This document shows, piece by piece, positions 1 through 64,000 of a DNA stretch of 64,000 bases (positions are counted from its first letter, which is position 1; each line of letters starts with the position of its first letter). The notes under the pieces were generated by a model, which did no database searches, had not been told where the DNA came from, and saw only the letters and a list, made by a program, of their open reading frames with translations. The translations under genes and the position numbers were made by a program. The DNA lies in NCBI RefSeq assembly GCF_017357825.1, contig NZ_CP046072.1, positions 2,542,001-2,606,000 of the forward strand, read 5' to 3'. This DNA comes from Sulfurimonas aquatica. GTDB lineage: Bacteria; Campylobacterota; Campylobacteria; Campylobacterales; Sulfurimonadaceae.

Positions 1-3000
1 GAGTAAGTTAGCATAAGGAACTGATCAGCTTTAATATCTTCTTGTAAAATCAGAGAAGCTATTTTATGTACTAAAACCTTCGTCTTACCACTTCCTGGCC
101 CGGCTAAAATCATCATAGCTTGAGACTCTTTATCGTCAATAACTTTTTTCTGTTGGTCCGAGAGTGAATTGAATATTTTATTATAACGATACTCTGTCAT
201 AGGTCTTTTAAACTTCTCTTTTAATTCACCGTATTTATTAACAAACATTCGATACGAAAGCGTAAAGTAATCTTTCATAAAAGCTTGAGCATGTTTTGAG
301 TTTTTAACCAATCTCTCAGAGTATTCACCGACTATATGTATGGACTCCATTTTCCTCTGGTAGTAAGGCTCTAGTCTAGATTTATATTCAAGCTTTGTAT
401 ATTTTTTATTTGGAACTAACATCTTATCTAGCTTTTTTATATTCATAGGAGCATAGTAAATAAATCGTCCATTACCTAGTTCTAGTATTCTGAGTTCATG
501 TAAATGCAATAATGCTTTATCGATAATTTTTGTACTGTGTACCTCTTTTAAATCTAATGCTTGCTGAAGTTCTAGCATAGAGAACTCAACAACCTCTTTA
601 GTATTGTACTTTTTCTCTTGAAGGTTCGTTGATAAAAAGTTTATAATTTTCAGACCGATGTAGTGCTTGTAATCAATAATACTTTTGACTTTTTCACTAT
701 CAATGAACTCGAAGTACCACAAATCTTTTTGTCTATCAAGTCGGTTAAATTTAAATTGATGCTTGTAACCTATCCAGCTTTTAAGTAGCATTTTTATAAT
801 CGATGTAATATTTTCATCTTTTATATTTAAACTTTCCTCATCTAGTAATACTTGGTTTAATTCACTCATTCTGATACTATGGCTATGTTCTCTCATTAAA
901 TATTCAAACAATATCTTCTCTATTTGAGTATAGCTTTGATATAAGGACAAGCTTTCTTTACTAATCTTCAAACTTAAGTCTTTTGCATCTGAGACTATTT
1001 TCATATCTTTTAATTCTAAGACAGACTGAGTTACGAGTTCATGAGGATAACCAAGTATTTCAGTTAATTCATCAAGCTGAACAGCTTCTGGTTTCCCACT
1101 CCCAAGTAAGGTTTGAAGAACTCTTGATAATCTTGTTTGAGATTCTTCACTATACTCTCTGGTTTTAAATGCTTCATGTAAGATTGCTAAAGAGTCTTTT
1201 GCTACAGCATCTGCATAATATTGAACTTTATTTCTAGAACGTTCTAAATAGTCTTCTCTTTCCAGTTCAAGCAGAGCAGTTTTAACTTTCATATCGTAGT
1301 CGCTAGATTTATCTTCCGTGTCCCATCCAGCTTGAGAAGCAATCTCTCTGGTTGTAAGAGTTACTGGATTTCGACCATCATTTTTAAGAACTCTAAAGAT
1401 TGCATTTATCTCATCCGGATTAATTTTAGAGCGAGTTAATGTAGTGAAGTGTTTATCTAAATCATTTTGTGAGAAAAGTAGTGGACAAGACGCTCGAATA
1501 TTTTGATCTCTTGCCCCTCTTCCTGCTTCTTGAGAATAGTTTTCTAAGGATTCTGATATCTCGTAGTGGATGACATTCTTAATATTTGGCTTATCTACTC
1601 CCATTCCAAATGCAGTAGTAGCTACAACGATATCTACTGTGTCATCTATATACTCTTTTAAAATTTGCATTTTAATATCAGTATCAAGCTTTGAATGGAA
1701 AGATTTAACATTTTTACCTGTGTCTACGGCCAGCTGTTCTGCAATCTCATCGCACTTTTTCGTTGAAGATGGTATATATATAAGTGTCGAACCTTCTTTA
1801 GTATTTATAAGCTCTAGTAAGTTCGTATATTTAGCTTTATCTCCATCTAGTTCATATCCTTCATAATCAAGATTTTTTCTCTCAGGCACTGCAATATAAC
1901 GATTCATTTTAACATTTAAAGAGGATTCAATATATTCAGTTATATCATCCATAACTTTTGGTTTTGCAGTTGCAGTAAAACAAGAAACTGGGATACTGTC
2001 TTGAAAAGGCTTTTGATCCAAGAGGTCATTTATAAATGCACCAATATAAAAATAGTCATGTCTAAAATCATTTCCCCATGTCGAAAGACAGTGGGCTTCA
2101 TCTATTACAAATCTCTCTATAACTCTATTCTTAAGTAGATTAAACACTGCATTAGAACGTAAACTCTCTGGAGCCAAATATAAAATATCAGCATCACCAT
2201 TCACAACTTTTTCCATAGTGTCAGCTCTCTCACTTGGAGACATATAGCCACTTAAAGCTACAGCTTTATAATTAGCTACTGTTTCATGAAAACTTTCCAT
2301 ATGATCTTTTATAAGAGCTTGTAAAGGAGAGATAACAACAGTAAGTGTTTTTAGTGATTTTGCTTTTATGATGGATGGTAGCCAGAAAGTAAAGGTTTTT
2401 CCTCCACCTGTCGGTAAAATAGCTAGAAATGATTCATTTTTAAGTCCTGCTGTTACAATCTCTTTTTGAGAGATAGTAGTTCCTGTTTCAAGTGTAGCAT
2501 CTTGGCGAGGAAAATCTCTAAATGTTCCAAACCCAAAAATATCTTCAGCAGTTGAGCTAAGTTCATCTACGGAACTTTCATAATCAAAGCAAAGTCTTTC
2601 TTGTAAAGATGTTATATCTCTATAATCGTACAGCACTTTAGGCGGTTGGGCATTTACTTCAAGCTCAGGCATACGGATGGCTAATATAAAAGCAAGTTCA
2701 ACTCTATTGTTTTCAAGTGCTTCATTAAGGACATCTGCACTTTTAATAATAGTTTTGAAAATATTTAATATGGAACCTTTGAGAATTATTTCACTCAGTT
2801 CTTCAAAGAGTTTTAATTTAAGTATAAGTTCAAAGAAACCTTTAAATACCTCTTCCTGTTTAAGTAAGGTATATAAAATATTTCTTTGTAATGTTGGAAG
2901 TGTTTTGAATTTTTCTACTGATTTTAAAAGTAGCTCTTTTGATAATTTAGCATCTTTAACCGGGTTATTTAAAAAATTGTCTTCACTCTTATAATTCTTT

Positions 3001-3290
3001 GGTAGATTATGAAATGTTTTTTCATTAAACAGTAGCATTGAAATCGGAAGTGTATCTACGAATATTTTATCATCTAGTAACTGATTAATAGAAGTGCTTT
3101 TTAGTAACTCCTTATCAAAAGCAATAACATTATGACCAGCTATATATTTAGTTGGGGTATTGTGAATATATTCATAGGCTTCTTTAATCGAATTAGTTTT
3201 TAACTCATCTTCTTGAAATATAATTCCTATTTCTTGGATATTGGAGTCAAATGTTGCTTCTAGATCTATATAAAGAGCTTCTATAATCAT
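1..3290 (-). CDS. DEDD exonuclease-RecQ-UvrD fusion helicase (partial, runs off left edge)
   Basis: The gene starts at ATG 3290 and stays open to the window edge, giving about 1096 residues without the C-terminus. Residues 1-120 resemble a DEDD-type 3'-5' exonuclease: YIDLEAT (D9, E11), GHNVIAFD (N54, D59) and a later D113. A RecQ-type SF2 helicase follows, with FRDFPRQ resembling motif 0, PTGGGKT (K298), IDEAH (D397) and QEAGRGARD near residue 588. After a linker, a second motor begins with LAGPGSGKTK (K1069), as in UvrD/PcrA SF1 helicases. The start overlaps the stop of the upstream HNH gene as ATGA, so the two are translationally coupled. Fusing SF2 and SF1 motors to a nuclease suggests DNA processing or defence; that role is inferred. 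The exonuclease third motif is atypical (N109 where H or Y is usual). Confidence 0.85.
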   Translation of the reverse strand, partial: MIIEALYIDLEATFDSNIQEIGIIFQEDELKTNSIKEAYEYIHNTPTKYIAGHNVIAFDKELLKSTSINQLLDDKIFVDTLPISMLLFNEKTFHNLPKNYKSEDNFLNNPVKDAKLSKELLLKSVEKFKTLPTLQRNILYTLLKQEEVFKGFFELILKLKLFEELSEIILKGSILNIFKTIIKSADVLNEALENNRVELAFILAIRMPELEVNAQPPKVLYDYRDITSLQERLCFDYESSVDELSSTAEDIFGFGTFRDFPRQDATLETGTTISQKEIVTAGLKNESFLAILPTGGGKTFTFWLPSIIKAKSLKTLTVVISPLQALIKDHMESFHETVANYKAVALSGYMSPSERADTMEKVVNGDADILYLAPESLRSNAVFNLLKNRVIERFVIDEAHCLSTWGNDFRHDYFYIGAFINDLLDQKPFQDSIPVSCFTATAKPKVMDDITEYIESSLNVKMNRYIAVPERKNLDYEGYELDGDKAKYTNLLELINTKEGSTLIYIPSSTKKCDEIAEQLAVDTGKNVKSFHSKLDTDIKMQILKEYIDDTVDIVVATTAFGMGVDKPNIKNVIHYEISESLENYSQEAGRGARDQNIRASCPLLFSQNDLDKHFTTLTRSKINPDEINAIFRVLKNDGRNPVTLTTREIASQAGWDTEDKSSDYDMKVKTALLELEREDYLERSRNKVQYYADAVAKDSLAILHEAFKTREYSEESQTRLSRVLQTLLGSGKPEAVQLDELTEILGYPHELVTQSVLELKDMKIVSDAKDLSLKISKESLSLYQSYTQIEKILFEYLMREHSHSIRMSELNQVLLDEESLNIKDENITSIIKMLLKSWIGYKHQFKFNRLDRQKDLWYFEFIDSEKVKSIIDYKHYIGLKIINFLSTNLQEKKYNTKEVVEFSMLELQQALDLKEVHSTKIIDKALLHLHELRILELGNGRFIYYAPMNIKKLDKMLVPNKKYTKLEYKSRLEPYYQRKMESIHIVGEYSERLVKNSKHAQAFMKDYFTLSYRMFVNKYGELKEKFKRPMTEYRYNKIFNSLSDQQKKVIDDKESQAMMILAGPGSGKTKVLVHKIASLILQEDIKADQFLMLTY

Positions 3291-4417
3291 ATATTAAAAG
3301 CCTCATGACCTCTGTCGTGAATCAAATAGTCACTCTTATTACATAAAGATTCTATAGCAGTGTTAAGAACCTTATCCTCTGCTATCTCTCTACCAATCAA
3401 AGCAACCTCTATCTGTGACTTAAATAGTAGTGGCATAGCCCGTTGATAATCATTCCAATAATTCATTATAATATCTGCTCGTTTCTCAATGAGTTTTCGA
3501 GTTGGAATCTTAGCTTTTTTCTTTTGCTGGTTAAGTATTCTGTCTGTTGGCAACATATTCCACAAATCATTGTTGAACCAAACAGAGAACGGTAATACAT
3601 GATCAACATCATAGTTCTTGCCTTTTAACTCTTTCCCTGACCAAATACACTCTTTTTCTTGGCCTAGTATTTTCCTAATGGATGTTGTTTCTCTTACTTC
3701 TAGTGTGTCGCCTGATAGCTTCTCAATAATATCTTTGACAGTCTCTTGATTGGCATTTAGAGAGTTGGTTTTTTGTTTCCACTTAGCCATAATTGTTGAT
3801 GTACCATAAAGTGTTTGACCTAAATAACGAAAGATATTGTAGTGCTGCTCTGATATAGAGAAATAACCAAAATCACTCATTACAAAACTAGAGTTGTACA
3901 TCTCATTATTAGCCAATTTCACTGATCCAAACTTATACCTTTGGGGAGTAAAAAATTCATACTCCGACTTGCCCGTATACTTCATAGGCATATTTACAAT
4001 TTTATTTGCCATTTTTTTTGAAAGATTGAGGAACTCTTTTGATAACTCTAGTGACATAGTAGGGTTTTGAAATGCTTTTGTGAATTGCGTATATCCATAT
4101 ACCCATTCTGTTGATATGTCTAAGTTGAGTAGTTTGAATATTTTGTTATATATATCCGTAATTGGTTTATCCAAAACAGTTGTTTTACTTGAGCCTTGCA
4201 GGATATCTTTAAATACGAAAGGCATATAGTCAAGTATCCATTGTTCAACAATAAGTCCTAGTGGGATATTAGCTCTAGAGTTTTCTATGTTTATTAAGTG
4301 GTCATATTTTTGTGAAGCATTAATAACGCTTTTGAGAAGAACATACTTATATGTACTTGATGCAGAGTCATGTTCGATGATATAGTTAATCTGTCTTAAT
4401 GCTTCTGTGTTTATCAT
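3287..4417 (-). CDS. HNH endonuclease
   Basis: A 376-residue protein with an HNH nuclease core near residues 255-305: CIWSGKEL, then DVDHVLPFS (catalytic-type D-H) and NDLWNMLP. The first 230 residues are helical and not recognised. It is the promoter-proximal gene of a two-gene operon; its TGA overlaps the ATG of the RecQ-UvrD fusion helicase by four bases, which argues for a stoichiometric complex or shared pathway. HNH domains cut DNA using a single metal ion. Pairing one with a large helicase in a mobile element is typical of anti-phage modules, but I do not recognise this as a named system. The nuclease call is firm and the biological role is inference. Confidence 0.8.
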   Translation of the reverse strand: MINTEALRQINYIIEHDSASSTYKYVLLKSVINASQKYDHLINIENSRANIPLGLIVEQWILDYMPFVFKDILQGSSKTTVLDKPITDIYNKIFKLLNLDISTEWVYGYTQFTKAFQNPTMSLELSKEFLNLSKKMANKIVNMPMKYTGKSEYEFFTPQRYKFGSVKLANNEMYNSSFVMSDFGYFSISEQHYNIFRYLGQTLYGTSTIMAKWKQKTNSLNANQETVKDIIEKLSGDTLEVRETTSIRKILGQEKECIWSGKELKGKNYDVDHVLPFSVWFNNDLWNMLPTDRILNQQKKKAKIPTRKLIEKRADIIMNYWNDYQRAMPLLFKSQIEVALIGREIAEDKVLNTAIESLCNKSDYLIHDRGHEAFNI

Positions 4418-4829
4418 GCCGATAGATTAGCATAAAGCAAATTAAGCAATTATTTTTTAGGGACTATTATAACAATAAAATCGAAAATTAAATATAAAAA
4501 AATACTACAATTATAACTTCAACTATTAGACACTCTCTTGTTCCATAATCCCTTAAGATTTGTGGAACACGAAAAACTAATATGAGTGCTTCGTATTCCA
4601 AAACTAAGGGTTTCAGACTAAGTCTTAGCCTAAAGGATACATAAGAAGCACAGGATTAACACTGGTATCTGTATTACTAAGTGCTACACTACAAGAGTGA
4701 TATTGGTTTTTGGGCGTTTATAAAAAGTAAGTTGGATACCGTTGTTAGATAACATTTCCAGCACAAAGTATTACTACTATTCGAGATATTAGCACTTTGA
4801 TAAACTCTAAAAGATTCACTACATGCTGA
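4418..4829. other. 412-bp intergenic region, no gene seen
   Basis: This gap lies between the HNH gene and the unrecognised operon ending at 4830; both neighbours are on the minus strand. No ORF of note is present. The 9-mer gtattacta occurs twice, about 95 bp apart (near 4669 and 4766), and a short hairpin-forming stretch sits near 4616-4632. The region should hold the promoter of the HNH-helicase operon, and a small RNA cannot be excluded. Confidence 0.4.
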
Positions 4830-6059
4830 TTATGTAATACTGAATGCATTCAAAGTCGATTGACTACGATATTCCCCACTAATCGATACATGAAATTTTT
4901 CAAAATCAGAGAATTTTTTCTTACTACTTAAAATTGATTCAATGTACTCACGAGTATTATTTGATTTCTTATCTTCTATGACTATTAAGTCAAAATCCTC
5001 TGGAACATAAAATTTATACTCATTTTTATCTTCATCTAAAGCTTCGAATGTATGTTTAAGATAGTTTATTTCATAGATAATTACTTTTTTATTGTACTTC
5101 TTCTTGCGTTTATCTAAGGTTTTACGTCTTGTTTTTATTTTTTCAATTATTGTGTCCGTATCTTCTTTCAAAACCTCTGTAGAACGATTTTCATTAGGTT
5201 GAGTAATTTTAATGTAATCTATATTATCTGAATTGATGATATTTACTAGAGAACCTGCAATATTATCATCAACTTCATTTATATCAATATAATCTTCATT
5301 CAAAATGTTTTTTACGGTTTTAAAAATATCACTTATATTAGTCTCTATTTCAGTAGTCTTAGGTAAATGAACTTTCACTTGAAAACATTTTTCATATAAT
5401 GAAACATAACTATTTCTATAGTCAGTATTGTTAGCGCTAGTTAAATTATTCACGGTAGGATAAACATTTTTTAAAAAATTCATTGGAATATTATGCAGAC
5501 CTACACTACCGTCTGCATTATCTAATTCTATTATTAAAGTTGTAATATCTTCATCTATTATATTTTTAATATACTCAACTATACTCTCATTTATAGGGCA
5601 TAATTTATCCGACATATTGTATTTGTTTTCTTTTATTTTTCCAAAAATATATTTATCAACTACAGATATATCATTATCTTCCCATTTGTCAACTTCCGTA
5701 ACAAAATGATTTTCAAAGTCATCTATGGTGTTTACTTCATGTTCTTTATAAGTTGTAAACCATCCAAAACCTTCAGAATGTTTAAAAAACTGAGCCATAT
5801 TATCAAATGGATCTTTTGATTCCAGCTTTAATTCTTGGATATTAGTACGGTCCAGTTTTTCATCATTATTTACATATTTTGTTTTATATGAACCCTCCAT
5901 AACTTGATATAAAAGTTTTTCATAAAATCTTGCAGAACGATTAGACTTTTTGATTATATAGCCATACTCATTTTTTTCTTTTCTTTTAAATAAAAGAATT
6001 GAAAATATATTCTTTTTCTTTTTCGTATCGGTGTAAAAATTAAATAATGAATATCTCAT
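4830..6059 (-). CDS. Hypothetical protein, second gene of an unrecognised pair
   Basis: A 409-residue hydrophilic protein with no signal peptide or membrane segment and no motif I recognise. It is rich in Asp, Glu, Lys and Asn. A strongly basic stretch near residues 290-310 (KIKTRRKTLDKRKKKYNKK) could contact nucleic acid or mark a domain hinge. It overlaps the upstream gene by ATGA (6056-6059), so the two genes are translated together. Sitting among mobile-element cargo next to a helicase-nuclease operon, the pair is a candidate defence or addiction module, but nothing in the sequence identifies an enzyme. Confidence 0.6.
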   Translation of the reverse strand: MRYSLFNFYTDTKKKKNIFSILLFKRKEKNEYGYIIKKSNRSARFYEKLLYQVMEGSYKTKYVNNDEKLDRTNIQELKLESKDPFDNMAQFFKHSEGFGWFTTYKEHEVNTIDDFENHFVTEVDKWEDNDISVVDKYIFGKIKENKYNMSDKLCPINESIVEYIKNIIDEDITTLIIELDNADGSVGLHNIPMNFLKNVYPTVNNLTSANNTDYRNSYVSLYEKCFQVKVHLPKTTEIETNISDIFKTVKNILNEDYIDINEVDDNIAGSLVNIINSDNIDYIKITQPNENRSTEVLKEDTDTIIEKIKTRRKTLDKRKKKYNKKVIIYEINYLKHTFEALDEDKNEYKFYVPEDFDLIVIEDKKSNNTREYIESILSSKKKFSDFEKFHVSISGEYRSQSTLNAFSIT

Positions 6060-6754
6060 TTTACTTCCTTATATAACTCTAGTAACGTTTCGTTTGTAGG
6101 TGTATTTTTCTCATACCAATCACTAAATGAAAGATATGAACTTGGTTGTTCAGGGCTTTTTAAATAAGAAAAAAGATTTTTATCTAGATCCTTAATACCA
6201 TCTTTTTCTATAGCATCTAAAATTTCATCTTTTAAATTTGTATCTATATCAGCTCTATATTCATCTAAATACATATCAAACTTTGTCATAAATATGTCTA
6301 AGTCTGTTGGATTTACATATTCAAATCCCATACGCGGCCAAACTATTATACCATCAGCAGTTGCATCAATATGAATTTCTTTAAAAGAATTAGCTTTGTA
6401 TAATTCATTTTCATTATTAGCTATTTGACGGGCAGTTCCATCTCCTTTAACACTTAACGCGAATATATGATGGTAAGCAACTTTTCCAGAATTACTTTTA
6501 CCTCTTAACTTTTTATCGGCATAGTATTCTCTAACAACAGGTATATATTCTAAATCTAATGAGCATTTGTAGCGTAACTTTTGCTTGTGGTTTATAATAT
6601 TCCCATTTTTATCATATAGAGAAATACATACATGTTTTATTTTAGTAACATCATCGCAATTATTATAATCAATATTAATTTTAGATAGATTATCTACATT
6701 ATAAATTTTTTCAATAGTAGCATCTGATATAATAGTAGCCTTACACTGATTCAT
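6056..6754 (-). CDS. Hypothetical protein, first gene of an unrecognised pair
   Basis: A 232-residue cytoplasmic protein. The start is supported by AGAGGG five bases upstream of ATG 6754. The only distinctive segment is HIDATADGIIVWPRMGFEY around residues 128-146; the G-x-x-VW-x-R-x-GF pattern resembles a motif I associate with GNAT-fold-like proteins found beside toxins and phage proteins. This resemblance is weak and gives no reaction. It is coupled to the downstream 409-residue gene by a four-base overlap. Base composition is very AT-rich, as in the rest of the element. Confidence 0.6.
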   Translation of the reverse strand: MNQCKATIISDATIEKIYNVDNLSKINIDYNNCDDVTKIKHVCISLYDKNGNIINHKQKLRYKCSLDLEYIPVVREYYADKKLRGKSNSGKVAYHHIFALSVKGDGTARQIANNENELYKANSFKEIHIDATADGIIVWPRMGFEYVNPTDLDIFMTKFDMYLDEYRADIDTNLKDEILDAIEKDGIKDLDKNLFSYLKSPEQPSSYLSFSDWYEKNTPTNETLLELYKEVK

Positions 6755-6808
6755 ACACCCTCTTTATAATATTTTCGCGTATAATACCATATATATTAAT
6801 ATGTATAA

Positions 6809-7023
6809 TTAATTATATTTCATGGGCTTTCTAGTTTTTGCAACTTCTTTAAGTAGTTCACCCGCTTTAGTAATTACTTCCATATCTGGAGTTTTTTTCT
6901 TGAAGTTACGATTGCAGCCGATATAGTCCTCTTTTCCTCCTCGCTAAATTCAAATCTCTTTAATACATCATGAACAGTAGTGCCTTTATAAAAAGCTATT
7001 TCAAGTTCCTCCGCATTAGTCAT
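6809..7023 (-). pseudogene. Small gene with a -1 frame break at an A7 run
   Basis: Reading from ATG 7023, the first frame gives about 49 residues (MTNAEELEIAFYKGTT...) and stops at 6874. At a run of seven adenines on the coding strand (about 6892-6898) a -1 shift continues into a sensible reading ending TRKPMKYN and a stop at 6809, for about 71 residues in total. The ATG overlaps the 3' end of the upstream methyltransferase gene by eight bases (stop 7016-7018), so translation is coupled. It may be a broken gene, a sequencing or homopolymer error, or a real programmed slip, since A-AAA-AAA is a classic slippery heptamer. The function is unknown; the charged helical residues suggest a small regulatory protein. 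Confidence 0.5.
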
Positions 7024-7648
7024 TTTTAAATACCACCGTTACCCATGTTAAACTGTCTCTATCTAAGCTGTCATTATTTGTAAGCATTTCAACGAGAGTA
7101 AATCCTTTGACATTGAATAACTCGGTAATATAATCCAAATCTACCTCTTCAAAATATCGTTCATCATTGGCTCTACTACCTTGTGAGTAACTTATAACTA
7201 CTGTAGATTGACTTTTTAGAACACTCACTATACTCTCTACTACATCTTTATATTTAGAGTGTTTTAGGTGCATCCATATAGCTATAGTTATAACTACATC
7301 AAGGTCTTTTGGGAAACCTATGTCTTTTCTATCAAATGGTACGCTCTCTTCAAGGAATTGGTTTTGTTGTGAAGGAAATCTCTTTTTAGCATTTTCTACA
7401 AATTTAGCTGATGGATCTATGCCCCATATGTCATAACCATTGTCATGTAAGAACTGTAAATCTCTTCCAGAACCAAACCCAATATCTAGAATACTGCTAT
7501 TTTTGGGAATATGTTTTAGTAAAAGTTGGTGAAGCGATGACATATTTGCATTATCGTATCTGTCTATGAGTTGTGTAGCATTTGTATTGTAGTAATCTAT
7601 TGTTGTCATTTTTGTGTGAGCCTCATATTTAGATAATAATTCTATCAT
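7016..7648 (-). CDS. Class I SAM-dependent methyltransferase
   Basis: A 210-residue protein with the Rossmann methyltransferase signature ILDIGFGSGRDLQFL (motif I) followed by the acidic loop WGIDPSAKFVENAKKRF, then DVVITIAIWMHL as motif IV/post-II. There is no target-recognition domain, and the family resembles small-molecule or UbiE-type methyltransferases more than DNA methylases. ATG 7648 has AAGGA only two bases upstream, so ATG 7609 (MTTIDYYN) is a credible alternative start. It is followed, with overlap, by the small frameshifted gene. The substrate cannot be told from sequence. Confidence 0.8.
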   Translation of the reverse strand: MIELLSKYEAHTKMTTIDYYNTNATQLIDRYDNANMSSLHQLLLKHIPKNSSILDIGFGSGRDLQFLHDNGYDIWGIDPSAKFVENAKKRFPSQQNQFLEESVPFDRKDIGFPKDLDVVITIAIWMHLKHSKYKDVVESIVSVLKSQSTVVISYSQGSRANDERYFEEVDLDYITELFNVKGFTLVEMLTNNDSLDRDSLTWVTVVFKND

Positions 7649-7775
7649 TTCCTTAATAAAATGTAATTGTAAATTTTCATTCCTATAGCATTAGAGCTAA
7701 TATAGTGAGTAAAAATGATAAAAAAACAGGTATATAAGATGTAGAGATATATAGCTTATCTCTCAAATCCTCTCA

Positions 7776-7824
7776 CTACACACAACAATCATAAAACTTT
7801 CTACTTTACAATTATTGTGTGTAG
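7776..7824. promoter_or_regulatory. 14-bp inverted repeat before the recombination operon
   Basis: The arm ctacacacaacaat (7776-7789) pairs with attattgtgtgtag (7811-7824) with one mismatch and a 21-base loop. The right arm ends four bases before the AAAGGAG ribosome site of the first small ORF. It could be an operator for an element-encoded repressor, or an attenuator hairpin controlling the operon. Confidence 0.55.
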
Positions 7825-7839
7825 CATAAAGGAGTACCT

Positions 7840-7932
7840 ATGTACTACTACTTCTTAAGGCATCCATTGATGCAATTTCCAAACAAACCAGCCAATAATT
7901 CAAGCTATTGTCCATTTCTTACCGAGTCATAA
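7840..7932 (+). CDS. Small ORF, 30 residues, first in recombination operon
   Basis: ATG 7840 follows AAAGGAG by six bases and opens a 30-codon ORF (MYYYFLRHPLMQFPNK...). It ends at a TAA two bases before the next small ORF. The strong ribosome site and tight packing support translation. It may be a leader peptide acting with the inverted repeat just upstream. No function is recognised. Confidence 0.4.
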   Translation: MYYYFLRHPLMQFPNKPANNSSYCPFLTES

Positions 7933-7934
7933 TC

Positions 7935-8018
7935 ATGCCATTGAAAGAAATAGCAACGGTAGTTGTAACGGTTATTGTCGTAGTTGCTGAAACAATCGGT
8001 CAATCTTGTAAAAAATAA
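7935..8018 (+). CDS. Small hydrophobic peptide, 27 residues
   Basis: ATG 7935 lies two bases after the previous stop. The ORF encodes a peptide that is mostly one hydrophobic helix (ATVVVTVIVVVAETIG) ending in Lys-Lys. The stop is 15 bases before the DUF932 gene, whose AAGGAG ribosome site overlaps the stop. The composition fits a membrane-inserting peptide such as a leader, holin-like or toxin-like peptide. Only its position in the operon and its composition support it. Confidence 0.4.
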   Translation: MPLKEIATVVVTVIVVVAETIGQSCKK

Positions 8019-8033
8019 GGAGATATAAATATT

Positions 8034-8843
8034 ATGTCTGTATTGCCATTAAATGAAAATGAATTAAGAAATCAAGCCCCAGCACTCTTTACAGAGGAAC
8101 CACACTACGATGTAAGTGATAAATATCACTTTGTATCAACAATAGATGTTATCAGTGAAATAAAATCGCTTAACTGGTATCCAGTTTCAGTAGAGCAATC
8201 ATCAGTAAAAGATGAAGACAAAGAGGGATACCAAAGACACCTCGTTCGTTTTCGTCACTTTGATGATCTACTTAATCCACAAGAAAATGCAGTTGAATTA
8301 TTATTGTTCAATAGCCATGATAGAAGTACAGCATTTTCCATAAGTGCTGGAATCTACCGCTTTGTCTGTAGTAATGGACTTGTTATTGCAGAAAGTGTAT
8401 TTGAATCTTACAAGATAAAGCATATAGGAGACAGATATAACGACATCCAAACAGCTATAGATAAGATAACTTCTTTCAAGCCACAGTTACAGCATAAGAT
8501 AAATAGCTTTGAGTCTATTACGCTCTCACAAGCAGAACAAGAATCTTTCGCTCGTTCATCACTTCCACTTAGATTTGAAAAACACTTAGAAGTAGATATC
8601 AAAGATTTACTTGTTCCACACAGAGATGAAGACATTAAAGATGACCTCTATACAACGCTCAATGTAATTCAAGAAAACCTACTTCGTGGAAATATTTCCG
8701 GTGTTAATAATGTAACAGGTCGTAAGTTTACCTCTCGTGAGATTACTTCTATAGGTAAAGATGTAGATGTAAACCAAGGTCTTTGGGATATAGCAGAGCG
8801 TATAGCTTCAATTAAACAGCCAGAGATGGCATTAGCAGCATAA
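8034..8843 (+). CDS. DUF932 family phage/plasmid protein
   Basis: A 269-residue protein with the layout of DUF932 (phage/plasmid-like protein) members: HFVSTIDVISEIKSLNWYPV near the N-terminus, a central HLVRFRHFDD, and SAGIYRFVCSNGLVIAES. Family members are found in phages, plasmids and integrative elements beside recombination genes; their biochemical role is not established. An AAGGAG site lies ten bases before the ATG. It begins the block DUF932, Gp157-like, Rad52-like, all tightly spaced, so a role in element replication or recombination is likely. Confidence 0.8.
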   Translation: MSVLPLNENELRNQAPALFTEEPHYDVSDKYHFVSTIDVISEIKSLNWYPVSVEQSSVKDEDKEGYQRHLVRFRHFDDLLNPQENAVELLLFNSHDRSTAFSISAGIYRFVCSNGLVIAESVFESYKIKHIGDRYNDIQTAIDKITSFKPQLQHKINSFESITLSQAEQESFARSSLPLRFEKHLEVDIKDLLVPHRDEDIKDDLYTTLNVIQENLLRGNISGVNNVTGRKFTSREITSIGKDVDVNQGLWDIAERIASIKQPEMALAA

Positions 8844-8853
8844 GGAAAATAAA

Positions 8854-9444
8854 ATGAAAATGACAAACTATAGATTACAAACAGAGATAGAACACTTAAC
8901 ACCACTAAGCCAAAAAGATTGGTTTAAAAACTATGTAAAAGAGGTACTTGAAAGCGATAAACCATACCATGTAAAAGCAGACTACATAGGATTATCGTTC
9001 CAGGAACTACAAAACAAGATTGATTATCTATCATCAGATATCAAAGAGCTACAGGCTCTTAAAAGGACTCTCACACAATCAAAAACTTTAGCACAAGAAG
9101 TTACAGCTGCTATTCTTCTAGATTATGGAATTGACCGCTTAGATGGAACATCAATATCTAGTATAACAATCCAAGCACATAAAACTAAGCTCAAAGAAAC
9201 ATTCAAAATTATAAATGCAGAAGCACTTATTAAACTAGGGTTTTGCACAGTAACTGTGGATGAACAAGCAGTCAAAGATGCAATGCTCACAGTTGAAGGG
9301 ATGGATGAGATAGATGAGTTTGTAAAGGTTGATGTAACAAGTGAAGAAGTCCCAGCAAAAATCAAAGTAAACGCCAGAAGATCTAATCAAAATAACCAAG
9401 CTACAGAACTACTGAATTTAGTAGATTCTCAAGAAGCAGCATAA
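8854..9444 (+). CDS. Gp157-like phage protein
   Basis: A 196-residue protein resembling siphovirus Gp157-type proteins: a helical N-terminal half containing a segment of type ELQNKIDYLSSDIKELQALK, probably coiled coil, and a C-terminal half with VTSEEVPAKIKVNARR. It starts ten bases after the DUF932 stop with AAGGAAA upstream. In phages and elements these proteins sit next to single-strand annealing proteins, as here with the Rad52-like gene. The assignment rests on overall layout and neighbours. Confidence 0.55.
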   Translation: MKMTNYRLQTEIEHLTPLSQKDWFKNYVKEVLESDKPYHVKADYIGLSFQELQNKIDYLSSDIKELQALKRTLTQSKTLAQEVTAAILLDYGIDRLDGTSISSITIQAHKTKLKETFKIINAEALIKLGFCTVTVDEQAVKDAMLTVEGMDEIDEFVKVDVTSEEVPAKIKVNARRSNQNNQATELLNLVDSQEAA

Positions 9445-9455
9445 AGGAGATAATA

Positions 9456-10169
9456 ATGTTTAACGATAAAACAAATCAGGTCTTAACTTATGATTTAGAT
9501 AACAGTAGAATTAAAAGTCGCCAAAAAGGCAATATTACCCTCTCATATTTGGAAGGGTTCGATATTATCGAAACGGCTAATAGAGTCTTTGGTTTCGGTA
9601 ACTGGGACTACTCAACTAAGCTAGAAGTTGTATCTCAAGAAATCAATCAAAACCAAAATAATATCATCTGCTATAAAGCACTTGTCAATATTGTTGTTCA
9701 TGATGCATCACACTCTAAGCTTGTATCTCGGGAGGATGTAGGATTTGGTACAGGGATAGCAAAAACTCTAGCAGATGCTCATGAAGGTGGAGCTAAAGAA
9801 GCAGTTACGGATGCTATCAAAAGATGCTTTCGCAGTTTCGGAAATCAGTTTGGCAATTCGCTGTACGACAAGAGTCGTCAACATCAGAACCAACCGCAAA
9901 ACCAAGCACAAAACTTTCAACAACCTGCACAGCTACAACAACAGCAACAGCAACAACAACCATCAACGCAACAAGTGCAAAACAACGCACCACTAGACTA
10001 TTCCTCATTGTATAACTTAGGTTTAACGGTAATGGAACAAGGTCAAAACTTAGTAGTCATTGGTGATGACATCTTTTCTAAAAAAGACAGTATTAAAGCT
10101 TGCGGTTTTAGATGGGATGGTGCTAGTAAGATGTGGTACAAGCCAATAGAACAGCAATCAGCTGCATAA
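9456..10169 (+). CDS. Rad52/22-family single-strand annealing protein
   Basis: A 237-residue protein. Residues 15-135 match the Rad52/Sak annealing fold: SYLEGFDIIETANRVFGFGNWDY, then YKALVNIVVHD, GFGTGIA and AHEGGAKEAVTDAIKRCFRSFG, the last being the family's best-conserved block. A glutamine/asparagine-rich linker follows (about 140-180). The C-terminus has a DUF5710-like module (KACGFRWDGASKMWY) often seen in mobile-element proteins. It should anneal complementary single strands in recombination or circular replication. AAAGGAG precedes the start. The long CAA/CAG run makes strong shadow ORFs in other frames. Confidence 0.85.
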   Translation: MFNDKTNQVLTYDLDNSRIKSRQKGNITLSYLEGFDIIETANRVFGFGNWDYSTKLEVVSQEINQNQNNIICYKALVNIVVHDASHSKLVSREDVGFGTGIAKTLADAHEGGAKEAVTDAIKRCFRSFGNQFGNSLYDKSRQHQNQPQNQAQNFQQPAQLQQQQQQQQPSTQQVQNNAPLDYSSLYNLGLTVMEQGQNLVVIGDDIFSKKDSIKACGFRWDGASKMWYKPIEQQSAA

Positions 10170-10182
10170 AAAAGGAAAATAA

Positions 10183-10506
10183 ATGCTACAAGCAATGAAA
10201 GACAAAGCACTATCAACAGGTGCAAAAATATCTATAAATCAATATATCAAAGAGTATGGCGAAATAGTAAAACTCAATCTCAACTCTCAATTCAAGAGTA
10301 TGGTCTTAGAAGTAAAGCTTGATGGCGAGAATGAAAACCTAAGAGTTGAAATCGAAAACTATAAGATCACTGAAGATGATTGTCTGAAGATTAGTGGTGT
10401 CACAACTTCTAGGACTTGGATAAACAGATTGGCTTCACAGCACCTAGAAAGTAAAGAGTTTAAAGTACCAGCGGAATATGCTCAGGTGTTAAGAACAATA
10501 GTTTAA
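10183..10506 (+). CDS. Hypothetical protein of recombination operon
   Basis: A 107-residue soluble protein with AAGGAAA before ATG 10183, starting 13 bases after the Rad52-like stop. The central part (SQFKSMVLEVKLDGE, then NLRVEIENYKIT) looks like alternating beta strands, and the C-terminus has charged helices. No known domain is recognised. Position in the operon suggests an accessory role in element recombination or replication. Confidence 0.65.
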   Translation: MLQAMKDKALSTGAKISINQYIKEYGEIVKLNLNSQFKSMVLEVKLDGENENLRVEIENYKITEDDCLKISGVTTSRTWINRLASQHLESKEFKVPAEYAQVLRTIV

Positions 10507-10518
10507 GAGGACGAGACT

Positions 10519-10629
10519 TTGAAAAAAACATTAAAACGGAATACTCCCTATATTACTTTATTAACCTTTATCTCAATTGGCTTAATAGTAGTTAGTTACA
10601 GATCTCAAAAGGAGAAAAATTATGAGTAA
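10519..10629 (+). CDS. Small single-span membrane peptide, 36 residues
   Basis: A TTG start at 10519 with AGAGGA nine bases upstream opens a 36-residue ORF. It has a basic N-terminus (KKTLKRN), one hydrophobic span (YITLLTFISIGLIVVSY) and a charged tail (RSQKEKN). Its end overlaps the next ATG (10622) by eight bases, and its own codons contain the ribosome site (AAAAGGAG) of that gene. The geometry indicates translational coupling. Confidence 0.5.
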   Translation: MKKTLKRNTPYITLLTFISIGLIVVSYRSQKEKNYE

Positions 10630-10948
10630 GTTAATACCACAAACACTCTTGTCTGATATACCAGACCTATATGAAACAGAAGGATCTCTAAATCCAATTT
10701 GTCATGTGAAACTATTTACCCCTGATAGTTGTTTTACATGGTATGTCATTGAGTTATCTCAAACTGATGTAAACACTTGTTATGGGTATGTGCAAGGGCC
10801 AGAGAGTGAACTAGGTTACTTTACACTAGAAGAACTTGAGTCTATTCATGGTCCACTCGGACTTACAATTGAAAGGGACTTATCTTTTAGTCCTATATCC
10901 TTTTCTCAAATTAAGAAGGACAAATATGACAACTCTTACCAAAAATGA
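10622..10948 (+). CDS. DUF2958 family protein
   Basis: A 108-residue protein matching the DUF2958 pattern: IPDLYETEG near the N-terminus, an acidic CHVKLFTPDSCFTWYVIE segment, GYVQGPESELGYFTLEELE and GLTIERDLSF near the C-terminus. Such proteins are common in plasmids and conjugative or integrative elements and have no assigned activity. The strong AAAAGGAG ribosome site lies inside the preceding small ORF. Confidence 0.75.
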   Translation: MSKLIPQTLLSDIPDLYETEGSLNPICHVKLFTPDSCFTWYVIELSQTDVNTCYGYVQGPESELGYFTLEELESIHGPLGLTIERDLSFSPISFSQIKKDKYDNSYQK

Positions 10949-10973
10949 AACTAATATTAGATTTATGTTATGA
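10926..10973 (+). CDS. Tiny ORF, 15 residues
   Basis: ATG 10926 follows AAGAAGGA by five bases within the end of the DUF2958 gene, in another frame. It encodes MTTLTKNETNIRFML and stops as ATGA into the next small ORF. It may serve only to couple ribosomes to that ORF. Confidence 0.3.
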   Translation: MTTLTKNETNIRFML

Positions 10974-11062
10974 GTTTTTTAGATCTCATCATTTATCTTG
11001 TAATTAGATTACTACAGTTCATTGTTTTTCTCTCCCGTGCTTTCTCTGATGCTATAAATTAA
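10970..11062 (+). CDS. Small hydrophobic peptide, 30 residues
   Basis: ATG 10970 overlaps the previous stop as ATGA. The ORF is one hydrophobic helix (FLDLIIYLVIRLLQFIVFLS) with a short polar tail, and ends at the edge of the operon terminator. The layout suggests a coupled membrane peptide at the end of the operon. It has no ribosome site of its own, so coupling would be needed. Confidence 0.35.
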   Translation: MSFLDLIIYLVIRLLQFIVFLSRAFSDAIN

Positions 11063-11080
11063 CCACTCCTTGGAGTGGTT
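11061..11080 (+). terminator. Rho-independent-like terminator of recombination operon
   Basis: A perfect 9-bp stem, aaccactcc/ggagtggtt with a TT loop, is followed within 11 bases by TTTATTTTTT. It closes the 7840-11062 transcription unit. Confidence 0.75.
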
Positions 11081-11251
11081 GAATATCATTTATTTTTTAG
11101 CTTGCATTTCTAAAAAGCTATTTGCCTACATCTCATAAGTTAATATATAGCTCTAGTTAATTATTTATTGTCTTCTTCTTAAATTATTCACAACTTCATG
11201 TAATACTATGTTAGAATATCTTCTATTATAATCAAAGAAAAGGACACTATC

Positions 11252-11458
11252 ATGGGGAAAATCTTACTAGCAGTTATCTTTACAGTTACTTTAACACAAG
11301 CATGGGATTCACCATTAATTTACTGTAAACCAGGCACTCATCAAGTAAATATATATAGTGGCAAATGGGTAACAGATAACAAGACAGGAGAAGTTACATA
11401 TGTTCAAGATAAGGGAAGGCCTATTATTAAATGCGTAAAAGACGAAAGTAAAAAATAA
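11252..11458 (+). CDS. Small secreted protein
   Basis: A 68-residue protein with a signal peptide (KILLAVIFTVTLTQA, cut about residue 17). The mature part of about 50 residues has two cysteines (IYCKPGT and IIKCVKD) that could form a disulphide in the periplasm. A TATAAT box (11227-11232) and AAAGGAC before the ATG support independent expression. No family is recognised. It lies between the recombination operon and the leftward replication block. Confidence 0.6.
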   Translation: MGKILLAVIFTVTLTQAWDSPLIYCKPGTHQVNIYSGKWVTDNKTGEVTYVQDKGRPIIKCVKDESKK

Positions 11459-11651
11459 TATTTGGAAGCATATGAAAGTGATAGTTTCACTTAAAGCACT
11501 AGATTCATCTACCTCGTTTAGAGGTGTGACAATATCAGTATTATCAAGTGAAGGATTTTCTTCAATGGAAAGGTCCTGAGAATGTAGCTAAAATCATTAG
11601 TTATTCACAACCTCCATTAATAAACCCTAGTTAAATATAAAAGTCTTGCTA

Positions 11652-12998
11652 TCAAGCAAGTTGATTATAAATTACAGAACTTCTAGTTTTCCAATCATAA
11701 AATTCAGAATGAGAACCATGTGTATGAGCAGCCATTTCACATTCAATATTCTTAAACTTATAGTCTTCCACACTTTTTGCATGTTCTATTTTTAATATCT
11801 CATCAATGTGCTTAGGTTCCCATAAATAAAAAGTGCTTTTTGAACCTTTTAAATAACCTTCATTGTCTATTTTGGAGTTCAAATAAGGACGACTTGTTAG
11901 TCTATCTACGAAAGACTGATCTCGCCTTTTTTGAACACGAATAATCTCCATCCCAATAAAAGCTTTGAACATTTCTTCTTTAAGACTGTAAGTAATAACA
12001 GGCTGTCTAAGCATTAGTTTATCAAACATTTTTGACTTTGATAGAATAATAAAATTATGGAGTAGTCTTTGTGTAAGTAATTCTATAAGATTCTGATCTC
12101 TTGTGTGACCTTGTAAATAGATATTACATAGATGAATGAACTCAGATTGAGAGATAAGATGTGAAACCCTAATAACAGATGTCTTTTTGCAGTAATTACA
12201 CTTAATACGTCGCCTTACATCATTGTTAAAACCATGTGTACTAAGATCACTCATTCCACACTTGTCACAATGCAAAAGAGGTTTTTCTAGATTCTGTCGA
12301 CTAGATAAATGCATGTTGTATTTCCGAATTAATCTATAACAGTAGCCTGCTAGTATATAAGTTACATCCCCATCATATTTATTAAGAAGAAAGTGCCATG
12401 AATCTTTAACTTTACTAGCTTCATCTGAATCTATTCTATCTGCTTGTATACAAGCTTGAATAAAAGTGTATCTATCTTTTTCATTATCTGAATATGATTT
12501 ATCTGTGTCGGTCTCAATAATAGAACTATCGATGTATTCATGTACCTTCTTATTATTTTGTATCATTTTTAAGATACGATTTTTATACTGAATACTTACT
12601 TCTCGTCCATGATCAATAAAGCCATCTTCAAAAAACTCAGAAAACAATTTAGTTAGATTCCAAACCTTCCAATTAACAGTAAAGCTTTTTCCACACTTAC
12701 ATTTTCGTCTGATTCTGCCTTTTTTGTCACGACCATTCCTTTTACAGTTCTTTCCATCACAATAGGGACAGCACCTAAAGGATGCTTCATGAAATAGTCG
12801 GTCTCCCGTGTATGCACACCCTTCTTTTTGTGGCTTAATTTTTATTTCCCTAGGTTTAGGTTTTTCCACTAAAGTTGTAATTCTCGGTTTTAAACTTAAT
12901 GGGTATTTTGAGGTCTCGGCTAAAGGATTAATAAACGCTTGCCCTAATGGTAAGCATTTATTATTGTCATCAGTGCACACTTGTAGAGAAAAAATCAT
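11652..12998 (-). CDS. Zinc-ribbon protein with InsA-like finger
   Basis: A 448-residue protein. Residues 75-115 form a zinc ribbon of the InsA/transposase type: CCPYCDGKNCKRNGRDKKG followed by RRKCKCGKSFT. A second finger lies near residue 245 (CDKCGMSDLSTHGF then IKCNYCKKTS). No DDE catalytic core is evident, so it is not a typical transposase; DNA or RNA binding is likely. It is the last gene of a leftward operon, 14 bases after the previous stop, and a cttgct/agcaag hairpin (11645-11660) overlaps its end. The function in the element is unknown. Confidence 0.6.
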   Translation of the reverse strand: MIFSLQVCTDDNNKCLPLGQAFINPLAETSKYPLSLKPRITTLVEKPKPREIKIKPQKEGCAYTGDRLFHEASFRCCPYCDGKNCKRNGRDKKGRIRRKCKCGKSFTVNWKVWNLTKLFSEFFEDGFIDHGREVSIQYKNRILKMIQNNKKVHEYIDSSIIETDTDKSYSDNEKDRYTFIQACIQADRIDSDEASKVKDSWHFLLNKYDGDVTYILAGYCYRLIRKYNMHLSSRQNLEKPLLHCDKCGMSDLSTHGFNNDVRRRIKCNYCKKTSVIRVSHLISQSEFIHLCNIYLQGHTRDQNLIELLTQRLLHNFIILSKSKMFDKLMLRQPVITYSLKEEMFKAFIGMEIIRVQKRRDQSFVDRLTSRPYLNSKIDNEGYLKGSKSTFYLWEPKHIDEILKIEHAKSVEDYKFKNIECEMAAHTHGSHSEFYDWKTRSSVIYNQLA

Positions 12999-13012
12999 TT
13001 GAGACCTTCTCT

Positions 13013-13486
13013 TTATACACTAAGAAGTGCTACTGAAGCACACTTACTAGCTAGGTATTCACTATATAGAACTTTAGTATGTTCTGGGTTTAAAATTGTG
13101 CCATCGTCAAGTACACCCCATGCAGTCCAATAACTTATTCTCTGTGCTTCAGTGGCTTCTAGTGATTCTACTAGGTAATGCTCACGACCAAAATCTACAT
13201 TAATGAAGAAATATACATCAACCAGATTACTCCTTACATTAGGAACGGAATTTTTCAATTGTGCAAATTGCTCTGGAGAGTTCTGCTTCATTTCACTTCG
13301 TATAATATTGCATATCTCTTCCTTAGATAAAGAGTTATCACACGTTACAAAACGGTTTTCTCCAAGATGGTACACGCCATAGCGTTCTTTGGAAGGTATA
13401 TAGAATGGATTTCTAGAGTATCCTGATAGTGTTAACTCCACTCGATCTAATGTTATGTCTAAATTTATTCTTGATTCGTTTTTCAT
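13013..13486 (-). CDS. Hypothetical element protein
   Basis: A 157-residue soluble protein with no recognised domain. The centre (VDVYFFINVDFGREHYLVES) and SYWTAWGVLDDGTILNP suggest a mixed beta fold. AAGGAAA lies upstream of ATG 13486. It sits between the Rep-like gene (111 bases upstream) and the zinc-ribbon gene (14 bases downstream), all on the minus strand. Confidence 0.55.
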   Translation of the reverse strand: MKNESRINLDITLDRVELTLSGYSRNPFYIPSKERYGVYHLGENRFVTCDNSLSKEEICNIIRSEMKQNSPEQFAQLKNSVPNVRSNLVDVYFFINVDFGREHYLVESLEATEAQRISYWTAWGVLDDGTILNPEHTKVLYSEYLASKCASVALLSV

Positions 13487-13596
13487 AGTATTTTCCTTTT
13501 ATGTAATTACTTTTCTTGTCTCTTATATAGTAAGGAACAATAGATATTTTAAATATCTCTTCAATCTCCCTGCTACACGTATGATTCTCTCTATTT

Positions 13597-14547
13597 CTAA
13601 AACTTAAAATTGGGAATTGCCTTGTAGAAATCAACAGCCTTGTTAAAGGTCTTACTATCTAATGATAGTTCCTTACAAATAGCTGCTCTTCTACCCTTCA
13701 CAAAACGATTAACCTTCATTGGTTTTAGCTTATTTGCCTTCATCCAGCTCAAAAATCTGTCTCTTTTTTCTAATGCTTCCTTAATACGAAAGTAGTCTTT
13801 ATACTTATAAGTATCTCCATGAGCAAATGCTACGAAATCAGTAAGTACAGAGTCTACATCAATATTCAATGTGTATTTTGTAAGTCCATCATTAGAATAA
13901 ACTTCAATCTTATCTCTAAAGTATTCGTCTGTTTTTTTTATTACCTTCTCAAAACTATTTCTATTCTCAATCAGGTCTGTAACTTTCCAAGATGTTAGCT
14001 GAGAGCTAAGTCGTAACTCCAATCTAGTTAAGTCTGTCGAAAATATCTTTAGTTGAGCAGATTTATCATAAGCGGTAAAGACATGCCCTCTAGCGTTATT
14101 GTAAGTAGTTGATTTTTGCCGTTGATTATTAGATATAGTCTTTGATAAATTTTTAACTATCAAATCATCCCGTTTTTTGTTAATATCAACTGCAATATCA
14201 ATTCTTCCAATAGAAATTTTTCTATCAGAAAAATATGAAAAAAGCTCTTGAAGCAACTCATACCGATGTAGGTTTGTGCTATAATTCAATAGTTTTCCTA
14301 TCTCAAACTTCATAGTTCTGGATCTGAAATGATATGTAGCTGTAATTGACTCTCCGTCCGCCAAGAAGAGGAGCCATTTACACTGATATATTAAACAATC
14401 TTTAGTCTTACATACATAACTTTTATCCTTGCAAAGCCTTTTTAAGTCGAATCTATTCATATCAATTATGACATGCACAGAATCTATCCCTACGGTTACT
14501 TTTAATGCTTCTTGTATTAATATTGGTGGTGCATTTATATTAAGCAT
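13597..14547 (-). CDS. Putative replication initiation protein
   Basis: A 316-residue protein resembling rolling-circle-type initiators of filamentous phages and small plasmids: VTGIDSVHVIID-like N-terminal strand, IGRIDIAVDI (about residue 110), HVFTAYDKSAQLKIF and LTRLELRLSSQL, an ordering typical of phage gpII/CRI-like Rep proteins. Family catalytic tyrosines cannot be assigned with confidence. It lies 11 bases after the stop of the preceding gene. A Rep protein would let the excised element replicate as a plasmid. The call depends on motif style and context. Confidence 0.5.
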   Translation of the reverse strand: MLNINAPPILIQEALKVTVGIDSVHVIIDMNRFDLKRLCKDKSYVCKTKDCLIYQCKWLLFLADGESITATYHFRSRTMKFEIGKLLNYSTNLHRYELLQELFSYFSDRKISIGRIDIAVDINKKRDDLIVKNLSKTISNNQRQKSTTYNNARGHVFTAYDKSAQLKIFSTDLTRLELRLSSQLTSWKVTDLIENRNSFEKVIKKTDEYFRDKIEVYSNDGLTKYTLNIDVDSVLTDFVAFAHGDTYKYKDYFRIKEALEKRDRFLSWMKANKLKPMKVNRFVKGRRAAICKELSLDSKTFNKAVDFYKAIPNFKF

Positions 14548-14558
14548 TCTTTTTTCTC

Positions 14559-15173
14559 TTATTTAAGTGATTTCACTTTATTTTGTAGTCGAATTTTAAG
14601 TTCAAGTTTTTGAATTTCACTGAAGTTTGTTTTTTCAATATATATATTTAGACACTCGTTAACAGTGCCGACATTATGTGTAAGAAGTTTTATGGAGTTT
14701 TTGTAAAGTTGATATACAACTTCCTGTTCATCAAAAAGATCATTTGCAAGCATTAAACATCTACAGTAATCCATTGAAGTAGTTGCCGATTCAATCGCTA
14801 GTGGAAGAAACCTTCTTGTTTCAAGCTCATTCTCTAGCCTATTGATAATGTCAAAAGCAGACTTTTCTATCTCACTATAGCTTTCATAACTATCAGCTAG
14901 CACCTGATTAATTTGAAATACATTACCATTTAAAGTTTTCAGTAAACTATCCATTTCATAATCAATAGCTGGAGTTAAATCTCTCATACGTTTAATCTCA
15001 TTAAGTCTTTCAGTGGGATTTATGTATTCATCATGGCTATCTTCTGCATATTCTATGAATGTAGCGAACGGTGTTGGATCCACACTATCGTCTGAATAAA
15101 TTGCCGATACATCTTGTTGTTCAGCTTCTGTAGGCACTAGAATTGCCTGGTATTTTAAAGTAATTTCTTTCAT
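14559..15173 (-). CDS. Hypothetical element protein
   Basis: A 204-residue helical, acidic protein. ATG 15173 is preferred over the upstream in-frame ATG 15239 because AAGGAAAATAAG precedes it directly. The N-terminus has an acidic patch (AIYSDDSVDPTPF); the rest is charged helices such as EKSAFDIINRLENELETRR. No known domain is recognised. It is transcribed with the Rep-like gene (11-base gap). Confidence 0.55.
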   Translation of the reverse strand: MKEITLKYQAILVPTEAEQQDVSAIYSDDSVDPTPFATFIEYAEDSHDEYINPTERLNEIKRMRDLTPAIDYEMDSLLKTLNGNVFQINQVLADSYESYSEIEKSAFDIINRLENELETRRFLPLAIESATTSMDYCRCLMLANDLFDEQEVVYQLYKNSIKLLTHNVGTVNECLNIYIEKTNFSEIQKLELKIRLQNKVKSLK

Positions 15174-15288
15174 CTTATTTTCCTTGTGTTTTAATTGATT
15201 AGGTTCATATGAACCAGCCCTACTTTCGATTTTATGCACTATTTCAGGTGCATTTCCTATAGCTTTAACAGTAATTATTTAAAGAACT

Positions 15289-15310
15289 CAGGTAAAGATA
15301 TCTTTACCTG
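15289..15310. promoter_or_regulatory. Perfect 22-bp palindrome
   Basis: The sequence caggtaaagat/atctttacctg is a perfect 22-bp palindrome without a spacer, between the excisionase-like gene and the Rep-proximal operon start. It fits a dimeric repressor operator for the leftward operon; a terminator is less likely because there is no loop and no T-run after it on the minus strand. Confidence 0.5.
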
Positions 15311-15370
15311 CTCAAAATGCTTCAGCAAGCACTTTAAGCAGCTAGAGAAAGGACAAAACCTAACTCTTTG

Positions 15371-15658
15371 TCATGCTGTTTGTATAGTTTTTGAAGCAAA
15401 GAAATTAGCTACACTAATCAAACTAAACATGACTTTTGCATTCTTAGCATCACCCATTTTTTTATAATTAGGAAGACCATAACCGAGTTTAATTTGATTG
15501 TCGACTGTAGAAAGAGAACAGCCAGAAATTGTTGCATATTGTTTTTTAGATATAAGTAGAGGATAACCTTCAGCTTTTAATTCGCTATATAAAGCTTCCG
15601 CTTCTAGGTTAATAAGTAGTTGAGATACTGTTGTAGATAAGTTTGAATTTGTTTCCAT
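15371..15658 (-). CDS. Excisionase/AlpA-like HTH protein
   Basis: A 95-residue protein from ATG 15658, chosen over 15688 because AAGAAGGCG precedes it. Residues 45-85 (LLISKKQYATISGCSLSTV, then IKLGYGLPNYKK) follow the winged-HTH layout of AlpA/excisionase proteins: a helix-turn-helix, then a basic wing. Such proteins direct the integrase towards excision or activate element genes. It lies upstream of the Rep-like operon and not far from the integrase gene, as expected. Confidence 0.6.
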   Translation of the reverse strand: METNSNLSTTVSQLLINLEAEALYSELKAEGYPLLISKKQYATISGCSLSTVDNQIKLGYGLPNYKKMGDAKNAKVMFSLISVANFFASKTIQTA

Positions 15659-15715
15659 AAATTTCGCCTTCTTTGGATAAGATGACAAAATTATAGTGGT
15701 TGAGTGAAACCTTTT

Positions 15716-16426
15716 CTAGAAGTCTTTACCGCAATTTTGCGGAGGTAACATTTTTGGTGCATGTACACATTTTATAGCAATTGGTTCTGATGTATCCTTA
15801 AGTTCTTTTTTTGAATATATCTTTTTTAAAATTTTTTCATACTGTGGGGTTCTTTTATAACCAAAAAAAGTTGTAGCAATAACCTTCCCAATATCAAGAG
15901 TATTTTTATCTCTAGGGTTATAAGGTAAGTAGTCTAAATCCATTAGCATATTCTCGACTATCGTAGATTTATTATCAGGTATAATTAGAGTTGTTTCGAT
16001 AAAAGAGTATTTTTTTATCTCTTCGTAATTTTTTTTGATAGTTGCAGTATCTCTATTGTAATCACTCTCACTAATCGTAAACCCTTGAAATATTTTAATT
16101 TTATATTTTGCATCTAGCAATATCTTAATAAAACTTGGTTTGTCTAGAATGTCAAACATTGAAAAAAAATAAATTAGTTCGTCCATAAATGATGCTGTTT
16201 TGAAAGATTCATATTCAGATAGCCTCTTGTTTATCCGTCTGAGAATGGAGAGTGTACGATCAGCTTCTCCCTCTTCCATTAATTCATAAATACACCTATT
16301 TTTATATTTACTATCTTTAAATGCGATATAACCATCATGGTATTGAAGCTCAATTAACTCAACATCATGTTTAATTGCACTTATTTCATCATCAATTATT
16401 TGTAGTATTAACTCTTTATCATCCAT
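15716..16426 (-). CDS. Hypothetical element protein
   Basis: A 236-residue soluble protein with AAGGAG eight bases before ATG 16426. Helical and charged throughout; the C-terminus has two cysteines (KCVHAPKMLPPQNCGKDF) that could bind a metal. No domain is recognised. It lies between the integrase and the excisionase-like gene, all leftward, so it is probably part of the element's control region. Confidence 0.55.
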   Translation of the reverse strand: MDDKELILQIIDDEISAIKHDVELIELQYHDGYIAFKDSKYKNRCIYELMEEGEADRTLSILRRINKRLSEYESFKTASFMDELIYFFSMFDILDKPSFIKILLDAKYKIKIFQGFTISESDYNRDTATIKKNYEEIKKYSFIETTLIIPDNKSTIVENMLMDLDYLPYNPRDKNTLDIGKVIATTFFGYKRTPQYEKILKKIYSKKELKDTSEPIAIKCVHAPKMLPPQNCGKDF

Positions 16427-16479
16427 GTTTACTGCTCCTTGTAAAACTACTACCTAGTATTTTAGTTTGTTGTAATACT

Positions 16480-17571
16480 TTAATTATAAAGTCCCTCTAC
16501 AGCATCTCTACCAGTATCAGGGGCAAGTTTTGCATATCGTAAAGTCATATTTATATCTTTGTGGTTCATCAACTTTTTTATGGTGTAGATAGGTGTTCCA
16601 TTGATTGCGAGATGTGAAGCAAAAGTATGACGTAGTGTATGAGGAACAACTTTGTACTTAGGATCAGTCACTTCTTTGTTAAACATCTTATGCAATACTA
16701 CTCCAACTTTATCTTTCATCTGGTCATATAACTTTGCACCGTTCTCTTGTAAAATAGGTGTATCTTTTTTCCTATTAGCACACCGGATTTCAAGTAACCT
16801 CTCTAACTCTTCGTTACATATAAAGGTTGTGTATCTTTCATCATTCTTTTCATCAATAGTATCTATAGTTTTAGTCTTTAAGTTTATATCTCTCGGTGTA
16901 ATTTGTACAAGTGCTCCAATCCTAGCACCTATATTTAGAGCCAATAAAATACAAAGATAAACTTGTTCATTATCTTTTGTATATTCAAGCAATTCATTAA
17001 TCTCTTCTTGATCTAAATATCTCAGTCTCTTATTGTCAAATTTCAATGGTTTAACTTTTCTTACTGGATTTTCATTGTGAATATTATTTTCAAGAGCATA
17101 TGTATAAACTGTTCCCAACTCTCCAATAATAGTATTGACCATTTTAGGTGCAAACTTTTTAGCATGTATAGATTGTAGCTTTTGTATTTCTTCTGTAGTT
17201 ATTCTTGTAATATCTTTTTGACCCAATGTTGGAGATACATGCATTTCATATTTTCTTTTAGATGTTTGATTACTTTTATTATGTAATGCTTTGATTGTAT
17301 AACTCATCTCTGCAACAGCATCAAGGGTAATGATATTCTTTTTCTTCTTCTTAGTAACAGCAGGAGGTTCTTCTCCAAGATTGATTTGATTGATAAATTC
17401 ATTTCGCTTGTTATAAGCATAAGTCTCTGTGATACCAGCTGATTTTTTACCTACCGTAAAACGCTTTGTTTTATTGTCTTCATCTTTATATGTAATAGAA
17501 TAGCTCATATCTCCATCAGCAAGTTCATTAAGATAAACACCTGTATATTTTTTACTTTTAATTCTACTCAT
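16480..17571 (-). CDS. int: Tyrosine recombinase (integrase)
   Basis: A 363-residue integrase; ATG 17571 has TGAGGG seven bases upstream and removes an unlikely 25-residue extension. An N-terminal arm-binding region is followed by a SAM-like core-binding domain (about 80-180) and the catalytic domain. Catalytic residues visible are R in GARIGAL (about 218), H and R in HTLRH (about 311 and 314), H in MNHKD, and the nucleophile Y in RYAKL (about 346). It should integrate and excise the element at the tRNA 3' end. The gene lies 1.4 kb from the right attachment site, with the first Fic gene between. Confidence 0.92.
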   Translation of the reverse strand: MSRIKSKKYTGVYLNELADGDMSYSITYKDEDNKTKRFTVGKKSAGITETYAYNKRNEFINQINLGEEPPAVTKKKKKNIITLDAVAEMSYTIKALHNKSNQTSKRKYEMHVSPTLGQKDITRITTEEIQKLQSIHAKKFAPKMVNTIIGELGTVYTYALENNIHNENPVRKVKPLKFDNKRLRYLDQEEINELLEYTKDNEQVYLCILLALNIGARIGALVQITPRDINLKTKTIDTIDEKNDERYTTFICNEELERLLEIRCANRKKDTPILQENGAKLYDQMKDKVGVVLHKMFNKEVTDPKYKVVPHTLRHTFASHLAINGTPIYTIKKLMNHKDINMTLRYAKLAPDTGRDAVEGLYN

Positions 17572-17671
17572 AGCGCCCTCAAAATATAGTAAGTTTATAT
17601 TATATAATTTTTCATGTTTGTGCTCCATGAATATATCAAGAAACATATATTATGTGTAAAAAATACAACTT

Positions 17672-17726
17672 ATTACCCATATAGTATTAATTTAGGTAAA
17701 ATATCTTATAAATTACTCATATAGTA
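17672..17726 (+). promoter_or_regulatory. Direct repeats upstream of fic gene 1
   Basis: The 15-mer attacycatatagta occurs at 17672-17686 and 17712-17726, exactly 40 bp apart with one difference, just before the Fic start at 17742. They fit operators for autoregulation by the Fic protein's C-terminal winged helix or by an element repressor. Confidence 0.5.
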
Positions 17727-17741
17727 AAAATAGGTGTAAAA

Positions 17742-18815
17742 ATGAATAATGAGTACACACATCCTTTTCTTCCTTTAAAACAAGAGATAGAAAGTAAAAA
17801 AGTATTAAAAAAGATTGTCAGTGCCAACATTGCCCTTGCAGAACTAAAAGGTGCAGTGAAGTCTATCCCTAATCAAAGTATCTTAATCAATGCTCTATCT
17901 CTTCAAGAGGCTAAAGATAGTTCTGAAGTTGAAAACATTGTAACTACACATGATGAACTATATCGTGCTGATATAAGTACATCTAACATATCTCATCAAG
18001 CTAAAGAGGTACAGAATTACAGAGAAGCTCTTTATAGAGGCTTTAGTTTAGTACAAGAACATAAACTACTTCTTAAGAAGCATATTATAGAGATCCAGCA
18101 AGTCCTGGAAAAGAATAATGCAGGGATAAGAACACAAGCTGGTACAATGCTGAAAAACGAAAAAACTGGAGAAGTGATATACACACCTCCTCAAAACCAT
18201 CAAGATATTCAAAATCTAATGGATAACCTAGAACAATATATTAATGATCCGGATATGGATGATTATGATACTCTTGTTAAAATGGCAATTATTCATTATC
18301 AATTTGAATCTATACATCCATTTTATGATGGAAATGGAAGAACAGGTAGAATTATCAACATTCTCTATCTCATGCTAAATGGTTTACTAGAGCTACCTAT
18401 ACTTTATCTAAGCTCTTATATCATTAGCAACAAAAATGACTACTATAGACTATTAACAGAAGTAAGAACTGAAAATTCTTGGGAAGAGTGGATCCTCTAC
18501 ATGCTTGATGGTATAGAGCAAACTTCAAAAGAAAGTGTAAAGCTAATTGCAAATATCAATGTAACTATGACTGAAGTCAAATTATCTCTTAAAAGCAAAC
18601 TGCCAAAGATATACAGTAAAGATTTACTTGAGCTTATCTTTAAACACCCTTATACAAAAATAAGTTTTTTAGTAGATGAACTTGGAGTAACAAGAAAAAC
18701 TGCTACTTCATATCTTAGAGCTATTGAAGATATTGGTATATTAGAAAGTACAAAAGTTGGTCGGGATGTTTACTTCATTAATAAGCAATTATTTTCTTTG
18801 TTACAGAATAGATAA
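17742..18815 (+). CDS. Fic family protein (AMPylase type), with C-terminal HTH
   Basis: A 357-residue Fic protein. The catalytic motif HPFYDGNGRTGR begins at H192 and is complete, so the enzyme should transfer AMP (or another nucleotide) to a target hydroxyl. An N-terminal inhibitory helix motif, SSEVEN (about residues 59-64), makes it a class II self-inhibited Fic protein. Residues 290-350 look like a winged helix (ISFLVDELGVTRKTATSYL). It lies between the integrase and the right attachment site, a usual place for cargo. Proteins with this Fic_N-Fic-wHTH layout are common in bacteria; the target is unknown. Confidence 0.9.
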   Translation: MNNEYTHPFLPLKQEIESKKVLKKIVSANIALAELKGAVKSIPNQSILINALSLQEAKDSSEVENIVTTHDELYRADISTSNISHQAKEVQNYREALYRGFSLVQEHKLLLKKHIIEIQQVLEKNNAGIRTQAGTMLKNEKTGEVIYTPPQNHQDIQNLMDNLEQYINDPDMDDYDTLVKMAIIHYQFESIHPFYDGNGRTGRIINILYLMLNGLLELPILYLSSYIISNKNDYYRLLTEVRTENSWEEWILYMLDGIEQTSKESVKLIANINVTMTEVKLSLKSKLPKIYSKDLLELIFKHPYTKISFLVDELGVTRKTATSYLRAIEDIGILESTKVGRDVYFINKQLFSLLQNR

Positions 18816-18822
18816 GCAATGG

Positions 18823-18843
18823 ATTGGTAACCTATTGGTAACC
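18823..18843 (+). repeat. Tandem 10-mers, possible integrase arm sites
   Basis: attggtaacc is repeated at 18823-18832 and 18834-18843, one helical turn apart, about 130 bp inside the attachment site. A partial copy (ggtaac) lies near 18917. Tyrosine integrases bind arm-type direct repeats at such distances from the core. Confidence 0.4.
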
Positions 18844-18971
18844 ACTATATGTAAAACATGGTAAAACTCTCCATAACTTGCTATAATGATATATTCTCTA
18901 CAGAGCCTATTAGTAGGTAACTTGAAGAGGTTTTACATGACTTTAAGGAACTTTGCAAATACATATGGATA

Positions 18972-19001
18972 GAATTCGAATCTCTGAGGGTCCACCACTT
19001 C
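18972..19001 (+). repeat. Attachment site: tRNA 3'-end fragment, copy 1
   Basis: The 30 bp starting gaattcgaatctctgagggt and ending ccaccacttc match the end of a tRNA: a T-loop (ttcgaat), T-stem 3' strand (ctctg), acceptor strand (agggtcc) and A-CCA. The bases before it do not pair with the T-stem, so this is only a fragment left by integration. The acceptor and T-arm look most like tRNA-Lys, a guess. Confidence 0.8.
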
Positions 19002-19135
19002 AAAACCCCTATTTTACAGCACTTAATCAAAATTTTTCAAAAACAAAACAATAATATTATATGACTTAAGCTTTCTATGGTTCACACTTTCACTTGTATT
19101 AAACAGTACTACAATCGCCAATTCAAATAGCCATC

Positions 19136-19180
19136 AATGATACAATGAAAGTACATAAATGAATCAAAAAATGATACAAT
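19136..19180 (+). promoter_or_regulatory. Direct repeats upstream of fic gene 2
   Basis: aatgatacaat occurs at 19136-19146 and 19170-19180, 34 bp apart, immediately before ATG 19187. The second copy lies only six bases before the start codon, so a protein bound there would block initiation. Confidence 0.45.
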
Positions 19181-19186
19181 TATCTT

Positions 19187-20302
19187 ATGAAAACATATCA
19201 TCAAGCAAAAAAGTGGATTTGGGAAGATAGTAACTTTCCTAACTTTGCCTATGAAAATATCAGCTTAGATACACTAAATTACAAATTTGGTCAGTTAGAT
19301 ATGGTTAAAAAGTTTATGAATGAAGATGATACCAATCAACTGCAATTAGAGCAACTATTAAATGAAGCACTTTCTACTTCAGCTATTGAGGGTGAAACAC
19401 TCCAACGTTCTTCTGTACGATCTTCTATCAATAAAATTCTCAAGCTTGGACTTGAAGATGACTATAGCTACACAAGAGAATCAGATGCACTCATAGAGAT
19501 ATTAATTGATGCAAAAACAAATAAAGAGCCACTCGATAAACCAAGAATACTGCAGTGGCACAAAGCCCTTTTTCCAACAGGAAGTTCAGGGCTACGAGAT
19601 ATCAATGTTGGGCACTTTAGAACAGATAATGAAGATATGCAAATTGTTTCAGGTGCTTGGAACAGAGAAAAGGTTCACTATGTAGCACCACCATCTTCTA
19701 AGATAGAAGAACTAATGGATGGATTTCTTCTTTGGCTCAATAGTGATAGTGAGTTAGGTAGCATCTATAAAGCTACCATAGCCCATCTGTACTTCGTACT
19801 CATACACCCTTTTGATGATGGTAATGGAAGGATAGCAAGAGCCATTACTGATTATGTTCTTGCAGAGTCATCCTTTGCCAATCCTAAATTTTACTCTATC
19901 TCAACTATTATCTACCAAAAGAGAAAAGAATACTATGAGGTGCTTGATAAGGTTTGTATTGCGACTGACCAAGATATATCATTATGGATGCGATGGTTTA
20001 TAAAACTTCTAGAGGAGTCTATTGACTCTACACTTATAGCGATAGAGGCTGTTGGGGTTAAAGCAAAGTTCTGGGACAGACAAAGAGAGACTAAACTCAA
20101 CGAGAGGCAAAAGAAAGTGATTCTCAAGATGCTATCATATTTGCCCCAAGAGTTTGAGGGTGGTATGCGAGTACAAAAGTATATGAGTGTAACAAAAACA
20201 ACAAGACTAACTGCTAGTAGAGATCTTTCTGATTTAGTCTCAAAAGGTGTAATGTTAAGTCATGGAAAAGGTAGAGGTGTATACTATAGTTTAGTGCTTT
20301 AA
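19187..20302 (+). CDS. Fic family protein with N-terminal DUF4172-like region
   Basis: A 371-residue Fic protein, different from the first. It has an N-terminal region (WIWEDSNFPNFAYEN) of DUF4172 type, the inhibitory motif TSAIEGE (about residues 64-70), and the core HPFDDGNGRIAR starting at H207. The core has IAR where canonical AMPylases have TGR, a variation seen in this subfamily. The C-terminus (about 305-370) is a winged-helix region (VTKTTRLTASRDLSDLVSKG). No ribosome site is obvious. It is the first gene inside the passenger island. Confidence 0.88.
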   Translation: MKTYHQAKKWIWEDSNFPNFAYENISLDTLNYKFGQLDMVKKFMNEDDTNQLQLEQLLNEALSTSAIEGETLQRSSVRSSINKILKLGLEDDYSYTRESDALIEILIDAKTNKEPLDKPRILQWHKALFPTGSSGLRDINVGHFRTDNEDMQIVSGAWNREKVHYVAPPSSKIEELMDGFLLWLNSDSELGSIYKATIAHLYFVLIHPFDDGNGRIARAITDYVLAESSFANPKFYSISTIIYQKRKEYYEVLDKVCIATDQDISLWMRWFIKLLEESIDSTLIAIEAVGVKAKFWDRQRETKLNERQKKVILKMLSYLPQEFEGGMRVQKYMSVTKTTRLTASRDLSDLVSKGVMLSHGKGRGVYYSLVL

Positions 20303-20340
20303 GATTAAAATTGGACAGATATTAGGTAAGATATTCTTTT

Positions 20341-20466
20341 GCTCAAAGGGGTTATATAATACTTTTATAGAATCTTTCTAGAACTATATTGCTTAAAATG
20401 GTAATATAATACTTTTTTAGTATTATTTTCAGATTATTTCGCTAAAATAGTACTATATTACTTTTT
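20341..20466 (+). promoter_or_regulatory. Three 26-bp repeats at exact 50-bp spacing before hipBA
   Basis: Related sequences start at 20341, 20391 and 20441: gctcaaaggggttatataat, gcttaaaatggtaatataat and gctaaaatagtactatatta, each followed by actttt or cttttt. The phasing is exactly 50 bp. They likely are operators for the HipB-type repressor, with -10-like TATAAT boxes inside. Confidence 0.6.
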
Positions 20467-20489
20467 AATAAAAGCACTAAAAATGGAAA

Positions 20490-20849
20490 ATGAAAATTAT
20501 GAATGAAAAGAAAGCCATCAAAAGCACTGAGCAGAATTCAATACAAACCAAATTAGGTAAAGCTCTCAACCTAAATAAACATGTGAGCAGCGTAGTTGGG
20601 AAAAAAATAGGAAAACAAGTAGTTCCTTCAAAAAAACCCCAAAGCGAAACAATCAAAGATTTAATGACTCTTGGAGAAATGATTAAGTATAAACGTACTA
20701 AATCAAAATTGTCAATCAAAAAAACAGCTCAACTATGTGGAATAAGTGATAAAACACTTAGAACTGTAGAAAACGGTGGAAATATAAATACCTTAACCCT
20801 TATGACAATTATAAATATGCTTGGTTTAAAGATGACTCTAGGAGAATAA
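20490..20849 (+). CDS. hipB: HipB-like XRE-family antitoxin/repressor
   Basis: A 119-residue protein. ATG 20490 and ATG 20499 are both possible starts. Residues 60-118 are an XRE helix-turn-helix: MTLGEMIKYKRTKSKLSIKKTAQLCGIS-type pattern in which KKTAQLCGIS and DKTLRTVENG form the DNA-reading helices. The N-terminal 55 residues are basic and unstructured-looking, longer than in E. coli HipB. It ends two bases before the HipA start. As in other HipBA pairs it should neutralise the kinase and repress the operon by binding the upstream repeats. Confidence 0.85.
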   Translation: MKIMNEKKAIKSTEQNSIQTKLGKALNLNKHVSSVVGKKIGKQVVPSKKPQSETIKDLMTLGEMIKYKRTKSKLSIKKTAQLCGISDKTLRTVENGGNINTLTLMTIINMLGLKMTLGE

Positions 20850-20851
20850 AG

Positions 20852-22285
20852 GTGAATTTACTCTATATACACTGCAACAAATCTTTAGTAGGAACTATCT
20901 CGTATGAAGCCCTAAACAAAAGCTATTCTCTTGAGTATGATGAAGATTGGAAAAATGATGGTTTTGAGATTAGTCCCTCTATAGGTTTTAATAATCCTAG
21001 TAACGAAGCTGTTGGAAGATTTATAGAGAATCTTCTTCCTGAGGGAAATGGATTGGAAGAACTTAGCGTTTATTTTCAAATATCTAAAAGTGAAAAATTT
21101 TCCATTTTAAAACAGATAGGATTAGAAACAACGGGTGCATTGACTTTCACTGATAGTAAAGTATTTGAACCCAATACCACTTTCGAAGAAATCACAGTGG
21201 ACGAGTTAGAAGTAAAAGTCACCACTAGAGAGAGTAATCCAATCCATATTTGGAATGGTAAGCCTAGACTAAGCGTAGCCGGAGTTCAAACAAAACTTCC
21301 TTTGACAATACTTACGGAAAAGTTTGGATTTGGAGAAGGGGATATCTGTTCAACCCATATATTAAAATTCAATAGAGTTGGAGAAAATGTAGTTACCAAT
21401 GAATTTATCTCTATGAAGTTGGCGTTAGCGATGGGCTACAACGTTGCCGAAGTTGCTTGTGCAGAGCTAGCGAATGAGTGTGTTTTATTTGTAACAAGAT
21501 TTGATAGAGAAATAATTAATGATGAACTAATAGAGAGAAAGCACATCATAGATAGCGTTCAAGCGCTTGGTTTTCCAATTTCATACAAGTATGAGAGAAA
21601 TCTAGGTATTAATATGCCTAATTATCGAGAAGGGGTCTCATTTTCGAAACTTTTTTCATTAGCGAACAAAGCAATCGTTCCAGCACTTTTTAAAGAGCAA
21701 GTAATTAAATGGAGTATTTTAAATATTATTTTAGGTAATAGCGATGCTCATGGTAAAAATATATCATTTTTTGTAAGCAAAGAGGGATTGGAAGTAGCAC
21801 CCTTTTATGATTTGGTTAATGTCACAATGTATCAAGATAAATATGAACAGGATATGGCTATGGCAATTGAGGATGTATTTCAATTTGACAGCCTAAATGA
21901 ACTTTCTTTTCGTGAGTTCTTTGATGAAAATAATATCTCAACAGAGTTCTATTTCAATGAATTTAAAAGTAGTGCAATGAAGCTAAAGAGAGCATTTAAA
22001 GATATGGCATTTTTAGATGATAATGACTTCGTGAAGAAAAATGAAGATTTTATTCTGAAATACATAGAAAATGTTAAAAACAGAGTGAACTTCATATCTG
22101 ACCTATTAAACTCGGTAAGATATTTAATGCCTTTAGAAGATCAAACACATGGTGAATTTTTCAAAGAGAGTATTAGGGATATTAAAAAACTCTTAGGTAA
22201 AGAATACAGTGCAGTAGATACTCCTGATAATATCGTTAAAAAATATATTTCTAAAGTTACAGGAAACTTTATTGTTAAGCTATAA
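20852..22285 (+). CDS. hipA: HipA-like serine/threonine kinase toxin
   Basis: A 477-residue HipA-family kinase starting at GTG 20852 with AGGAG upstream. Visible are the N-terminal subdomain (GRFIENLLPEGNGLEEL), the P-loop region SVAGVQTKLPLTI, the catalytic loop GNSDAHGKN (D298) and the metal site PFYDLV (D320). E. coli HipA phosphorylates glutamyl-tRNA synthetase and causes persistence; the target here is unknown. About 40 extra residues follow the usual C-terminus. Two bases separate it from the antitoxin gene. Confidence 0.9.
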   Translation: MNLLYIHCNKSLVGTISYEALNKSYSLEYDEDWKNDGFEISPSIGFNNPSNEAVGRFIENLLPEGNGLEELSVYFQISKSEKFSILKQIGLETTGALTFTDSKVFEPNTTFEEITVDELEVKVTTRESNPIHIWNGKPRLSVAGVQTKLPLTILTEKFGFGEGDICSTHILKFNRVGENVVTNEFISMKLALAMGYNVAEVACAELANECVLFVTRFDREIINDELIERKHIIDSVQALGFPISYKYERNLGINMPNYREGVSFSKLFSLANKAIVPALFKEQVIKWSILNIILGNSDAHGKNISFFVSKEGLEVAPFYDLVNVTMYQDKYEQDMAMAIEDVFQFDSLNELSFREFFDENNISTEFYFNEFKSSAMKLKRAFKDMAFLDDNDFVKKNEDFILKYIENVKNRVNFISDLLNSVRYLMPLEDQTHGEFFKESIRDIKKLLGKEYSAVDTPDNIVKKYISKVTGNFIVKL

Positions 22286-22714
22286 ATATCCTAAGCCCAT
22301 TATTGATTCTAGGTTCTATCTCTTTAAGTTTAAAAGTTGTACGCTCGTTTATACGCTCTTAGCTATGGATTAGTTCTGTTTTAGCTATTTATTATGCAGA
22401 TCAAGGGGCATAAATTGAACAAATGATATCTTTTTAAATCCCATAAAATAGGGATAAACCTCTATAATAGGTACATTTAAAGCATCCTAAGATATACTTT
22501 TAAATTGAATTCGAATCTCTGAGGGTCCACCACTTCTAAACATACAACAAGCTCCCTAAAACAAGAACTTCAAACACTTTTAAAACAACTAAAATTTATT
22601 TTAATATGTGCCAGCAATATAATGCTCATATATTCGTTACAGTTTTGACTTGGAATTTTTGTCAAAATAATATTATCACAAATAGCTACAGAAGATAAAA
22701 AAGGATTACTGTAA
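22286..22714. other. 429-bp region holding second attachment site
   Basis: No gene is seen. It contains the tail of the passenger island, the second 30-bp tRNA fragment at 22507-22536, and the promoter area of the small membrane-protein genes that follow. No integrase remnant could be read in either direction. Confidence 0.55.
22507..22536 (+). repeat. Attachment site: tRNA 3'-end fragment, copy 2
   Basis: Identical over 30 bp to 18972-19001 and in the same orientation. Again the flanking bases before it do not complete the T-stem, so it is an att half-site and not a tRNA gene. Ordinary chromosomal genes follow, so this is the likely outer right boundary of the integrated DNA. Confidence 0.8.
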
Positions 22715-22984
22715 ATGAGTAAAAATATACTGGACCAAAGATCAGATGAAGAGAAGAAACAAAGTAAAATGAGAGCTGCTTATATGGATGCTGAGACATA
22801 TGCTCTCGAGGCTATATTAGAAGAAGAGATGGCTAAAGACAGCAATAACTTAGAACATTTTTTTCTTCATGTTAAGTATGAAAAGTTAAAAAAAGACTGT
22901 AAAGTAAACAAACTAATTTACCTATATGTAGGCATAGTGGTAGGTATAATCTCATCTCTATTTATGGCCGTCCTTTTTTCATAA
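22715..22984 (+). CDS. Small membrane protein
   Basis: An 89-residue protein with an acidic, helical N-terminal two-thirds and one C-terminal membrane span (LIYLYVGIVVGIISSLFMAVLF). No domain is recognised. The next gene starts 21 bases later and is also a membrane protein, so the two may be an operon. It is the first gene outside the integrated DNA. Confidence 0.6.
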   Translation: MSKNILDQRSDEEKKQSKMRAAYMDAETYALEAILEEEMAKDSNNLEHFFLHVKYEKLKKDCKVNKLIYLYVGIVVGIISSLFMAVLFS

Positions 22985-23005
22985 ATTAAATACAAAGGAA
23001 CACTA

Positions 23006-23335
23006 ATGACTCCAGAAGAATATAAAGAATATGTCAATTTAATATTTGATAATTATCTCAGAAAGCTATTATATGCAGGTGCAATTATTATAAGTATATT
23101 TTTAGTAATCAAATATTTAAATGATGGAGATAAATTCTTAGAATCTGTTATGGTAATAATGGGCGTCCTTATTTTTGGAGAACTTTTCCTACAAACTTTT
23201 AGATGGTTGTTCAGTAAGGCTCCCTCACTTTTTAGAGTTCCTGCTGCTGCACGACAACTAGCAGATACTAAAGAGATGAAGAAAAAGAATAAGTCCCGCA
23301 AGAAAAAGAACAATATAACCAATAAACCATTTTGA
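23006..23335 (+). CDS. Small membrane protein with basic tail
   Basis: A 109-residue protein with AAAGGAAC upstream of ATG 23006. It has two hydrophobic spans (LLYAGAIIISIFLVIKYL and VMVIMGVLIFGELFLQTF), then a strongly basic tail (KEMKKKNKSRKKKN). No family is recognised. It probably forms an operon with the gene upstream. Confidence 0.6.
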   Translation: MTPEEYKEYVNLIFDNYLRKLLYAGAIIISIFLVIKYLNDGDKFLESVMVIMGVLIFGELFLQTFRWLFSKAPSLFRVPAAARQLADTKEMKKKNKSRKKKNNITNKPF

Positions 23336-23407
23336 CTACTCTCATTACCCAATCCTTTGTAGTCTATAAAAAAGATGATAAAATACCAAAAATAAAAAGG
23401 ATACAAC

Positions 23408-23686
23408 ATGTCACATACACTAGTTCATAATGAAGCAGAATCTAAATATGAGTACCACATTGATAAATATATAGCTTACATCACTTACGATGAAGATAAA
23501 GATGGGAATATGCATCTTACACATACCATAGTCCCTGATGAACTTGCAGGTAAAGGTCTTGCGAAAATACTTCTTGAAGATGTTTTAGCCGAATTAAAAA
23601 AGAATAATAAAAAAGCAGTTGCACAATGTTCATATATTGTAAAGTACCAAGAAAAACACCCTGAGTTAAGTGACCTATTTGCTTAG
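23408..23686 (+). CDS. GNAT-like N-acetyltransferase (YjdJ type)
   Basis: A 92-residue mini-GNAT protein. HTIVPDELAGKGLAKILLEDVL carries the acetyl-CoA binding signature of the small YjdJ-like family (loop GKGLA), and the C-terminus CSYIVKYQEKHPELSDLF is typical for it. AAAAAGGA precedes the ATG. Family members are widespread and their substrates are unknown. Confidence 0.8.
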   Translation: MSHTLVHNEAESKYEYHIDKYIAYITYDEDKDGNMHLTHTIVPDELAGKGLAKILLEDVLAELKKNNKKAVAQCSYIVKYQEKHPELSDLFA

Positions 23687-23703
23687 AAGTTAGGATGTCA
23701 TAA

Positions 23704-24195
23704 CTATAAAACACTCTCTCTTAGAGCCTTTCTTGTGGTTCTGTCAACTAGAGTAAAAATTTCATCTATCTTATTTTTGGTAGATGACTTTTTATGCCCT
23801 TTCACCTTAATAAATTCACAATCTAAAATATCTAACCTTTTAAAAAAATCTTTATATAGTTCATGATTTTTTATCACTTTATCTTTACTCGTCATATACT
23901 CATTTTTTTCAAGCCTTTCTCTTCTATCTTTAAGGCCTATTATATTTTGACAATCTGTATATACTTCTATTTTATAGTTTATTAGACTCTCCTCATTTAG
24001 TGCCCATAAGAGTGTCTCTAGCTCTAGTTTTGTTGAAGAGCTATCCTTAAACCTTTTAACTTTTATCTTTTTTTGTAGTTCGTTAGGCAGGACTTCTAGA
24101 GTATCTAAAAGTAAATAAGCGCCAAATCCTATTTTACTCTGAGGACTGACGCTTCCATCTGTAAATAAATAGATTTTTGCTTTAGTTTTATTCAT
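23704..24195 (-). CDS. RNase H-like protein
   Basis: A 163-residue protein with the ribonuclease HI fold. Acidic residues fall where expected: D in LFTDGSVS (about 13), E in STKLELETLLWAL (about 58) and D in IEVYTDCQN (about 81); KVKGHKK and a late D (LVDRTTRKAL) follow. It should cleave RNA in RNA-DNA hybrids. It is not adjacent to other replication genes and is convergent with the GNAT gene. Confidence 0.8.
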   Translation of the reverse strand: MNKTKAKIYLFTDGSVSPQSKIGFGAYLLLDTLEVLPNELQKKIKVKRFKDSSSTKLELETLLWALNEESLINYKIEVYTDCQNIIGLKDRRERLEKNEYMTSKDKVIKNHELYKDFFKRLDILDCEFIKVKGHKKSSTKNKIDEIFTLVDRTTRKALRESVL

Positions 24196-24301
24196 ATTTT
24201 ATTTTACTGTAATAATCAATTTTTTCAATAGCTTACATTTATAAATGTTCTAAATAATATTATCTGCTATACTTTTTAAAATTTATACAAAAAGAGAGTG
24301 T

Positions 24302-24832
24302 ATGGCAGCAAATGCAACAATATATAAGGCTAATATAAACATAGCAAATATGGATACTCACTATTATGCGGAGCACAGTCTTACACTGGCCAAACATCCA
24401 TCAGAAAATGACTTAAGATTAATGGTTCGATTATTAGCTTTTATCTTTAACGCCAACGAAGAGTTAGTTTTTTGTAAGGGAATATCTCAAGACGACGAAC
24501 CTGATATTTGGCAAAAAAATTTAAGTGGAGATATCGAACTTTGGATAGACCTAGGGCAACCTGATGAGAAGAGAATAAAAAAGGCTTGTGGTCGCTCAAA
24601 AAAAGTCATAATATATTTATATCAAGAGGGAATGGCTGAGGCATGGTTTAAGCAAAATAAAAAACTTTTAAACAGGTTTGATAATCTTAGTCTAATCTAT
24701 CTAAACATAGAGGGTGACATAGAAGAGTTATGTGATCGATCTATGTCGCTACAATCAAATATAAGTGATGCAGAACTTAGTTTAATCAATGATGAAAATA
24801 CAGTTTTAGTAACTGAGGTAAATTGGAAATAA
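24302..24832 (+). CDS. yaeQ: YaeQ family protein
   Basis: A 176-residue protein matching YaeQ in length and in motifs: MAANATIYKANINIANMD at the start, HPSENDLRLMVRLLAF, and DIELWIDLGQPDEKRIKKAC in the middle. YaeQ has a PD-(D/E)xK-like fold; its role is unsettled. It ends one base before the NYN-domain gene, so the two are likely co-transcribed. Confidence 0.88.
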   Translation: MAANATIYKANINIANMDTHYYAEHSLTLAKHPSENDLRLMVRLLAFIFNANEELVFCKGISQDDEPDIWQKNLSGDIELWIDLGQPDEKRIKKACGRSKKVIIYLYQEGMAEAWFKQNKKLLNRFDNLSLIYLNIEGDIEELCDRSMSLQSNISDAELSLINDENTVLVTEVNWK

Positions 24833-24833
24833 A

Positions 24834-25622
24834 ATGAAAAAACAACAAAGTAACATAGCAATGTTTATAGATTGCGATAACGTAAGTGCAAAATACATAG
24901 AAAGTATATTTGATGATTTGTCGCAATATGGAACTGTCAATATCAGAAGAGCCTATGGGGACTGGAAAGATAAAAAACTTCACGGCTGGGAAAATATTTT
25001 GCAAGACTACAACATTAAACCCATTCAGCAATTTGCATATACAAAAGGTAAAAATGCTACTGATATCGCTATGATAATAGATATCATGGACATTCTCTAC
25101 ACTAAAGAGCTTGAAGCCGTTGTTTTGATAACCAGCGATAGTGACTTTACTCCTATAGTTACAAGAATACTCTCCGATGGACTAACGGTATATGGCTATG
25201 GAGAGTCAAAAACTCCTATGGCGTTTGTAAACGCATGTTCACAATTTATATATGTTGAGAAATTAAGTATTTTAGAGGATGAAGATGAAGATGAAGTTGA
25301 AAATAGAGTTATAAATAATAATCAACATGCCGTAACTGAAGCTGTAACAAAATATGTTGGGAACAACTATGACATCCGTAAGGACTATAAGCTTATCAAT
25401 ATACTTAAACAAGGTGTTGAAAGAACATCAGATGAACAAGGATGGGCAGATGTTAAAGATATGTCTATGTATATAAGAAAAAACTCTTCTTTTTCTCAAG
25501 TTAACTACGGATTTAAAAAAATGGCCGACCTAATCAAAGCCTTAGATTTGTTTGAGATGGAGTATATTGGGGAGAGAAAAACCCAATTAATAATTAGAAT
25601 AAAAGGTAAGCGAAATAGATAA
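24834..25622 (+). CDS. NYN-domain ribonuclease with OST-HTH/LOTUS domain
   Basis: A 262-residue protein. Residues 5-150 are an NYN (PIN-like) nuclease domain: AMFIDCDNVS, KGKNATDIAMIIDIMD and LITSDSDFTPIV hold the expected aspartates. Residues 165-258 resemble OST-HTH/LOTUS, an RNA-binding winged helix (YKLINILKQGVE, YGFKKMADLIKALDLFE). This pairing is known in many bacteria and is thought to act in RNA metabolism. It starts one base after yaeQ. Confidence 0.85.
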   Translation: MKKQQSNIAMFIDCDNVSAKYIESIFDDLSQYGTVNIRRAYGDWKDKKLHGWENILQDYNIKPIQQFAYTKGKNATDIAMIIDIMDILYTKELEAVVLITSDSDFTPIVTRILSDGLTVYGYGESKTPMAFVNACSQFIYVEKLSILEDEDEDEVENRVINNNQHAVTEAVTKYVGNNYDIRKDYKLINILKQGVERTSDEQGWADVKDMSMYIRKNSSFSQVNYGFKKMADLIKALDLFEMEYIGERKTQLIIRIKGKRNR

Positions 25623-25633
25623 CTATCTATTTC
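25612..25633. terminator. Bidirectional terminator overlapping both stop codons
   Basis: A perfect 9-bp stem (gaaatagat/atctatttc) with loop aact spans the stop of the plus-strand NYN gene (25620-25622) and the stop of the minus-strand small gene (25633-25635). T-rich sequence follows on the plus side (ctttttt near 25644). Confidence 0.6.
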
Positions 25634-25734
25634 TAACCTTGATCTTTTTTAAGCTTTTTGTCATTACGCTTCTCTTTTAAACTTTTTGTAGGTGCTTTTT
25701 TAACTGATTTTTGACTATCTTTGCCTTTTGCCAT
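25633..25734 (-). CDS. Small lysine-rich protein, 33 residues
   Basis: ATG 25734 lies five bases after AAAGGAG; ATG 25737 is less well spaced. The product is almost entirely basic (AKGKDSQKSVKKAPTKSLKE then KRNDKKLKK). Short proteins of this composition are recurrent in many bacteria and may bind nucleic acids. No experimental function is known to me. Confidence 0.6.
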   Translation of the reverse strand: MAKGKDSQKSVKKAPTKSLKEKRNDKKLKKDQG

Positions 25735-25821
25735 CATTTCTCCTTTAGTAGAAATTTACTAACTATCTAGTCTTGTATACATTGTATAGGAGTTATACTT
25801 AAAGGAGACACTTTTGGCAGT

Positions 25822-26223
25822 TTATCCCCATTTACGGATTGTATTAGCTATTAACCCTGCTTGCCAATGAATAATTTCATCGGAATTATCTTGCACTATA
25901 GTTGATGTTTGAGATGAAGTCCAAGGGCGTATAGCTATAATAGGTTTTTTATATACTTTAGCCAGCTCTATCTCTTTATTTATCCATTTGCTATAAGTAA
26001 AGTATTTACCAGCCATTATCACCAGACAACTCGACTCTTTTATTTTTTTCTCTATTGCACTTGCTAGCTCTTTTTCTGTTCCATTGACATGAACAGGGTC
26101 CTCTTCAGCAATAGAGTACTTTTGAAACTCTATACCCTCATTTTTAATAATCTCTTCAAGCCCATCATAGATATCTCCATCTGTCCATGAGTGGCTCATA
26201 AATATTTTATATTTTTTACTCAT
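25822..26223 (-). CDS. ThsB-like TIR-domain protein
   Basis: A 133-residue single-domain protein of the TIR-like DUF1863/ThsB group: IFMSHSWTD at the N-terminus, a central SSCLVIMAGKYFTYSKWINKEI and KPIIAIRPW near the end. In Thoeris systems ThsB senses phage and makes a cyclic ADP-ribose signal that activates ThsA. No ThsA-like gene lies beside it here, so it is an orphan in this window. It could act with a distant partner or have another TIR function. Confidence 0.8.
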   Translation of the reverse strand: MSKKYKIFMSHSWTDGDIYDGLEEIIKNEGIEFQKYSIAEEDPVHVNGTEKELASAIEKKIKESSCLVIMAGKYFTYSKWINKEIELAKVYKKPIIAIRPWTSSQTSTIVQDNSDEIIHWQAGLIANTIRKWG

Positions 26224-26402
26224 AATATAGTTTCCTCTTGTGTTTAAATAATTAGCGATGAAAAAAGTCTTAGAAGATGCATGGAGGTTTTCTCTATATT
26301 AAGCATAATTTTCTTTAATTTGTATATTTTATATAAATCTAGCTTAAAAATAAAAATTATATTTGTTATAAGAGGTTTCTATAAAGAATAGTTCGCAAAA
26401 TA

Positions 26403-28097
26403 CTAATAACGCCAATATATATTTTTCTTCTGTTTTGTATTAATATTTTCATGATAATTTAACTGACAAGAGTTTAAGCCTTCTACTGCTTCTCTAAAAG
26501 TTAAAAATATGTTTTCTTGAGCTACTAGTTCCGGAATCAGCTCAATATTTTTGAGCATATCTTTTGGTTGCTTTTGAATCTCACTCAACACCACAGTGAT
26601 ATTCTTTTTATGTAACTCTAAGATGGCATCTTCTATTGCATACATTCCGGACTGGTCAATAGATGGAACATTATGCATTCTAAAAATAACTATACTAACA
26701 CTAGGTAGCTCTTTCATCATCTTTTTAAAGTGTGCCGTAAATCCAAAAAATATAGGGCCATCGAAATGTTGAATGTATACTTGATTTTTAATATCATCAG
26801 GGATAGCTTTTTCATCATCTTCAAGGTCACGATGATGAAAATCATCCAACAGCGTCGAACTTACGGCTTTAGATTCTGATATGTCTCCCATCTGCTTCAT
26901 AAACAAAAGAGAAGCCATAACTAGCCCCATGGCAACTGCTTGAAGTAAGTCTACAAAAACAGTTATCACCACAACAATAATCATAACCACTGCATCAGAA
27001 CGAGGTATACGAAAGAGATGTTTTATGCCCTTATAATCAATGATACCAATACCTACAGTAATTAAAATCCCTGCTAATACAGGAAGTGGAATAAGTTTAG
27101 CATAGTCACCAACGCCAAAAAGCACTATAAGAAGTACTAAGGAGTGTACAACTCCAGACAATCTCCCCCTTCCCCCAGCATGAATATTTACAACCGTACG
27201 CATAGTGGCCCCTGCACCTGGAAGCCCACCAATGATACCTGCAACCATATTCCCAATACCCTGACCGATGAGTTCTTTGTTTGAGTCATGTTGCGTTTTT
27301 GTCATGTTATCTGCTACAACGGAGGTTAAAAGTGAATCAATTGCTCCAAGGGAAGCTAAGGTAAGAGCGGGAATAATCATAACCATTGGATGATGCCAAT
27401 CCATACCTATCAAAGTATCTAAGTGAATATCAGGAAGGCCCTTAGGGATGTCTCCTATTATTGGTACGTTTAGAGCCATCATAGAAGAGATTATAGATAG
27501 GCTCAAGAGTGCAACTAATGTAGATGGTACAGCTTTAGTTACTTTTGGAAATGTATATATTATTGCTATAGTCGCAAACGCGAGTATCATTGCATTTATA
27601 TTTAGACTATTTTCTATTGTGCCAAGATTGGAGAATATATCTATTATACTCCCTGGTGATTTCATTCCAAAAACTGGAAAAATCTGCATAAGTATAATAA
27701 TTATACCTATACCACTCATAAAACCAGAGATTACAGGGTATGGCATATATCTTATATACTGACCAATGCGAGATATCCCCATCAGCACCATAAATAGACC
27801 TGCTAAAACAAATGTTGCCACTATGGTTCCAATAGCTGCTTCTATGGAACCATAAATTGCGATTTCTCCAGCGATTATTGCTGATGATACTACTGTCATG
27901 GGGCCTGTTGGACCAGATATCTGAGTGTGTGTTCCTCCAAAAAGAGAAGCAAAAAAGCCCAGAGCTATCGCTCCATAAAGCCCCGCTATTGCTCCCATAC
28001 CAGATTGAACTCCAAATGCTAGAGCAAGAGGAAGAGCAACTATGGCCGCTGTCATACCACCAAAGAGATCGCCAGATAAATTTTTATTTTTTAGCAC
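26403..28097 (-). CDS. SulP family anion transporter
   Basis: A 564-residue inner-membrane transporter with the SLC26A/SulP layout: about 12-14 membrane segments (starting LSGDLFGGMTAAIVALPLALAFGV), the conserved FGGTHTQISGPTGPMTVV motif and a C-terminal STAS domain (about 430-545; VSIVIFRMHNVPSIDQSGMYA). Such proteins carry sulfate or bicarbonate; substrate cannot be decided. It is divergent from the diguanylate cyclase gene, sharing a 141-bp promoter region. Confidence 0.92.
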   Translation of the reverse strand: MLKNKNLSGDLFGGMTAAIVALPLALAFGVQSGMGAIAGLYGAIALGFFASLFGGTHTQISGPTGPMTVVSSAIIAGEIAIYGSIEAAIGTIVATFVLAGLFMVLMGISRIGQYIRYMPYPVISGFMSGIGIIIILMQIFPVFGMKSPGSIIDIFSNLGTIENSLNINAMILAFATIAIIYTFPKVTKAVPSTLVALLSLSIISSMMALNVPIIGDIPKGLPDIHLDTLIGMDWHHPMVMIIPALTLASLGAIDSLLTSVVADNMTKTQHDSNKELIGQGIGNMVAGIIGGLPGAGATMRTVVNIHAGGRGRLSGVVHSLVLLIVLFGVGDYAKLIPLPVLAGILITVGIGIIDYKGIKHLFRIPRSDAVVMIIVVVITVFVDLLQAVAMGLVMASLLFMKQMGDISESKAVSSTLLDDFHHRDLEDDEKAIPDDIKNQVYIQHFDGPIFFGFTAHFKKMMKELPSVSIVIFRMHNVPSIDQSGMYAIEDAILELHKKNITVVLSEIQKQPKDMLKNIELIPELVAQENIFLTFREAVEGLNSCQLNYHENINTKQKKNIYWRY

Positions 28098-28238
28098 TTA
28101 ATTTCCTATTATTTTTGTTTTTCTTAATTTATAGTTTTCTTAAATATAAAATTTATTATATACAAATTTATTATAATTGTACTCTTTTTGCTATAATATC
28201 TTATGGGCTAAACAATAAATCATATTTTAAGGTATTAA

Positions 28239-29726
28239 TTGAGTACAACTATTAAAAACTCTGAAATCATCGATAAAGTTCGTAGACTTATGTATGTGCT
28301 TATCGGCATTATCACCATTATTGTTTTGCTATTCTTATATATGGGTTATCTACATAATAAGTATGCTTTTGAGACTATAGAAAAAGAAGAAAAAAAAATT
28401 GCCTCTAAGATATATGAAAACACCTTTAATGATTTTATTAAAAAATATGAGTCCATCGCTGAAAATATTTTGCTCGATAACAATGTACTCCAAGCACTTA
28501 AAAATAGTGATAGAAAAGCCCTTTTAGATATTACACTACCAATTTATAAAAACCTCAATAAAGAGAATCCATTTCTGCAAGTAATGCATTTTCACACAAA
28601 AGATACAGTAAGTTTTTTAAGACTCCATAAACCAGAAAAATTTGGAGATGATCTTAGTTCTATTCGACATATGATTAATAAAGTAAATAGTACACATAAA
28701 AAACAGATAGGCATAGAGGTAGGTCGTTATGGTATATACTCTAGAGTAGCTCTGCCTATCATAAACAAAAAAAACGAGTTTTTAGGTGTCTTGGAATTTG
28801 GTATAAATATAAACTATATACTTGATGTTTTTGGCAAGAAGTATGACTTTCACCCTATCCTTCTTATAGAAAAAAAGCTCTTTACTATCATTTATAAAGG
28901 CTATGAAGGAGTTGCATATAGCTCCTATTCAGATGGGTATTACGCTATTGACTCACAAAGTGAAAATGAAAGAGAAAAATCCTGCAACAATAGTATAACT
29001 TTTAAAGTTACCGATCTCAAAAGTGCAACTAACGACAATATTGGTCAGATTCTTTTTACAAAGGATATGACACTCTATATGAATCTAAAAAATACGACTA
29101 GAAACTTATCTATAATCTCTGCTCTGATTATGGTTTTTATAGCCTTATATATCATTCGCATCATACTTAAACGCCATATCCATGTCATTAATGAGTATGA
29201 GAGTAGGCTAAATATTAAACATAGATCGCTTCTCAAACTAAGTAACACTGACCACCTAACAAAAATAAATAATCGTCAAGCAATAGAAAGATACCTCTCA
29301 AAAGAGTTAAAACGCGCTAAAAGACACAATGTGCAACTCTCTTTACTTATGATAGATATAGACAACTTTAAAAGTATAAATGATACTTTTGGTCATAATA
29401 CTGGAGATCATGTAATAAAAAATATTGCTAAAATAATCTCCACAACTATTCGTGATACTGACTACTGTGGTAGATGGGGTGGTGAGGAGTTTATAATTCT
29501 CTGTCCTGAAACATCATCCACAAACGCCATTGTACTTGCTGAGAAAATCAGAGAAGCCGTACACGCATTTAACTTTAAAATAGGTAGAGATTTAACATGT
29601 AGCATTGGCGTATGTGAATATGCAGAGGGCTATGATGCTGAAATGTTAGTTGGCAATGCCGACAGTGCACTCTATAGTGCAAAAAACAGTGGAAAAAATA
29701 GAGTCATCGTTTATCAGACTCCATAG
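28239..29726 (+). CDS. Membrane-bound diguanylate cyclase with sensor domain
   Basis: A 495-residue protein starting at TTG 28239 with AAGG upstream and TATAAT at 28192-28197. Two membrane spans (about 15-40 and 280-305) flank a periplasmic domain, probably dCACHE-like, with HFHTKDTVSFLRLHKPEKFG. A C-terminal GGDEF domain (about 335-490) has the active-site GRWGGEEF, so it should synthesise cyclic di-GMP. An RxxD inhibitory site is not obvious. Its end is just upstream of the TRCACA-box promoter of the efflux operon. Confidence 0.9.
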   Translation: MSTTIKNSEIIDKVRRLMYVLIGIITIIVLLFLYMGYLHNKYAFETIEKEEKKIASKIYENTFNDFIKKYESIAENILLDNNVLQALKNSDRKALLDITLPIYKNLNKENPFLQVMHFHTKDTVSFLRLHKPEKFGDDLSSIRHMINKVNSTHKKQIGIEVGRYGIYSRVALPIINKKNEFLGVLEFGININYILDVFGKKYDFHPILLIEKKLFTIIYKGYEGVAYSSYSDGYYAIDSQSENEREKSCNNSITFKVTDLKSATNDNIGQILFTKDMTLYMNLKNTTRNLSIISALIMVFIALYIIRIILKRHIHVINEYESRLNIKHRSLLKLSNTDHLTKINNRQAIERYLSKELKRAKRHNVQLSLLMIDIDNFKSINDTFGHNTGDHVIKNIAKIISTTIRDTDYCGRWGGEEFIILCPETSSTNAIVLAEKIREAVHAFNFKIGRDLTCSIGVCEYAEGYDAEMLVGNADSALYSAKNSGKNRVIVYQTP

Positions 29727-29743
29727 TGCGGATATAGCGCGCT

Positions 29744-29775
29744 TGCACAGCTAGTACACAAAAAATTGATACTAT
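29744..29775 (+). promoter_or_regulatory. TRCACA-box promoter of efflux operon
   Basis: TGCACA (29744) - N5 - TACACA (29755-29760) - 9 bp - TACTAT (29770-29775). This is one of six copies in 29.7-41 kb with the same layout. The second half-site takes the place of the -35 element, as at activator-dependent promoters. Confidence 0.75.
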
Positions 29776-29799
29776 TCTTTAATATAAAGGATACAAATC

Positions 29800-30978
29800 A
29801 TGAAATTTTTTCTTTTCTTTCTACTCTGTTTTACTCTAAACGCTAAAACTATCAGTTTAGATGATGCTATAAACTTAGCCTTAAAAAACAACCCCTCCCT
29901 AGAATCAATAAATAAAAAAATCGAGATAAATAGACAAAATATAAAACTATCTACAAAATTTTCAAACCCTCAACTACAGCTTACTAAAAACACTCTAGAT
30001 AGCTCACAAGCAATGAGTCAAACCACTCTAACTCTCTCTCAAAAACTTCCCCTTACGTCTAAACGCCACTTAAGAGAAAGAGTAAGCATGGCAGAACAGG
30101 AGCTTATCTATGAAGAGATGCGAGATGCCAAAGTGGCGTTAGTCAAGGAAGTTAAACTTGAAGCTTACACTCTTTGGGAACTCCAAGAGTTAAAACAGAT
30201 AATAAAAGAGTATATAAACCTAACAGAGCAAAACATTGAACTCTATGAGTCTTATACCAGCATAAGCGATAACCAACATATGGGAATCATGAAAGCTAAA
30301 CTATCACTTTCAGATTTAAAGATTGGGATAAATATAATCAATACTAAAATCAAATCCTCCTATGCAAGGCTCTCATATCTTTGCTCATCTGATATCTCCG
30401 ACTTAGAGGTAAAACTTCTTATGGGAGACAAACCTGAGTTTCCTAGACTTCAAGACTCACTAAAGAACAATACAAAGATAGCTATAAAAGCCAAAGAGAG
30501 ACTCAAACAAAATGCAAAAATAGAAGTTGCTTCCATTGAGAACTACCCAGATATTAATCTTATGGCAGGCTACTCGCATAGAGAAAACTTTGATGACTTT
30601 CTCAACATTGGCATAGGTCTCTCTCTTCCCATCTACTCTAGAGAAGATTTAAAAGAGGAAAAAGAACGCCAAGAGTCGCTCCGTATCTCTTCTTTAAGCG
30701 AAGATGTTACTAACACTATAAACACAGAGCTAAATATCTACTACTTACAAATGCTCTCATCATATGATATCTATCACATCATACAAGATGATTCACTCCC
30801 ACAAGTAGAACATATGTTTGAGCTAACACACACTTCCATCTCTACTGGCTCCGATCTTTTTAAATACGTGGACATTCTATTTAGCAAACTTAAATTAGAG
30901 CAAAAAAGTATAAACGCCATAAGTAACTATAACCGAGCAAAAGCTGAAATATCTGCTCTAGGAGGAGCGCTACAATGA
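29800..30978 (+). CDS. TolC-family outer-membrane efflux protein (CusC-like)
   Basis: A 392-residue protein with a signal peptide (KFFLFFLLCFTLNAK) and the repeated helical pattern of TolC/OEP proteins (SLDDAINLALKNNPSLESI at the start of the mature part and a matching C-terminal half). It forms the outer-membrane channel of the adjacent efflux system. Its end overlaps the adaptor start by four bases (30975-30978). It is driven by the TRCACA-box promoter 24 bases upstream. Confidence 0.85.
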   Translation: MKFFLFFLLCFTLNAKTISLDDAINLALKNNPSLESINKKIEINRQNIKLSTKFSNPQLQLTKNTLDSSQAMSQTTLTLSQKLPLTSKRHLRERVSMAEQELIYEEMRDAKVALVKEVKLEAYTLWELQELKQIIKEYINLTEQNIELYESYTSISDNQHMGIMKAKLSLSDLKIGINIINTKIKSSYARLSYLCSSDISDLEVKLLMGDKPEFPRLQDSLKNNTKIAIKAKERLKQNAKIEVASIENYPDINLMAGYSHRENFDDFLNIGIGLSLPIYSREDLKEEKERQESLRISSLSEDVTNTINTELNIYYLQMLSSYDIYHIIQDDSLPQVEHMFELTHTSISTGSDLFKYVDILFSKLKLEQKSINAISNYNRAKAEISALGGALQ

Positions 30979-31973
30979 AACTTATAAAATTATTTTTACT
31001 ACTCTTACCCATTCTACTTACCGCTAAAGAGTCTACCGTAGAGCAACTCTTTAACGTACAAACCATAAAAGCAAAAAGCATTCAGACAAGTCATACGAAA
31101 AAGGCATATGCTTATGTAAAGCCTGATGATGAGAGAGTCTATCATGTCACTCCGCGTTATAGTGGGTTTGTTATAAAAGTACATGCAAATAAAATCTATC
31201 AGTATGTAAAAAAAGGAGAACCTCTCGTCACTCTCTACTCTCCCGAAGTCTACAAGGCTAAAGAGGAGTACATAAATAGTTACAACTACACCAAAGGAAG
31301 AGACAACAAAGGAATGTTAGAGAGTGCTAAGTTAAAGCTTCAACTTCTAGGTATCAGTAACAAGGAGATAAAGTCGCTACTAAAAAGTAAAACGGTTTCT
31401 CAAAACACTACTATCTACTCTCCAGTGAGTGGTTATATATTTATAAAAAATATCACCAATGGCTCTGCGTTTAATGCAAAATCAATGCTTTATGAGATAG
31501 TAAATCTAGATAAAGTTTGGCTTGAAGCGAAGATATTTGAAGAAGATATCTCTTGGATAAAAAACGCCAACTCTTTTGAAGTGGCTTTTAAAAGTACAAA
31601 TAAGCTATACACAACAAATAAAATGTTTTTATATCCAAACCTAGATCCAAAAGAGGCAAGCGTGACTATGCGTTTAGTCTTAAACAACAAAGAGCACCAG
31701 CTGTTTCCAGGTATGTATGCCACTATAATCATAAAAGACAAAAAACAGACATATCTTACCCTTCCATCAACTGCGGTTATTCGTAAAAACGCAACCCACT
31801 ATGTTTTTATAAGTGGAGAGTATGAAGGTGAATATGAGCCTAAAGAGGTTCACGTCAAAGCTTTAAATAACGAAACGTACATAATAGTAGATGGACTTAC
31901 AGAGGGTGATGAAGTTGTAAATAATGCCCTCTTTATGATGGATAGCGATGCTCAAATAAATGGGCTTTACTAG
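30975..31973 (+). CDS. RND efflux periplasmic adaptor (CusB-like)
   Basis: A 332-residue membrane-fusion protein with a signal peptide (LFLLLLPILLTAKES). Barrel-sandwich hybrid halves are visible (VYHVTPRYSGFVIKVHAN and TTIYSPVSGYIFIKNITNGS), with a helical hairpin between (about 90-140) and a beta-barrel region (NLDKVWLEAKIFEEDI). This order is that of CusB-type adaptors. It overlaps the TolC-like gene by four bases and ends six bases before the pump gene. Confidence 0.88.
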   Translation: MKLIKLFLLLLPILLTAKESTVEQLFNVQTIKAKSIQTSHTKKAYAYVKPDDERVYHVTPRYSGFVIKVHANKIYQYVKKGEPLVTLYSPEVYKAKEEYINSYNYTKGRDNKGMLESAKLKLQLLGISNKEIKSLLKSKTVSQNTTIYSPVSGYIFIKNITNGSAFNAKSMLYEIVNLDKVWLEAKIFEEDISWIKNANSFEVAFKSTNKLYTTNKMFLYPNLDPKEASVTMRLVLNNKEHQLFPGMYATIIIKDKKQTYLTLPSTAVIRKNATHYVFISGEYEGEYEPKEVHVKALNNETYIIVDGLTEGDEVVNNALFMMDSDAQINGLY

Positions 31974-31979
31974 GAGCAT

Positions 31980-34900
31980 ATGATGATAGAAAAACTCATA
32001 GCGTTTAGCATACACAACAAGTTTCTTATCCTTATATCTTCTCTATTTTTAGTTATAGCCTCTTTTTGGAGTATAAAGAACACTCCACTTGATGCCCTGC
32101 CAGACCTCTCTCCTCCTCAGGTCATAGTTCACCTCAAGTGGAGAGGTCAATCTCCAAAAATCATAGAAGAACAAGGGACTTATCCTCTAGTATCTCAATT
32201 TTTATCTATCTCAAATATAAAGAGTGTTCGTGGTTACTCTAGCTATGAAAATGGTCTTATCTACATCATATTTAAAGACTCGACCGATTTATACTGGGCG
32301 AGAACTCGCGTCTTAGAGCAACTCTCCTCTATCTCTTCACAGCTTCCTAGTTCTATGGAAGTGACGCTAGGGCCAGACGCAAGTGGCGTTGGATGGATTT
32401 ATGAGTATGCTCTGAGCTCTAAAACAAAAAACTTAGCCGAGCTAAGAACGCTACAAGATTACTACTACAAGTATGCGTTGCTAAGCGTTGATGGCGTTAG
32501 CGAGGTTGCTAGCATTGGTGGATTTGTCCCTAACTATCAGGTAAGTATAAACAACGACAACCTCATCCGTTATGATTTAAGCATACAAGATGTCGCTAAT
32601 GTCATCAAAAAAAACAATAATGACACCGGAGGCAGGATAGTTATAGAAAATGGGTATGAGTGGATGATTCAAGCCAAAGGATATCTCAAAAACCTTAACG
32701 ACATCCGCTCCCTAGTTATTCCATCAAAAAGAGAAACGCCACTCACCATAGGAGACATAGCAAGGGTTGAGATAGTTCCTTCCGCTCGTCGTGGCATGGC
32801 TGACTTAAATGGTCAAGGTGAAGTAGTTGGTGGCATAGTAATGGTTCGTTATGGTGAAGACGTTTACTCAGCGATAAAACGAGTAAATGAGAAGATGAAA
32901 TCGCTCAAGGTTGACGATGTAGACATTACAGTCGTTTATGATCGCTCCGGGCTTATTGACAAAGCCGTAGACACTCTCACAAGTACGTTGGTTGAAGAGA
33001 GTATCATAGTCGTACTCATCATTGCTCTATTTTTAATGCACCTGCGTTCATCGCTTATCGTTCTTCTTATCTTACCACTTACTATTGGGGCTACGTTTAC
33101 GCTTATGAAACTCTTTGGTATTAGCTCAAATATTATGAGCTTAGGTGGCATCGCTATTGCCATTGGCGCCATGGTAGACGCAAGCATAGTGATGATAGAA
33201 AACTCCCATAAGGCGCTTAACAAGTTTGAAGAACATAACGCAAGGGTTCCAAATGAGAAAGAGAGAGTTCAAATCATCCTCAAATCTTCTCAAGTTGTCG
33301 GTCGTCCAATCTTCTTCGCGCTTGCGCTTATAGTCGTCTCATTTTTACCTATCTTTGCGCTCAGTGGCCAAGAGGGCCTACTTTTTACTCCCCTAGCCTA
33401 TACAAAAACATTTACCATGTCTGCAGGAGCACTCTTAAGCATAACTCTCGTACCTGTACTTATGGTTTTTTTCATAAAGGGGAAAATCGCCAAAGAGAGT
33501 AAAAACCCAATCAATAGATTTTTTATATGGGTATACCATCCAATAATCACTTATGGTTTAAAACTAAAATATCTTCTACTCATACTTACTCTTTTATCTC
33601 TAGGTTATACATATCCTCTTTATAAGGGCCTTAAGTGGGAGTTTATGCCTATGCTTAACGAGCAGACATTTATGTATATGCCTGTTACTCCTTATGGGAT
33701 TTCAGTAGACCAGAGTAAGGCCTTAACGCAAAAAACAGACGCTATCATAAAGTCATTTCCCGAAGTAAAAAATGTCTTTGGAAAAGCTGGTCGTGCTTCA
33801 ACTGCAACAGACCCCGCTCCACTAGGCATGATAGAGAGCATAATTACCTTTAAAGATAAGTCTCAGTGGAGAGATGGCGTTACATATGCAAGCCTTCAAC
33901 AAGAGATGGAAGATGCACTGCAGGTTCCAGGCCTTATAAACTCATGGACCTATCCAATTCGTGGTCGTATAGATATGCTTTTAAGTGGTATTAGAACTCC
34001 TTTGGGGATTAAACTCTATGGACCATCTTCAAAAGGTCTGCAACACTATGGCAAACTCATAGAAAAGAAGCTTCGAGCATTTGATAAAACGCTATCCGTC
34101 TTTGGAGACCAAGCGAGTGCGGGCTACTATCTCAACATAGATATAGATGAGAAGAAACTTCAAAGGTATGGAATGAGCAAAAATACTCTACTAGAGCAGA
34201 CTTCTTTAGCCATAGGAGGGATGAGAGTTTCCACCCTTTACAAAGGACTAGAGCGTTATCCCATTAGTCTGCGTTTAGAAGATGAGCAGAGAAGATCGAT
34301 TGAGTCTCTCAAAAATATTCAGATTAAAACAAAACTTGGCTTTGTTCCCTTTGACACGTTAGCGAATCTCTCTTACCAAGAGAGCGCTTCAATTATAAAG
34401 AGTGAAATGGCGTCGCCCGTTACCTACATATATATAACGCCAAAAGAGGGAGTAAGTGCCACTGCATATAAAAGCCAAGCAAAAGAGCTTCTAGATGAGA
34501 TTAACTTTGAGAGTGGGTATCACATAGAGTGGGCGGGACAGTCTGAGTATTTAGAGTCTGCGATGGCTAAAATTATTTGGATTATTCCTATTGTTTTAAT
34601 GCTTATATTTATGCTTATTTATCTAGCCCTTAAAGATTTGATACCTACAATAATAGTCTTTTTTACTCTTCCCTTTGCTCTTCTTGGTGGACTTATATAT
34701 ATTGAGTACTTAAATTTTTCTATGAGCATAGCTGTCATAGTTGGATTTTTAGCCCTTCTTGGAGTTGCTGCTGAGACTGCCATAGTGATGATAGTCTATC
34801 TTCAAGAGAGTATATCTGAGTCAAAAAAACTGCATGGAACCTCATTTGGTAAAACTCACTTAAGCAGTGCCATATATGAAGGTGCCGTTCAGCGTTTACG

Positions 34901-35099
34901 TCCTAAGCTTATGACCCTCTTTTCTATTTTAATAGGTCTGGCTCCCATTATGTACATTAGCGGAGTTGGAAGTGAAGTGATGCAGAGAATCGCTGCTCCC
35001 ATGATAGGAGGTCTTGTAAGTTCTGCTATTTTAACCCTTGTTATCATCCCTATTTTATTTGAGATCTATAATAGTTATCTTTTAAAAAAGAGTTCTTAA
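31980..35099 (+). CDS. CusA-type heavy-metal RND efflux pump
   Basis: A 1039-residue HME-RND transporter. CusA-like features include the opening TPLDALPDLSPPQVIV, GKAGRASTATDPAPLGM and RIDMLLSGIRTPLGIKLYG, in which the methionines correspond to the Cu/Ag-coordinating positions of E. coli CusA as I recall them. Twelve membrane spans are present, with the proton-relay region VDASIVMIEN. It should export monovalent copper or silver with the TolC-like and CusB-like proteins encoded just upstream. The metal is inferred from the motifs. Confidence 0.9.
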   Translation: MMIEKLIAFSIHNKFLILISSLFLVIASFWSIKNTPLDALPDLSPPQVIVHLKWRGQSPKIIEEQGTYPLVSQFLSISNIKSVRGYSSYENGLIYIIFKDSTDLYWARTRVLEQLSSISSQLPSSMEVTLGPDASGVGWIYEYALSSKTKNLAELRTLQDYYYKYALLSVDGVSEVASIGGFVPNYQVSINNDNLIRYDLSIQDVANVIKKNNNDTGGRIVIENGYEWMIQAKGYLKNLNDIRSLVIPSKRETPLTIGDIARVEIVPSARRGMADLNGQGEVVGGIVMVRYGEDVYSAIKRVNEKMKSLKVDDVDITVVYDRSGLIDKAVDTLTSTLVEESIIVVLIIALFLMHLRSSLIVLLILPLTIGATFTLMKLFGISSNIMSLGGIAIAIGAMVDASIVMIENSHKALNKFEEHNARVPNEKERVQIILKSSQVVGRPIFFALALIVVSFLPIFALSGQEGLLFTPLAYTKTFTMSAGALLSITLVPVLMVFFIKGKIAKESKNPINRFFIWVYHPIITYGLKLKYLLLILTLLSLGYTYPLYKGLKWEFMPMLNEQTFMYMPVTPYGISVDQSKALTQKTDAIIKSFPEVKNVFGKAGRASTATDPAPLGMIESIITFKDKSQWRDGVTYASLQQEMEDALQVPGLINSWTYPIRGRIDMLLSGIRTPLGIKLYGPSSKGLQHYGKLIEKKLRAFDKTLSVFGDQASAGYYLNIDIDEKKLQRYGMSKNTLLEQTSLAIGGMRVSTLYKGLERYPISLRLEDEQRRSIESLKNIQIKTKLGFVPFDTLANLSYQESASIIKSEMASPVTYIYITPKEGVSATAYKSQAKELLDEINFESGYHIEWAGQSEYLESAMAKIIWIIPIVLMLIFMLIYLALKDLIPTIIVFFTLPFALLGGLIYIEYLNFSMSIAVIVGFLALLGVAAETAIVMIVYLQESISESKKLHGTSFGKTHLSSAIYEGAVQRLRPKLMTLFSILIGLAPIMYISGVGSEVMQRIAAPMIGGLVSSAILTLVIIPILFEIYNSYLLKKSS

Positions 35100-35109
35100 T
35101 GCTAAGGAG

Positions 35110-35141
35110 TGCACACTCTTTGCACATACGCTCAGTATACT
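35110..35141 (+). promoter_or_regulatory. TRCACA-box promoter of FixH/YtkA-like gene
   Basis: TGCACA (35110-35115) - N5 - TGCACA (35121-35126) - 9 bp - TATACT (35136-35141). It lies 25 bp before the ATG and gives this last gene of the efflux block its own regulated promoter. Confidence 0.75.
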
Positions 35142-35166
35142 ATCTTCATAATATATAGGAGAAAAA

Positions 35167-35553
35167 ATGAAAACTTTAACAAAAATCTTACTCATACTAT
35201 TTATGGGAGTCACTCTAATCCATGCTTCAGCGTTTACAAAAGAAGCTAAGTATAAAAAGACAAAGATAGTACTAAGCTCTCAAAAGCCCTTAAGTGTTGG
35301 AACAAATACCCTAACATTACATATTACGAAAAAATCAAAAGTTATTAAGAACGCTAAAGTCTCCATCAAAGCCTTTATGCCTGCTATGCCAGGAATGCCT
35401 GCGATGGAGTATGAAACAGATACTAAAGAGCTTAAAGATGGTGTTTATGAAGGAAAAGTACAACTCTCTATGCATGGGACATGGCAAATCCATATTTTTA
35501 TAACTCCCCAGAGTGGCAAAAAATCAAGAGTAAAAAGCTCTCTTACCTTTTAA
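35167..35553 (+). CDS. Periplasmic FixH/YtkA-like protein
   Basis: A 128-residue exported protein (signal LLILFMGVTLIHA) with an immunoglobulin-like beta fold of the FixH/YtkA type: VGTNTLTLHITKK, then the Met-rich segment KAFMPAMPGMPAMEYE and STMHGTWQIHIFI-like end. The methionine cluster fits binding of copper in the periplasm and it sits next to a Cus-like system. It has its own box promoter. The stop overlaps the convergent GMC oxidoreductase gene by four bases. Confidence 0.75.
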   Translation: MKTLTKILLILFMGVTLIHASAFTKEAKYKKTKIVLSSQKPLSVGTNTLTLHITKKSKVIKNAKVSIKAFMPAMPGMPAMEYETDTKELKDGVYEGKVQLSMHGTWQIHIFITPQSGKKSRVKSSLTF

Positions 35554-35561
35554 GAGAGCTT
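35535..35561. terminator. Bidirectional terminator overlapping two stop codons
   Basis: An 11-bp perfect stem, aagctctctta/taagagagctt, with loop ccttt includes the stop codons of both convergent genes (plus 35551-35553, minus 35550-35552). A T6 run follows at 35571. Confidence 0.75.
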
Positions 35562-37214
35562 CGCTAACTCTTTTTTAATCTCATCTGCCACTCTAAATGA
35601 GTTGGCGTATATGGTCCATGTGTATGGTACGCTCCCCCCTGTTGGCATAAATGAAGCGTCACTTACATAGAGGTTTTCTAAGTCGTGTGCCTTACAGTTT
35701 CTATCTAGAACGGATGTTTTAGCATCATCACCAAACCTACATCCACCTGCTACAAGGTTCGGTGGAGGAGATGCTGAGATGGAGTAGTCTATCTCCTCGG
35801 CCCCCATCTCTTCTAGAACCTTAACGGCTTTTTTAGCCAAATGCTCCCCTACCGCTAAGTCATGAGGATGTCCATAGAGGTTTATAACGCCAACTGGCAC
35901 GCCATACTTATCAACTTCTTTTTCATCTACACCTACAAAACAGTTGTCAGTTGGCAACCAATCATTAAAAACTTCAAAGGTTAGCACTCTAGAGGTGGTA
36001 AGACGACTATGGAGCTTGTCTGCAAGTTTTTCTCCCCACATGATATTTCCCTCATCGTCATACAGCTCTCTGCTTGCTCGTGAGATGATGTTTTGATGCT
36101 CAAAGAGAAAGTCTATAGTCCCACCCTTATATATTCGACATCCATCATTATAATCATACCAATCTTGAAGCGACCGGTTAAAAAAGAGTCCCGGTTGCAT
36201 TAGCTCAGACTGCTGCTCTTTTGTTAAGTTCTCAAAATTAAACCTACCACTTCCACTTCCTCCTGCTGAGAAAATAAGGTTTTTACCAACTTCACCACTC
36301 GAATTTGCTAAACCATTAGGAAAAAATTGATTTTTTGAATTTAGTAGTAAACGCGAGCTCTCTATCGCTTGAGCACTAAGAATAAATATCTTTGCTTTAA
36401 CAGCATGAGAAAACCCATGCTGAGTATAATAGTATGCCTTAGTCACTCTCTCTTGTGTACTTTTTAACTTATAAACAAAAGCATCTGTTATAATCTTCAC
36501 ATCACACTTTTGAAGAAGTGCCGCTCTTGCACTCCCTTTTGCCCCGCTCGCACACCCATAACTTCCACAAAAGTTTGAGTAGTAGCATCCATGGCGTTTA
36601 AGAGAGTCACCTGATAGTACTGCACGAGGAGTGGGAATGCTCTCAAAGCCCAATACGTCACAAGCCTTATCAAACCATTTTGTAGCACCATTGGTAGCGA
36701 GTTCTTTTTGTGGAAAATCCTCAGTTGAACGCGGCTCTTGATGTTTGTGTTTTACAACTCTGCCACTTACCCCTATGACCTCTTCTACTTTAGTATAGTA
36801 AGGTTCTAGATCCTCATAACTGATAGCCCAATCAACAATGTTTGCCCCTTGTATCTTCCCATAAGAGGAGAGGAGTTTAAAGTCTCTAGGTTTCATTCTA
36901 TGAAAGTAGCCACTCATAAGGTTTGATGAGCCTCCAACCATAGAGCCATTCCAAAAACTCCATCCAGCTTTAGCCCCATCATACCTTGTAAAGTCACTGG
37001 AATTACTATATTCGTTGATAATGTGCTTTTGCTCATTTAATGGTGGAGTAAACATATCTCTACGAGAGACTGCCAACTCATCTTTAGAAAAATCCTCTTC
37101 AGTGTAATTTTCCCCTTTTTCTAGTACTACAACTTTATATCCTGCGTTTGAAAGTTCATATGCTATAGGAGAGCCTCCCGCACCACTTCCAATGATACAG
37201 ACATCATACTTCAT
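35550..37214 (-). CDS. GMC family oxidoreductase
   Basis: A 554-residue flavoprotein: FAD-binding GSGAGGSPIAYELSNAGYKVVVLEKG-type N-terminus (here GSGAGGSPIAYELSNAG), the substrate/FAD segment GGSSNLMSGYFHR, and the C-terminal block CRFGDDAKTSVLD...LYVSDASFMPTGG. It resembles large subunits of gluconate/sorbitol-type dehydrogenases, which pass electrons to a cytochrome subunit. Its start overlaps the upstream subunit-3-like gene by ATGA. The operon begins at the 37952 box, so the enzyme is under the same control as the efflux system. Confidence 0.85.
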   Translation of the reverse strand: MKYDVCIIGSGAGGSPIAYELSNAGYKVVVLEKGENYTEEDFSKDELAVSRRDMFTPPLNEQKHIINEYSNSSDFTRYDGAKAGWSFWNGSMVGGSSNLMSGYFHRMKPRDFKLLSSYGKIQGANIVDWAISYEDLEPYYTKVEEVIGVSGRVVKHKHQEPRSTEDFPQKELATNGATKWFDKACDVLGFESIPTPRAVLSGDSLKRHGCYYSNFCGSYGCASGAKGSARAALLQKCDVKIITDAFVYKLKSTQERVTKAYYYTQHGFSHAVKAKIFILSAQAIESSRLLLNSKNQFFPNGLANSSGEVGKNLIFSAGGSGSGRFNFENLTKEQQSELMQPGLFFNRSLQDWYDYNDGCRIYKGGTIDFLFEHQNIISRASRELYDDEGNIMWGEKLADKLHSRLTTSRVLTFEVFNDWLPTDNCFVGVDEKEVDKYGVPVGVINLYGHPHDLAVGEHLAKKAVKVLEEMGAEEIDYSISASPPPNLVAGGCRFGDDAKTSVLDRNCKAHDLENLYVSDASFMPTGGSVPYTWTIYANSFRVADEIKKELAKLS

Positions 37215-37705
37215 AGGTAGACCTTTTTTGGACTAGGTTTTCCACCCTCATAAGCCAACCATTTCCAAGCAGCTTCATTTTTGTCTCCTCTATAGATGGG
37301 GTCACCCAGTGTCGCTTCAAGAATGTATTGCATCATATACCTTATCCAACTCTCACCCCAGTCTGTTTTTGCAATAGATTGAAGTACTTTTTGGCGATTT
37401 AAATCGGAGAGTTTTATGTATGTTGTTTTAAAAAGTAGAAGTGCTTCTTCATTGAGCCATTTAACGCCATTTTTTAAAAAATCTTTATCTTCTTGAGTAA
37501 TTCGTGAGTGGTTAAAGACTATCTTCATATAGTCTGCTGTATCGATATTTAATTCTTTTGCTTTTGGAAAAAGATCCTTATGAACTACCCTGATAGTATC
37601 ATGAAGAGTAACTATGCCAAACACATCACACCCGTTCATAATAACAACGCCACTAGAGAAAAAACCCAACTTCATAAAAGTTCTTCGAGAGTTCATCCAA
37701 TACAT
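37211..37705 (-). CDS. Gluconate 2-dehydrogenase subunit 3-like, Tat-exported
   Basis: A 164-residue protein with a twin-arginine signal (SRRTFMKLGF) followed by a hydrophobic stretch and a cysteine (MNGCDVF). The rest resembles the small (subunit 3) family that accompanies GMC-type dehydrogenases. ATG 37696 is an alternative start that places the Tat motif at the very N-terminus. It overlaps the GMC gene by four bases, so the two form a periplasmic complex, probably exported together. Confidence 0.78.
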   Translation of the reverse strand: MYWMNSRRTFMKLGFFSSGVVIMNGCDVFGIVTLHDTIRVVHKDLFPKAKELNIDTADYMKIVFNHSRITQEDKDFLKNGVKWLNEEALLLFKTTYIKLSDLNRQKVLQSIAKTDWGESWIRYMMQYILEATLGDPIYRGDKNEAAWKWLAYEGGKPSPKKVYL

Positions 37706-37712
37706 ATCTAGT

Positions 37713-37907
37713 CTATAGATCTTCTAGGAGTGAGTGAAAAAATGACTTCTTTTTCTTTGGTTTGTATGCAGACGTTCGCTCATCAACAAAATCAGGGTCA
37801 CCCTTCTCAAATTGTTCTTTAGAAACTTTTTGTATATGCTTAGGCGGTTTTACTTCTTTGACAAAACCATTACTTTTTGAGCCCATGGCTCCATGAGGGA
37901 TACACAT
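37713..37907 (-). CDS. Small hydrophilic protein, first gene of GMC operon
   Basis: A 64-residue protein with AGGATCC-type purine-rich sequence before the ATG and no signal peptide. It is proline- and lysine-rich in the middle (VKEVKPPKHIQKVSKEQFE) and ends YKPKKKKSFFHSLLEDL. It starts 30 bases downstream of the box promoter's -10 hexamer and lies seven bases from the Tat-protein gene. No function is recognised. Confidence 0.6.
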   Translation of the reverse strand: MCIPHGAMGSKSNGFVKEVKPPKHIQKVSKEQFEKGDPDFVDERTSAYKPKKKKSFFHSLLEDL

Positions 37908-37936
37908 AGGATCCTCCTTTGACTCTATTTAACATT

Positions 37937-37968
37937 ATTATATCTCAAATCTGTGTATAAACTGTGCA
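37937..37968 (-). promoter_or_regulatory. TRCACA-box promoter of GMC operon
   Basis: On the minus strand: TGCACA (37968-37963) - N5 - TACACA (37957-37952) - 9 bp - TATAAT (37942-37937), 30 bp upstream of ATG 37907. A consensus -10 is present. Confidence 0.78.
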
Positions 37969-37974
37969 TAAATT

Positions 37975-38967
37975 TTAATACAAGTATGAAAATATAACCG
38001 ATCCATATTTATGGTTTCCCTTCTCTTTTTTAAACTTTTTAGAGTTTATAGTGTATATAAAATCAAGTTCGTACTTTTCATACCTTGCACTAAAACCAAA
38101 TGAAGCATTTGCCACAAAAGGCTCTTTTTCGACTGAATGACTATCAGTAAGCAGATTTCCATCAAGTAGCATACTTTTTACAACTGCCTCTCCTGCTAAT
38201 GTGAGGTTAAGAGTGTAACTAATATCTTTTTCATCTAAGCACAAGCAATCTTTTTTGATTGGAATACCATTTTCTCCACCAATATCTATAGAAGAAGAAC
38301 CAAAGTCCTCTGCTGGATTTAGCCCTATACGCATGAGTATTCCTGTTCTTGCATATGTTTTCACATTTCCTATGCCTACTTCACCAAAGGGAATATAACT
38401 CTGTTCAAACCACCCTATTGGCTCAGGGGTATAACGCCACTTATGCTGGTATATAAGGTTAAGTCCAAGCTCATCTTCAAGCTGGTTGTCCCATCCTTTT
38501 GGAGAGTCTATACTGATGAGTGAGTGTAAAGCTTTTTGAAACTGTTCAGCTCCAGAAGCTCTGCCTCCTACAACTCCTACCTGCATCACTAAAGAGTCTA
38601 ACTCTGCAGGACAGCTATAGTGCATTCCAAGCTCAAGATATGTCCAACCCGAGTAGGGTCTCTCATCTAACACAACTTCTGTAGATTCTGTATCTTTGGG
38701 TGTATAGATTTGCTGTGCAACTGCAACTGAGAAGAAAGTTGAGTCTTCATCTGATTTTAAAAATGGAATCTCTATAAAATCAGGCTCATCTGATGGTAGA
38801 TAGTAAACATTTGAGAGTTTATAACCGCCTGTATACTCATTATCAGTCTCGGCAAAAGTATCATTTTCAAAATAGAGGTTGAATCTCTTTAGAGTCCATG
38901 TAGAGCTATCAGCAAAAAGAGATAAATTCATAATCAATAATAAGAGAATACTATTTCTTAATTTCAT
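37975..38967 (-). CDS. LpxR-like (DUF2219) outer-membrane lipid A deacylase
   Basis: About 330 residues with a signal peptide (NSILLLLIMNLSLFA) from ATG 38967; an in-frame TTG two codons earlier is less likely. The family start is clear: FNLYFENDTFAETDNEYTGGY, then SVAVAQQIYTPKD and RPYSGWTYLELG, with the C-terminal aromatic residue usual for outer-membrane barrels. LpxR removes acyl chains from lipid A in a Ca2+-dependent way. It lies 31 bases after the DoxX gene on the same strand, so it probably shares the box promoter. Confidence 0.85.
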   Translation of the reverse strand: MKLRNSILLLLIMNLSLFADSSTWTLKRFNLYFENDTFAETDNEYTGGYKLSNVYYLPSDEPDFIEIPFLKSDEDSTFFSVAVAQQIYTPKDTESTEVVLDERPYSGWTYLELGMHYSCPAELDSLVMQVGVVGGRASGAEQFQKALHSLISIDSPKGWDNQLEDELGLNLIYQHKWRYTPEPIGWFEQSYIPFGEVGIGNVKTYARTGILMRIGLNPAEDFGSSSIDIGGENGIPIKKDCLCLDEKDISYTLNLTLAGEAVVKSMLLDGNLLTDSHSVEKEPFVANASFGFSARYEKYELDFIYTINSKKFKKEKGNHKYGSVIFSYLY

Positions 38968-38998
38968 GCTCAATTATAACTCATTTAAGTTTTAAAAA

Positions 38999-39442
38999 CT
39001 AATCTTCTTTGTCTTTAAATAAAAACCTATCGAGTGAAAAACTACCTGCTCCATGAGATAAAAAGAGAAACAGAAATAACATATAATAAAGTGGTATTTC
39101 ATAACCATTATCTCCCGCTGAGAAGCCATGAGGGAGGTGGACTGTTACTATTGCCACTATCATCACAACTATAAGTGGTAAGGATATAGCTCTTGTAAAT
39201 AATCCTAAAGTTAGTAAAAGCACACCTAATGCTTCTGTACTAGCTGCCATATAAGCGTTTAACGTTGGAAATGGAATGCCCATAGAGCCAAACCAAGTAG
39301 CAACTGACTCTATACCACTCCACTTCATTTTAGCAGGTTCATAAAATCCATAAGCAACAACTAGCCTTGCTAATAACAGGCTAAATGATTTAGCGTAACT
39401 TGTCACTCTCGTAAACTCTAGATAAAAATCTTTGCACTTCAT
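38999..39442 (-). CDS. DoxX family membrane protein
   Basis: A 147-residue protein with four membrane spans and the DoxX pattern: LLARLVVAYGFYEPAKMKW, TWFGSMGIPFPTLNAYMAA and TEALGVLLLTLGLFTR. DoxX-like proteins act with thiol/redox and metal-stress proteins in other bacteria; in bufferin-type metallophore loci a DoxX gene is a regular member, and a Cys-Gly-rich repeat gene occurs about 1 kb away here. It is controlled by the box promoter at 39472-39503. Confidence 0.85.
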   Translation of the reverse strand: MKCKDFYLEFTRVTSYAKSFSLLLARLVVAYGFYEPAKMKWSGIESVATWFGSMGIPFPTLNAYMAASTEALGVLLLTLGLFTRAISLPLIVVMIVAIVTVHLPHGFSAGDNGYEIPLYYMLFLFLFLSHGAGSFSLDRFLFKDKED

Positions 39443-39471
39443 AATGCACTCCTTAAAATAGCTTTAACACA

Positions 39472-39503
39472 ATCTTACTCTTTGGCTGTGCAAAGTTTGT
39501 GTA
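39472..39503 (-). promoter_or_regulatory. TRCACA-box promoter of doxX-lpxR operon
   Basis: On the minus strand: TACACA (39503-39498) - N5 - TGCACA (39492-39487) - 9 bp - TAAGAT (39477-39472), 30 bp before ATG 39442. Confidence 0.75.
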
Positions 39504-39539
39504 CAAAACTAAACGGATATAATATCTTTAATTCTGCCT

Positions 39540-39572
39540 TACACAGTTGATGCACAATCTTTTTGCTATACT
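39540..39572 (+). promoter_or_regulatory. TRCACA-box promoter of MBL-fold gene
   Basis: TACACA (39540-39545) - N5 - TGCACA (39551-39556) - 10 bp - TATACT (39567-39572). It is divergent from the doxX box 36 bp away, so two bound dimers could serve both directions. Confidence 0.75.
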
Positions 39573-39620
39573 ACATCATATAATAATCACACCCTTTAGA
39601 ATACTTATTTGGAGAACATC

Positions 39621-40490
39621 GTGAAACAATTCTTTTTAATGACACTGACACTTTATTGTAACTTACTCTTTGCAAGCAAGGTAGAGCTAGAAATTCTAGG
39701 TGCGGGTGGACCAGAAATAGATGGAATGGCTAGCTCTTCATATATACTATGGGTAGATAATGAAGCAAGACTTATTGTAGATATGGGAAGTGGTTCACTA
39801 CTAAACTTTGAAAAATCAGGTGCAAAGATAGAAACACTTGAAGCCGTTGTACTAACTCACTTACATATAGATCATTGTGTTGACTTACCTGCATTTGTCA
39901 AGGCTGGCTATTTTACTTCAAGACGAAAGTCTTTAGATATATTGGGGCCAGATGGTGGAGTAATGTTTCCATCAACTACTGCCTATGTAGAGACACTTTT
40001 TGGTAAGAATGGTGCATATAGATACATGCATGATGTTCTAACTCCACAAAGTGAATCATTTGAGATAAAACCTTATGACATCAAAAAAAGGACCTCAAGA
40101 GAGTATCCAAGTTTTAAACTCTCATTTATAAAAGTGCCCCATGGCCCAGTCCCATCATTAGCATTAAAGATAGATATTCAAGGAAAAATTATCATCATAA
40201 GTGGTGATACAAATAATGAAAGTGGTATGCTAGAGGAGTTTGCTAAAAATGCAGATCTTTTTGTAGCAGATCATGCCGTACCTGAAACAGCTGAGGGACA
40301 TGCAACAAAACTTCATATGTCTCCATCCATCATTGCCAAGATTGCTAAAACCGCTAACGTTAAAAAGGTTGTTTTAACGCATAGAATGAATAGAACGCTA
40401 AGAGTTGAACAGAGAAGTATGATGATAATAAATAAAATATATTCTAAAGAGATTCTGTTTGGAGAAGATAGAATGAAGTTGAAGATTTAA
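39621..40490 (+). CDS. Secreted MBL-fold hydrolase (class II cyclic-nucleotide phosphodiesterase-like)
   Basis: About 289 residues from GTG 39621, chosen because GGAG lies six bases upstream; a TTG at 39609 is in frame but unlikely. After a signal peptide (QFFLMTLTLYCNLLFA) the metallo-beta-lactamase motifs appear: THLHIDHC (motif 2, zinc ligands), then KVPHGPVPSLAL, ISGDTN and ADHAVPE, VVLTHRM. The layout fits the class II cAMP phosphodiesterase/arylsulfatase-like MBL group. The substrate is unknown. It belongs to the box-controlled cluster. Confidence 0.8.
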   Translation: MKQFFLMTLTLYCNLLFASKVELEILGAGGPEIDGMASSSYILWVDNEARLIVDMGSGSLLNFEKSGAKIETLEAVVLTHLHIDHCVDLPAFVKAGYFTSRRKSLDILGPDGGVMFPSTTAYVETLFGKNGAYRYMHDVLTPQSESFEIKPYDIKKRTSREYPSFKLSFIKVPHGPVPSLALKIDIQGKIIIISGDTNNESGMLEEFAKNADLFVADHAVPETAEGHATKLHMSPSIIAKIAKTANVKKVVLTHRMNRTLRVEQRSMMIINKIYSKEILFGEDRMKLKI

Positions 40491-40500
40491 AAAGAGTAGA

Positions 40501-40520
40501 GCGGGAAGATTAACTTCCGC
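40501..40520. terminator. Short hairpin between convergent genes
   Basis: gcgggaag-attaa-cttccgc forms an imperfect stem (one unpaired G) that covers the stop of the minus-strand Cys-rich gene (40510). It is a weak terminator candidate for the convergent pair. Confidence 0.4.
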
Positions 40521-40878
40521 ACTTTCCTTTACCGCATTTACTAGCTGGAGCTTTTTTCGCACCACCACATTTACTTTTTATTGCCTTTTTATTACAAGAA
40601 GTACATTTTGGATTCACTTTAGTATCTGTACAGATACAATTCTTGTTTTTCATGGCTTTTCCACATTTACCACTATCGCCACATTTCATTGACTTTGCTT
40701 TTTTAGCTTTACCACATTTTCCGCTGTCGCCACACTTCATAGCTTTAGCATTTTTGCCATTGCCACACTTTGCAACACCACACTTTGCTTCTTGTGCATT
40801 AAGTGATACAGCCCCTAAACCCATAAATAGTGCTGCACCGAGTAGCATAGCAACCATGTTTAACTTTTTCATTTTCAT
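40510..40878 (-). CDS. Exported Lys-Cys-Gly repeat protein (HvfA/bufferin-like)
   Basis: A 122-residue protein; ATG 40872 may be the true start. A signal peptide (MLLGAALFMGLGAVSLNAQ) is followed by a mature part made of KCG units, including the ten-residue unit KCGDSGKCGK twice and KCGKGKCGS at the end, with 16 cysteines in all. HvfA/bufferin-type copper-binding RiPPs have similar EGKCG repeats modified by MbnB-like (DUF692) enzymes. No DUF692 or DUF2063 gene is in the window, so it may be unmodified or served in trans. Metal binding is likely; the box promoter and neighbouring Cus system point to copper. Confidence 0.7.
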   Translation of the reverse strand: MKMKKLNMVAMLLGAALFMGLGAVSLNAQEAKCGVAKCGNGKNAKAMKCGDSGKCGKAKKAKSMKCGDSGKCGKAMKNKNCICTDTKVNPKCTSCNKKAIKSKCGGAKKAPASKCGKGKCGS

Positions 40879-40902
40879 TTCCTTGAATGTGAGATTTTAA
40901 GT

Positions 40903-40934
40903 ATTATACTTATGAAGTGTGTAATGTTTGTGCA
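40903..40934 (-). promoter_or_regulatory. TRCACA-box promoter of Cys-rich gene
   Basis: On the minus strand: TGCACA (40934-40929) - N5 - TACACA (40923-40918) - 9 bp - TATAAT (40908-40903), 25-31 bp before the start of the Lys-Cys-Gly gene. The transporter gene on the other strand starts 56 bp beyond. Confidence 0.78.
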
Positions 40935-40989
40935 TACTCACTTAAGAGCTAAATATGCTACACTTCGACAATACAAAAAGGAGCTTACC

Positions 40990-42201
40990 TTGATAGCAAA
41001 AGTAAAAAAATATGCAACAACAAACACTCTTGTAATAGTTGGTATACTTCTGGGTGCTCTCTTTGGTAGCATTTTACCAGAACTTGCACTCAAACAAAAA
41101 GTTTTAGGTACTGCATTTGTTTACTTTTTAAAGATGCTAGTAGTTCCTCTTGTTTTTTCAAGTATCTATGTTGCTATCTTAGGTCTTGGCTCAGTCGAAC
41201 ACCTCAAACGCATGGGATTAAAGACTATAGGGCTCTATCTTCTCACTACCACATTAGCAGTTTTAACTGCAATAATTGCTATGAATATATTTCATATTGG
41301 TGAGCATGTAAGTAGTGCAGGTTTAGAATTTTCACAAGCATCAACTCTTGCTCCTTTTTCTTTTGAGAGTATGATTTTAAGTTTTATCCCCACCAACATC
41401 TTTCATGCGTTAAGTAGTGGTTCTATGATGCAGATCATAGTTTTTGCTATTTTATTTGGTGTGGCGTCTTTGTATCTTTCAAAAAGTCAACAGGAGCCAA
41501 TGATAAATCTCTTTACTTCAGTGAGTGAAGCGATGCTTAAAATGGCTGAGTGGGTTATTTTACTGACCCCTATAGGTGTTTTCTCGCTTATCTCTTATGT
41601 CATAGCTGAACAAGGGATAGAAGTTATCTTTGGTCTATACAAGTACATCTTAGTCGTAGTTGGCGTTATACTTTTTCATGCACTTTTTACTCTGCCTGCT
41701 GTGCTAAGATTATTTACAAAGATAAATCCATACAGATATCTCTCTGATGTTAGAGAAGCACCTATCATGGCCTTTTCAACTGCCTCTTCTGCTGCTACTC
41801 TTCCTGTATCTATGAGAGTAGTCGAAGAGATGGGAGGAGTCGATAAGAAAAATGCCTCTTTCGTTCTTCCTTTGGGTGCGACAGTCTCTATGGATGGGAC
41901 AGCTGCATATCTGAGTGTCGCTGTTTTATACATAGCAAATCTAGCGGGAGTTCCTCTTAGCTTTGGCGATCAGGTTTTACTTGGCGTTACAGTAGTAGCT
42001 CTTAGTGTAGGTGTAGCAGCACTCCCTAGTGCTTCACTTGTTATGATGGTAGTTATCTTAAATCAAATCGGTCTACCTGTAGAATATATGGCTCTCATCG
42101 TTGCCGTTGATAGAATCTTAGACATGTGTAGAACTTCACTAAATGTGACGTCTGATCTTATAGTTACTAAAATAATTGACGAATATGAAAAACGAAGATA
42201 G
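40990..42201 (+). CDS. Dicarboxylate/glutamate:cation symporter (DAACS family)
   Basis: A 403-residue transporter starting at TTG 40990 with AAAAGGAG upstream; a longer reading from 40912 would overlap the box promoter and is rejected. Features are the Gltp/SLC1 motifs: SSAATLPVSMRVVEEMGG (hairpin 1), ATVSMDGTAAY in helix 7 and AALPSASLVMM (hairpin 2), then DMCRTSLNVTSD in helix 8. It imports C4-dicarboxylates or acidic amino acids with Na+ or H+. It overlaps the DMT gene by 17 bases. Confidence 0.88.
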   Translation: MIAKVKKYATTNTLVIVGILLGALFGSILPELALKQKVLGTAFVYFLKMLVVPLVFSSIYVAILGLGSVEHLKRMGLKTIGLYLLTTTLAVLTAIIAMNIFHIGEHVSSAGLEFSQASTLAPFSFESMILSFIPTNIFHALSSGSMMQIIVFAILFGVASLYLSKSQQEPMINLFTSVSEAMLKMAEWVILLTPIGVFSLISYVIAEQGIEVIFGLYKYILVVVGVILFHALFTLPAVLRLFTKINPYRYLSDVREAPIMAFSTASSAATLPVSMRVVEEMGGVDKKNASFVLPLGATVSMDGTAAYLSVAVLYIANLAGVPLSFGDQVLLGVTVVALSVGVAALPSASLVMMVVILNQIGLPVEYMALIVAVDRILDMCRTSLNVTSDLIVTKIIDEYEKRR

Positions 42202-43060
42202 ACTCTACCAATACCTCTTAGCTCTGGCTATGCTCTTTTGGGGTGGAGGTTGGACCGCACTGAAAATTTTAACCTATGAGCTACCTATGGACGTTATCAT
42301 CTTTTGGCGTTTCTTTTTGATGACTCTCTCGTTCATACCTATTTTATACTTTTTTAAAATGCCAATAAAGTTAAACCTACACTCTATAAAGTATATAGCA
42401 AGTAGTTCAGTTTTAAATATCTCTTTTATGGTCTCTTCATTTTTAGGCATAAAGTATGGATTTGCGGGTGCCGGGAGTGTTATCATCACTTCACTTAGTC
42501 CCATTATGACCTTCTTGCTTGTTTTGGTTTTGTTTAGAAAAAGAGTTGAGACTCTGCAGCAGTTTGGATTGGCGTTAGGTGTTGTTGGAGGGTTTATCAT
42601 TTTACAGCTTAATGATTTAAGCCTCTTTTTTAATGGTTCAAACACATACTTTTTACTTTGTGCCATAATCTGGGCTGGTGTTACTGTGCTATCTCAACAC
42701 TCTCAAAAACATATACATCCAGTTCACTATAGTTTTTTTATATCTCTCATCGCAACTTTTGCTTCATTTATATATGCGTTTAATTCTAATCTTTTAGCCG
42801 TTTTTGAGCAAGGTCTTATCTTTTGGATAGCACTTATATATCTCGCTGTCTTTGGTCAAACCGTTGCAACTACCATATTTTACATGGCTTCTGGGAAGTT
42901 AGGGAGTGAGAAAACAAGCTCTTTTATGTTTTTAGTTCCGGTGTTTGCGCTTTTAAGTGCTTGGATAGTACTTGATGAACCCTTCCAATTACACATAATA
43001 ATTGGTGGATTCATAAGTATTCTAGCTGTTATGTTTATAAATAAGCGAAAAACTACTTAA
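42185..43060 (+). CDS. EamA/DMT-family transporter
   Basis: About 291 residues from ATG 42185 (TTG 42176 also in frame). Ten membrane spans in two repeats carry the EamA pattern: AMLFWGGGWTALKILTYE at the start and KLGSEKTSSFMFLVPVFALL in the second repeat. These drug/metabolite transporters export amino acids or other small molecules; the substrate is unknown. It overlaps the symporter gene and is probably co-transcribed. Confidence 0.85.
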   Translation: MKNEDRLYQYLLALAMLFWGGGWTALKILTYELPMDVIIFWRFFLMTLSFIPILYFFKMPIKLNLHSIKYIASSSVLNISFMVSSFLGIKYGFAGAGSVIITSLSPIMTFLLVLVLFRKRVETLQQFGLALGVVGGFIILQLNDLSLFFNGSNTYFLLCAIIWAGVTVLSQHSQKHIHPVHYSFFISLIATFASFIYAFNSNLLAVFEQGLIFWIALIYLAVFGQTVATTIFYMASGKLGSEKTSSFMFLVPVFALLSAWIVLDEPFQLHIIIGGFISILAVMFINKRKTT

Positions 43061-43106
43061 CTAGTTTATTTTGCTATAATCAAAGCAAATAGATAAGGTG
43101 GGAAAT

Positions 43107-43733
43107 ATGAAAAAAGTTATTTTGGGTATGTTTTTGGTTTTTAGTTTGAATCTTCATGCAGATTTGGGAAGTGATGCAATCAAAGAGTATAGATGGGGAA
43201 ATGAGACAAAAGCAGCCACTATGTTTGAAGAAGCATGTAACAGCGGTGATGATCAAGCTTGTTACAATCTTGGGGTACTCCATGCAAGTGTAAGAGGATA
43301 TCAACGCGACTTTAGAGTTGCCGCTCACTACTACAAAAAAGCATGTGACAACAACTATGGAGATGCTTGTGCTAACCTTGGCGTTTTGTATGACAACGGC
43401 GAAGATGTACAAAGAAACTATAAATATGCAAGAGTACTTTTCTCAAAAGCTTGTAAACTTGGAAATCAAACGGGATGCCATAATCTTGGAGTGATTTATG
43501 AAAAAGGAAAAGGTGTAGAGACTGACTATGCAAAGGCTAGAAAATACTATAATACTTCTTGCCAAAATAATGTAGGACAAGGATGCTATAACCTTGGCTA
43601 TCTTTACAAAAAAGGTAAAGGTGTTAGACAAGACCTTAGTATTGCCAAAGAGCTTTATGGAAAAGCATGTGATTTAGGAAACTCAAATGGGTGTCGAAAA
43701 TATAGAAGATTGAATGAGGATGGTGTTATTTAA
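43107..43733 (+). CDS. Secreted Sel1-repeat, cysteine-rich protein (Hcp-like)
   Basis: About 208 residues from ATG 43107, with a signal peptide (KVILGMFLVFSLNLHA). The mature part has about five Sel1-like repeats of 36 residues, each with paired cysteines (CNSGDDQACYNLGVLH, CDNNYGDACANLGVLYDNG, CKLGNQTGCHNLGVIYEKG), as in Helicobacter Hcp proteins. Each repeat is closed by a disulphide. TATAAT at 43075-43080 is the likely -10. The partner is unknown. Confidence 0.88.
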   Translation: MKKVILGMFLVFSLNLHADLGSDAIKEYRWGNETKAATMFEEACNSGDDQACYNLGVLHASVRGYQRDFRVAAHYYKKACDNNYGDACANLGVLYDNGEDVQRNYKYARVLFSKACKLGNQTGCHNLGVIYEKGKGVETDYAKARKYYNTSCQNNVGQGCYNLGYLYKKGKGVRQDLSIAKELYGKACDLGNSNGCRKYRRLNEDGVI

Positions 43734-43796
43734 CATCTCTTTAATATCATTTTATGTAATATTTATTATTTAAAATACATATACAAGGATATATAA

Positions 43797-44978
43797 ATGA
43801 AAAAAATACTCATTTTAGGCGGTGGTTTTGCTGGTTTAGACAGTGCCATCCATCTTAGAAAAATGGACTATGATGTTACACTTGTAAGCGATAGAGACTA
43901 TTTTTATATATATCCTACTTCTATCTGGATACCTACTAGAGAGAGTGAATTTAAAGACATATGTGTAGACTTAAATGCCCTTCAAAAAGCTCACGGCTTT
44001 AAACTTCTCATAGATAAAGTAGAGAGCATAAACGCCAAACAAAATAGAGTAACTCTCACAAGCTCGAAAGTTTTAGATGATTATGACTATCTTATTCTCG
44101 CAATGGGTGCTTCAAAGATGAAACACAAGGGCATGGAGAATACTCTTTCCATCTGTGGAGCTCCAGAACAGTCACTTCAAATACGAGATGAGCTTGATAG
44201 ACTTATAGAAAGAGGAAGTGGAAAGATTGCTATGGGCTTTGGTGGTAATCCAAATGATACTTCGGCAGTTCGTGGTGGACCTGGCTTTGAGCTTATGTTT
44301 AACGTTCATAACATGCTCAAGAAAAAAGGAATAAGAGAAAACTTTGAACTGACTTTCTTTGCTCCAATGCCAGAACCAGGCAAGCGTTTAGGACCAAAAG
44401 CACTGAAGATGATGGATAAGATGTTTAACTCTCTTGGTATCAAGCAACACTTTGGGAAAAAGATGAAGATGTTTGAAAAAGATGGCATTATTTTTGAAGA
44501 TGACTCAAAACTCGAAGTAGACTTTACTATGTTTATTCCTGCAGGAGATGGTCATCAGGTTATCAAAGATTCTGACCTTCCAACAAATAACGCTGGTTTT
44601 GTAAAAACGGATGATTATTCTTGTGTACTAAGTGAAGATGAAACTCAGTCAAATATCTATGCAATTGGAGACATAGCATCTCTTGAGGGTTATGACTGGA
44701 GAGCAAAACAGGGTCATATCGCTGAAGTTATGGCTAAAAATGTCGCTTTCAATATTGTAAGTAGGGATAAAGGATTATCAAACTTTAAGGGCTATCATAA
44801 GCATCTAAATATATTATGTATGATGGATACGGGAAATGGTGCAGCACTTTTTTATAGAGATGATAAAAAAGCATACATGATTCCAATGCCAATCTTTGGG
44901 CACTGGATAAAAAAAGGCTGGGGGAATTATTGTCGTCTCTCTAAACTTGGTAAAATGCCTAGAATAAAAGGTATGTAA
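43797..44978 (+). CDS. SQR-like FAD-dependent oxidoreductase
   Basis: A 393-residue flavoprotein: FAD motif ILGGGFAGLDSAIHLRK at the start, LILAMGAS, and YAIGDIASLEG near the C-terminus. The layout is that of the sulfide:quinone oxidoreductase / NADH dehydrogenase-2 superfamily. The two conserved redox cysteines of true SQR are not clear (C near 165 region is SICGAPE, and one near SCVLSED), so sulfide oxidation is uncertain. The C-terminus (WGNYCRLSKLGKMPRIKG) fits peripheral membrane binding. Confidence 0.75.
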   Translation: MKKILILGGGFAGLDSAIHLRKMDYDVTLVSDRDYFYIYPTSIWIPTRESEFKDICVDLNALQKAHGFKLLIDKVESINAKQNRVTLTSSKVLDDYDYLILAMGASKMKHKGMENTLSICGAPEQSLQIRDELDRLIERGSGKIAMGFGGNPNDTSAVRGGPGFELMFNVHNMLKKKGIRENFELTFFAPMPEPGKRLGPKALKMMDKMFNSLGIKQHFGKKMKMFEKDGIIFEDDSKLEVDFTMFIPAGDGHQVIKDSDLPTNNAGFVKTDDYSCVLSEDETQSNIYAIGDIASLEGYDWRAKQGHIAEVMAKNVAFNIVSRDKGLSNFKGYHKHLNILCMMDTGNGAALFYRDDKKAYMIPMPIFGHWIKKGWGNYCRLSKLGKMPRIKGM

Positions 44979-44992
44979 AAAGAGTTTTACAT

Positions 44993-45012
44993 GAGGAGCA
45001 TTAAGACTCCTC
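44993..45012. terminator. Hairpin between convergent genes
   Basis: gaggag/ctcctc with an eight-base loop, followed by TTT, covers the stop of the minus-strand CorC-like gene (45001) and lies 15 bases after the plus-strand oxidoreductase stop. Confidence 0.45.
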
Positions 45013-46044
45013 TTTAGCCTTGCGTTTAAGTTTCATATGCCGTTTTGCAAGTTCTCGCATATCTTCAGTCGTATCACTCTCATCCATAATCTCAATGCCT
45101 AGAATTGTCTCAATACAATCCTCAAGAGTTAATATCCCTTCCGTTTGATCATAGTTGTCCATAACCAAGAACATATGATCTTTTTTACTTATAAACCTAT
45201 CAAGAGCTTTGCTTACAGGAACGTTTTCATTGATGGCAAATATATCTTTTTTAATTGACTTTAGTGTTACGCTATCATCTAGAAGTGCTTGTTTGAAGAT
45301 TTTTTTAGTTAAAACAAGACCTGTGACATCTTCTATACTGCCTTTATAAACAGGTATACGAGAGAACTTAAAAATTGACTCTTGGGTATTTACTACCTCT
45401 TTGATAGTCATATTCTCATCCATTGCAAACACAACACTTCTTGGCGTTAAAACATCCGCAATCTTAATGTTATGTAGATTTAAAATATTTTCTATTACAT
45501 CTGACTCTTGCTCACCAATAACGCCTTCATCTTCACCTTGAAGCATACTCTCTAAGAGTTCCTCTTTTGTAAGTGAATTTGCATCATCATTTCCACTTGA
45601 GATTTTGTTTGTAACAGCTAGAGTAGTTAAAATAATCGGATAAGTTATCCATATGAAAACTCTTATAAACTGTGCAGCGATAGGTGCTAATTTTTTCCAG
45701 TGAATAGCACCTATGGTTTTTGGAATAATCTCAGATAAAAATAAAATAGCAAAAGTAAGAACTACAGATACCACAACGACCGCATCATTTCCAAAAACTA
45801 AAGAAGCTTGCGCACCTACTGCTGCTGCACCAAGCGTATTGGCTATTGTGTTTAGGATGAGTATAGAAGCTATAGACTTGTTAATATTTTCTTTTTGTGA
45901 GCGAAGAAGACTACCTACAGCAGGACTTTCTCTCTCTAAAACTGCTACATACGACATATTGATAGATAATAGAACAGATTCTAAAATAGAGCATAAAAAT
46001 GACACTCCAACAGATAACACAAAAAATATTATTAGTAAATCCAA
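45001..46044 (-). CDS. CNNM/CorC-family (HlyC-like) membrane protein with CBS pair
   Basis: A 347-residue protein from TTG 46044 (AAGGA eleven bases upstream). Residues 1-140 are the DUF21/CNNM membrane domain (LSVGVSFLCSILESVLLSIN, ILFLSEIIPKTIGA); residues 190-320 hold two CBS domains (VLTPRSVVFAMDENMTIKEV and EGILTLEDCIETILGIEI). These proteins move or sense Mg2+ and related divalents. It follows mgtE by 15 bases, so the pair is a magnesium operon. There is no C-terminal CorC_HlyC domain. Confidence 0.85.
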   Translation of the reverse strand: MDLLIIFFVLSVGVSFLCSILESVLLSINMSYVAVLERESPAVGSLLRSQKENINKSIASILILNTIANTLGAAAVGAQASLVFGNDAVVVVSVVLTFAILFLSEIIPKTIGAIHWKKLAPIAAQFIRVFIWITYPIILTTLAVTNKISSGNDDANSLTKEELLESMLQGEDEGVIGEQESDVIENILNLHNIKIADVLTPRSVVFAMDENMTIKEVVNTQESIFKFSRIPVYKGSIEDVTGLVLTKKIFKQALLDDSVTLKSIKKDIFAINENVPVSKALDRFISKKDHMFLVMDNYDQTEGILTLEDCIETILGIEIMDESDTTEDMRELAKRHMKLKRKAKEES

Positions 46045-46058
46045 TTTTTACAAATTCC

Positions 46059-47387
46059 TTATAGTAAAATATATGTTGCTAAGCCTAAAAAGCTAAAAAA
46101 TCCTACAACATCTGTAACAGTAGTAAGTATAACGGTACTTCCAATAGCGGGATCTATATCCATTTTTTTTAAAAAAAGTGGTACAGAAGCCCCAAAAAAA
46201 CCGGCCATAAAGAGGTTTATAATCATACTTAGGCCTATGACAACACCAAGCATTCCTTTGTCAAACCAGACTGCTGCAATTATTCCTATAATTATAGCGA
46301 ATAAGATACCATTTATAAGTGATATGATTACCTCTTTTTTAATTATCCGCATCGCGTCACCCTGAGAAATATCTCCAAGTGCCAATTGACGTACGACGAC
46401 AGTCAAACTTTGTGTCCCTGCGTTTCCACCCATCGAAGCGACTATAGGCATTAAAATAGCAAGGGCTACCATACTCTCTAGCGTAGTGGAAAATAGTCCG
46501 ATAACAAGAGAAGCTGCAATAGCCGTTATAAGATTAAACGCGAGCCAAGTTGCACGTTTTTTACCAGCGGGAAGTATCTCATCATCCTCTTCAGCCTCAT
46601 CGTCAAGACCTGCAAGGTGGTACATCTGCTCTGTTGCATGTTCGTTGATAATGTCATACATATCATCAGAAGTAATCCGTCCAAGTAAAACGCCATAAGC
46701 ATTTACTATGGCTAAAACGGAGAGATCAAACTCTTCAAAAATATGTACTACCTCTTTAATATCTTGAGTATCAATTGCTTTAATAGGCTCAAAACTCTCA
46801 TCTGATGCTTCTATATTTTCTATTACAGTTTTAGAGAAGTCAAATATAAGTAGATCATCTAAACCTACTGCATACTCTAGTTTATTATCTTTGTTGGTAA
46901 TAAAAAGGTTTTGAACGTTTTCTACTTCATTCTCTTTGCGCAGTCTTGCAAAACGCTTGATTACGTCTTGAACTATTTCATCTTTAAACGCAGTAAAAAG
47001 TTCAAACTGCATGTGAGAACCAGCTTCATCTTCATCATAGTTATGAAGCTTTATTATCTCCTCTTGGTCATCTTCGTGAAGAGACTCAAAGACTTCTGAC
47101 GCCTTGTCTACATCTACTTCACCAAGCTCAAGCATAAATGCCGCCTGATCATCAGACTCTAGTTCTCTAACAGCATGCGAGAGCTCATCTACACTTAAAC
47201 TCTCTACAACATCATCAAAAAGTCTATCTGGAAGTGCAAGTGCAACATCACCTAGTAAATCTTTTGGCACAAGCTTTATAGCTTGAGTTAATTCATCATC
47301 ACTAAGTGTTTTTAGAATCTTGACAATAGAGGCGGGATGCATCTCACTAAGTTCATGAGAATCAAGATAATCTTGTAGGTTTTTCAT
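46059..47387 (-). CDS. mgtE: MgtE magnesium channel/transporter
   Basis: A 442-residue protein with the MgtE order: an N-domain superhelix (HPASIVKILKTLSDDELTQA), two CBS domains (about 130-250) and a five-helix membrane domain with MPIVASMGGNAGTQSLTVVV, the pore and dimer motif. Low Mg2+ opens the channel. It is upstream of the CorC-like gene on the minus strand. Confidence 0.92.
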   Translation of the reverse strand: MKNLQDYLDSHELSEMHPASIVKILKTLSDDELTQAIKLVPKDLLGDVALALPDRLFDDVVESLSVDELSHAVRELESDDQAAFMLELGEVDVDKASEVFESLHEDDQEEIIKLHNYDEDEAGSHMQFELFTAFKDEIVQDVIKRFARLRKENEVENVQNLFITNKDNKLEYAVGLDDLLIFDFSKTVIENIEASDESFEPIKAIDTQDIKEVVHIFEEFDLSVLAIVNAYGVLLGRITSDDMYDIINEHATEQMYHLAGLDDEAEEDDEILPAGKKRATWLAFNLITAIAASLVIGLFSTTLESMVALAILMPIVASMGGNAGTQSLTVVVRQLALGDISQGDAMRIIKKEVIISLINGILFAIIIGIIAAVWFDKGMLGVVIGLSMIINLFMAGFFGASVPLFLKKMDIDPAIGSTVILTTVTDVVGFFSFLGLATYILL

Positions 47388-47428
47388 ACTCGGATTATAT
47401 CACTATTTATCCATAAGTATCTCAAAAA

Positions 47429-48250
47429 TTAAATCTTGTTAACGATCTCATTTGTTAAATCAACAAATACTTTTGCATACATTCCAGGAAAAATCATATC
47501 GCTTGTTTTTTCAAAATGAACTCGTATCTTAAAAGTGTGTGCCATAGGGTTAGCACTTGGGACTATCGCTTTTATATAACCAGATGCCTTGTAGTTGAGT
47601 GATGGTATCTTTATGCGAACAACCTTATGTCTTCTGACATATTTTAAATCAGATTCTGCAACTTCAGCCTCAACTTCTAAATGGTCCATATCTACAAGTA
47701 TCATCGTTAGCATACCTGGCGCAACCATATCACCTACCTGGATTCGTTTATCTACCAAAATTCCATTATTGGGCGCTTTTATTTTTAAGTAACCCGCAAT
47801 TGTTGCAAACTGTTTTGTCTTCTCACTTACTTGTTCAACTAAAACTTGAGCTGACTCTATAGAAGCTGTAACATTATCCATGCTATCACTCATCTCTTCC
47901 ATATCAGCTCTATAGTTACTAGCAGACATCAACTTTCTATCGCGTTTTAATCTCTTCTTTCGATTTTTATAAACATTAAGTCTTGTTTGATAAACATCAA
48001 CCATAAGTTTTGCTTGTTCAAGTGCTAAGTCTGCTTGGGATTCAAGTATGTCGAACTCTGCTGATTCTAGTTCAAAAAGGGTATCTTCTCTCTCCACACT
48101 ATCTCCAACTTCAAAGTGGATTTTTTTTACATAACCCATATACCTAGCGGGTATCATCTTTTGATTATTTGAGATTACTGTACCTGTTAAAATTAACTCA
48201 GCACCATAAAGCGAACTTAGCATAAAGAGTAGAAGAAGAGTATATTTCAT
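47429..48250 (-). CDS. RND efflux periplasmic adaptor
   Basis: A 273-residue membrane-fusion protein with a signal peptide (LLLLFMLSSLYGAEL). The biotinyl-lipoyl halves (ARYMGYVKKIHFEVGDSVERED and LKIKAPNNGILVDKRIQVG) flank a helical hairpin (about 75-140), and a beta-barrel follows. It ends shorter than usual. It is downstream of a c-type cytochrome gene (5-base gap) and most likely serves the split RND pump at 50725-54032, from which it is separated by a gene on the other strand. Confidence 0.82.
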   Translation of the reverse strand: MKYTLLLLFMLSSLYGAELILTGTVISNNQKMIPARYMGYVKKIHFEVGDSVEREDTLFELESAEFDILESQADLALEQAKLMVDVYQTRLNVYKNRKKRLKRDRKLMSASNYRADMEEMSDSMDNVTASIESAQVLVEQVSEKTKQFATIAGYLKIKAPNNGILVDKRIQVGDMVAPGMLTMILVDMDHLEVEAEVAESDLKYVRRHKVVRIKIPSLNYKASGYIKAIVPSANPMAHTFKIRVHFEKTSDMIFPGMYAKVFVDLTNEIVNKI

Positions 48251-48255
48251 AATTC

Positions 48256-48666
48256 CTACCAGTTACGCATTTCGTTATGGCACTTTACACACTGACCCAT
48301 AATCTTTGTGTAAGCTTGAACAGCTTGAGTAGTGTCACCACTTTTAAATCGTTGTAGTATTGTAAGTGCCTTTTTATTTATCTTCTTTACAATCTTATTT
48401 GACATTTGAACCTTTTGATTCATAAACTTTGCCATTATGTCTTTTTCATTTAGCTCTTCTGTAGGAGGTCTCATCTTTGCTACAACCGTAGTAAGATCAT
48501 CAACACCTGCAGCAACAGTTTCATAGTTGTTGTAAAAGAAACCGCTTTGAATGACATTCATTGCATTTGCCATGCCATTCATATCTCTGATTCTATCCTC
48601 TTTTGTGTAGCTAGCTCCAAAGAGTAAACCACTAAATATAACTAATCCAATAACTGCTTTTTTCAT
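48256..48666 (-). CDS. Class II-type cytochrome c
   Basis: A 136-residue exported protein (signal KKAVIGLVIFSGLLFGAS). The haem-binding motif CVKCH is at the C-terminus (about 127-131), after a four-helix region, as in cytochrome c'/c-556-type proteins. It starts directly upstream of the adaptor gene. Cytochromes of this kind are often found beside RND pump genes in this group; here the role is unknown. Confidence 0.82.
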   Translation of the reverse strand: MKKAVIGLVIFSGLLFGASYTKEDRIRDMNGMANAMNVIQSGFFYNNYETVAAGVDDLTTVVAKMRPPTEELNEKDIMAKFMNQKVQMSNKIVKKINKKALTILQRFKSGDTTQAVQAYTKIMGQCVKCHNEMRNW

Positions 48667-48882
48667 TTTTTCCCCTTCGTAATTTCAACTATTATAGCCT
48701 AAATAAATTTAAAAATTTGAAAAAAAACTAGGACATTTCTTAATTTAAAATAAATCTTACAAAATAACTATTACTAAATATCTAAATATAAGATTAACTC
48801 ATAATTTTAACTATTTTTAAGTTTTGATACAGCTTCAAAGGGTTATAGTATAACCAGAACAAATATAAAAAAAGGGTGTAAC

Positions 48883-50481
48883 ATGACAAAAAAAGTAATA
48901 ATAAGTGCTGTGGCAGCATTAGCGCTTACAACTAACTTATCGGCTGAATTTAGCTTTGGAGATATGTTCAAAGATATGAAAGATGGTATAACATCTATGA
49001 GTAAAGATGCTAAAGAAGCTGTTCAGTCTGGTGTTGATGGTGGTGTTGAAGTATCTAAAAGTGGTGAGCGTACTGTAACAAGTGTGAGTCACGATGCAAA
49101 AGATACAGCTGTAAAAGCTTCCGATGACCTTAAAACTGCAGAAATTGCAACTGTTAAAAGTGGATCAGACACTACAACTGGTATCTCAAAAGATTTAAGA
49201 GACTCTACTATAGAGATCGCTGAAGACTCTAAAGACTCTATTTCTAATACTACAAGAGACTTTAAAGATAGTTCAACAATGGCTACTAAAGACTTTAAAG
49301 ATTCAACTATATCAGTTTCTCATGATGTAAATGATGCAACAAAGAACACTTCAAATAATTTAAATGACTCAACTAAGACAATGTCAAATAACTTGAATGA
49401 TTCAACAAAGACAACTTCGAACAACATGAATGACTCAACTAAGACAATGTCAAACAACTTAAATGATTCAACAAAGACAACTTCGAACAACATGAATGAC
49501 TCGACTAAGACAATGTCAAATAATTTGAATGATTCAACAAAGACTACTTCGAACAACATGAATGACTCAACTAAGACTATTTCAAATAACTTAAATGATT
49601 CAGCTAAGACAACTTCGAATAATATGAATGATTCAACGAAAACAATTTCAAATAATATTAATGACTCAGCTAAAACTACGTCAAATAATATGAATGATTC
49701 AACTAAGACAATCTCTAACGATTTAAGAGATAGCTCTAATACTGCTACTAACAATGTTAATGATAGTACAAAGACTATGTCAAACAATCTCAATGATTCA
49801 ACTAAGACAATCTCTAATGATTTAAGAGACTCTTCTAACACTGCTACAAACAATGCTAATGACAGTACAAAAACGATTTCAAATAATGCTAATGACTCAG
49901 TTAAAACTTCGTCAAATAACTTTAATGATTCAACAAAGACAATCTCTAACGATTTAAGAGACTCTTCTAATACTGTTTCTAACAATGTAAACGATAGCAC
50001 GAAAACCATTTCAAATAATGTTAATGACTCAACTAAGACTACGTCAAATAACTTTAATGATTCTACAAAGACAATCTCTAACGATTTAAGAGACTCTTCT
50101 AACACTGCTACAAACAATGCTAATGACAGTACAAAAACGATTTCAAATAATGCTAATGACTCGGCTAAAACTTCGTCAAATAACTTTAATGATTCTACAA
50201 AGACTATCTCTAACGATTTAAGAGACTCTTCTAATACAGTTTCAAACAATGCTAATGACTCGGCGAAGACTACGTCAAATAACTTTAATGACTCGACTAA
50301 GACTGTTTCTAACAATGCTAATGACAGTACTAAAACTATCTCTAACAACCTAGATGATAGCACAAGAAGTATCTCAGACAATGCAAATGACTCAACTAAG
50401 TCAGTTTCAAATAATATCAACTCAAATGATTATGATGACTACTTAAAATTAAAAGCTAAATATGAAAAAGGTAAACTTTAA
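48883..50481 (+). CDS. Secreted 11-residue-repeat (LEA-like) protein
   Basis: A 532-residue protein with a signal peptide (KKVIISAVAALALTTNLSA). A helical N-terminal part with Lys/Asp-rich 11-mers (VSHDAKDTAVK) leads into some 30 near-identical 11-residue units of the form TKTxSNNxNDS, with periodic insertion of TISNDLRDSSN. The 11-residue periodicity resembles LEA group 3 and related amphipathic proteins, but charged residues are replaced by Asn, Ser and Thr. The 33-bp DNA repeat makes the gene prone to length changes. TATAGT lies upstream, and a hairpin follows at 50501-50530. Confidence 0.8.
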   Translation: MTKKVIISAVAALALTTNLSAEFSFGDMFKDMKDGITSMSKDAKEAVQSGVDGGVEVSKSGERTVTSVSHDAKDTAVKASDDLKTAEIATVKSGSDTTTGISKDLRDSTIEIAEDSKDSISNTTRDFKDSSTMATKDFKDSTISVSHDVNDATKNTSNNLNDSTKTMSNNLNDSTKTTSNNMNDSTKTMSNNLNDSTKTTSNNMNDSTKTMSNNLNDSTKTTSNNMNDSTKTISNNLNDSAKTTSNNMNDSTKTISNNINDSAKTTSNNMNDSTKTISNDLRDSSNTATNNVNDSTKTMSNNLNDSTKTISNDLRDSSNTATNNANDSTKTISNNANDSVKTSSNNFNDSTKTISNDLRDSSNTVSNNVNDSTKTISNNVNDSTKTTSNNFNDSTKTISNDLRDSSNTATNNANDSTKTISNNANDSAKTSSNNFNDSTKTISNDLRDSSNTVSNNANDSAKTTSNNFNDSTKTVSNNANDSTKTISNNLDDSTRSISDNANDSTKSVSNNINSNDYDDYLKLKAKYEKGKL

Positions 50482-50500
50482 TCTTTAGCTTTTTCTACAA

Positions 50501-50530
50501 CTTCTCAAGCTAAATGCTTGGGAAGCTTAC
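50501..50530 (+). terminator. Hairpin after the repeat-protein gene
   Basis: cttctcaagc/gcttgggaag pairs over 10 bp (one T-G pair) with loop taaat. The T-run after it is weak (cttactttcc), so termination is likely but not certain. Confidence 0.55.
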
Positions 50531-50595
50531 TTTCCTAAACAAACCTCAATCATTCACAAATCACAAGTTATCTTCTTTAAAATTATAAATCTTTT

Positions 50596-50667
50596 CTAGC
50601 TCTACTGTATTGTATTTTGACCTTGAGGAAATCTGTTGCTAATCATTGATGAAAGAGTAGAGCTAGA
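50596..50667. repeat. 12-bp inverted repeat in intergenic region
   Basis: ctagctctact (50596-50606) is perfectly complementary to agtagagctag (50656-50666), extendable by one base, with a 49-base loop. The two arms lie 90-160 bp after the repeat gene and before the minus-strand RND gene end. A structured RNA or decayed small element is possible. Confidence 0.4.
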
Positions 50668-50724
50668 GGGAAGGAAGTGCAGTAAAGCATACAACTCCTC
50701 TAAGATGAATAGAGTTGAGTTACA

Positions 50725-52446
50725 TTAATCTTTTAACTCACACTCCTCAGAATGCATATCTTCTTCTAGTGGACATATCGCTTTTGCCTTAGCCATAAGA
50801 ACTGGAATATAAAAAAGAGACACAAGTGTTGAAGCGATACTACCGAAAATAAGTGCAATTCCTAGGCCACCAAAGATTGGATCTGTTGCAAGCAGTAGTG
50901 AACCTAGTATAATTGCCACGGCAGTTAGTAAGATAGGTTTAGCACGAGTAGCTGTTGAGATAGCTATCGCTCTATTTTTCTCTATACCGCTTGCTACAAG
51001 AGACTTTGTAAAATCTATAAGGAGTAGAGAACTTCTAGCACTTATCCCCATTAAAGAGATAAATCCAATAAGCGAAGTGGCAGTAAGATAAAAATGAACC
51101 CCTGTAAAGAAAAGAGCTATAAGGTCAGTAATATAGTGTCCTATTATAACACCAATAATAGAAAGGAAGCTCCCCACAAGTACTATTCCGCTTAAAGCAA
51201 AAGATTTATAATAAACAACCATTAGTAGAAACATTAAAACAAGAGCAGCAATAAACGCACCACCCAAATCTCTGAACGTATCAAGGGAAACCTTCATCTC
51301 TCCATCCCATCTTAAAAGAATTTTATCTCCGCTCTCTTTATGAACAAGTGCTAAATCAAACATATACGTACTTGCACCTATGAGTCTATCTATCTCAAAG
51401 TCTCTCTCTAACTTCGTAATCATCAACTCTCTTGCATCCATAAGAGGATAGACCTGAGAGACCATGTCACACTCAGCTGTAACTGAGACCATATTTCTCA
51501 TATTTTTCTTAAAAATAGTTGGATTTGCCACAGTCGGAATAATCTCAACTACCTCTTTAATAGGAACCATTATTCCCTGCTTATTTAAAAGTTTTAAACG
51601 CGAAAGCTTTAGTTCCAACTCTCTTTTACTTCCACTCTCAAGAGTCTTAGTCTCTTCATTTAGTGAAACAAATATTGGTATTTGATCTTGTTGTAGGGTT
51701 GAATTTTTTGTTGCGATTACACTCCCTTTAAACGCCATATAGAGTATCTCACTTACCTGATTTACTCCCAGATTTGAGCTAATAATCTTTTCTACGTTAG
51801 GAATAATTTCATATTTTTCATAAACATCATCTTGCATTATATCTATGTCTACTAAGCCCTCCGTCTCTTTTAACGCCTCTTCGACCACTTTAGATGTGTC
51901 TCTTAGAAGGAGAGAATTTTTTCCATAAAGGTTTACAACTATAGTAGCAAAAGTAGGAGGTCCAGATGGCATCTCAATAAATCTTACCGTAGTCCCTTTA
52001 TAGAGTGACTCACACTTATTTTGAATAATTGGTCTTATGCGATGAACCATCATATATGAAGGTTCATCACGGCTATGTTTATCGGAGAGGTTAATAACAA
52101 TCTCTGCTTGATTCTTCAAACTTTTAAATGTACTTCCCTTTACTAATCCAGCATAATCAAGAGGAGCACCTTGACCTAAAAACATCTCCATATTTTGAAC
52201 ATTTTCTTCCTTTCTCATAACGCTTGAAACACACTCTACAACCTCTTTTGTTTGCTTAATAGTTGAGTTTGTTGCAGTATCTACATATATGGTAAAAGTA
52301 TTTGCACTTTTTCCTGGAAGCATTTTTGCGAGTACAATTTCTGTGGGAATCATCATGAGTGAAAAGATCAAGAATCCTAAAACGATAAAACCAACTCTTC
52401 TTTGAGCTGACTTGGAGCTCACTATTTTGTATATTCTCTCTTCCAT
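50725..52446 (-). CDS. RND efflux pump, C-terminal half
   Basis: A 573-residue protein that matches the second half of an RND pump: a TM7-like N-terminal span (FIVLGFLIFSLMMIPTEIVL), the second periplasmic porter loop, then TM8-12 (LVLMFLLMVVYYKSFALSG, ISLMGISARSSLLLIDFTKS). It starts two bases after the stop of the N-terminal half at 52449, in a different frame. The two products would have to assemble into one working unit. Total length (527 plus 573) is that of a normal single RND protein. Confidence 0.85.
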   Translation of the reverse strand: MEERIYKIVSSKSAQRRVGFIVLGFLIFSLMMIPTEIVLAKMLPGKSANTFTIYVDTATNSTIKQTKEVVECVSSVMRKEENVQNMEMFLGQGAPLDYAGLVKGSTFKSLKNQAEIVINLSDKHSRDEPSYMMVHRIRPIIQNKCESLYKGTTVRFIEMPSGPPTFATIVVNLYGKNSLLLRDTSKVVEEALKETEGLVDIDIMQDDVYEKYEIIPNVEKIISSNLGVNQVSEILYMAFKGSVIATKNSTLQQDQIPIFVSLNEETKTLESGSKRELELKLSRLKLLNKQGIMVPIKEVVEIIPTVANPTIFKKNMRNMVSVTAECDMVSQVYPLMDARELMITKLERDFEIDRLIGASTYMFDLALVHKESGDKILLRWDGEMKVSLDTFRDLGGAFIAALVLMFLLMVVYYKSFALSGIVLVGSFLSIIGVIIGHYITDLIALFFTGVHFYLTATSLIGFISLMGISARSSLLLIDFTKSLVASGIEKNRAIAISTATRAKPILLTAVAIILGSLLLATDPIFGGLGIALIFGSIASTLVSLFYIPVLMAKAKAICPLEEDMHSEECELKD

Positions 52447-52448
52447 TT

Positions 52449-54032
52449 CTAGTGAGTCCCTTTCGTACGTTTAATAAGTTTTCTCGCTAAATATGGTGCA
52501 AAGACGTAAGCTACAAATAATGAAATAGCTAAAGCTACCGGGACATTAAGTGGAATTGGTAGCATAAACTGTCCCATCATTCCCCCAACAAACGCCATTG
52601 GAATCATTGTGAGCATAATCGCGATTGTTGCAATATTTGTTGATGGTCCTATCTCGTCTGTTGCTTCAATAATAATCTGATTAAAACTTTGATTTTCAGT
52701 CTCTTTTAGATGCATCCGTCTGTGAATATTTTCTATAACAATAATAGCATCGTCAACAATTAGACCAAGTGAAAGTAAGAATGCAAATAGTGTAATTCTA
52801 TTTATAGTTTGATCTGTCATAAATGCTATAAAAAGTGTAGCTGCAAGTATCATAGGCACAGCAATTGTTACAACAAGAGACTCTCTCCAACCCAAAAAAG
52901 GAATAAGAATAAGAGAGATTATTCCAATAGTTAAAACAAGGTGATGCACAAGTTCATTTACTGCTTCATTTGCCCTTTCACCATAGTTACGAGTAACTAT
53001 ATAACCTAATCCATTTTTATCTAAATCCTCTATATTCTCTTCTAGCGTTTGAATGATTTTCTCAGCTAAATGAACTGCATTAGTCCCTTTTAGTTTTGAT
53101 ACAGTCATAGTCACTTGGTCTTGTGAATCTGTAAATGAAATACCATCTGCCTGAAATGAGATAAGTGCCTCTTGATAATTTTGTATATCATAGTAATAGT
53201 TTACATCTGCAATATCTTTGAGATATATGAGTGAACCCATATATTTGGCAATAACAAGATTCCTCAAATCATCTATAGAGTTAATAGCATTTTTCACACC
53301 AAAAACAACAAGTCTACTATCTCTAGTTGGTAGATCAATTTCTGGAGCATTCTTTGCTATGGCCTGAATAGATTGCACAACTTGACCAATTGAGATGTGG
53401 TATGCTGAGAGTCTATCAAGATCAAGTAAAACATTAAACTGTGGCTTTTTTGCTCCCTTGAGAGTAGTCTTAGAGATATTTTCAATAGAGTTTATCTCTT
53501 GTTGTATATCTTTAATCTGCTTATAGAGTCGAATATGATCAATTCCTAAATCTTTCTTTTTGTAAAAGGCTATAGTGACTATGGGCACGTCTATGTCTAT
53601 ATCAAAAGGCTTAACCATTGGCATCATTGTCCCACCAGGGAGTGAGTCCATATTTTGCATGACTTTATCATAAAGCTTGAGATTTGAAGACTCTCTATCC
53701 TCTCCTATATCATACTGAATATTTAACATTCCTACATTATGCATTGCAGTAGAGTAGATATCTTTTATACCCTTAATTTCACTAATTCGGCGTTCAAGCG
53801 GTTTTAAGATTGCATTATTAATCTCATCTGGCGATGCTCCAGGCATAGGAACTATGATGGAACCACCACTCACGGCAATTTGAGGATCTTCTTCTCTTGG
53901 CATTACTTCTAAAGATATATACCCCAAGGACATGATTGAAAAAGCTAAAATGGCAGTAAGTGGATTTGTCAAAAAAATTTTTGCTAGTTTACCAGCTATA
54001 TTTTTACTTTTAATTTCAGGGCTTTTTGACAT
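52449..54032 (-). CDS. RND efflux pump, N-terminal half
   Basis: A 527-residue protein with TM1 (LTAILAFSIMSLGYISLEVM), the N-terminal porter region (MPGASPDEINNAILKPLERR) and TM2-6 including the proton-relay motif GLIVDDAIIVIENIHRR and MAFVGGMMGQFMLPIP. It stops after TM6 at KLIKRTKGTH. The break is in the cytoplasmic loop between TM6 and TM7, where splitting is least harmful. The family resembles multidrug HAE-type more than metal pumps. Confidence 0.85.
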   Translation of the reverse strand: MSKSPEIKSKNIAGKLAKIFLTNPLTAILAFSIMSLGYISLEVMPREEDPQIAVSGGSIIVPMPGASPDEINNAILKPLERRISEIKGIKDIYSTAMHNVGMLNIQYDIGEDRESSNLKLYDKVMQNMDSLPGGTMMPMVKPFDIDIDVPIVTIAFYKKKDLGIDHIRLYKQIKDIQQEINSIENISKTTLKGAKKPQFNVLLDLDRLSAYHISIGQVVQSIQAIAKNAPEIDLPTRDSRLVVFGVKNAINSIDDLRNLVIAKYMGSLIYLKDIADVNYYYDIQNYQEALISFQADGISFTDSQDQVTMTVSKLKGTNAVHLAEKIIQTLEENIEDLDKNGLGYIVTRNYGERANEAVNELVHHLVLTIGIISLILIPFLGWRESLVVTIAVPMILAATLFIAFMTDQTINRITLFAFLLSLGLIVDDAIIVIENIHRRMHLKETENQSFNQIIIEATDEIGPSTNIATIAIMLTMIPMAFVGGMMGQFMLPIPLNVPVALAISLFVAYVFAPYLARKLIKRTKGTH

Positions 54033-54736
54033 TATTTAATTCCCTTATACTCTTCATAGGACTCTTCTATCATCTTTACTATTTTCTCTATCTCCTCATC
54101 ATTGAGTAATTTCTCTTTATGTTGTAGGTTGATTTGACTCATAAATCTAGCAGCATTATCTTTTACTGCCATCATTGCTATATTATTTTCAAACCACTGA
54201 TCACGTCTGAGTTTTCCATAAGAGGCAACATCTGCTAAAAATTTCTCTCTTTGTGTATATACAACACCTTTTATCTTTGTTAAGTTCTTATACTGAAACT
54301 CATCAATTCCATGTTCTACTAAGTGCTTCAAAAGATTTTCACTCAAAGTATAAGATGATGCTTTTTTTAAGTAGTTATCAGAATGATAAAGCTCAACTCT
54401 CCTCTTATCAAATATCATATATGTAAATATTTGTACGGTGTAGAATTCACTCTTTTTTGCCAGTTGTAAAAATTTTTTAATTTTTTCTATCTCTTCTTCA
54501 TTTAAGGTAGTGGAGTACTTACGAAACATATCTTTTTCTTCATCTTGCTCGATAGTAATTACATACTCTACTCTAGGTAAAATATTTTTTACTTGTTTAA
54601 TATTTATTTTAGAATTTTGATACTCATAGAAGTTTGATGATTTCTCATTTATTATGTTTACTTCATAGGCTATGAAGATTAATACTATTAGAATAGATAC
54701 TATTGTAACCTTTACCAAACTATCCAATATTCTCAT
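54032..54736 (-). CDS. Membrane-anchored protein of unknown function
   Basis: A 234-residue protein with one N-terminal span (VTIVSILIVLIFIAYEV) and a helical soluble part. It ends one base before the RND N-half, sharing an adenine with its start, so it is the first gene of the pump operon. The C-terminal half has charged coiled regions (EKIVKMIEESYEEYKG). No haem motif or domain is recognised. Confidence 0.6.
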   Translation of the reverse strand: MRILDSLVKVTIVSILIVLIFIAYEVNIINEKSSNFYEYQNSKINIKQVKNILPRVEYVITIEQDEEKDMFRKYSTTLNEEEIEKIKKFLQLAKKSEFYTVQIFTYMIFDKRRVELYHSDNYLKKASSYTLSENLLKHLVEHGIDEFQYKNLTKIKGVVYTQREKFLADVASYGKLRRDQWFENNIAMMAVKDNAARFMSQINLQHKEKLLNDEEIEKIVKMIEESYEEYKGIK

Positions 54737-54942
54737 CCGCTTCTCCTAAAATATTAGTACACGATTCTATATAGTAGCTAATAAATATAAATTCTAAGCT
54801 TTTATAAAATAAATATTAATATTTGTAATTACTATATTACACACAGTAATTATAAATAATTACAAAAATTTAACTATAAAGTTTATTTATATATTTATAG
54901 TGCTACTCTAGTATAAATTCTAATATAAAAGGGGTATTTATA

Positions 54943-55560
54943 ATGAATAAAAATTTAATAGTTTCTCTATTGGTTATCTTTCTGGGTTTTAATCTTTATG
55001 CAAAAAATATAGATGCAAGACTTATCGTTAAAAAAGAGGGCATAGCTTATGAGAAGTCAAAACAAGATCCATTTACGGGTAATGCATACTTCTTTTTCAA
55101 AAATGGAAAAACAAAAAAAATAGTACCTTACTATCAAGGTGAAATTGATGGCCGTTTGACGGAATGGCGAGAAAATGGCACCATTAAAACTGTAGCTTAT
55201 TTTAGAAAAGGAAAACAAGATGGTGAGTACATTGGTAATTACACCAATGGAAAAAAATCTGTTATTGCTTATTACAGAAAAGGGAAACAAGATGGTGAGG
55301 TTGCAACATGGTATGCAAATGGACGCAAAAAGAGCTCAGCTTATTATAAAAATGACATCCAAGATGGTGAAGCGAAGACTTGGTATGACAACGGAAAGTT
55401 GAAGATACATGCTAATTATAAAAATGGAACAAAAGTTGGTATTTATAAGCAGTGGCATAAAAATGGTAAATTAGCAATCGAGGTAAACTTTAATGATGGC
55501 AAAATTATGGGCTCACCAAGAGAGTGGAATGAGGATGGCACTGAAATTGCTTCTAAGTAA
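54943..55560 (+). CDS. Secreted MORN-repeat (YwqK-like) protein
   Basis: A 205-residue exported protein (signal LIVSLLVIFLGFNLYAK). Six or more MORN-2-type repeats of about 20 residues are visible (WRENGTIKTVAYFRKGKQDG, WYANGRKKSSAYYKNDIQDG, WYDNGKLKIHANYKNGTKVG). Similar proteins are called YwqK antitoxins in annotations, but that role is not general. It may bind lipid or peptidoglycan. It is 24 bases before the MotA-like gene. Confidence 0.82.
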   Translation: MNKNLIVSLLVIFLGFNLYAKNIDARLIVKKEGIAYEKSKQDPFTGNAYFFFKNGKTKKIVPYYQGEIDGRLTEWRENGTIKTVAYFRKGKQDGEYIGNYTNGKKSVIAYYRKGKQDGEVATWYANGRKKSSAYYKNDIQDGEAKTWYDNGKLKIHANYKNGTKVGIYKQWHKNGKLAIEVNFNDGKIMGSPREWNEDGTEIASK

Positions 55561-55584
55561 CATCTATTTTATAGGATATGCTTA

Positions 55585-56715
55585 ATGACAAAAAATCTAA
55601 ATAGCCGTTTATGTTCCGCTAACTTTATAGTTATAATTACTATTCCTACTCTATTTTTTGTAGCTATGGTTCTTGGCTACTTAAATGTAATACCTTTAAA
55701 TGTCCCTATTCACTCGCTAGGAGTGATAGCATTCATACTTTTTATATTTTTACTCTTTGCAAAACATAATGCAAATTATTCAATTTGTAAAATGCGTTCA
55801 TCCTATGCTAGCTTAGAACATTCACTTCATGTTGAACTTAGCAGATCATCTTTAACTATAGAGAAAGAAACAAAATCTGTACTTAATTTAAAAGAGTTTC
55901 TTAACCGCTACTATTCTGATATCAGAAATGACAACTTTGTTTCTGTGGCCTCTTCTATCTTCCCAATGCTTGGGATTCTAGGTACATTCATCGCAATAGC
56001 CCTTTCTATGCCAAACTTTACAGTAGCAGATACAGATGCACTTGATAGAGAGATTTCAGTACTCTTAAGTGGTGTGGGCTCAGCTTTTTTCGCTTCTATC
56101 TATGGAATTTTACTCTCTCTCATTTGGACCTACTTTGAAAAACGCGGGCTAAGTAAAATTGACAACTATTTTAATTCTATAAAAAAAGAGTTTACTAAAG
56201 ATATGTGGACACAAGAAGAGCTTCTCATCTACAAATATACTCAGTATGATTTAAAAGAGAACAGATTTATAGGTGCATTGAAAGAGACTTTTAATCTTGA
56301 TTTTATTAAAGAACTCTCTAAAGAACATGTTTCTGGCTTTAGCTCTGTAATGGATGACACAAGCAAAAATTTTGCTTCACTTACATCAAACCTTCAGGAT
56401 GTCTCAACAGAGCTTAGAAAGTCTCTTAATGAGATCGATAAAGGCACTACAGCAATTGGAGCGCAAAACAGTATTAATAAAGCGCTTGTTGACTTTACTG
56501 TAGCTACACGTTCATTTGAAAAAACATCTAAACTTTACAGTGCACAATTAAATAACTCTCTAAATAGAACATTTGAAAAGATAGATACAGAGATTGGTGA
56601 GATTGTTATCAAACTTGCAGACTTTGCCACCCATGTAAGTCTAGAAAGCAGAGAAGTGCAAGACTCAATCGCAAAATACCATAAGATTGTTGCTGATAAT
56701 ATAAAAGATAAGTAA
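55585..56715 (+). CDS. MotA/TolQ/ExbB-like proton channel
   Basis: A 376-residue membrane protein. Two N-terminal spans (about 13-60) are followed by VASSIFPMLGILGTFIAIALSMP and LLSGVGSAFFASIYGILLSL, the pore-forming helices of MotA/TolQ family channels. A long C-terminal helical tail (about 215-376) ends in coiled-coil-like sequence. It is next to an OmpA-like partner, so the two probably form a stator-like complex in the inner membrane. It resembles ZorA in outline but is shorter. Confidence 0.8.
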   Translation: MTKNLNSRLCSANFIVIITIPTLFFVAMVLGYLNVIPLNVPIHSLGVIAFILFIFLLFAKHNANYSICKMRSSYASLEHSLHVELSRSSLTIEKETKSVLNLKEFLNRYYSDIRNDNFVSVASSIFPMLGILGTFIAIALSMPNFTVADTDALDREISVLLSGVGSAFFASIYGILLSLIWTYFEKRGLSKIDNYFNSIKKEFTKDMWTQEELLIYKYTQYDLKENRFIGALKETFNLDFIKELSKEHVSGFSSVMDDTSKNFASLTSNLQDVSTELRKSLNEIDKGTTAIGAQNSINKALVDFTVATRSFEKTSKLYSAQLNNSLNRTFEKIDTEIGEIVIKLADFATHVSLESREVQDSIAKYHKIVADNIKDK

Positions 56716-56719
56716 AGAG

Positions 56720-57835
56720 ATGTTTTACAAAAATGAAAGAGATGAGGGCACAAACTTCTGGCTCTCTTATGCTGACCTTATGGCTGGATTACTTTTTGTC
56801 TTCATTCTATTAATAGGAGCTATTCTTGTTAAATCTATGGTCCTTAAATCAAATCTTCATTCAAAAGAGAGCTCACTTGAGAATTCATTGAGTCTACTCC
56901 TGCTACGTGATACTGAGGTACAAAAACTACAAAAACTTCTCGCTCAGCGAAGTGCAGAGTTAAATACAACTAAAGATAAGCTTTTAATCTCTAAGGATGC
57001 TCTTAAGCTTAAAACTGATGAGTTAGTAAACCTAAATAATATTCTTCTCTCTCAAAATATGAAAATCGATGACTTTAACGATAAAGTAATAATAATGCAG
57101 AATCTCTTAGATGAATCAAATGCTAGCATATCTGAACAAAACATAAAAATACAAGATTATGAAAATAAGGTACTTGTACTTTCAAATACACTTAATCAGA
57201 AGGAAAATAGTTTAGAGTTAAAGGATCAGGAGCTACTTACACTTTTAAGAAATATTGAGGCAAAAGAGACAAAGTATGATACTTTAATAGCAAAACTACA
57301 AGCACAAAAAGCAAAAATAAAAAACTTAACTGGTATTAAGATTAAATTAATAGCCGAACTAAAACAGAGTCTTGGGAAAAACATAAAAATTGACCCGCAA
57401 AGTGGATCTCTACGTTTATCATCTAACATTCTCTTTGACAAAAATAGTGCCACACTCAAAGAGAGCTCAAAAAAAGAGCTTAAAAAAGTTTTTATTAACT
57501 ATATAGGAGCACTCACCTCTAATAGAAATATAAAGGATCATCTAGAACGTATAATTATAGAGGGTCATACAGACAGTGATGGTGGCTATCTTCTTAATCT
57601 TAATCTCTCTCAGCAAAGAGCTTATGCGGTAATGAACTATCTTTTAACTTTAGACTTTACTAAGAAAAACAATATCAAACCTCTCCTAGTTGCTAGCGGT
57701 CGCTCATATCTAGATGCAATTAAAGATAAAATAGGAAAAGAGAATAAAGATGCATCAAGAAGAATTGAAATTAAGTTTAGTCTTAAAAATGATGATGCGA
57801 TGCATGAGATAGACAAGATACTTGATTATGAATAA
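56720..57835 (+). CDS. MotB/OmpA-like stator partner (ZorB-like layout)
   Basis: A 371-residue protein. TM1 (FWLSYADLMAGLLFVFILLIGAIL) has the Asp of MotB/ZorB-type proteins. A long coiled coil (about 50-205) leads to an OmpA/MotB peptidoglycan-binding domain (about 215-360) with IIEGHTDSDG and LNLSQQRAYAVMNYL. It starts four bases after the MotA-like stop. Zorya systems also need ZorC/D or ZorE, none of which is here. Confidence 0.82.
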   Translation: MFYKNERDEGTNFWLSYADLMAGLLFVFILLIGAILVKSMVLKSNLHSKESSLENSLSLLLLRDTEVQKLQKLLAQRSAELNTTKDKLLISKDALKLKTDELVNLNNILLSQNMKIDDFNDKVIIMQNLLDESNASISEQNIKIQDYENKVLVLSNTLNQKENSLELKDQELLTLLRNIEAKETKYDTLIAKLQAQKAKIKNLTGIKIKLIAELKQSLGKNIKIDPQSGSLRLSSNILFDKNSATLKESSKKELKKVFINYIGALTSNRNIKDHLERIIIEGHTDSDGGYLLNLNLSQQRAYAVMNYLLTLDFTKKNNIKPLLVASGRSYLDAIKDKIGKENKDASRRIEIKFSLKNDDAMHEIDKILDYE

Positions 57836-57983
57836 CTTTGAAGCTAAGTACATCAAGATATCTTTAAAATATCTTGATGATAAACTCAAGAATTTACATA
57901 TAAGTAAGGATACTAAAGTTACTCAAAGTGATAAAAAAGCTTCTACACTCAACAGATTTGTTGCAGCGGTATTTAAAAAATAA
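57828..57983 (+). CDS. Small basic protein, 51 residues, third gene of stator operon
   Basis: ATG 57828 overlaps the end of the OmpA-like gene by eight bases. The 51-residue product is helical and basic (EAKYIKISLKYLDDKLKNLH ... STLNRFVAAVFKK). It ends five bases before the end of the convergent AMIN gene. The overlap suggests coupling and a role with the stator-like pair. Confidence 0.55.
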   Translation: MNNFEAKYIKISLKYLDDKLKNLHISKDTKVTQSDKKASTLNRFVAAVFKK

Positions 57984-57988
57984 TTATT

Positions 57989-58651
57989 TTACTGAAGAGT
58001 TAATAGATATCCATTTTTTAGCTCTTTAGATGTATATCTATAATAACCATCAAGCTCCATAACTACACGATAAAATTCATTATGATTTCCCACCTTAACC
58101 TTAGTCACAATACCACTACTGCTCAACTCTTTTTCATAGCTTCTAATGTCAATCTCTCTCTTAAAATCGCAAACAATTCTATGAGGTTTTGTAAGTAAAA
58201 AGTTCCTTATCATTTTATCATTAGTCATAATTTTGATTCTTTTATTATCTAAAGAGAGATTAAGAAATTTAAGTGATATTAGCTTAATAGCCTTTGTTTT
58301 TTTAGCTTTATTTTTAGATGAAGTAATTTTGTTAAGACTATTACTTGTAGTACTTTCTGAGCTATTATAATTTTGAGAAATAAAAATTGGTAAATGCCAA
58401 TCAATCGAATTATTTAAAATCTCTTTTTTATCTACTATGGAGCCATCAAGATTTTTATATCGTATCGTTATACTCTGAATCTCTCTTGCTGTAGAGGGGA
58501 GTGTGTAACTTGCTCTTTTTAAAGGTTCTACAAATCTAGTTTGATTTGATGTCATTGGAATATCAATTTCATTTTCAATAGGAAAAAATGGATTTTCTCT
58601 AGCATATAAAGAAAATATCATAAGTGAGAAGATAGTTAAAAATTTAATCAT
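57989..58651 (-). CDS. AMIN-domain periplasmic protein
   Basis: A 220-residue protein with a signal peptide (MIKFLTIFSLMIFSLYAREN). The C-terminal 100 residues carry an AMIN-type beta fold (RNFLLTKPHRIVCDFKREID and GNHNEFYRVVMELDGYYRY). AMIN domains bind peptidoglycan and target proteins to the division site or pole. It is followed upstream by an FtsB-like gene and eno on the same strand, an order often seen in this group. Confidence 0.8.
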   Translation of the reverse strand: MIKFLTIFSLMIFSLYARENPFFPIENEIDIPMTSNQTRFVEPLKRASYTLPSTAREIQSITIRYKNLDGSIVDKKEILNNSIDWHLPIFISQNYNSSESTTSNSLNKITSSKNKAKKTKAIKLISLKFLNLSLDNKRIKIMTNDKMIRNFLLTKPHRIVCDFKREIDIRSYEKELSSSGIVTKVKVGNHNEFYRVVMELDGYYRYTSKELKNGYLLTLQ

Positions 58652-58700
58652 GAAAGAAGCCTAATTTGCATTTGAATGTATTATAGCAAATTTGCTAGGG

Positions 58701-58979
58701 TTATTGTGCTGAAATCTCTTTTAGCTCAAAGTACTCGCGTTGTAAATCTGCATTTTCAAGTTTAAGCCGTACTATCTCATTTTCAAGATAGTTACCATAC
58801 TCTTGAAGTCCAAAAAGAACTTCGAGTGAACTCGTTCCATAGAGTAAAATACCAAGGTATATTCCAAGTACAACTACTATAGAAAAAAGGAAAAGAAACC
58901 TTCTAGAGGATAAACCTAGATACCTTTGAGTGATACTCTCAGTAGTGTCTATCTCATCATAGAGTTCTTCGTTATCCAT
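58701..58979 (-). CDS. FtsB/DivIC-like septum formation protein
   Basis: A 92-residue bitopic protein: an acidic cytoplasmic end, one span (FLFLFSIVVVLGIYLGILLYG), then a coiled coil (GNYLENEIVRLKLENADLQR) as in FtsB/DivIC. It begins eight bases after eno. FtsB/DivIC bridge FtsL and FtsQ in the divisome. The match rests on layout. Confidence 0.65.
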   Translation of the reverse strand: MDNEELYDEIDTTESITQRYLGLSSRRFLFLFSIVVVLGIYLGILLYGTSSLEVLFGLQEYGNYLENEIVRLKLENADLQREYFELKEISAQ

Positions 58980-58987
58980 AAAATTTC

Positions 58988-60253
58988 TTAGTTAAAAAGA
59001 GCAGAACCTAGATACTCACCGTAAACAACTTCATTTTCTATCTCTAAAAGACGGTTATATTTAGCAGTTCTCTCTCCACGTGCAGTTGAACCAGTTTTGA
59101 TCTGACCACAGTTAAGTGCAACAGCAAAATCAGCTATAAAAGCATCTTCGCTCTCACCTGAACGATGACTCATAACACAAGTATAGCCATTACGCTGTGC
59201 TAAACGCACAGTTAACATAGTCTCAGAGACTGTACCAATTTGATTTGGTTTGATAAGAATTGAGTTAGCTATACCTTCATCAATACCTCTTGCTAAAATG
59301 TTTGCATTTGTAACAAAAAGGTCATCACCAACAATCTGAATCTTATCACCAAGCTTCTCAGTCATAAGTTTAAACCCATCCCAATCATCTTCATTAAGAC
59401 CATCTTCAATAGAAACGATAGGGTATTTAGCACATAAATCTACATAATAATCTACTAACTCAGCAGAAGTAACAGTACGATTTTCAGAGTCTAGTCTATA
59501 TCCACCATCAGCGATAATCTCTGAAGCAGCAACATCTAAAGCAATACCAATCTGCTCGCCTGGTTTGTAACCAGCTTTCTCGATAGCTTCCATAATAATT
59601 TGGATAGGCTCTTCATTTGAAGATAAATCAGGTGCAAAACCACCTTCGTCACCAAGTGCTGTATTATGCTTTTTAGCTTTTAAAATAGCTTTTAAGTTAT
59701 GGTAAACTTCAGCTGATGCACGAAGGCCTTCTGCAAAATCTTCAAAACCAACAGGCATAATCATATACTCTTGAAAATCAACTGAATTATCAGCATGGCT
59801 TCCACCATTAATGATATTCAACATTGGTGTAGGGATTGTCATAGCATTAGCACCACCAAGATAGCGATAAAGAGGCATACCTAAGCTTTTCGCAGCTGCA
59901 CGAGCTACAGCCATAGAAACACCAAGAACTGCATTAGCACCTAGTTTTCCATAGTTTTCAGTTCCATCTATCTCTTTCATTGTTGCATCAATTACTGCTT
60001 GATTAAATGGAGATTGACCTACTAGAGCATCTGAAATTTCATTATTAACATGAGAAACTGCTTTTAAAACACCTTTACCCATATAACGCTCATCACCATC
60101 ACGAAGCTCTAATGCTTCGCGTTTACCTGTACTTGCACCACTTGGAACGATAGCGCTCTCAATTGTTCCATCACTTAACTCTACTGTCGCCTTTACTGTT
60201 GGATTTCCACGTGAATCCATTACTTCAATTGCACTTATACTATCTATGTACAT
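58988..60253 (-). CDS. eno: Enolase
   Basis: A 421-residue enolase, normal in length. N-terminal [14 protein letters not shown] and substrate-loop region [16 protein letters not shown], catalytic-region residues in [26 protein letters not shown] and [12 protein letters not shown], and [12 protein letters not shown] are all intact. It interconverts 2-phosphoglycerate and phosphoenolpyruvate and is cytoplasmic. AAAGG lies upstream of ATG 60253. It lies downstream of recA. Confidence 0.97.
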
Positions 60254-60330
60254 ATATCTACCTTTTATATTTGCATAATTATTGGCAATATTTTATCTAA
60301 ATCTAATTAATATAAAGTTATAAATTAAAA

Positions 60331-61374
60331 CTACTCTGCATCAGAGTCGTTTATCTCTGTTGTATCCATAACCATAAGTTCACTTACACCCATAGCAACT
60401 TTTATCTTCTCTTCTATCTCACGTGCAAGTTCTGGCTCGTCTTTAAACTTTTGCTTAACATTTTCACGACCTTGGCCAAGTTTAGAATCACCATATGCAA
60501 ACCATGCTCCAGCTTTGTCAATGACATCAAGCTTCACACCATAGTCAACGAGTTCACCCTCTTTAGAGATTCCCTCTCCAAACATAATGTCAAATTCAGC
60601 TTGACGAAATGGTGGTGCAACTTTATTTTTAATAACTTTTGCTTTAACGCGATTTCCTATCTGACTTTCACCCTGCTTTAGTGAAGCGATACGACGTACG
60701 TCTATACGAACAGAAGCATAAAATTTAAGTGCATTTCCACCAGTAGTTGTTTCAGGTGAACCATAACCCATCATTCCAATTTTCATACGAATCTGATTAA
60801 TAAATATAACCGTACAGTTCATTTTAGAGATGACACCCGTCAGTTTTCTCAAAGCTTTTGACATTAAACGAGCTTGAACACCTACATTTTGATCAGACAT
60901 TTCACCTTCTATCTCTGACTTAGGAGTAAGTGCTGCAACTGAATCTATAACGATTAAGTCCACTGCTCCACTTCGAGCTATCGTCTCAACTATGTCAAGA
61001 GCTTGCTCACCATAATCAGGTTGTGAAACTAAAAGGTTTTCTACGTCTACGCCGAGGTTTTTAGCGTATATAACGTCAAGTGCATGCTCTGCGTCAATAA
61101 ATGCGCAAACCCCTCCACCTTTTTGACACTCTGCGGTGATTTGAAGCGCTAAAGTTGTTTTACCTGATGACTCAGGGCCATAGATTTCAACAACACGACC
61201 CTCTGGAACACCACCTATACCAAGTGCTAAGTCAAGTCCAATTGAACCTGTACTAATAGCTTTAATTGGTTCTATATTTTTATCACCAAGTCTCATTAAA
61301 GCACCTTTTCCGAATGCTTTATCAATCTGCTTCATTGCAAGGTCTAAAGATTTTTGTTTATTTGCGTCCATCAT
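60331..61374 (-). CDS. recA: Recombinase RecA
   Basis: About 347 residues from ATG 61374 or 61371; GTG 61383 is in frame but TAAGTGAG is well placed as the ribosome site for the ATGs. Walker A GPESSGKT, the L1/L2 loop regions and the conserved [17 protein letters not shown] and [17 protein letters not shown] are intact. RecA binds single-stranded DNA, pairs homologues and triggers SOS cleavage. It is next to eno, an order common in Campylobacterota. Confidence 0.97.
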
Positions 61375-61589
61375 TGGGCTCACTTATTTTAAATTTTCAC
61401 TAATTCTATATAAATTAAGTTCGAGGTATAAATTATATGTCAATTTGCCATATAATAATAAAATTTCTTTTTATTATATTTTATAGAACTAGGCAGGGTA
61501 TGATTGAAATTGTATTATACTTTGTAATAAACAATGATATAAATATCATTTCATTTATTTTTTGAAGATAAAGATTGAATAAGGATTAT

Positions 61590-61624
61590 AGAGATAGACT
61601 TAACTAATCTTAAGTGCTATCTCT
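61590..61624. terminator. Hairpin downstream of lipoprotein gene
   Basis: agagatagacttaa/ttaagtgctatctct pairs almost perfectly (one bulged base) around a six-base loop, 35 bases past the minus-strand lipoprotein stop (61660). The region 61384-61659 also holds the recA promoter area. Confidence 0.6.
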
Positions 61625-61659
61625 AATAAAAATGAATAAACCAAGAAGTTAACCTTGAT

Positions 61660-62478
61660 TTATTTTGTTGAAAAATAAACCTCTTCTATGCGTTGAAGAA
61701 CTTTCTGAGGGCTTACTCTAGAGTTTGACTCTCCCGTAAACATACTTTGTATGCGACTAACATCAGCGAACATACTACTATCAGGTGCTTTAGACATATA
61801 TAAAACAACTACAGTAGGTTTTCCATTATTAGAGAGAGAAGACATAGAAACTTTATCCCCATGTGAATTTAAAACTTCCATATCTGGAAATTTTGTCAAC
61901 AACATTGGATACTTTTTAGAGTAACTAAAGCCAGAGAGAAACGAGTCCGTATTATCTTTTGGAAACTCTACAACTTTATCATCATCAAAGTCAGCTTCAT
62001 CACCATCTAAAACAAATTTCTCCATCGCTTCATCAAATGATATTCGATCGGCCCCAGTCAGTCCATAATCATAGACTCCTTGTGCATTTTCAATATCATT
62101 ATCTTTAAAACTACCACTCCATGCTACAACACCATTTTTGTCTATTATGTATACTTTATTTAATAACACCGAATAGGCATTTAAATAATCAGCTAACATT
62201 TTTGGTTCTCCACTATACTCTTTAGTTAGAGTATCTCCGAGCACATATTTTACATTAGTATGTACATCCTGCTCTTGAACTTGCAACTCTGGTGTTGTTG
62301 CAACCATAATATTTGGAAGCATAGCTTTTTCGACATGATTCATATCTGGATTAACTGGTTTTGCACCAGCACCTACACCAATAACATCTACTTTGCCAAG
62401 ATAGGATTTTTCAGCGAAACATCCACTCATAAATAGAGTTATACCTGTTATGATTAACATATTAATTAGAGTTTTCAT
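61660..62478 (-). CDS. Lipoprotein of unknown function (thioredoxin-fold-like end)
   Basis: A 272-residue lipoprotein: lipobox MSGC near residue 20 (INMLIITGITLFMSGC). AAGGAGG precedes the ATG. A C-terminal region (NNGKPTVVVLYMSKAPDSSM) resembles thioredoxin/peroxiredoxin-like beta strands but lacks a CxxC. A segment DKNGVVAWSGSF in the middle is similar. The protein probably sits in the inner leaflet of the outer membrane or in the periplasm. Its function is unknown. Confidence 0.65.
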   Translation of the reverse strand: MKTLINMLIITGITLFMSGCFAEKSYLGKVDVIGVGAGAKPVNPDMNHVEKAMLPNIMVATTPELQVQEQDVHTNVKYVLGDTLTKEYSGEPKMLADYLNAYSVLLNKVYIIDKNGVVAWSGSFKDNDIENAQGVYDYGLTGADRISFDEAMEKFVLDGDEADFDDDKVVEFPKDNTDSFLSGFSYSKKYPMLLTKFPDMEVLNSHGDKVSMSSLSNNGKPTVVVLYMSKAPDSSMFADVSRIQSMFTGESNSRVSPQKVLQRIEEVYFSTK

Positions 62479-62615
62479 AACATCCTCCTTATAGTTTGCT
62501 TATACTTTACTTTACTCCTATATTTATTAAAGTTTATTTAAAACATCACTATTTATATTTGGATAAACAAGTAGAAAATAAGCTATTTTTATACTTATTA
62601 GGTTAAAATCTACTT

Positions 62616-63479
62616 ATGAAAAAAACACTAATAGCACACTCCCCTGATGCCGATGATATATTTATGTACTATGCCATAAAGTTTGGTTGGGTAGATATGA
62701 AAGATACTCACTTTGACAACATAGCAAAAGATATTCAAACCCTCAACGAAGATGCTTTAAATGGCGTTTATGACATTGTAGCTATTAGTTTTGCCCTTTA
62801 TCCACATATCAAATCAGAGTATGCACCTCTTCGCACCGCTGTAAGTTTTGGAGAGGGATATGGACCAAAAGTTATTAAACGCAAGGGTGAAAGGTTAAAA
62901 AGAAACTTCAAAGTAGCCCTGAGTGGAGAACACACCACCAATGCCATGCTATTTCGCATAGCATATCCTGAAGCTCGTGTTACCTATATGAACTTTTTAG
63001 ATATAGAACAAGCCGTTATAGATGGTGACGTTCATGCTGGTGTTTTAATACATGAGTCTATTTTAACTTATGCCAATGAGCTTGAAGTAGAACGTGAGAT
63101 GTGGGATATCTGGCAGGAGTTAGCAGGAAAAGAGCTGCCTCTTCCTCTTGGTGGCATGGCTATTCGTCGCTCACTTCCACTTACTAAGTCCATAGAGTAT
63201 GAAAATACGCTTACCAAAGCCGTTCAAGTAGCGCGAGATCATAAAGATAGACTCTCTAAAATGCTACTTGAACGCGACTTAGTTCGTATAGATGCGCAAA
63301 CTTTAGATAAATACTTAGAGCTCTATGCAAACGACGAGTCAATCACACTGAGTGCTATACAGTATGAAGCAATAAACAAGCTCTTTGAAATAGGTTATAA
63401 GCATGGATTTTATGATACTCCGGTAGATATAAAAGATTATCTAATCCCTACAGAGTACACTGAGCTTAGGAACTCTTAG
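62616..63479 (+). CDS. mqnD: Futalosine-pathway menaquinone biosynthesis protein (MqnD-like)
   Basis: A 287-residue protein with the MqnA/MqnD-type periplasmic-binding-protein fold: AHSPDADDIFMYYAIKFGW at the start, DIVAISFALYP, and GVLIHESILTYANE. MqnD turns cyclic dehypoxanthine futalosine into 1,4-dihydroxy-6-naphthoate; Campylobacterota use this futalosine route. It stops directly before fliQ (no gap) and is likely in one transcript with fliQ and murB. Confidence 0.82.
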   Translation: MKKTLIAHSPDADDIFMYYAIKFGWVDMKDTHFDNIAKDIQTLNEDALNGVYDIVAISFALYPHIKSEYAPLRTAVSFGEGYGPKVIKRKGERLKRNFKVALSGEHTTNAMLFRIAYPEARVTYMNFLDIEQAVIDGDVHAGVLIHESILTYANELEVEREMWDIWQELAGKELPLPLGGMAIRRSLPLTKSIEYENTLTKAVQVARDHKDRLSKMLLERDLVRIDAQTLDKYLELYANDESITLSAIQYEAINKLFEIGYKHGFYDTPVDIKDYLIPTEYTELRNS

Positions 63480-63746
63480 ATGGAAGCGAAACTAGTAGCA
63501 CTTGGCGTTGAAACATTTAAAATTGCTCTATTACTCGCTCTTCCTGGCCTTCTCACAGGTATGTTTTTAGGGCTAGCCGTAAGTATCTTTCAGGCTACAA
63601 CGCAGATAAATGAGATGACACTATCTTTCATCCCTAAAATTCTTGGCGTTGTTATCGTTATAGTTCTTACAATGCCATGGATGCTCAATGAGATGACTGA
63701 CTTTGCTACACATGTCTTTAACCTAATGCCTTCATTTGTTGAGTGA
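63480..63746 (+). CDS. fliQ: Flagellar export protein FliQ
   Basis: An 88-residue protein with two membrane spans (IALLLALPGLLTGMFLGLAV and ILGVVIVIVLTMPWML) and the FliQ core SIFQATTQINEMTLSFIPKI. It is part of the FliPQR export gate of the flagellar secretion system. It abuts mqnD, and its stop overlaps the murB start. Confidence 0.95.
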   Translation: MEAKLVALGVETFKIALLLALPGLLTGMFLGLAVSIFQATTQINEMTLSFIPKILGVVIVIVLTMPWMLNEMTDFATHVFNLMPSFVE

Positions 63747-64000
63747 TGAAAACAAAAACTGTAAACTTTAAGAAATACTCCTCTTTTAAAATTGGTGATA
63801 CTTTTGAGGTTTCGCTTTTAGAGAATGATTTTTCTAATGTAAACGACTACTACCTAATAGGTTCTTGTAACAATACTCTTGTTAGCCCAAACCCTCCCGC
63901 TCTACTTATGCTTGATAAAATGTATGACTATATTAAAGTGGAAGATAATCTTATCAAGATTGGAGGAGCAACGCCATCTGGGAAAATTGCCTCTTTTTGT
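63746..64000 (+). CDS. murB: UDP-N-acetylmuramate dehydrogenase MurB (partial, runs off right edge)
   Basis: ATG 63746 shares its A with the fliQ stop. The 85 residues visible (KTVNFKKYSSFKIGDTFEV ... YYLIGSCNNTLVSPNPPALL ... IKIGGATPSGKIASFC) match the short epsilon-type MurB N-terminus, with an FAD-binding GSCNNTLV-like loop. MurB reduces the enolpyruvyl intermediate in peptidoglycan precursor synthesis. The rest is outside the window. Confidence 0.8.
   Translation, partial: MKTKTVNFKKYSSFKIGDTFEVSLLENDFSNVNDYYLIGSCNNTLVSPNPPALLMLDKMYDYIKVEDNLIKIGGATPSGKIASFC

What the first reader, a model, noticed from the sequence alone, without database searches (positions are those of the whole stretch)
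1..4417. DEDD exonuclease-RecQ-UvrD triple fusion coupled to an HNH nuclease
Seen: one ORF with exonuclease-like motifs (D9/E11, N54/D59), a full RecQ motor (K298, DEAH 397-400, QEAGRGARD) and a second Walker A of UvrD type (K1069), ATGA-coupled to a gene with an HNH core. Two different helicase superfamilies in one chain, with two nucleases, in mobile-element cargo, is the architecture of a DNA-degrading defence or element-competition machine. I do not recognise it as a named system.
Basis: partly seen in the sequence, partly recalled or inferred. Interest (0 to 1): 0.75.

Follow-up and report, generated by a model that had tools for sequence, protein, structure and literature searches.

The report
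Exonuclease–double-helicase gene paired with HNH nuclease
A tRNA-integrated mobile island in a Sulfurimonas-like bacterium carries a giant DNA-unwinding enzyme (exonuclease + RecQ motor + UvrD motor) overlapping a gene for a DNA-cutting HNH enzyme; both belong to separate, widespread, horizontally moving families that have been brought together several times independently, which points to a modular foreign-DNA-destroying system, although no function has been tested.

Summary
Observation confirmed. The fusion gene continues left of the window and encodes 1602 aa: DnaQ-like exonuclease, RecQ, complete UvrD. It overlaps the HNH gene by ATGA. The exonuclease has four acidic residues, but an invariant Asn (N108) replaces the usual catalytic His, so its activity is uncertain. 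Both genes lie in a ~20.7 kb island integrated in tRNA-Ser, bounded by 28-bp repeats.

The fusion is not housekeeping (27 of 349 Campylobacterales genomes; discordant with thrS), and its neighbours hit far more defence models than control genes. But it is no dedicated pair. Most fusions lack the HNH. The HNH belongs to a large separate family whose regular partner is a class I methyltransferase, a HIT protein, or a methyltransferase-HIT fusion (58 of 80 loci).

HNH and fusion are neighbours in four loci, with at least four changes on the HNH tree; elsewhere the fusion overlaps a DUF2779 gene twice. This suggests a recurrent, modular nuclease plus helicase-exonuclease machine. The HNH N-terminal half weakly resembles (Z 6.0) the sulfur-binding domain of ScoMcrA. 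I found no published description. Anti-phage or anti-element function is inference.

The parts
1..3290 (-). 5' two thirds of the exonuclease-RecQ-UvrD fusion gene (residues 1-1096 of 1602; remainder lies left of the window at G000:C1:2540483-2542002)
2496..3290 (-). DnaQ/DEDD-type exonuclease domain and helical linker, residues 1-265; D9, E11, D59, D113 kept, catalytic His replaced by N108
1400..2471 (-). RecQ-type SF2 motor (approx. residues 274-630; K298, DEAH 397-400, QEAGRGARD 587-595)
1..170 (-). start of UvrD-type SF1 motor (approx. residues 1041-1096 here; K1069; the rest is outside the window)
3287..4417 (-). HNH nuclease, 376 aa; C-terminal Cas9-type HNH (D272, H273, N296 invariant in 60 homologues), N-terminal helical domain with weak ScoMcrA sulfur-binding-domain-like fold
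3287..3290 (-). ATGA overlap: stop of HNH gene and start of fusion
7016..7648 (-). class I SAM methyltransferase, 210 aa, same family as the methyltransferase that is adjacent to or fused with this HNH in other genomes
4830..6754 (-). two overlapping ORFs of no known family (409 aa and 232 aa) lying between methyltransferase and HNH; absent from the other Campylobacterales HNH loci inspected
16480..17646 (-). tyrosine integrase of the island
18975..19002 (+). 28-bp copy of the tRNA-Ser 3' end (attR-like); partner copy at G000:C1:2540293-2540320, left of the window
22510..22536 (+). third copy (27 bp) of the tRNA-Ser 3' end, bounding a second, tandem segment

Best explanation
The locus is cargo of a tRNA-Ser genomic island and joins two independently mobile modules. 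Module 1 is a 1602-aa protein with a DnaQ-like exonuclease domain, a RecQ (SF2) motor and a UvrD (SF1) motor in one chain. Module 2 is an HNH endonuclease that usually travels with a class I methyltransferase and/or a HIT protein. I think they act on foreign DNA: the HNH protein recognises and nicks or cuts it through its N-terminal domain, and the two-motor protein loads at the break, unwinds the DNA and degrades it or exposes it to degradation, with its own exonuclease domain trimming if active. The methyltransferase would mark, license or sense self or a small molecule; its role is unknown. Shown: the architecture, conserved motor and HNH catalytic residues, exonuclease fold, horizontal transfer, island location, and recurrent independent pairing. 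Inferred: DNA cutting, unwinding, cooperation between the two, and defence or element competition as the purpose.
For: Complete fusion with both motors. DnaQ fold, nearest S. aureus DinG, itself an exonuclease-helicase, Z 12.9 over 223 residues. HNH core invariant and Cas9-like. Island att sites. Patchy distribution and gene discordance: fusion 38% vs thrS 81% identity to a same-family genome, 71% vs 67% to another family. Neighbours match 126 vs 8 PADLOC families in equal-sized sets, including Type I restriction-modification, an 'mREase_IV'-labelled helicase and PDC-S06. HNH-fusion adjacency in 4 loci with different gene orders: window; G348 C1:262632-269128; G348 C1:2050751-2057148; Sulfuricurvum L089. 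Four changes forced on the HNH tree and two on the fusion tree. Chance of 4 of 13 adjacencies about 3e-13, and 3e-5 even if island clustering raises the rate 100-fold. A second nuclease, DUF2779, overlaps the fusion in G183 and G265.
Against: No functional data. Most fusions stand alone, several between ordinary chromosomal genes. Most HNH loci lack the fusion. N108 in place of the exonuclease His may mean an inactive domain. In the window the methyltransferase is separated from the HNH by two unrelated genes. A Rad52 / Gp157 / DUF932 recombination module lies nearby. The PADLOC count is of models, many redundant, and only a few neighbour proteins in 3 of 20 loci were individually confirmed. 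The chance calculation assumes independence and rough gene numbers.
Confidence: 0.5

Rival explanations
1. The fusion is a recombination, repair or replication helicase that serves the mobile element itself (maintenance, end processing, replication restart), not defence; the HNH is a chance neighbour.
For: Window carries a Rad52, Gp157-like and DUF932 set nearby; in Aliarcobacter pACIB the fusion lies beside parA/parB and replication genes; it occurs on plasmids and in 13 viral-collection contigs; RecQ, UvrD and DnaQ-type domains are all standard repair modules.
Against: Neighbours are enriched for defence models; many copies stand alone in chromosomes without an element-maintenance set; recurrent pairing with nucleases.
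Confidence: 0.25
2. Two unrelated selfish or defence cargo modules (methyltransferase-HNH, and the fusion) accumulated in the same integration hotspot and do not work together.
For: The same tRNA-Ser site carries methyltransferase-HNH without the fusion in three Sulfurimonas MAGs, L086 (contig ends after the HNH), L088 and L092, the last two decayed; gene order and orientation differ between the four paired loci.
Against: ATGA overlap here, close spacing in G348 and same-strand arrangement in all four; independent recurrence far above chance; G348 has the pairing twice, with different subfamilies of both genes, and a displaced tRNA-Ser fragment was found near only one of them.
Confidence: 0.2
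3. The HNH module is a modification-dependent (type IV-like) restriction enzyme related to ScoMcrA that reads phosphorothioate or another DNA mark, and the fusion is an optional degradation partner.
For: Best structural match of the HNH N-terminal half is the ScoMcrA sulfur-binding domain, 5zmn residues 95-248, Z 6.0, rmsd 4.0 A, 135 aligned; invariant K24 and nearly invariant P66 could correspond to R117 (Lys in most homologues) and P165 of the sulfur pocket; 35 of the 42 partner methyltransferases scanned, the number of methyltransferase-HIT proteins in the set, match TIGR04096, a Dnd-associated methyltransferase domain; DndC is absent from 16 Campylobacterales and over cut-off in 1 of 46 other genomes, as expected for an enzyme that attacks foreign phosphorothioate DNA.
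Against: Z 6.0 is below the level that excludes a common helical arrangement; no sequence-profile match to 5zmn nor any convincing Pfam match for the N-terminal half; TIGR04096 matches are under the curated cut-off; the residue correspondence was not checked by superposition; the base rate of dnd was not measured.
Confidence: 0.2

Closest known systems
S. aureus DinG (exonuclease-helicase) and human WRN (exonuclease-RecQ)
   Same: N-terminal DnaQ-type exonuclease domain in front of a DNA helicase; DinG is the top structural match of residues 1-262 (Z 12.9); WRN helicase matches the RecQ part.
   Different: Neither has a second, UvrD-type motor; DinG's helicase is XPD-like (family knowledge); the fusion family has Asn instead of the catalytic His/Tyr.
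PsyrT/RqlH-like RecQ and DpdF helicases of defence systems
   Same: The RecQ part matches PsyrT over residues 274-730 and DpdF over 274-618.
   Different: Those proteins lack the exonuclease and UvrD parts; no PsyrA or Dpd partner genes were recognised here.
Gabija GajB and other UvrD-type defence helicases
   Same: UvrD-type motor matches GajB models.
   Different: No GajA-like OLD nuclease was recognised; the UvrD motor is fused to RecQ.
ScoMcrA (SBD-SRA-HNH, type IV restriction)
   Same: N-terminal DNA-reader-like helical domain followed by a C-terminal HNH.
   Different: No SRA domain was recognised; HNH is of the Cas9 type rather than zinc-finger type; sulfur recognition untested; comes with a methyltransferase or HIT protein.
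Cas9 HNH domain
   Same: HNH core matches Cas9 HNH in sequence (1.3e-6 to 1.5e-8) and fold (Z about 5).
   Different: No RuvC or guide-RNA machinery recognised; no Rfam RNA in window 1-24000.

Membership tests
RecQ family helicase (TIGR00614) | score above curated cut-off, Walker A, DEAH, motif VI | tested here: met
   234.5 bits vs cut-off 219.8; K298, DEAH, QEAGRGARD
Housekeeping RecQ (TIGR01389 equivalog) | score above curated cut-off | tested here: not met
   246.9 vs 640.2 bits; a separate 599-aa RecQ-like frame exists at C1:2477437
UvrD/Rep-type SF1 helicase | N- and C-terminal UvrD domains with motifs I, II, VI | tested here: met
   PF00580, PF13361, PF13538 above cut-off; invariant motifs
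DEDDh/DEDDy exonuclease | DnaQ fold | tested here: met
   model pLDDT 83; many DnaQ-fold matches at Z 10-13
DEDDh/DEDDy exonuclease | four acidic residues D, E, D, D | tested here: met
   D9, E11, D59, D113 invariant or nearly so
DEDDh/DEDDy exonuclease | general-base His or Tyr before the last Asp | tested here: not met
   Asn108 invariant or nearly invariant; it aligns with the His of 9l8b
HNH_4 nuclease | score above Pfam cut-off and HNH catalytic residues | tested here: met
   33.4 vs 22 bits; D272, H273, N296 invariant in 60
Cas9 | full-length Cas9 score | tested here: not met
   TIGR01865 22.4 vs cut-off 100, HNH part only
ScoMcrA-like SBD-HNH restriction enzyme | sulfur-binding domain fold | tested here: inconclusive
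   Z 6.0, rmsd 4.0, 135 aligned; no sequence support
ScoMcrA-like SBD-HNH restriction enzyme | binding of phosphorothioate DNA | not testable with these tools
   needs a binding assay
Restriction-modification system | DNA methyltransferase with (D/N/S)PP(Y/F) or PC motif | tested here: not met
   partner methyltransferase has a small-molecule-type motif IV (VITIAIWMHL) and matches Methyltransf_25/11/23, TehB- and UbiG-like models
Any named system in PADLOC-DB 2.0.0 | full-length match of fusion or HNH | tested here: not met
   only single-module matches for the fusion (first 1096 aa scanned) and the HNH

The most novel reading that the evidence does not exclude
A modular, undescribed immune machine: a methyltransferase/HIT-linked HNH nuclease with a DNA-mark-reading N-terminal domain, repeatedly coupled to large helicase-nucleases (the DnaQ-RecQ-UvrD fusion in Campylobacterota, PLD-DEAD-DUF3427 helicases in Bacteroidota), in which HNH cleavage of marked or unlicensed DNA loads a two-motor machine that destroys it, while the fusion can alternatively take a DUF2779 nuclease.
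Probability: 0.2. Interest if true: 0.75.

Novelty: new variant of a known kind. Interest (0 to 1): 0.55.

Why it matters
Two DNA motors of different superfamilies plus an exonuclease domain in one chain, spread by horizontal transfer and repeatedly paired with interchangeable nucleases, would be a new form of helicase-nuclease immunity. The HNH/methyltransferase/HIT family (409 relatives found from one motif, in bacteria and archaea) seems to be undescribed; the role of a HIT protein and a small-molecule-type methyltransferase beside a nuclease is an open and testable question.

Tried and rejected
Fusion in viral contigs with a single-sequence query found nothing; the alignment query found 13 near-full-length relatives. 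HNH in viral contigs: none, and one weak hit in annotated phages. Foldseek alone gave no significant match for the HNH model. Attempts to gather sulfur-binding-domain homologues for a profile comparison failed: the Pfam accession tried is not held, a motif search found none, the HNH_2 proteins of the order that I looked at showed no such domain. A guide or noncoding RNA near the HNH: no Rfam match. Housekeeping repair gene: rejected by distribution. Resident Dnd partner for the HNH: rejected by absence of DndC. Paper searches found no description of a RecQ-UvrD fusion or of an HNH-methyltransferase-HIT module; the library holds only open-licence papers, so this does not exclude one.
Full report
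1. Checking the observation. The ORF at window 3-3290 on the minus strand is open at the window's left edge. The window lies at G000:C1:2542001-2606000 of a 2.85-Mb Campylobacterales genome; the closest named relatives of these genes are mostly from Sulfurimonas. The complete gene encodes 1602 aa. The full protein has RecQ-type DEAD and Helicase_C domains and complete UvrD N- and C-terminal domains. The HNH ORF at 3287-4417 shares ATGA with the fusion start and matches HNH_4.

2. The exonuclease domain. No Pfam family covers residues 1-270, but in 20 homologues D9, N54, D59, D79, D113 are invariant. A profile of the domain finds two DEDD-like exonucleases in the PDB weakly (best E 0.003). A model of residues 1-265 (mean pLDDT 83) is a DnaQ fold; the best match is S. 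aureus DinG, Z 12.9, rmsd 4.2, 223 residues aligned. The position of the usual catalytic His is Asn108 in nearly every row inspected, from Campylobacterota to viral-collection sequences. The domain may be inactive, or use a different base.

3. Distribution of the fusion. 27 of 349 Campylobacterales genomes have it. Identity to the window copy is 38% in a genome of the same family where thrS is 81% identical, and 71% in another family where thrS is 67% identical. It is therefore exchanged horizontally. Full-length relatives occur on plasmids of Aliarcobacter and Bacteroides, shorter-matching ones in Alphaproteobacteria and other groups, and in 13 IMG/VR contigs. In most places it is a single gene. 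Some neighbours are plainly housekeeping (rplM/rpsI, NAD ligase; identified by eye). Still, 125 neighbour proteins from 20 loci match 126 PADLOC families at 1e-15, against 8 families for 125 control proteins from largely the same genomes. The count is of models, not proteins, and is inflated by redundant models; individually verified cases are Type I restriction-modification next to the second G348 copy, a PLD-DEAD-DUF3427-type helicase in G252, and PDC-S06 plus a LmuB-like protein in G265.

4. The HNH is a family of its own. One scan of 84,980 species genomes with one conserved motif gave 409 relatives, of which the best 80 were kept. Of these 80, 35 have an overlapping or abutting downstream gene of about 288 aa that is a methyltransferase-HIT fusion, 16 a stand-alone HIT gene, and 7 an adjacent methyltransferase gene; 22 have none of these within 200 bp. 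The commonest overlap is 13 nt (23 of 35 for methyltransferase-HIT). In some Alphaproteobacteria, a Pseudoalteromonas and two genomes of the window's genus, methyltransferase and HNH are one protein of about 540-600 aa. The window's own methyltransferase of this family is at 7016-7648, separated from the HNH by two ORFs of unknown family. In six Bacteroidota or archaeal loci a PLD-DEAD-DUF3427 helicase flanks the HNH module, in five of them on the same strand (domain content).

5. Structure of the HNH protein. A model from 60 sequences has pLDDT 84.7. The C-terminal third is a Cas9-type HNH with D272, H273, N296 invariant. The N-terminal half best matches the sulfur-binding domain of ScoMcrA, chain residues 95-248 of 5zmn, Z 6.0, rmsd 4.0, 135 aligned; the published domain is residues 91-260 (PMC6224610). 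This is a lead, not proof: Z is low for a helical domain, no sequence profile supports it, and I could not superpose the sulfur pocket. Suggestive facts are the conserved K24 and P66 and the similarity of 35 of 42 partner methyltransferases (the number of methyltransferase-HIT proteins in the set) to TIGR04096, 'DNA phosphorothioation-associated putative methyltransferase', below its cut-off. HNH-carrying genomes almost never have DndC (0 of 16 Campylobacterales genomes carrying the HNH, the fusion or both; 1 of 46 others).

6. Pairing. Fusion and HNH are neighbours in four known loci: the window (methyltransferase, two ORFs, HNH, fusion); G348 C1:262632-269128 (fusion, methyltransferase, HNH); G348 C1:2050751-2057148 (methyltransferase-HNH fusion protein, then the exonuclease-helicase); and Sulfuricurvum L089 (methyltransferase, HNH, fusion). 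Trees need four changes of the label on the HNH side and two on the fusion side, forced by well supported branches. With 13 Campylobacterota HNH loci, 4 adjacencies by chance have probability about 3e-13, or 3e-5 if island clustering raises the rate 100-fold (rough). The fusion also overlaps a DUF2779 gene in two loci, G183 and G265, on separate branches. So the fusion seems able to take different nuclease partners, and also to work alone.

7. The island. The end of tRNA-Ser plus 5 nt (28 bp, G000:C1:2540293-2540320) recurs at window 18975-19002, and 27 bp again at 22510. The fusion's stop codon lies about 160 bp inside the left end; the integrase is at 16480-17646 near the right end. The tRNA cluster is present in nearly all the genus genomes searched, and displaced tRNA-Ser 3' fragments occur near it in several, so it is an integration hotspot. 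In three Sulfurimonas MAGs (L086, L088, L092) the methyltransferase-HNH module sits directly after the same tRNA-Ser; in L088 and L092 it is decayed.

8. Mechanism. What follows is inference. The simplest scheme consistent with the anatomy is recognition and cleavage or nicking by the HNH protein, followed by loading of the fusion, whose two 3'-5' type motors (by family knowledge) would unwind and, with its exonuclease domain or cellular nucleases, destroy the DNA. The methyltransferase lacks motifs of DNA amino- or C5-methyltransferases, so this is not a classical restriction-modification pair. It may act on a small molecule, RNA or protein, or sense SAM. HIT proteins act on nucleotide-linked phosphates, by family knowledge, so a nucleotide signal or nucleic-acid adduct is possible. 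I give the joint scheme about 0.5.

9. Novelty. Each domain is known. I found no paper describing the triple fusion or the HNH-methyltransferase-HIT module in the open library searched, and PADLOC 2.0.0 has neither. The fusion is, however, an existing family in public annotation as 'RecQ family ATP-dependent DNA helicase'. I rate it a new variant of a known kind: helicase-nuclease foreign-DNA systems.

Noticed in passing
window 8034-10169: DUF932, Gp157/Mu-Gam-like and Rad52-type recombination genes form a single-strand-annealing-like set in the island.
   Followed up: partly
window 17742-22536: Two Fic proteins and a HipA-like toxin kinase lie around and between the second and third tRNA-Ser att copies, i.e. 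a tandem second segment at the same site; Fic-like or HipA-like genes also lie near other members of this hotspot or module (L088, L089, L092; by eye).
   Followed up: partly
L098, L130, L135, L149, L164, L101: A PLD-DEAD-DUF3427 helicase, in three loci with a Nudix-like gene (by eye), flanks the HNH-methyltransferase/HIT module; a second helicase type associated with this HNH.
   Followed up: partly
window 4830-6754: Two overlapping ORFs (409 and 232 aa) with no match in Pfam, NCBIfam, PADLOC or PHROGs sit between methyltransferase and HNH.
   Followed up: no
L101:11119-11502 and L124:2119-2439: In two archaeal loci the gene after the HNH is neither HIT nor methyltransferase but looks like a phosphoribosyl-ATP pyrophosphohydrolase/MazG-like protein (by eye).
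   Followed up: no
L213-L219, residues about 230-250 of the fusion: Viral-collection relatives of the fusion carry a C...C...CxxC zinc-knuckle-like motif after the exonuclease domain that the Campylobacterota members lack.
   Followed up: no
L085: The closest HNH relative (87% identical) is on a 3.3-kb contig of a MAG labelled Staphylothermus (archaeon); most likely a misbinned Sulfurimonas contig.
   Followed up: no
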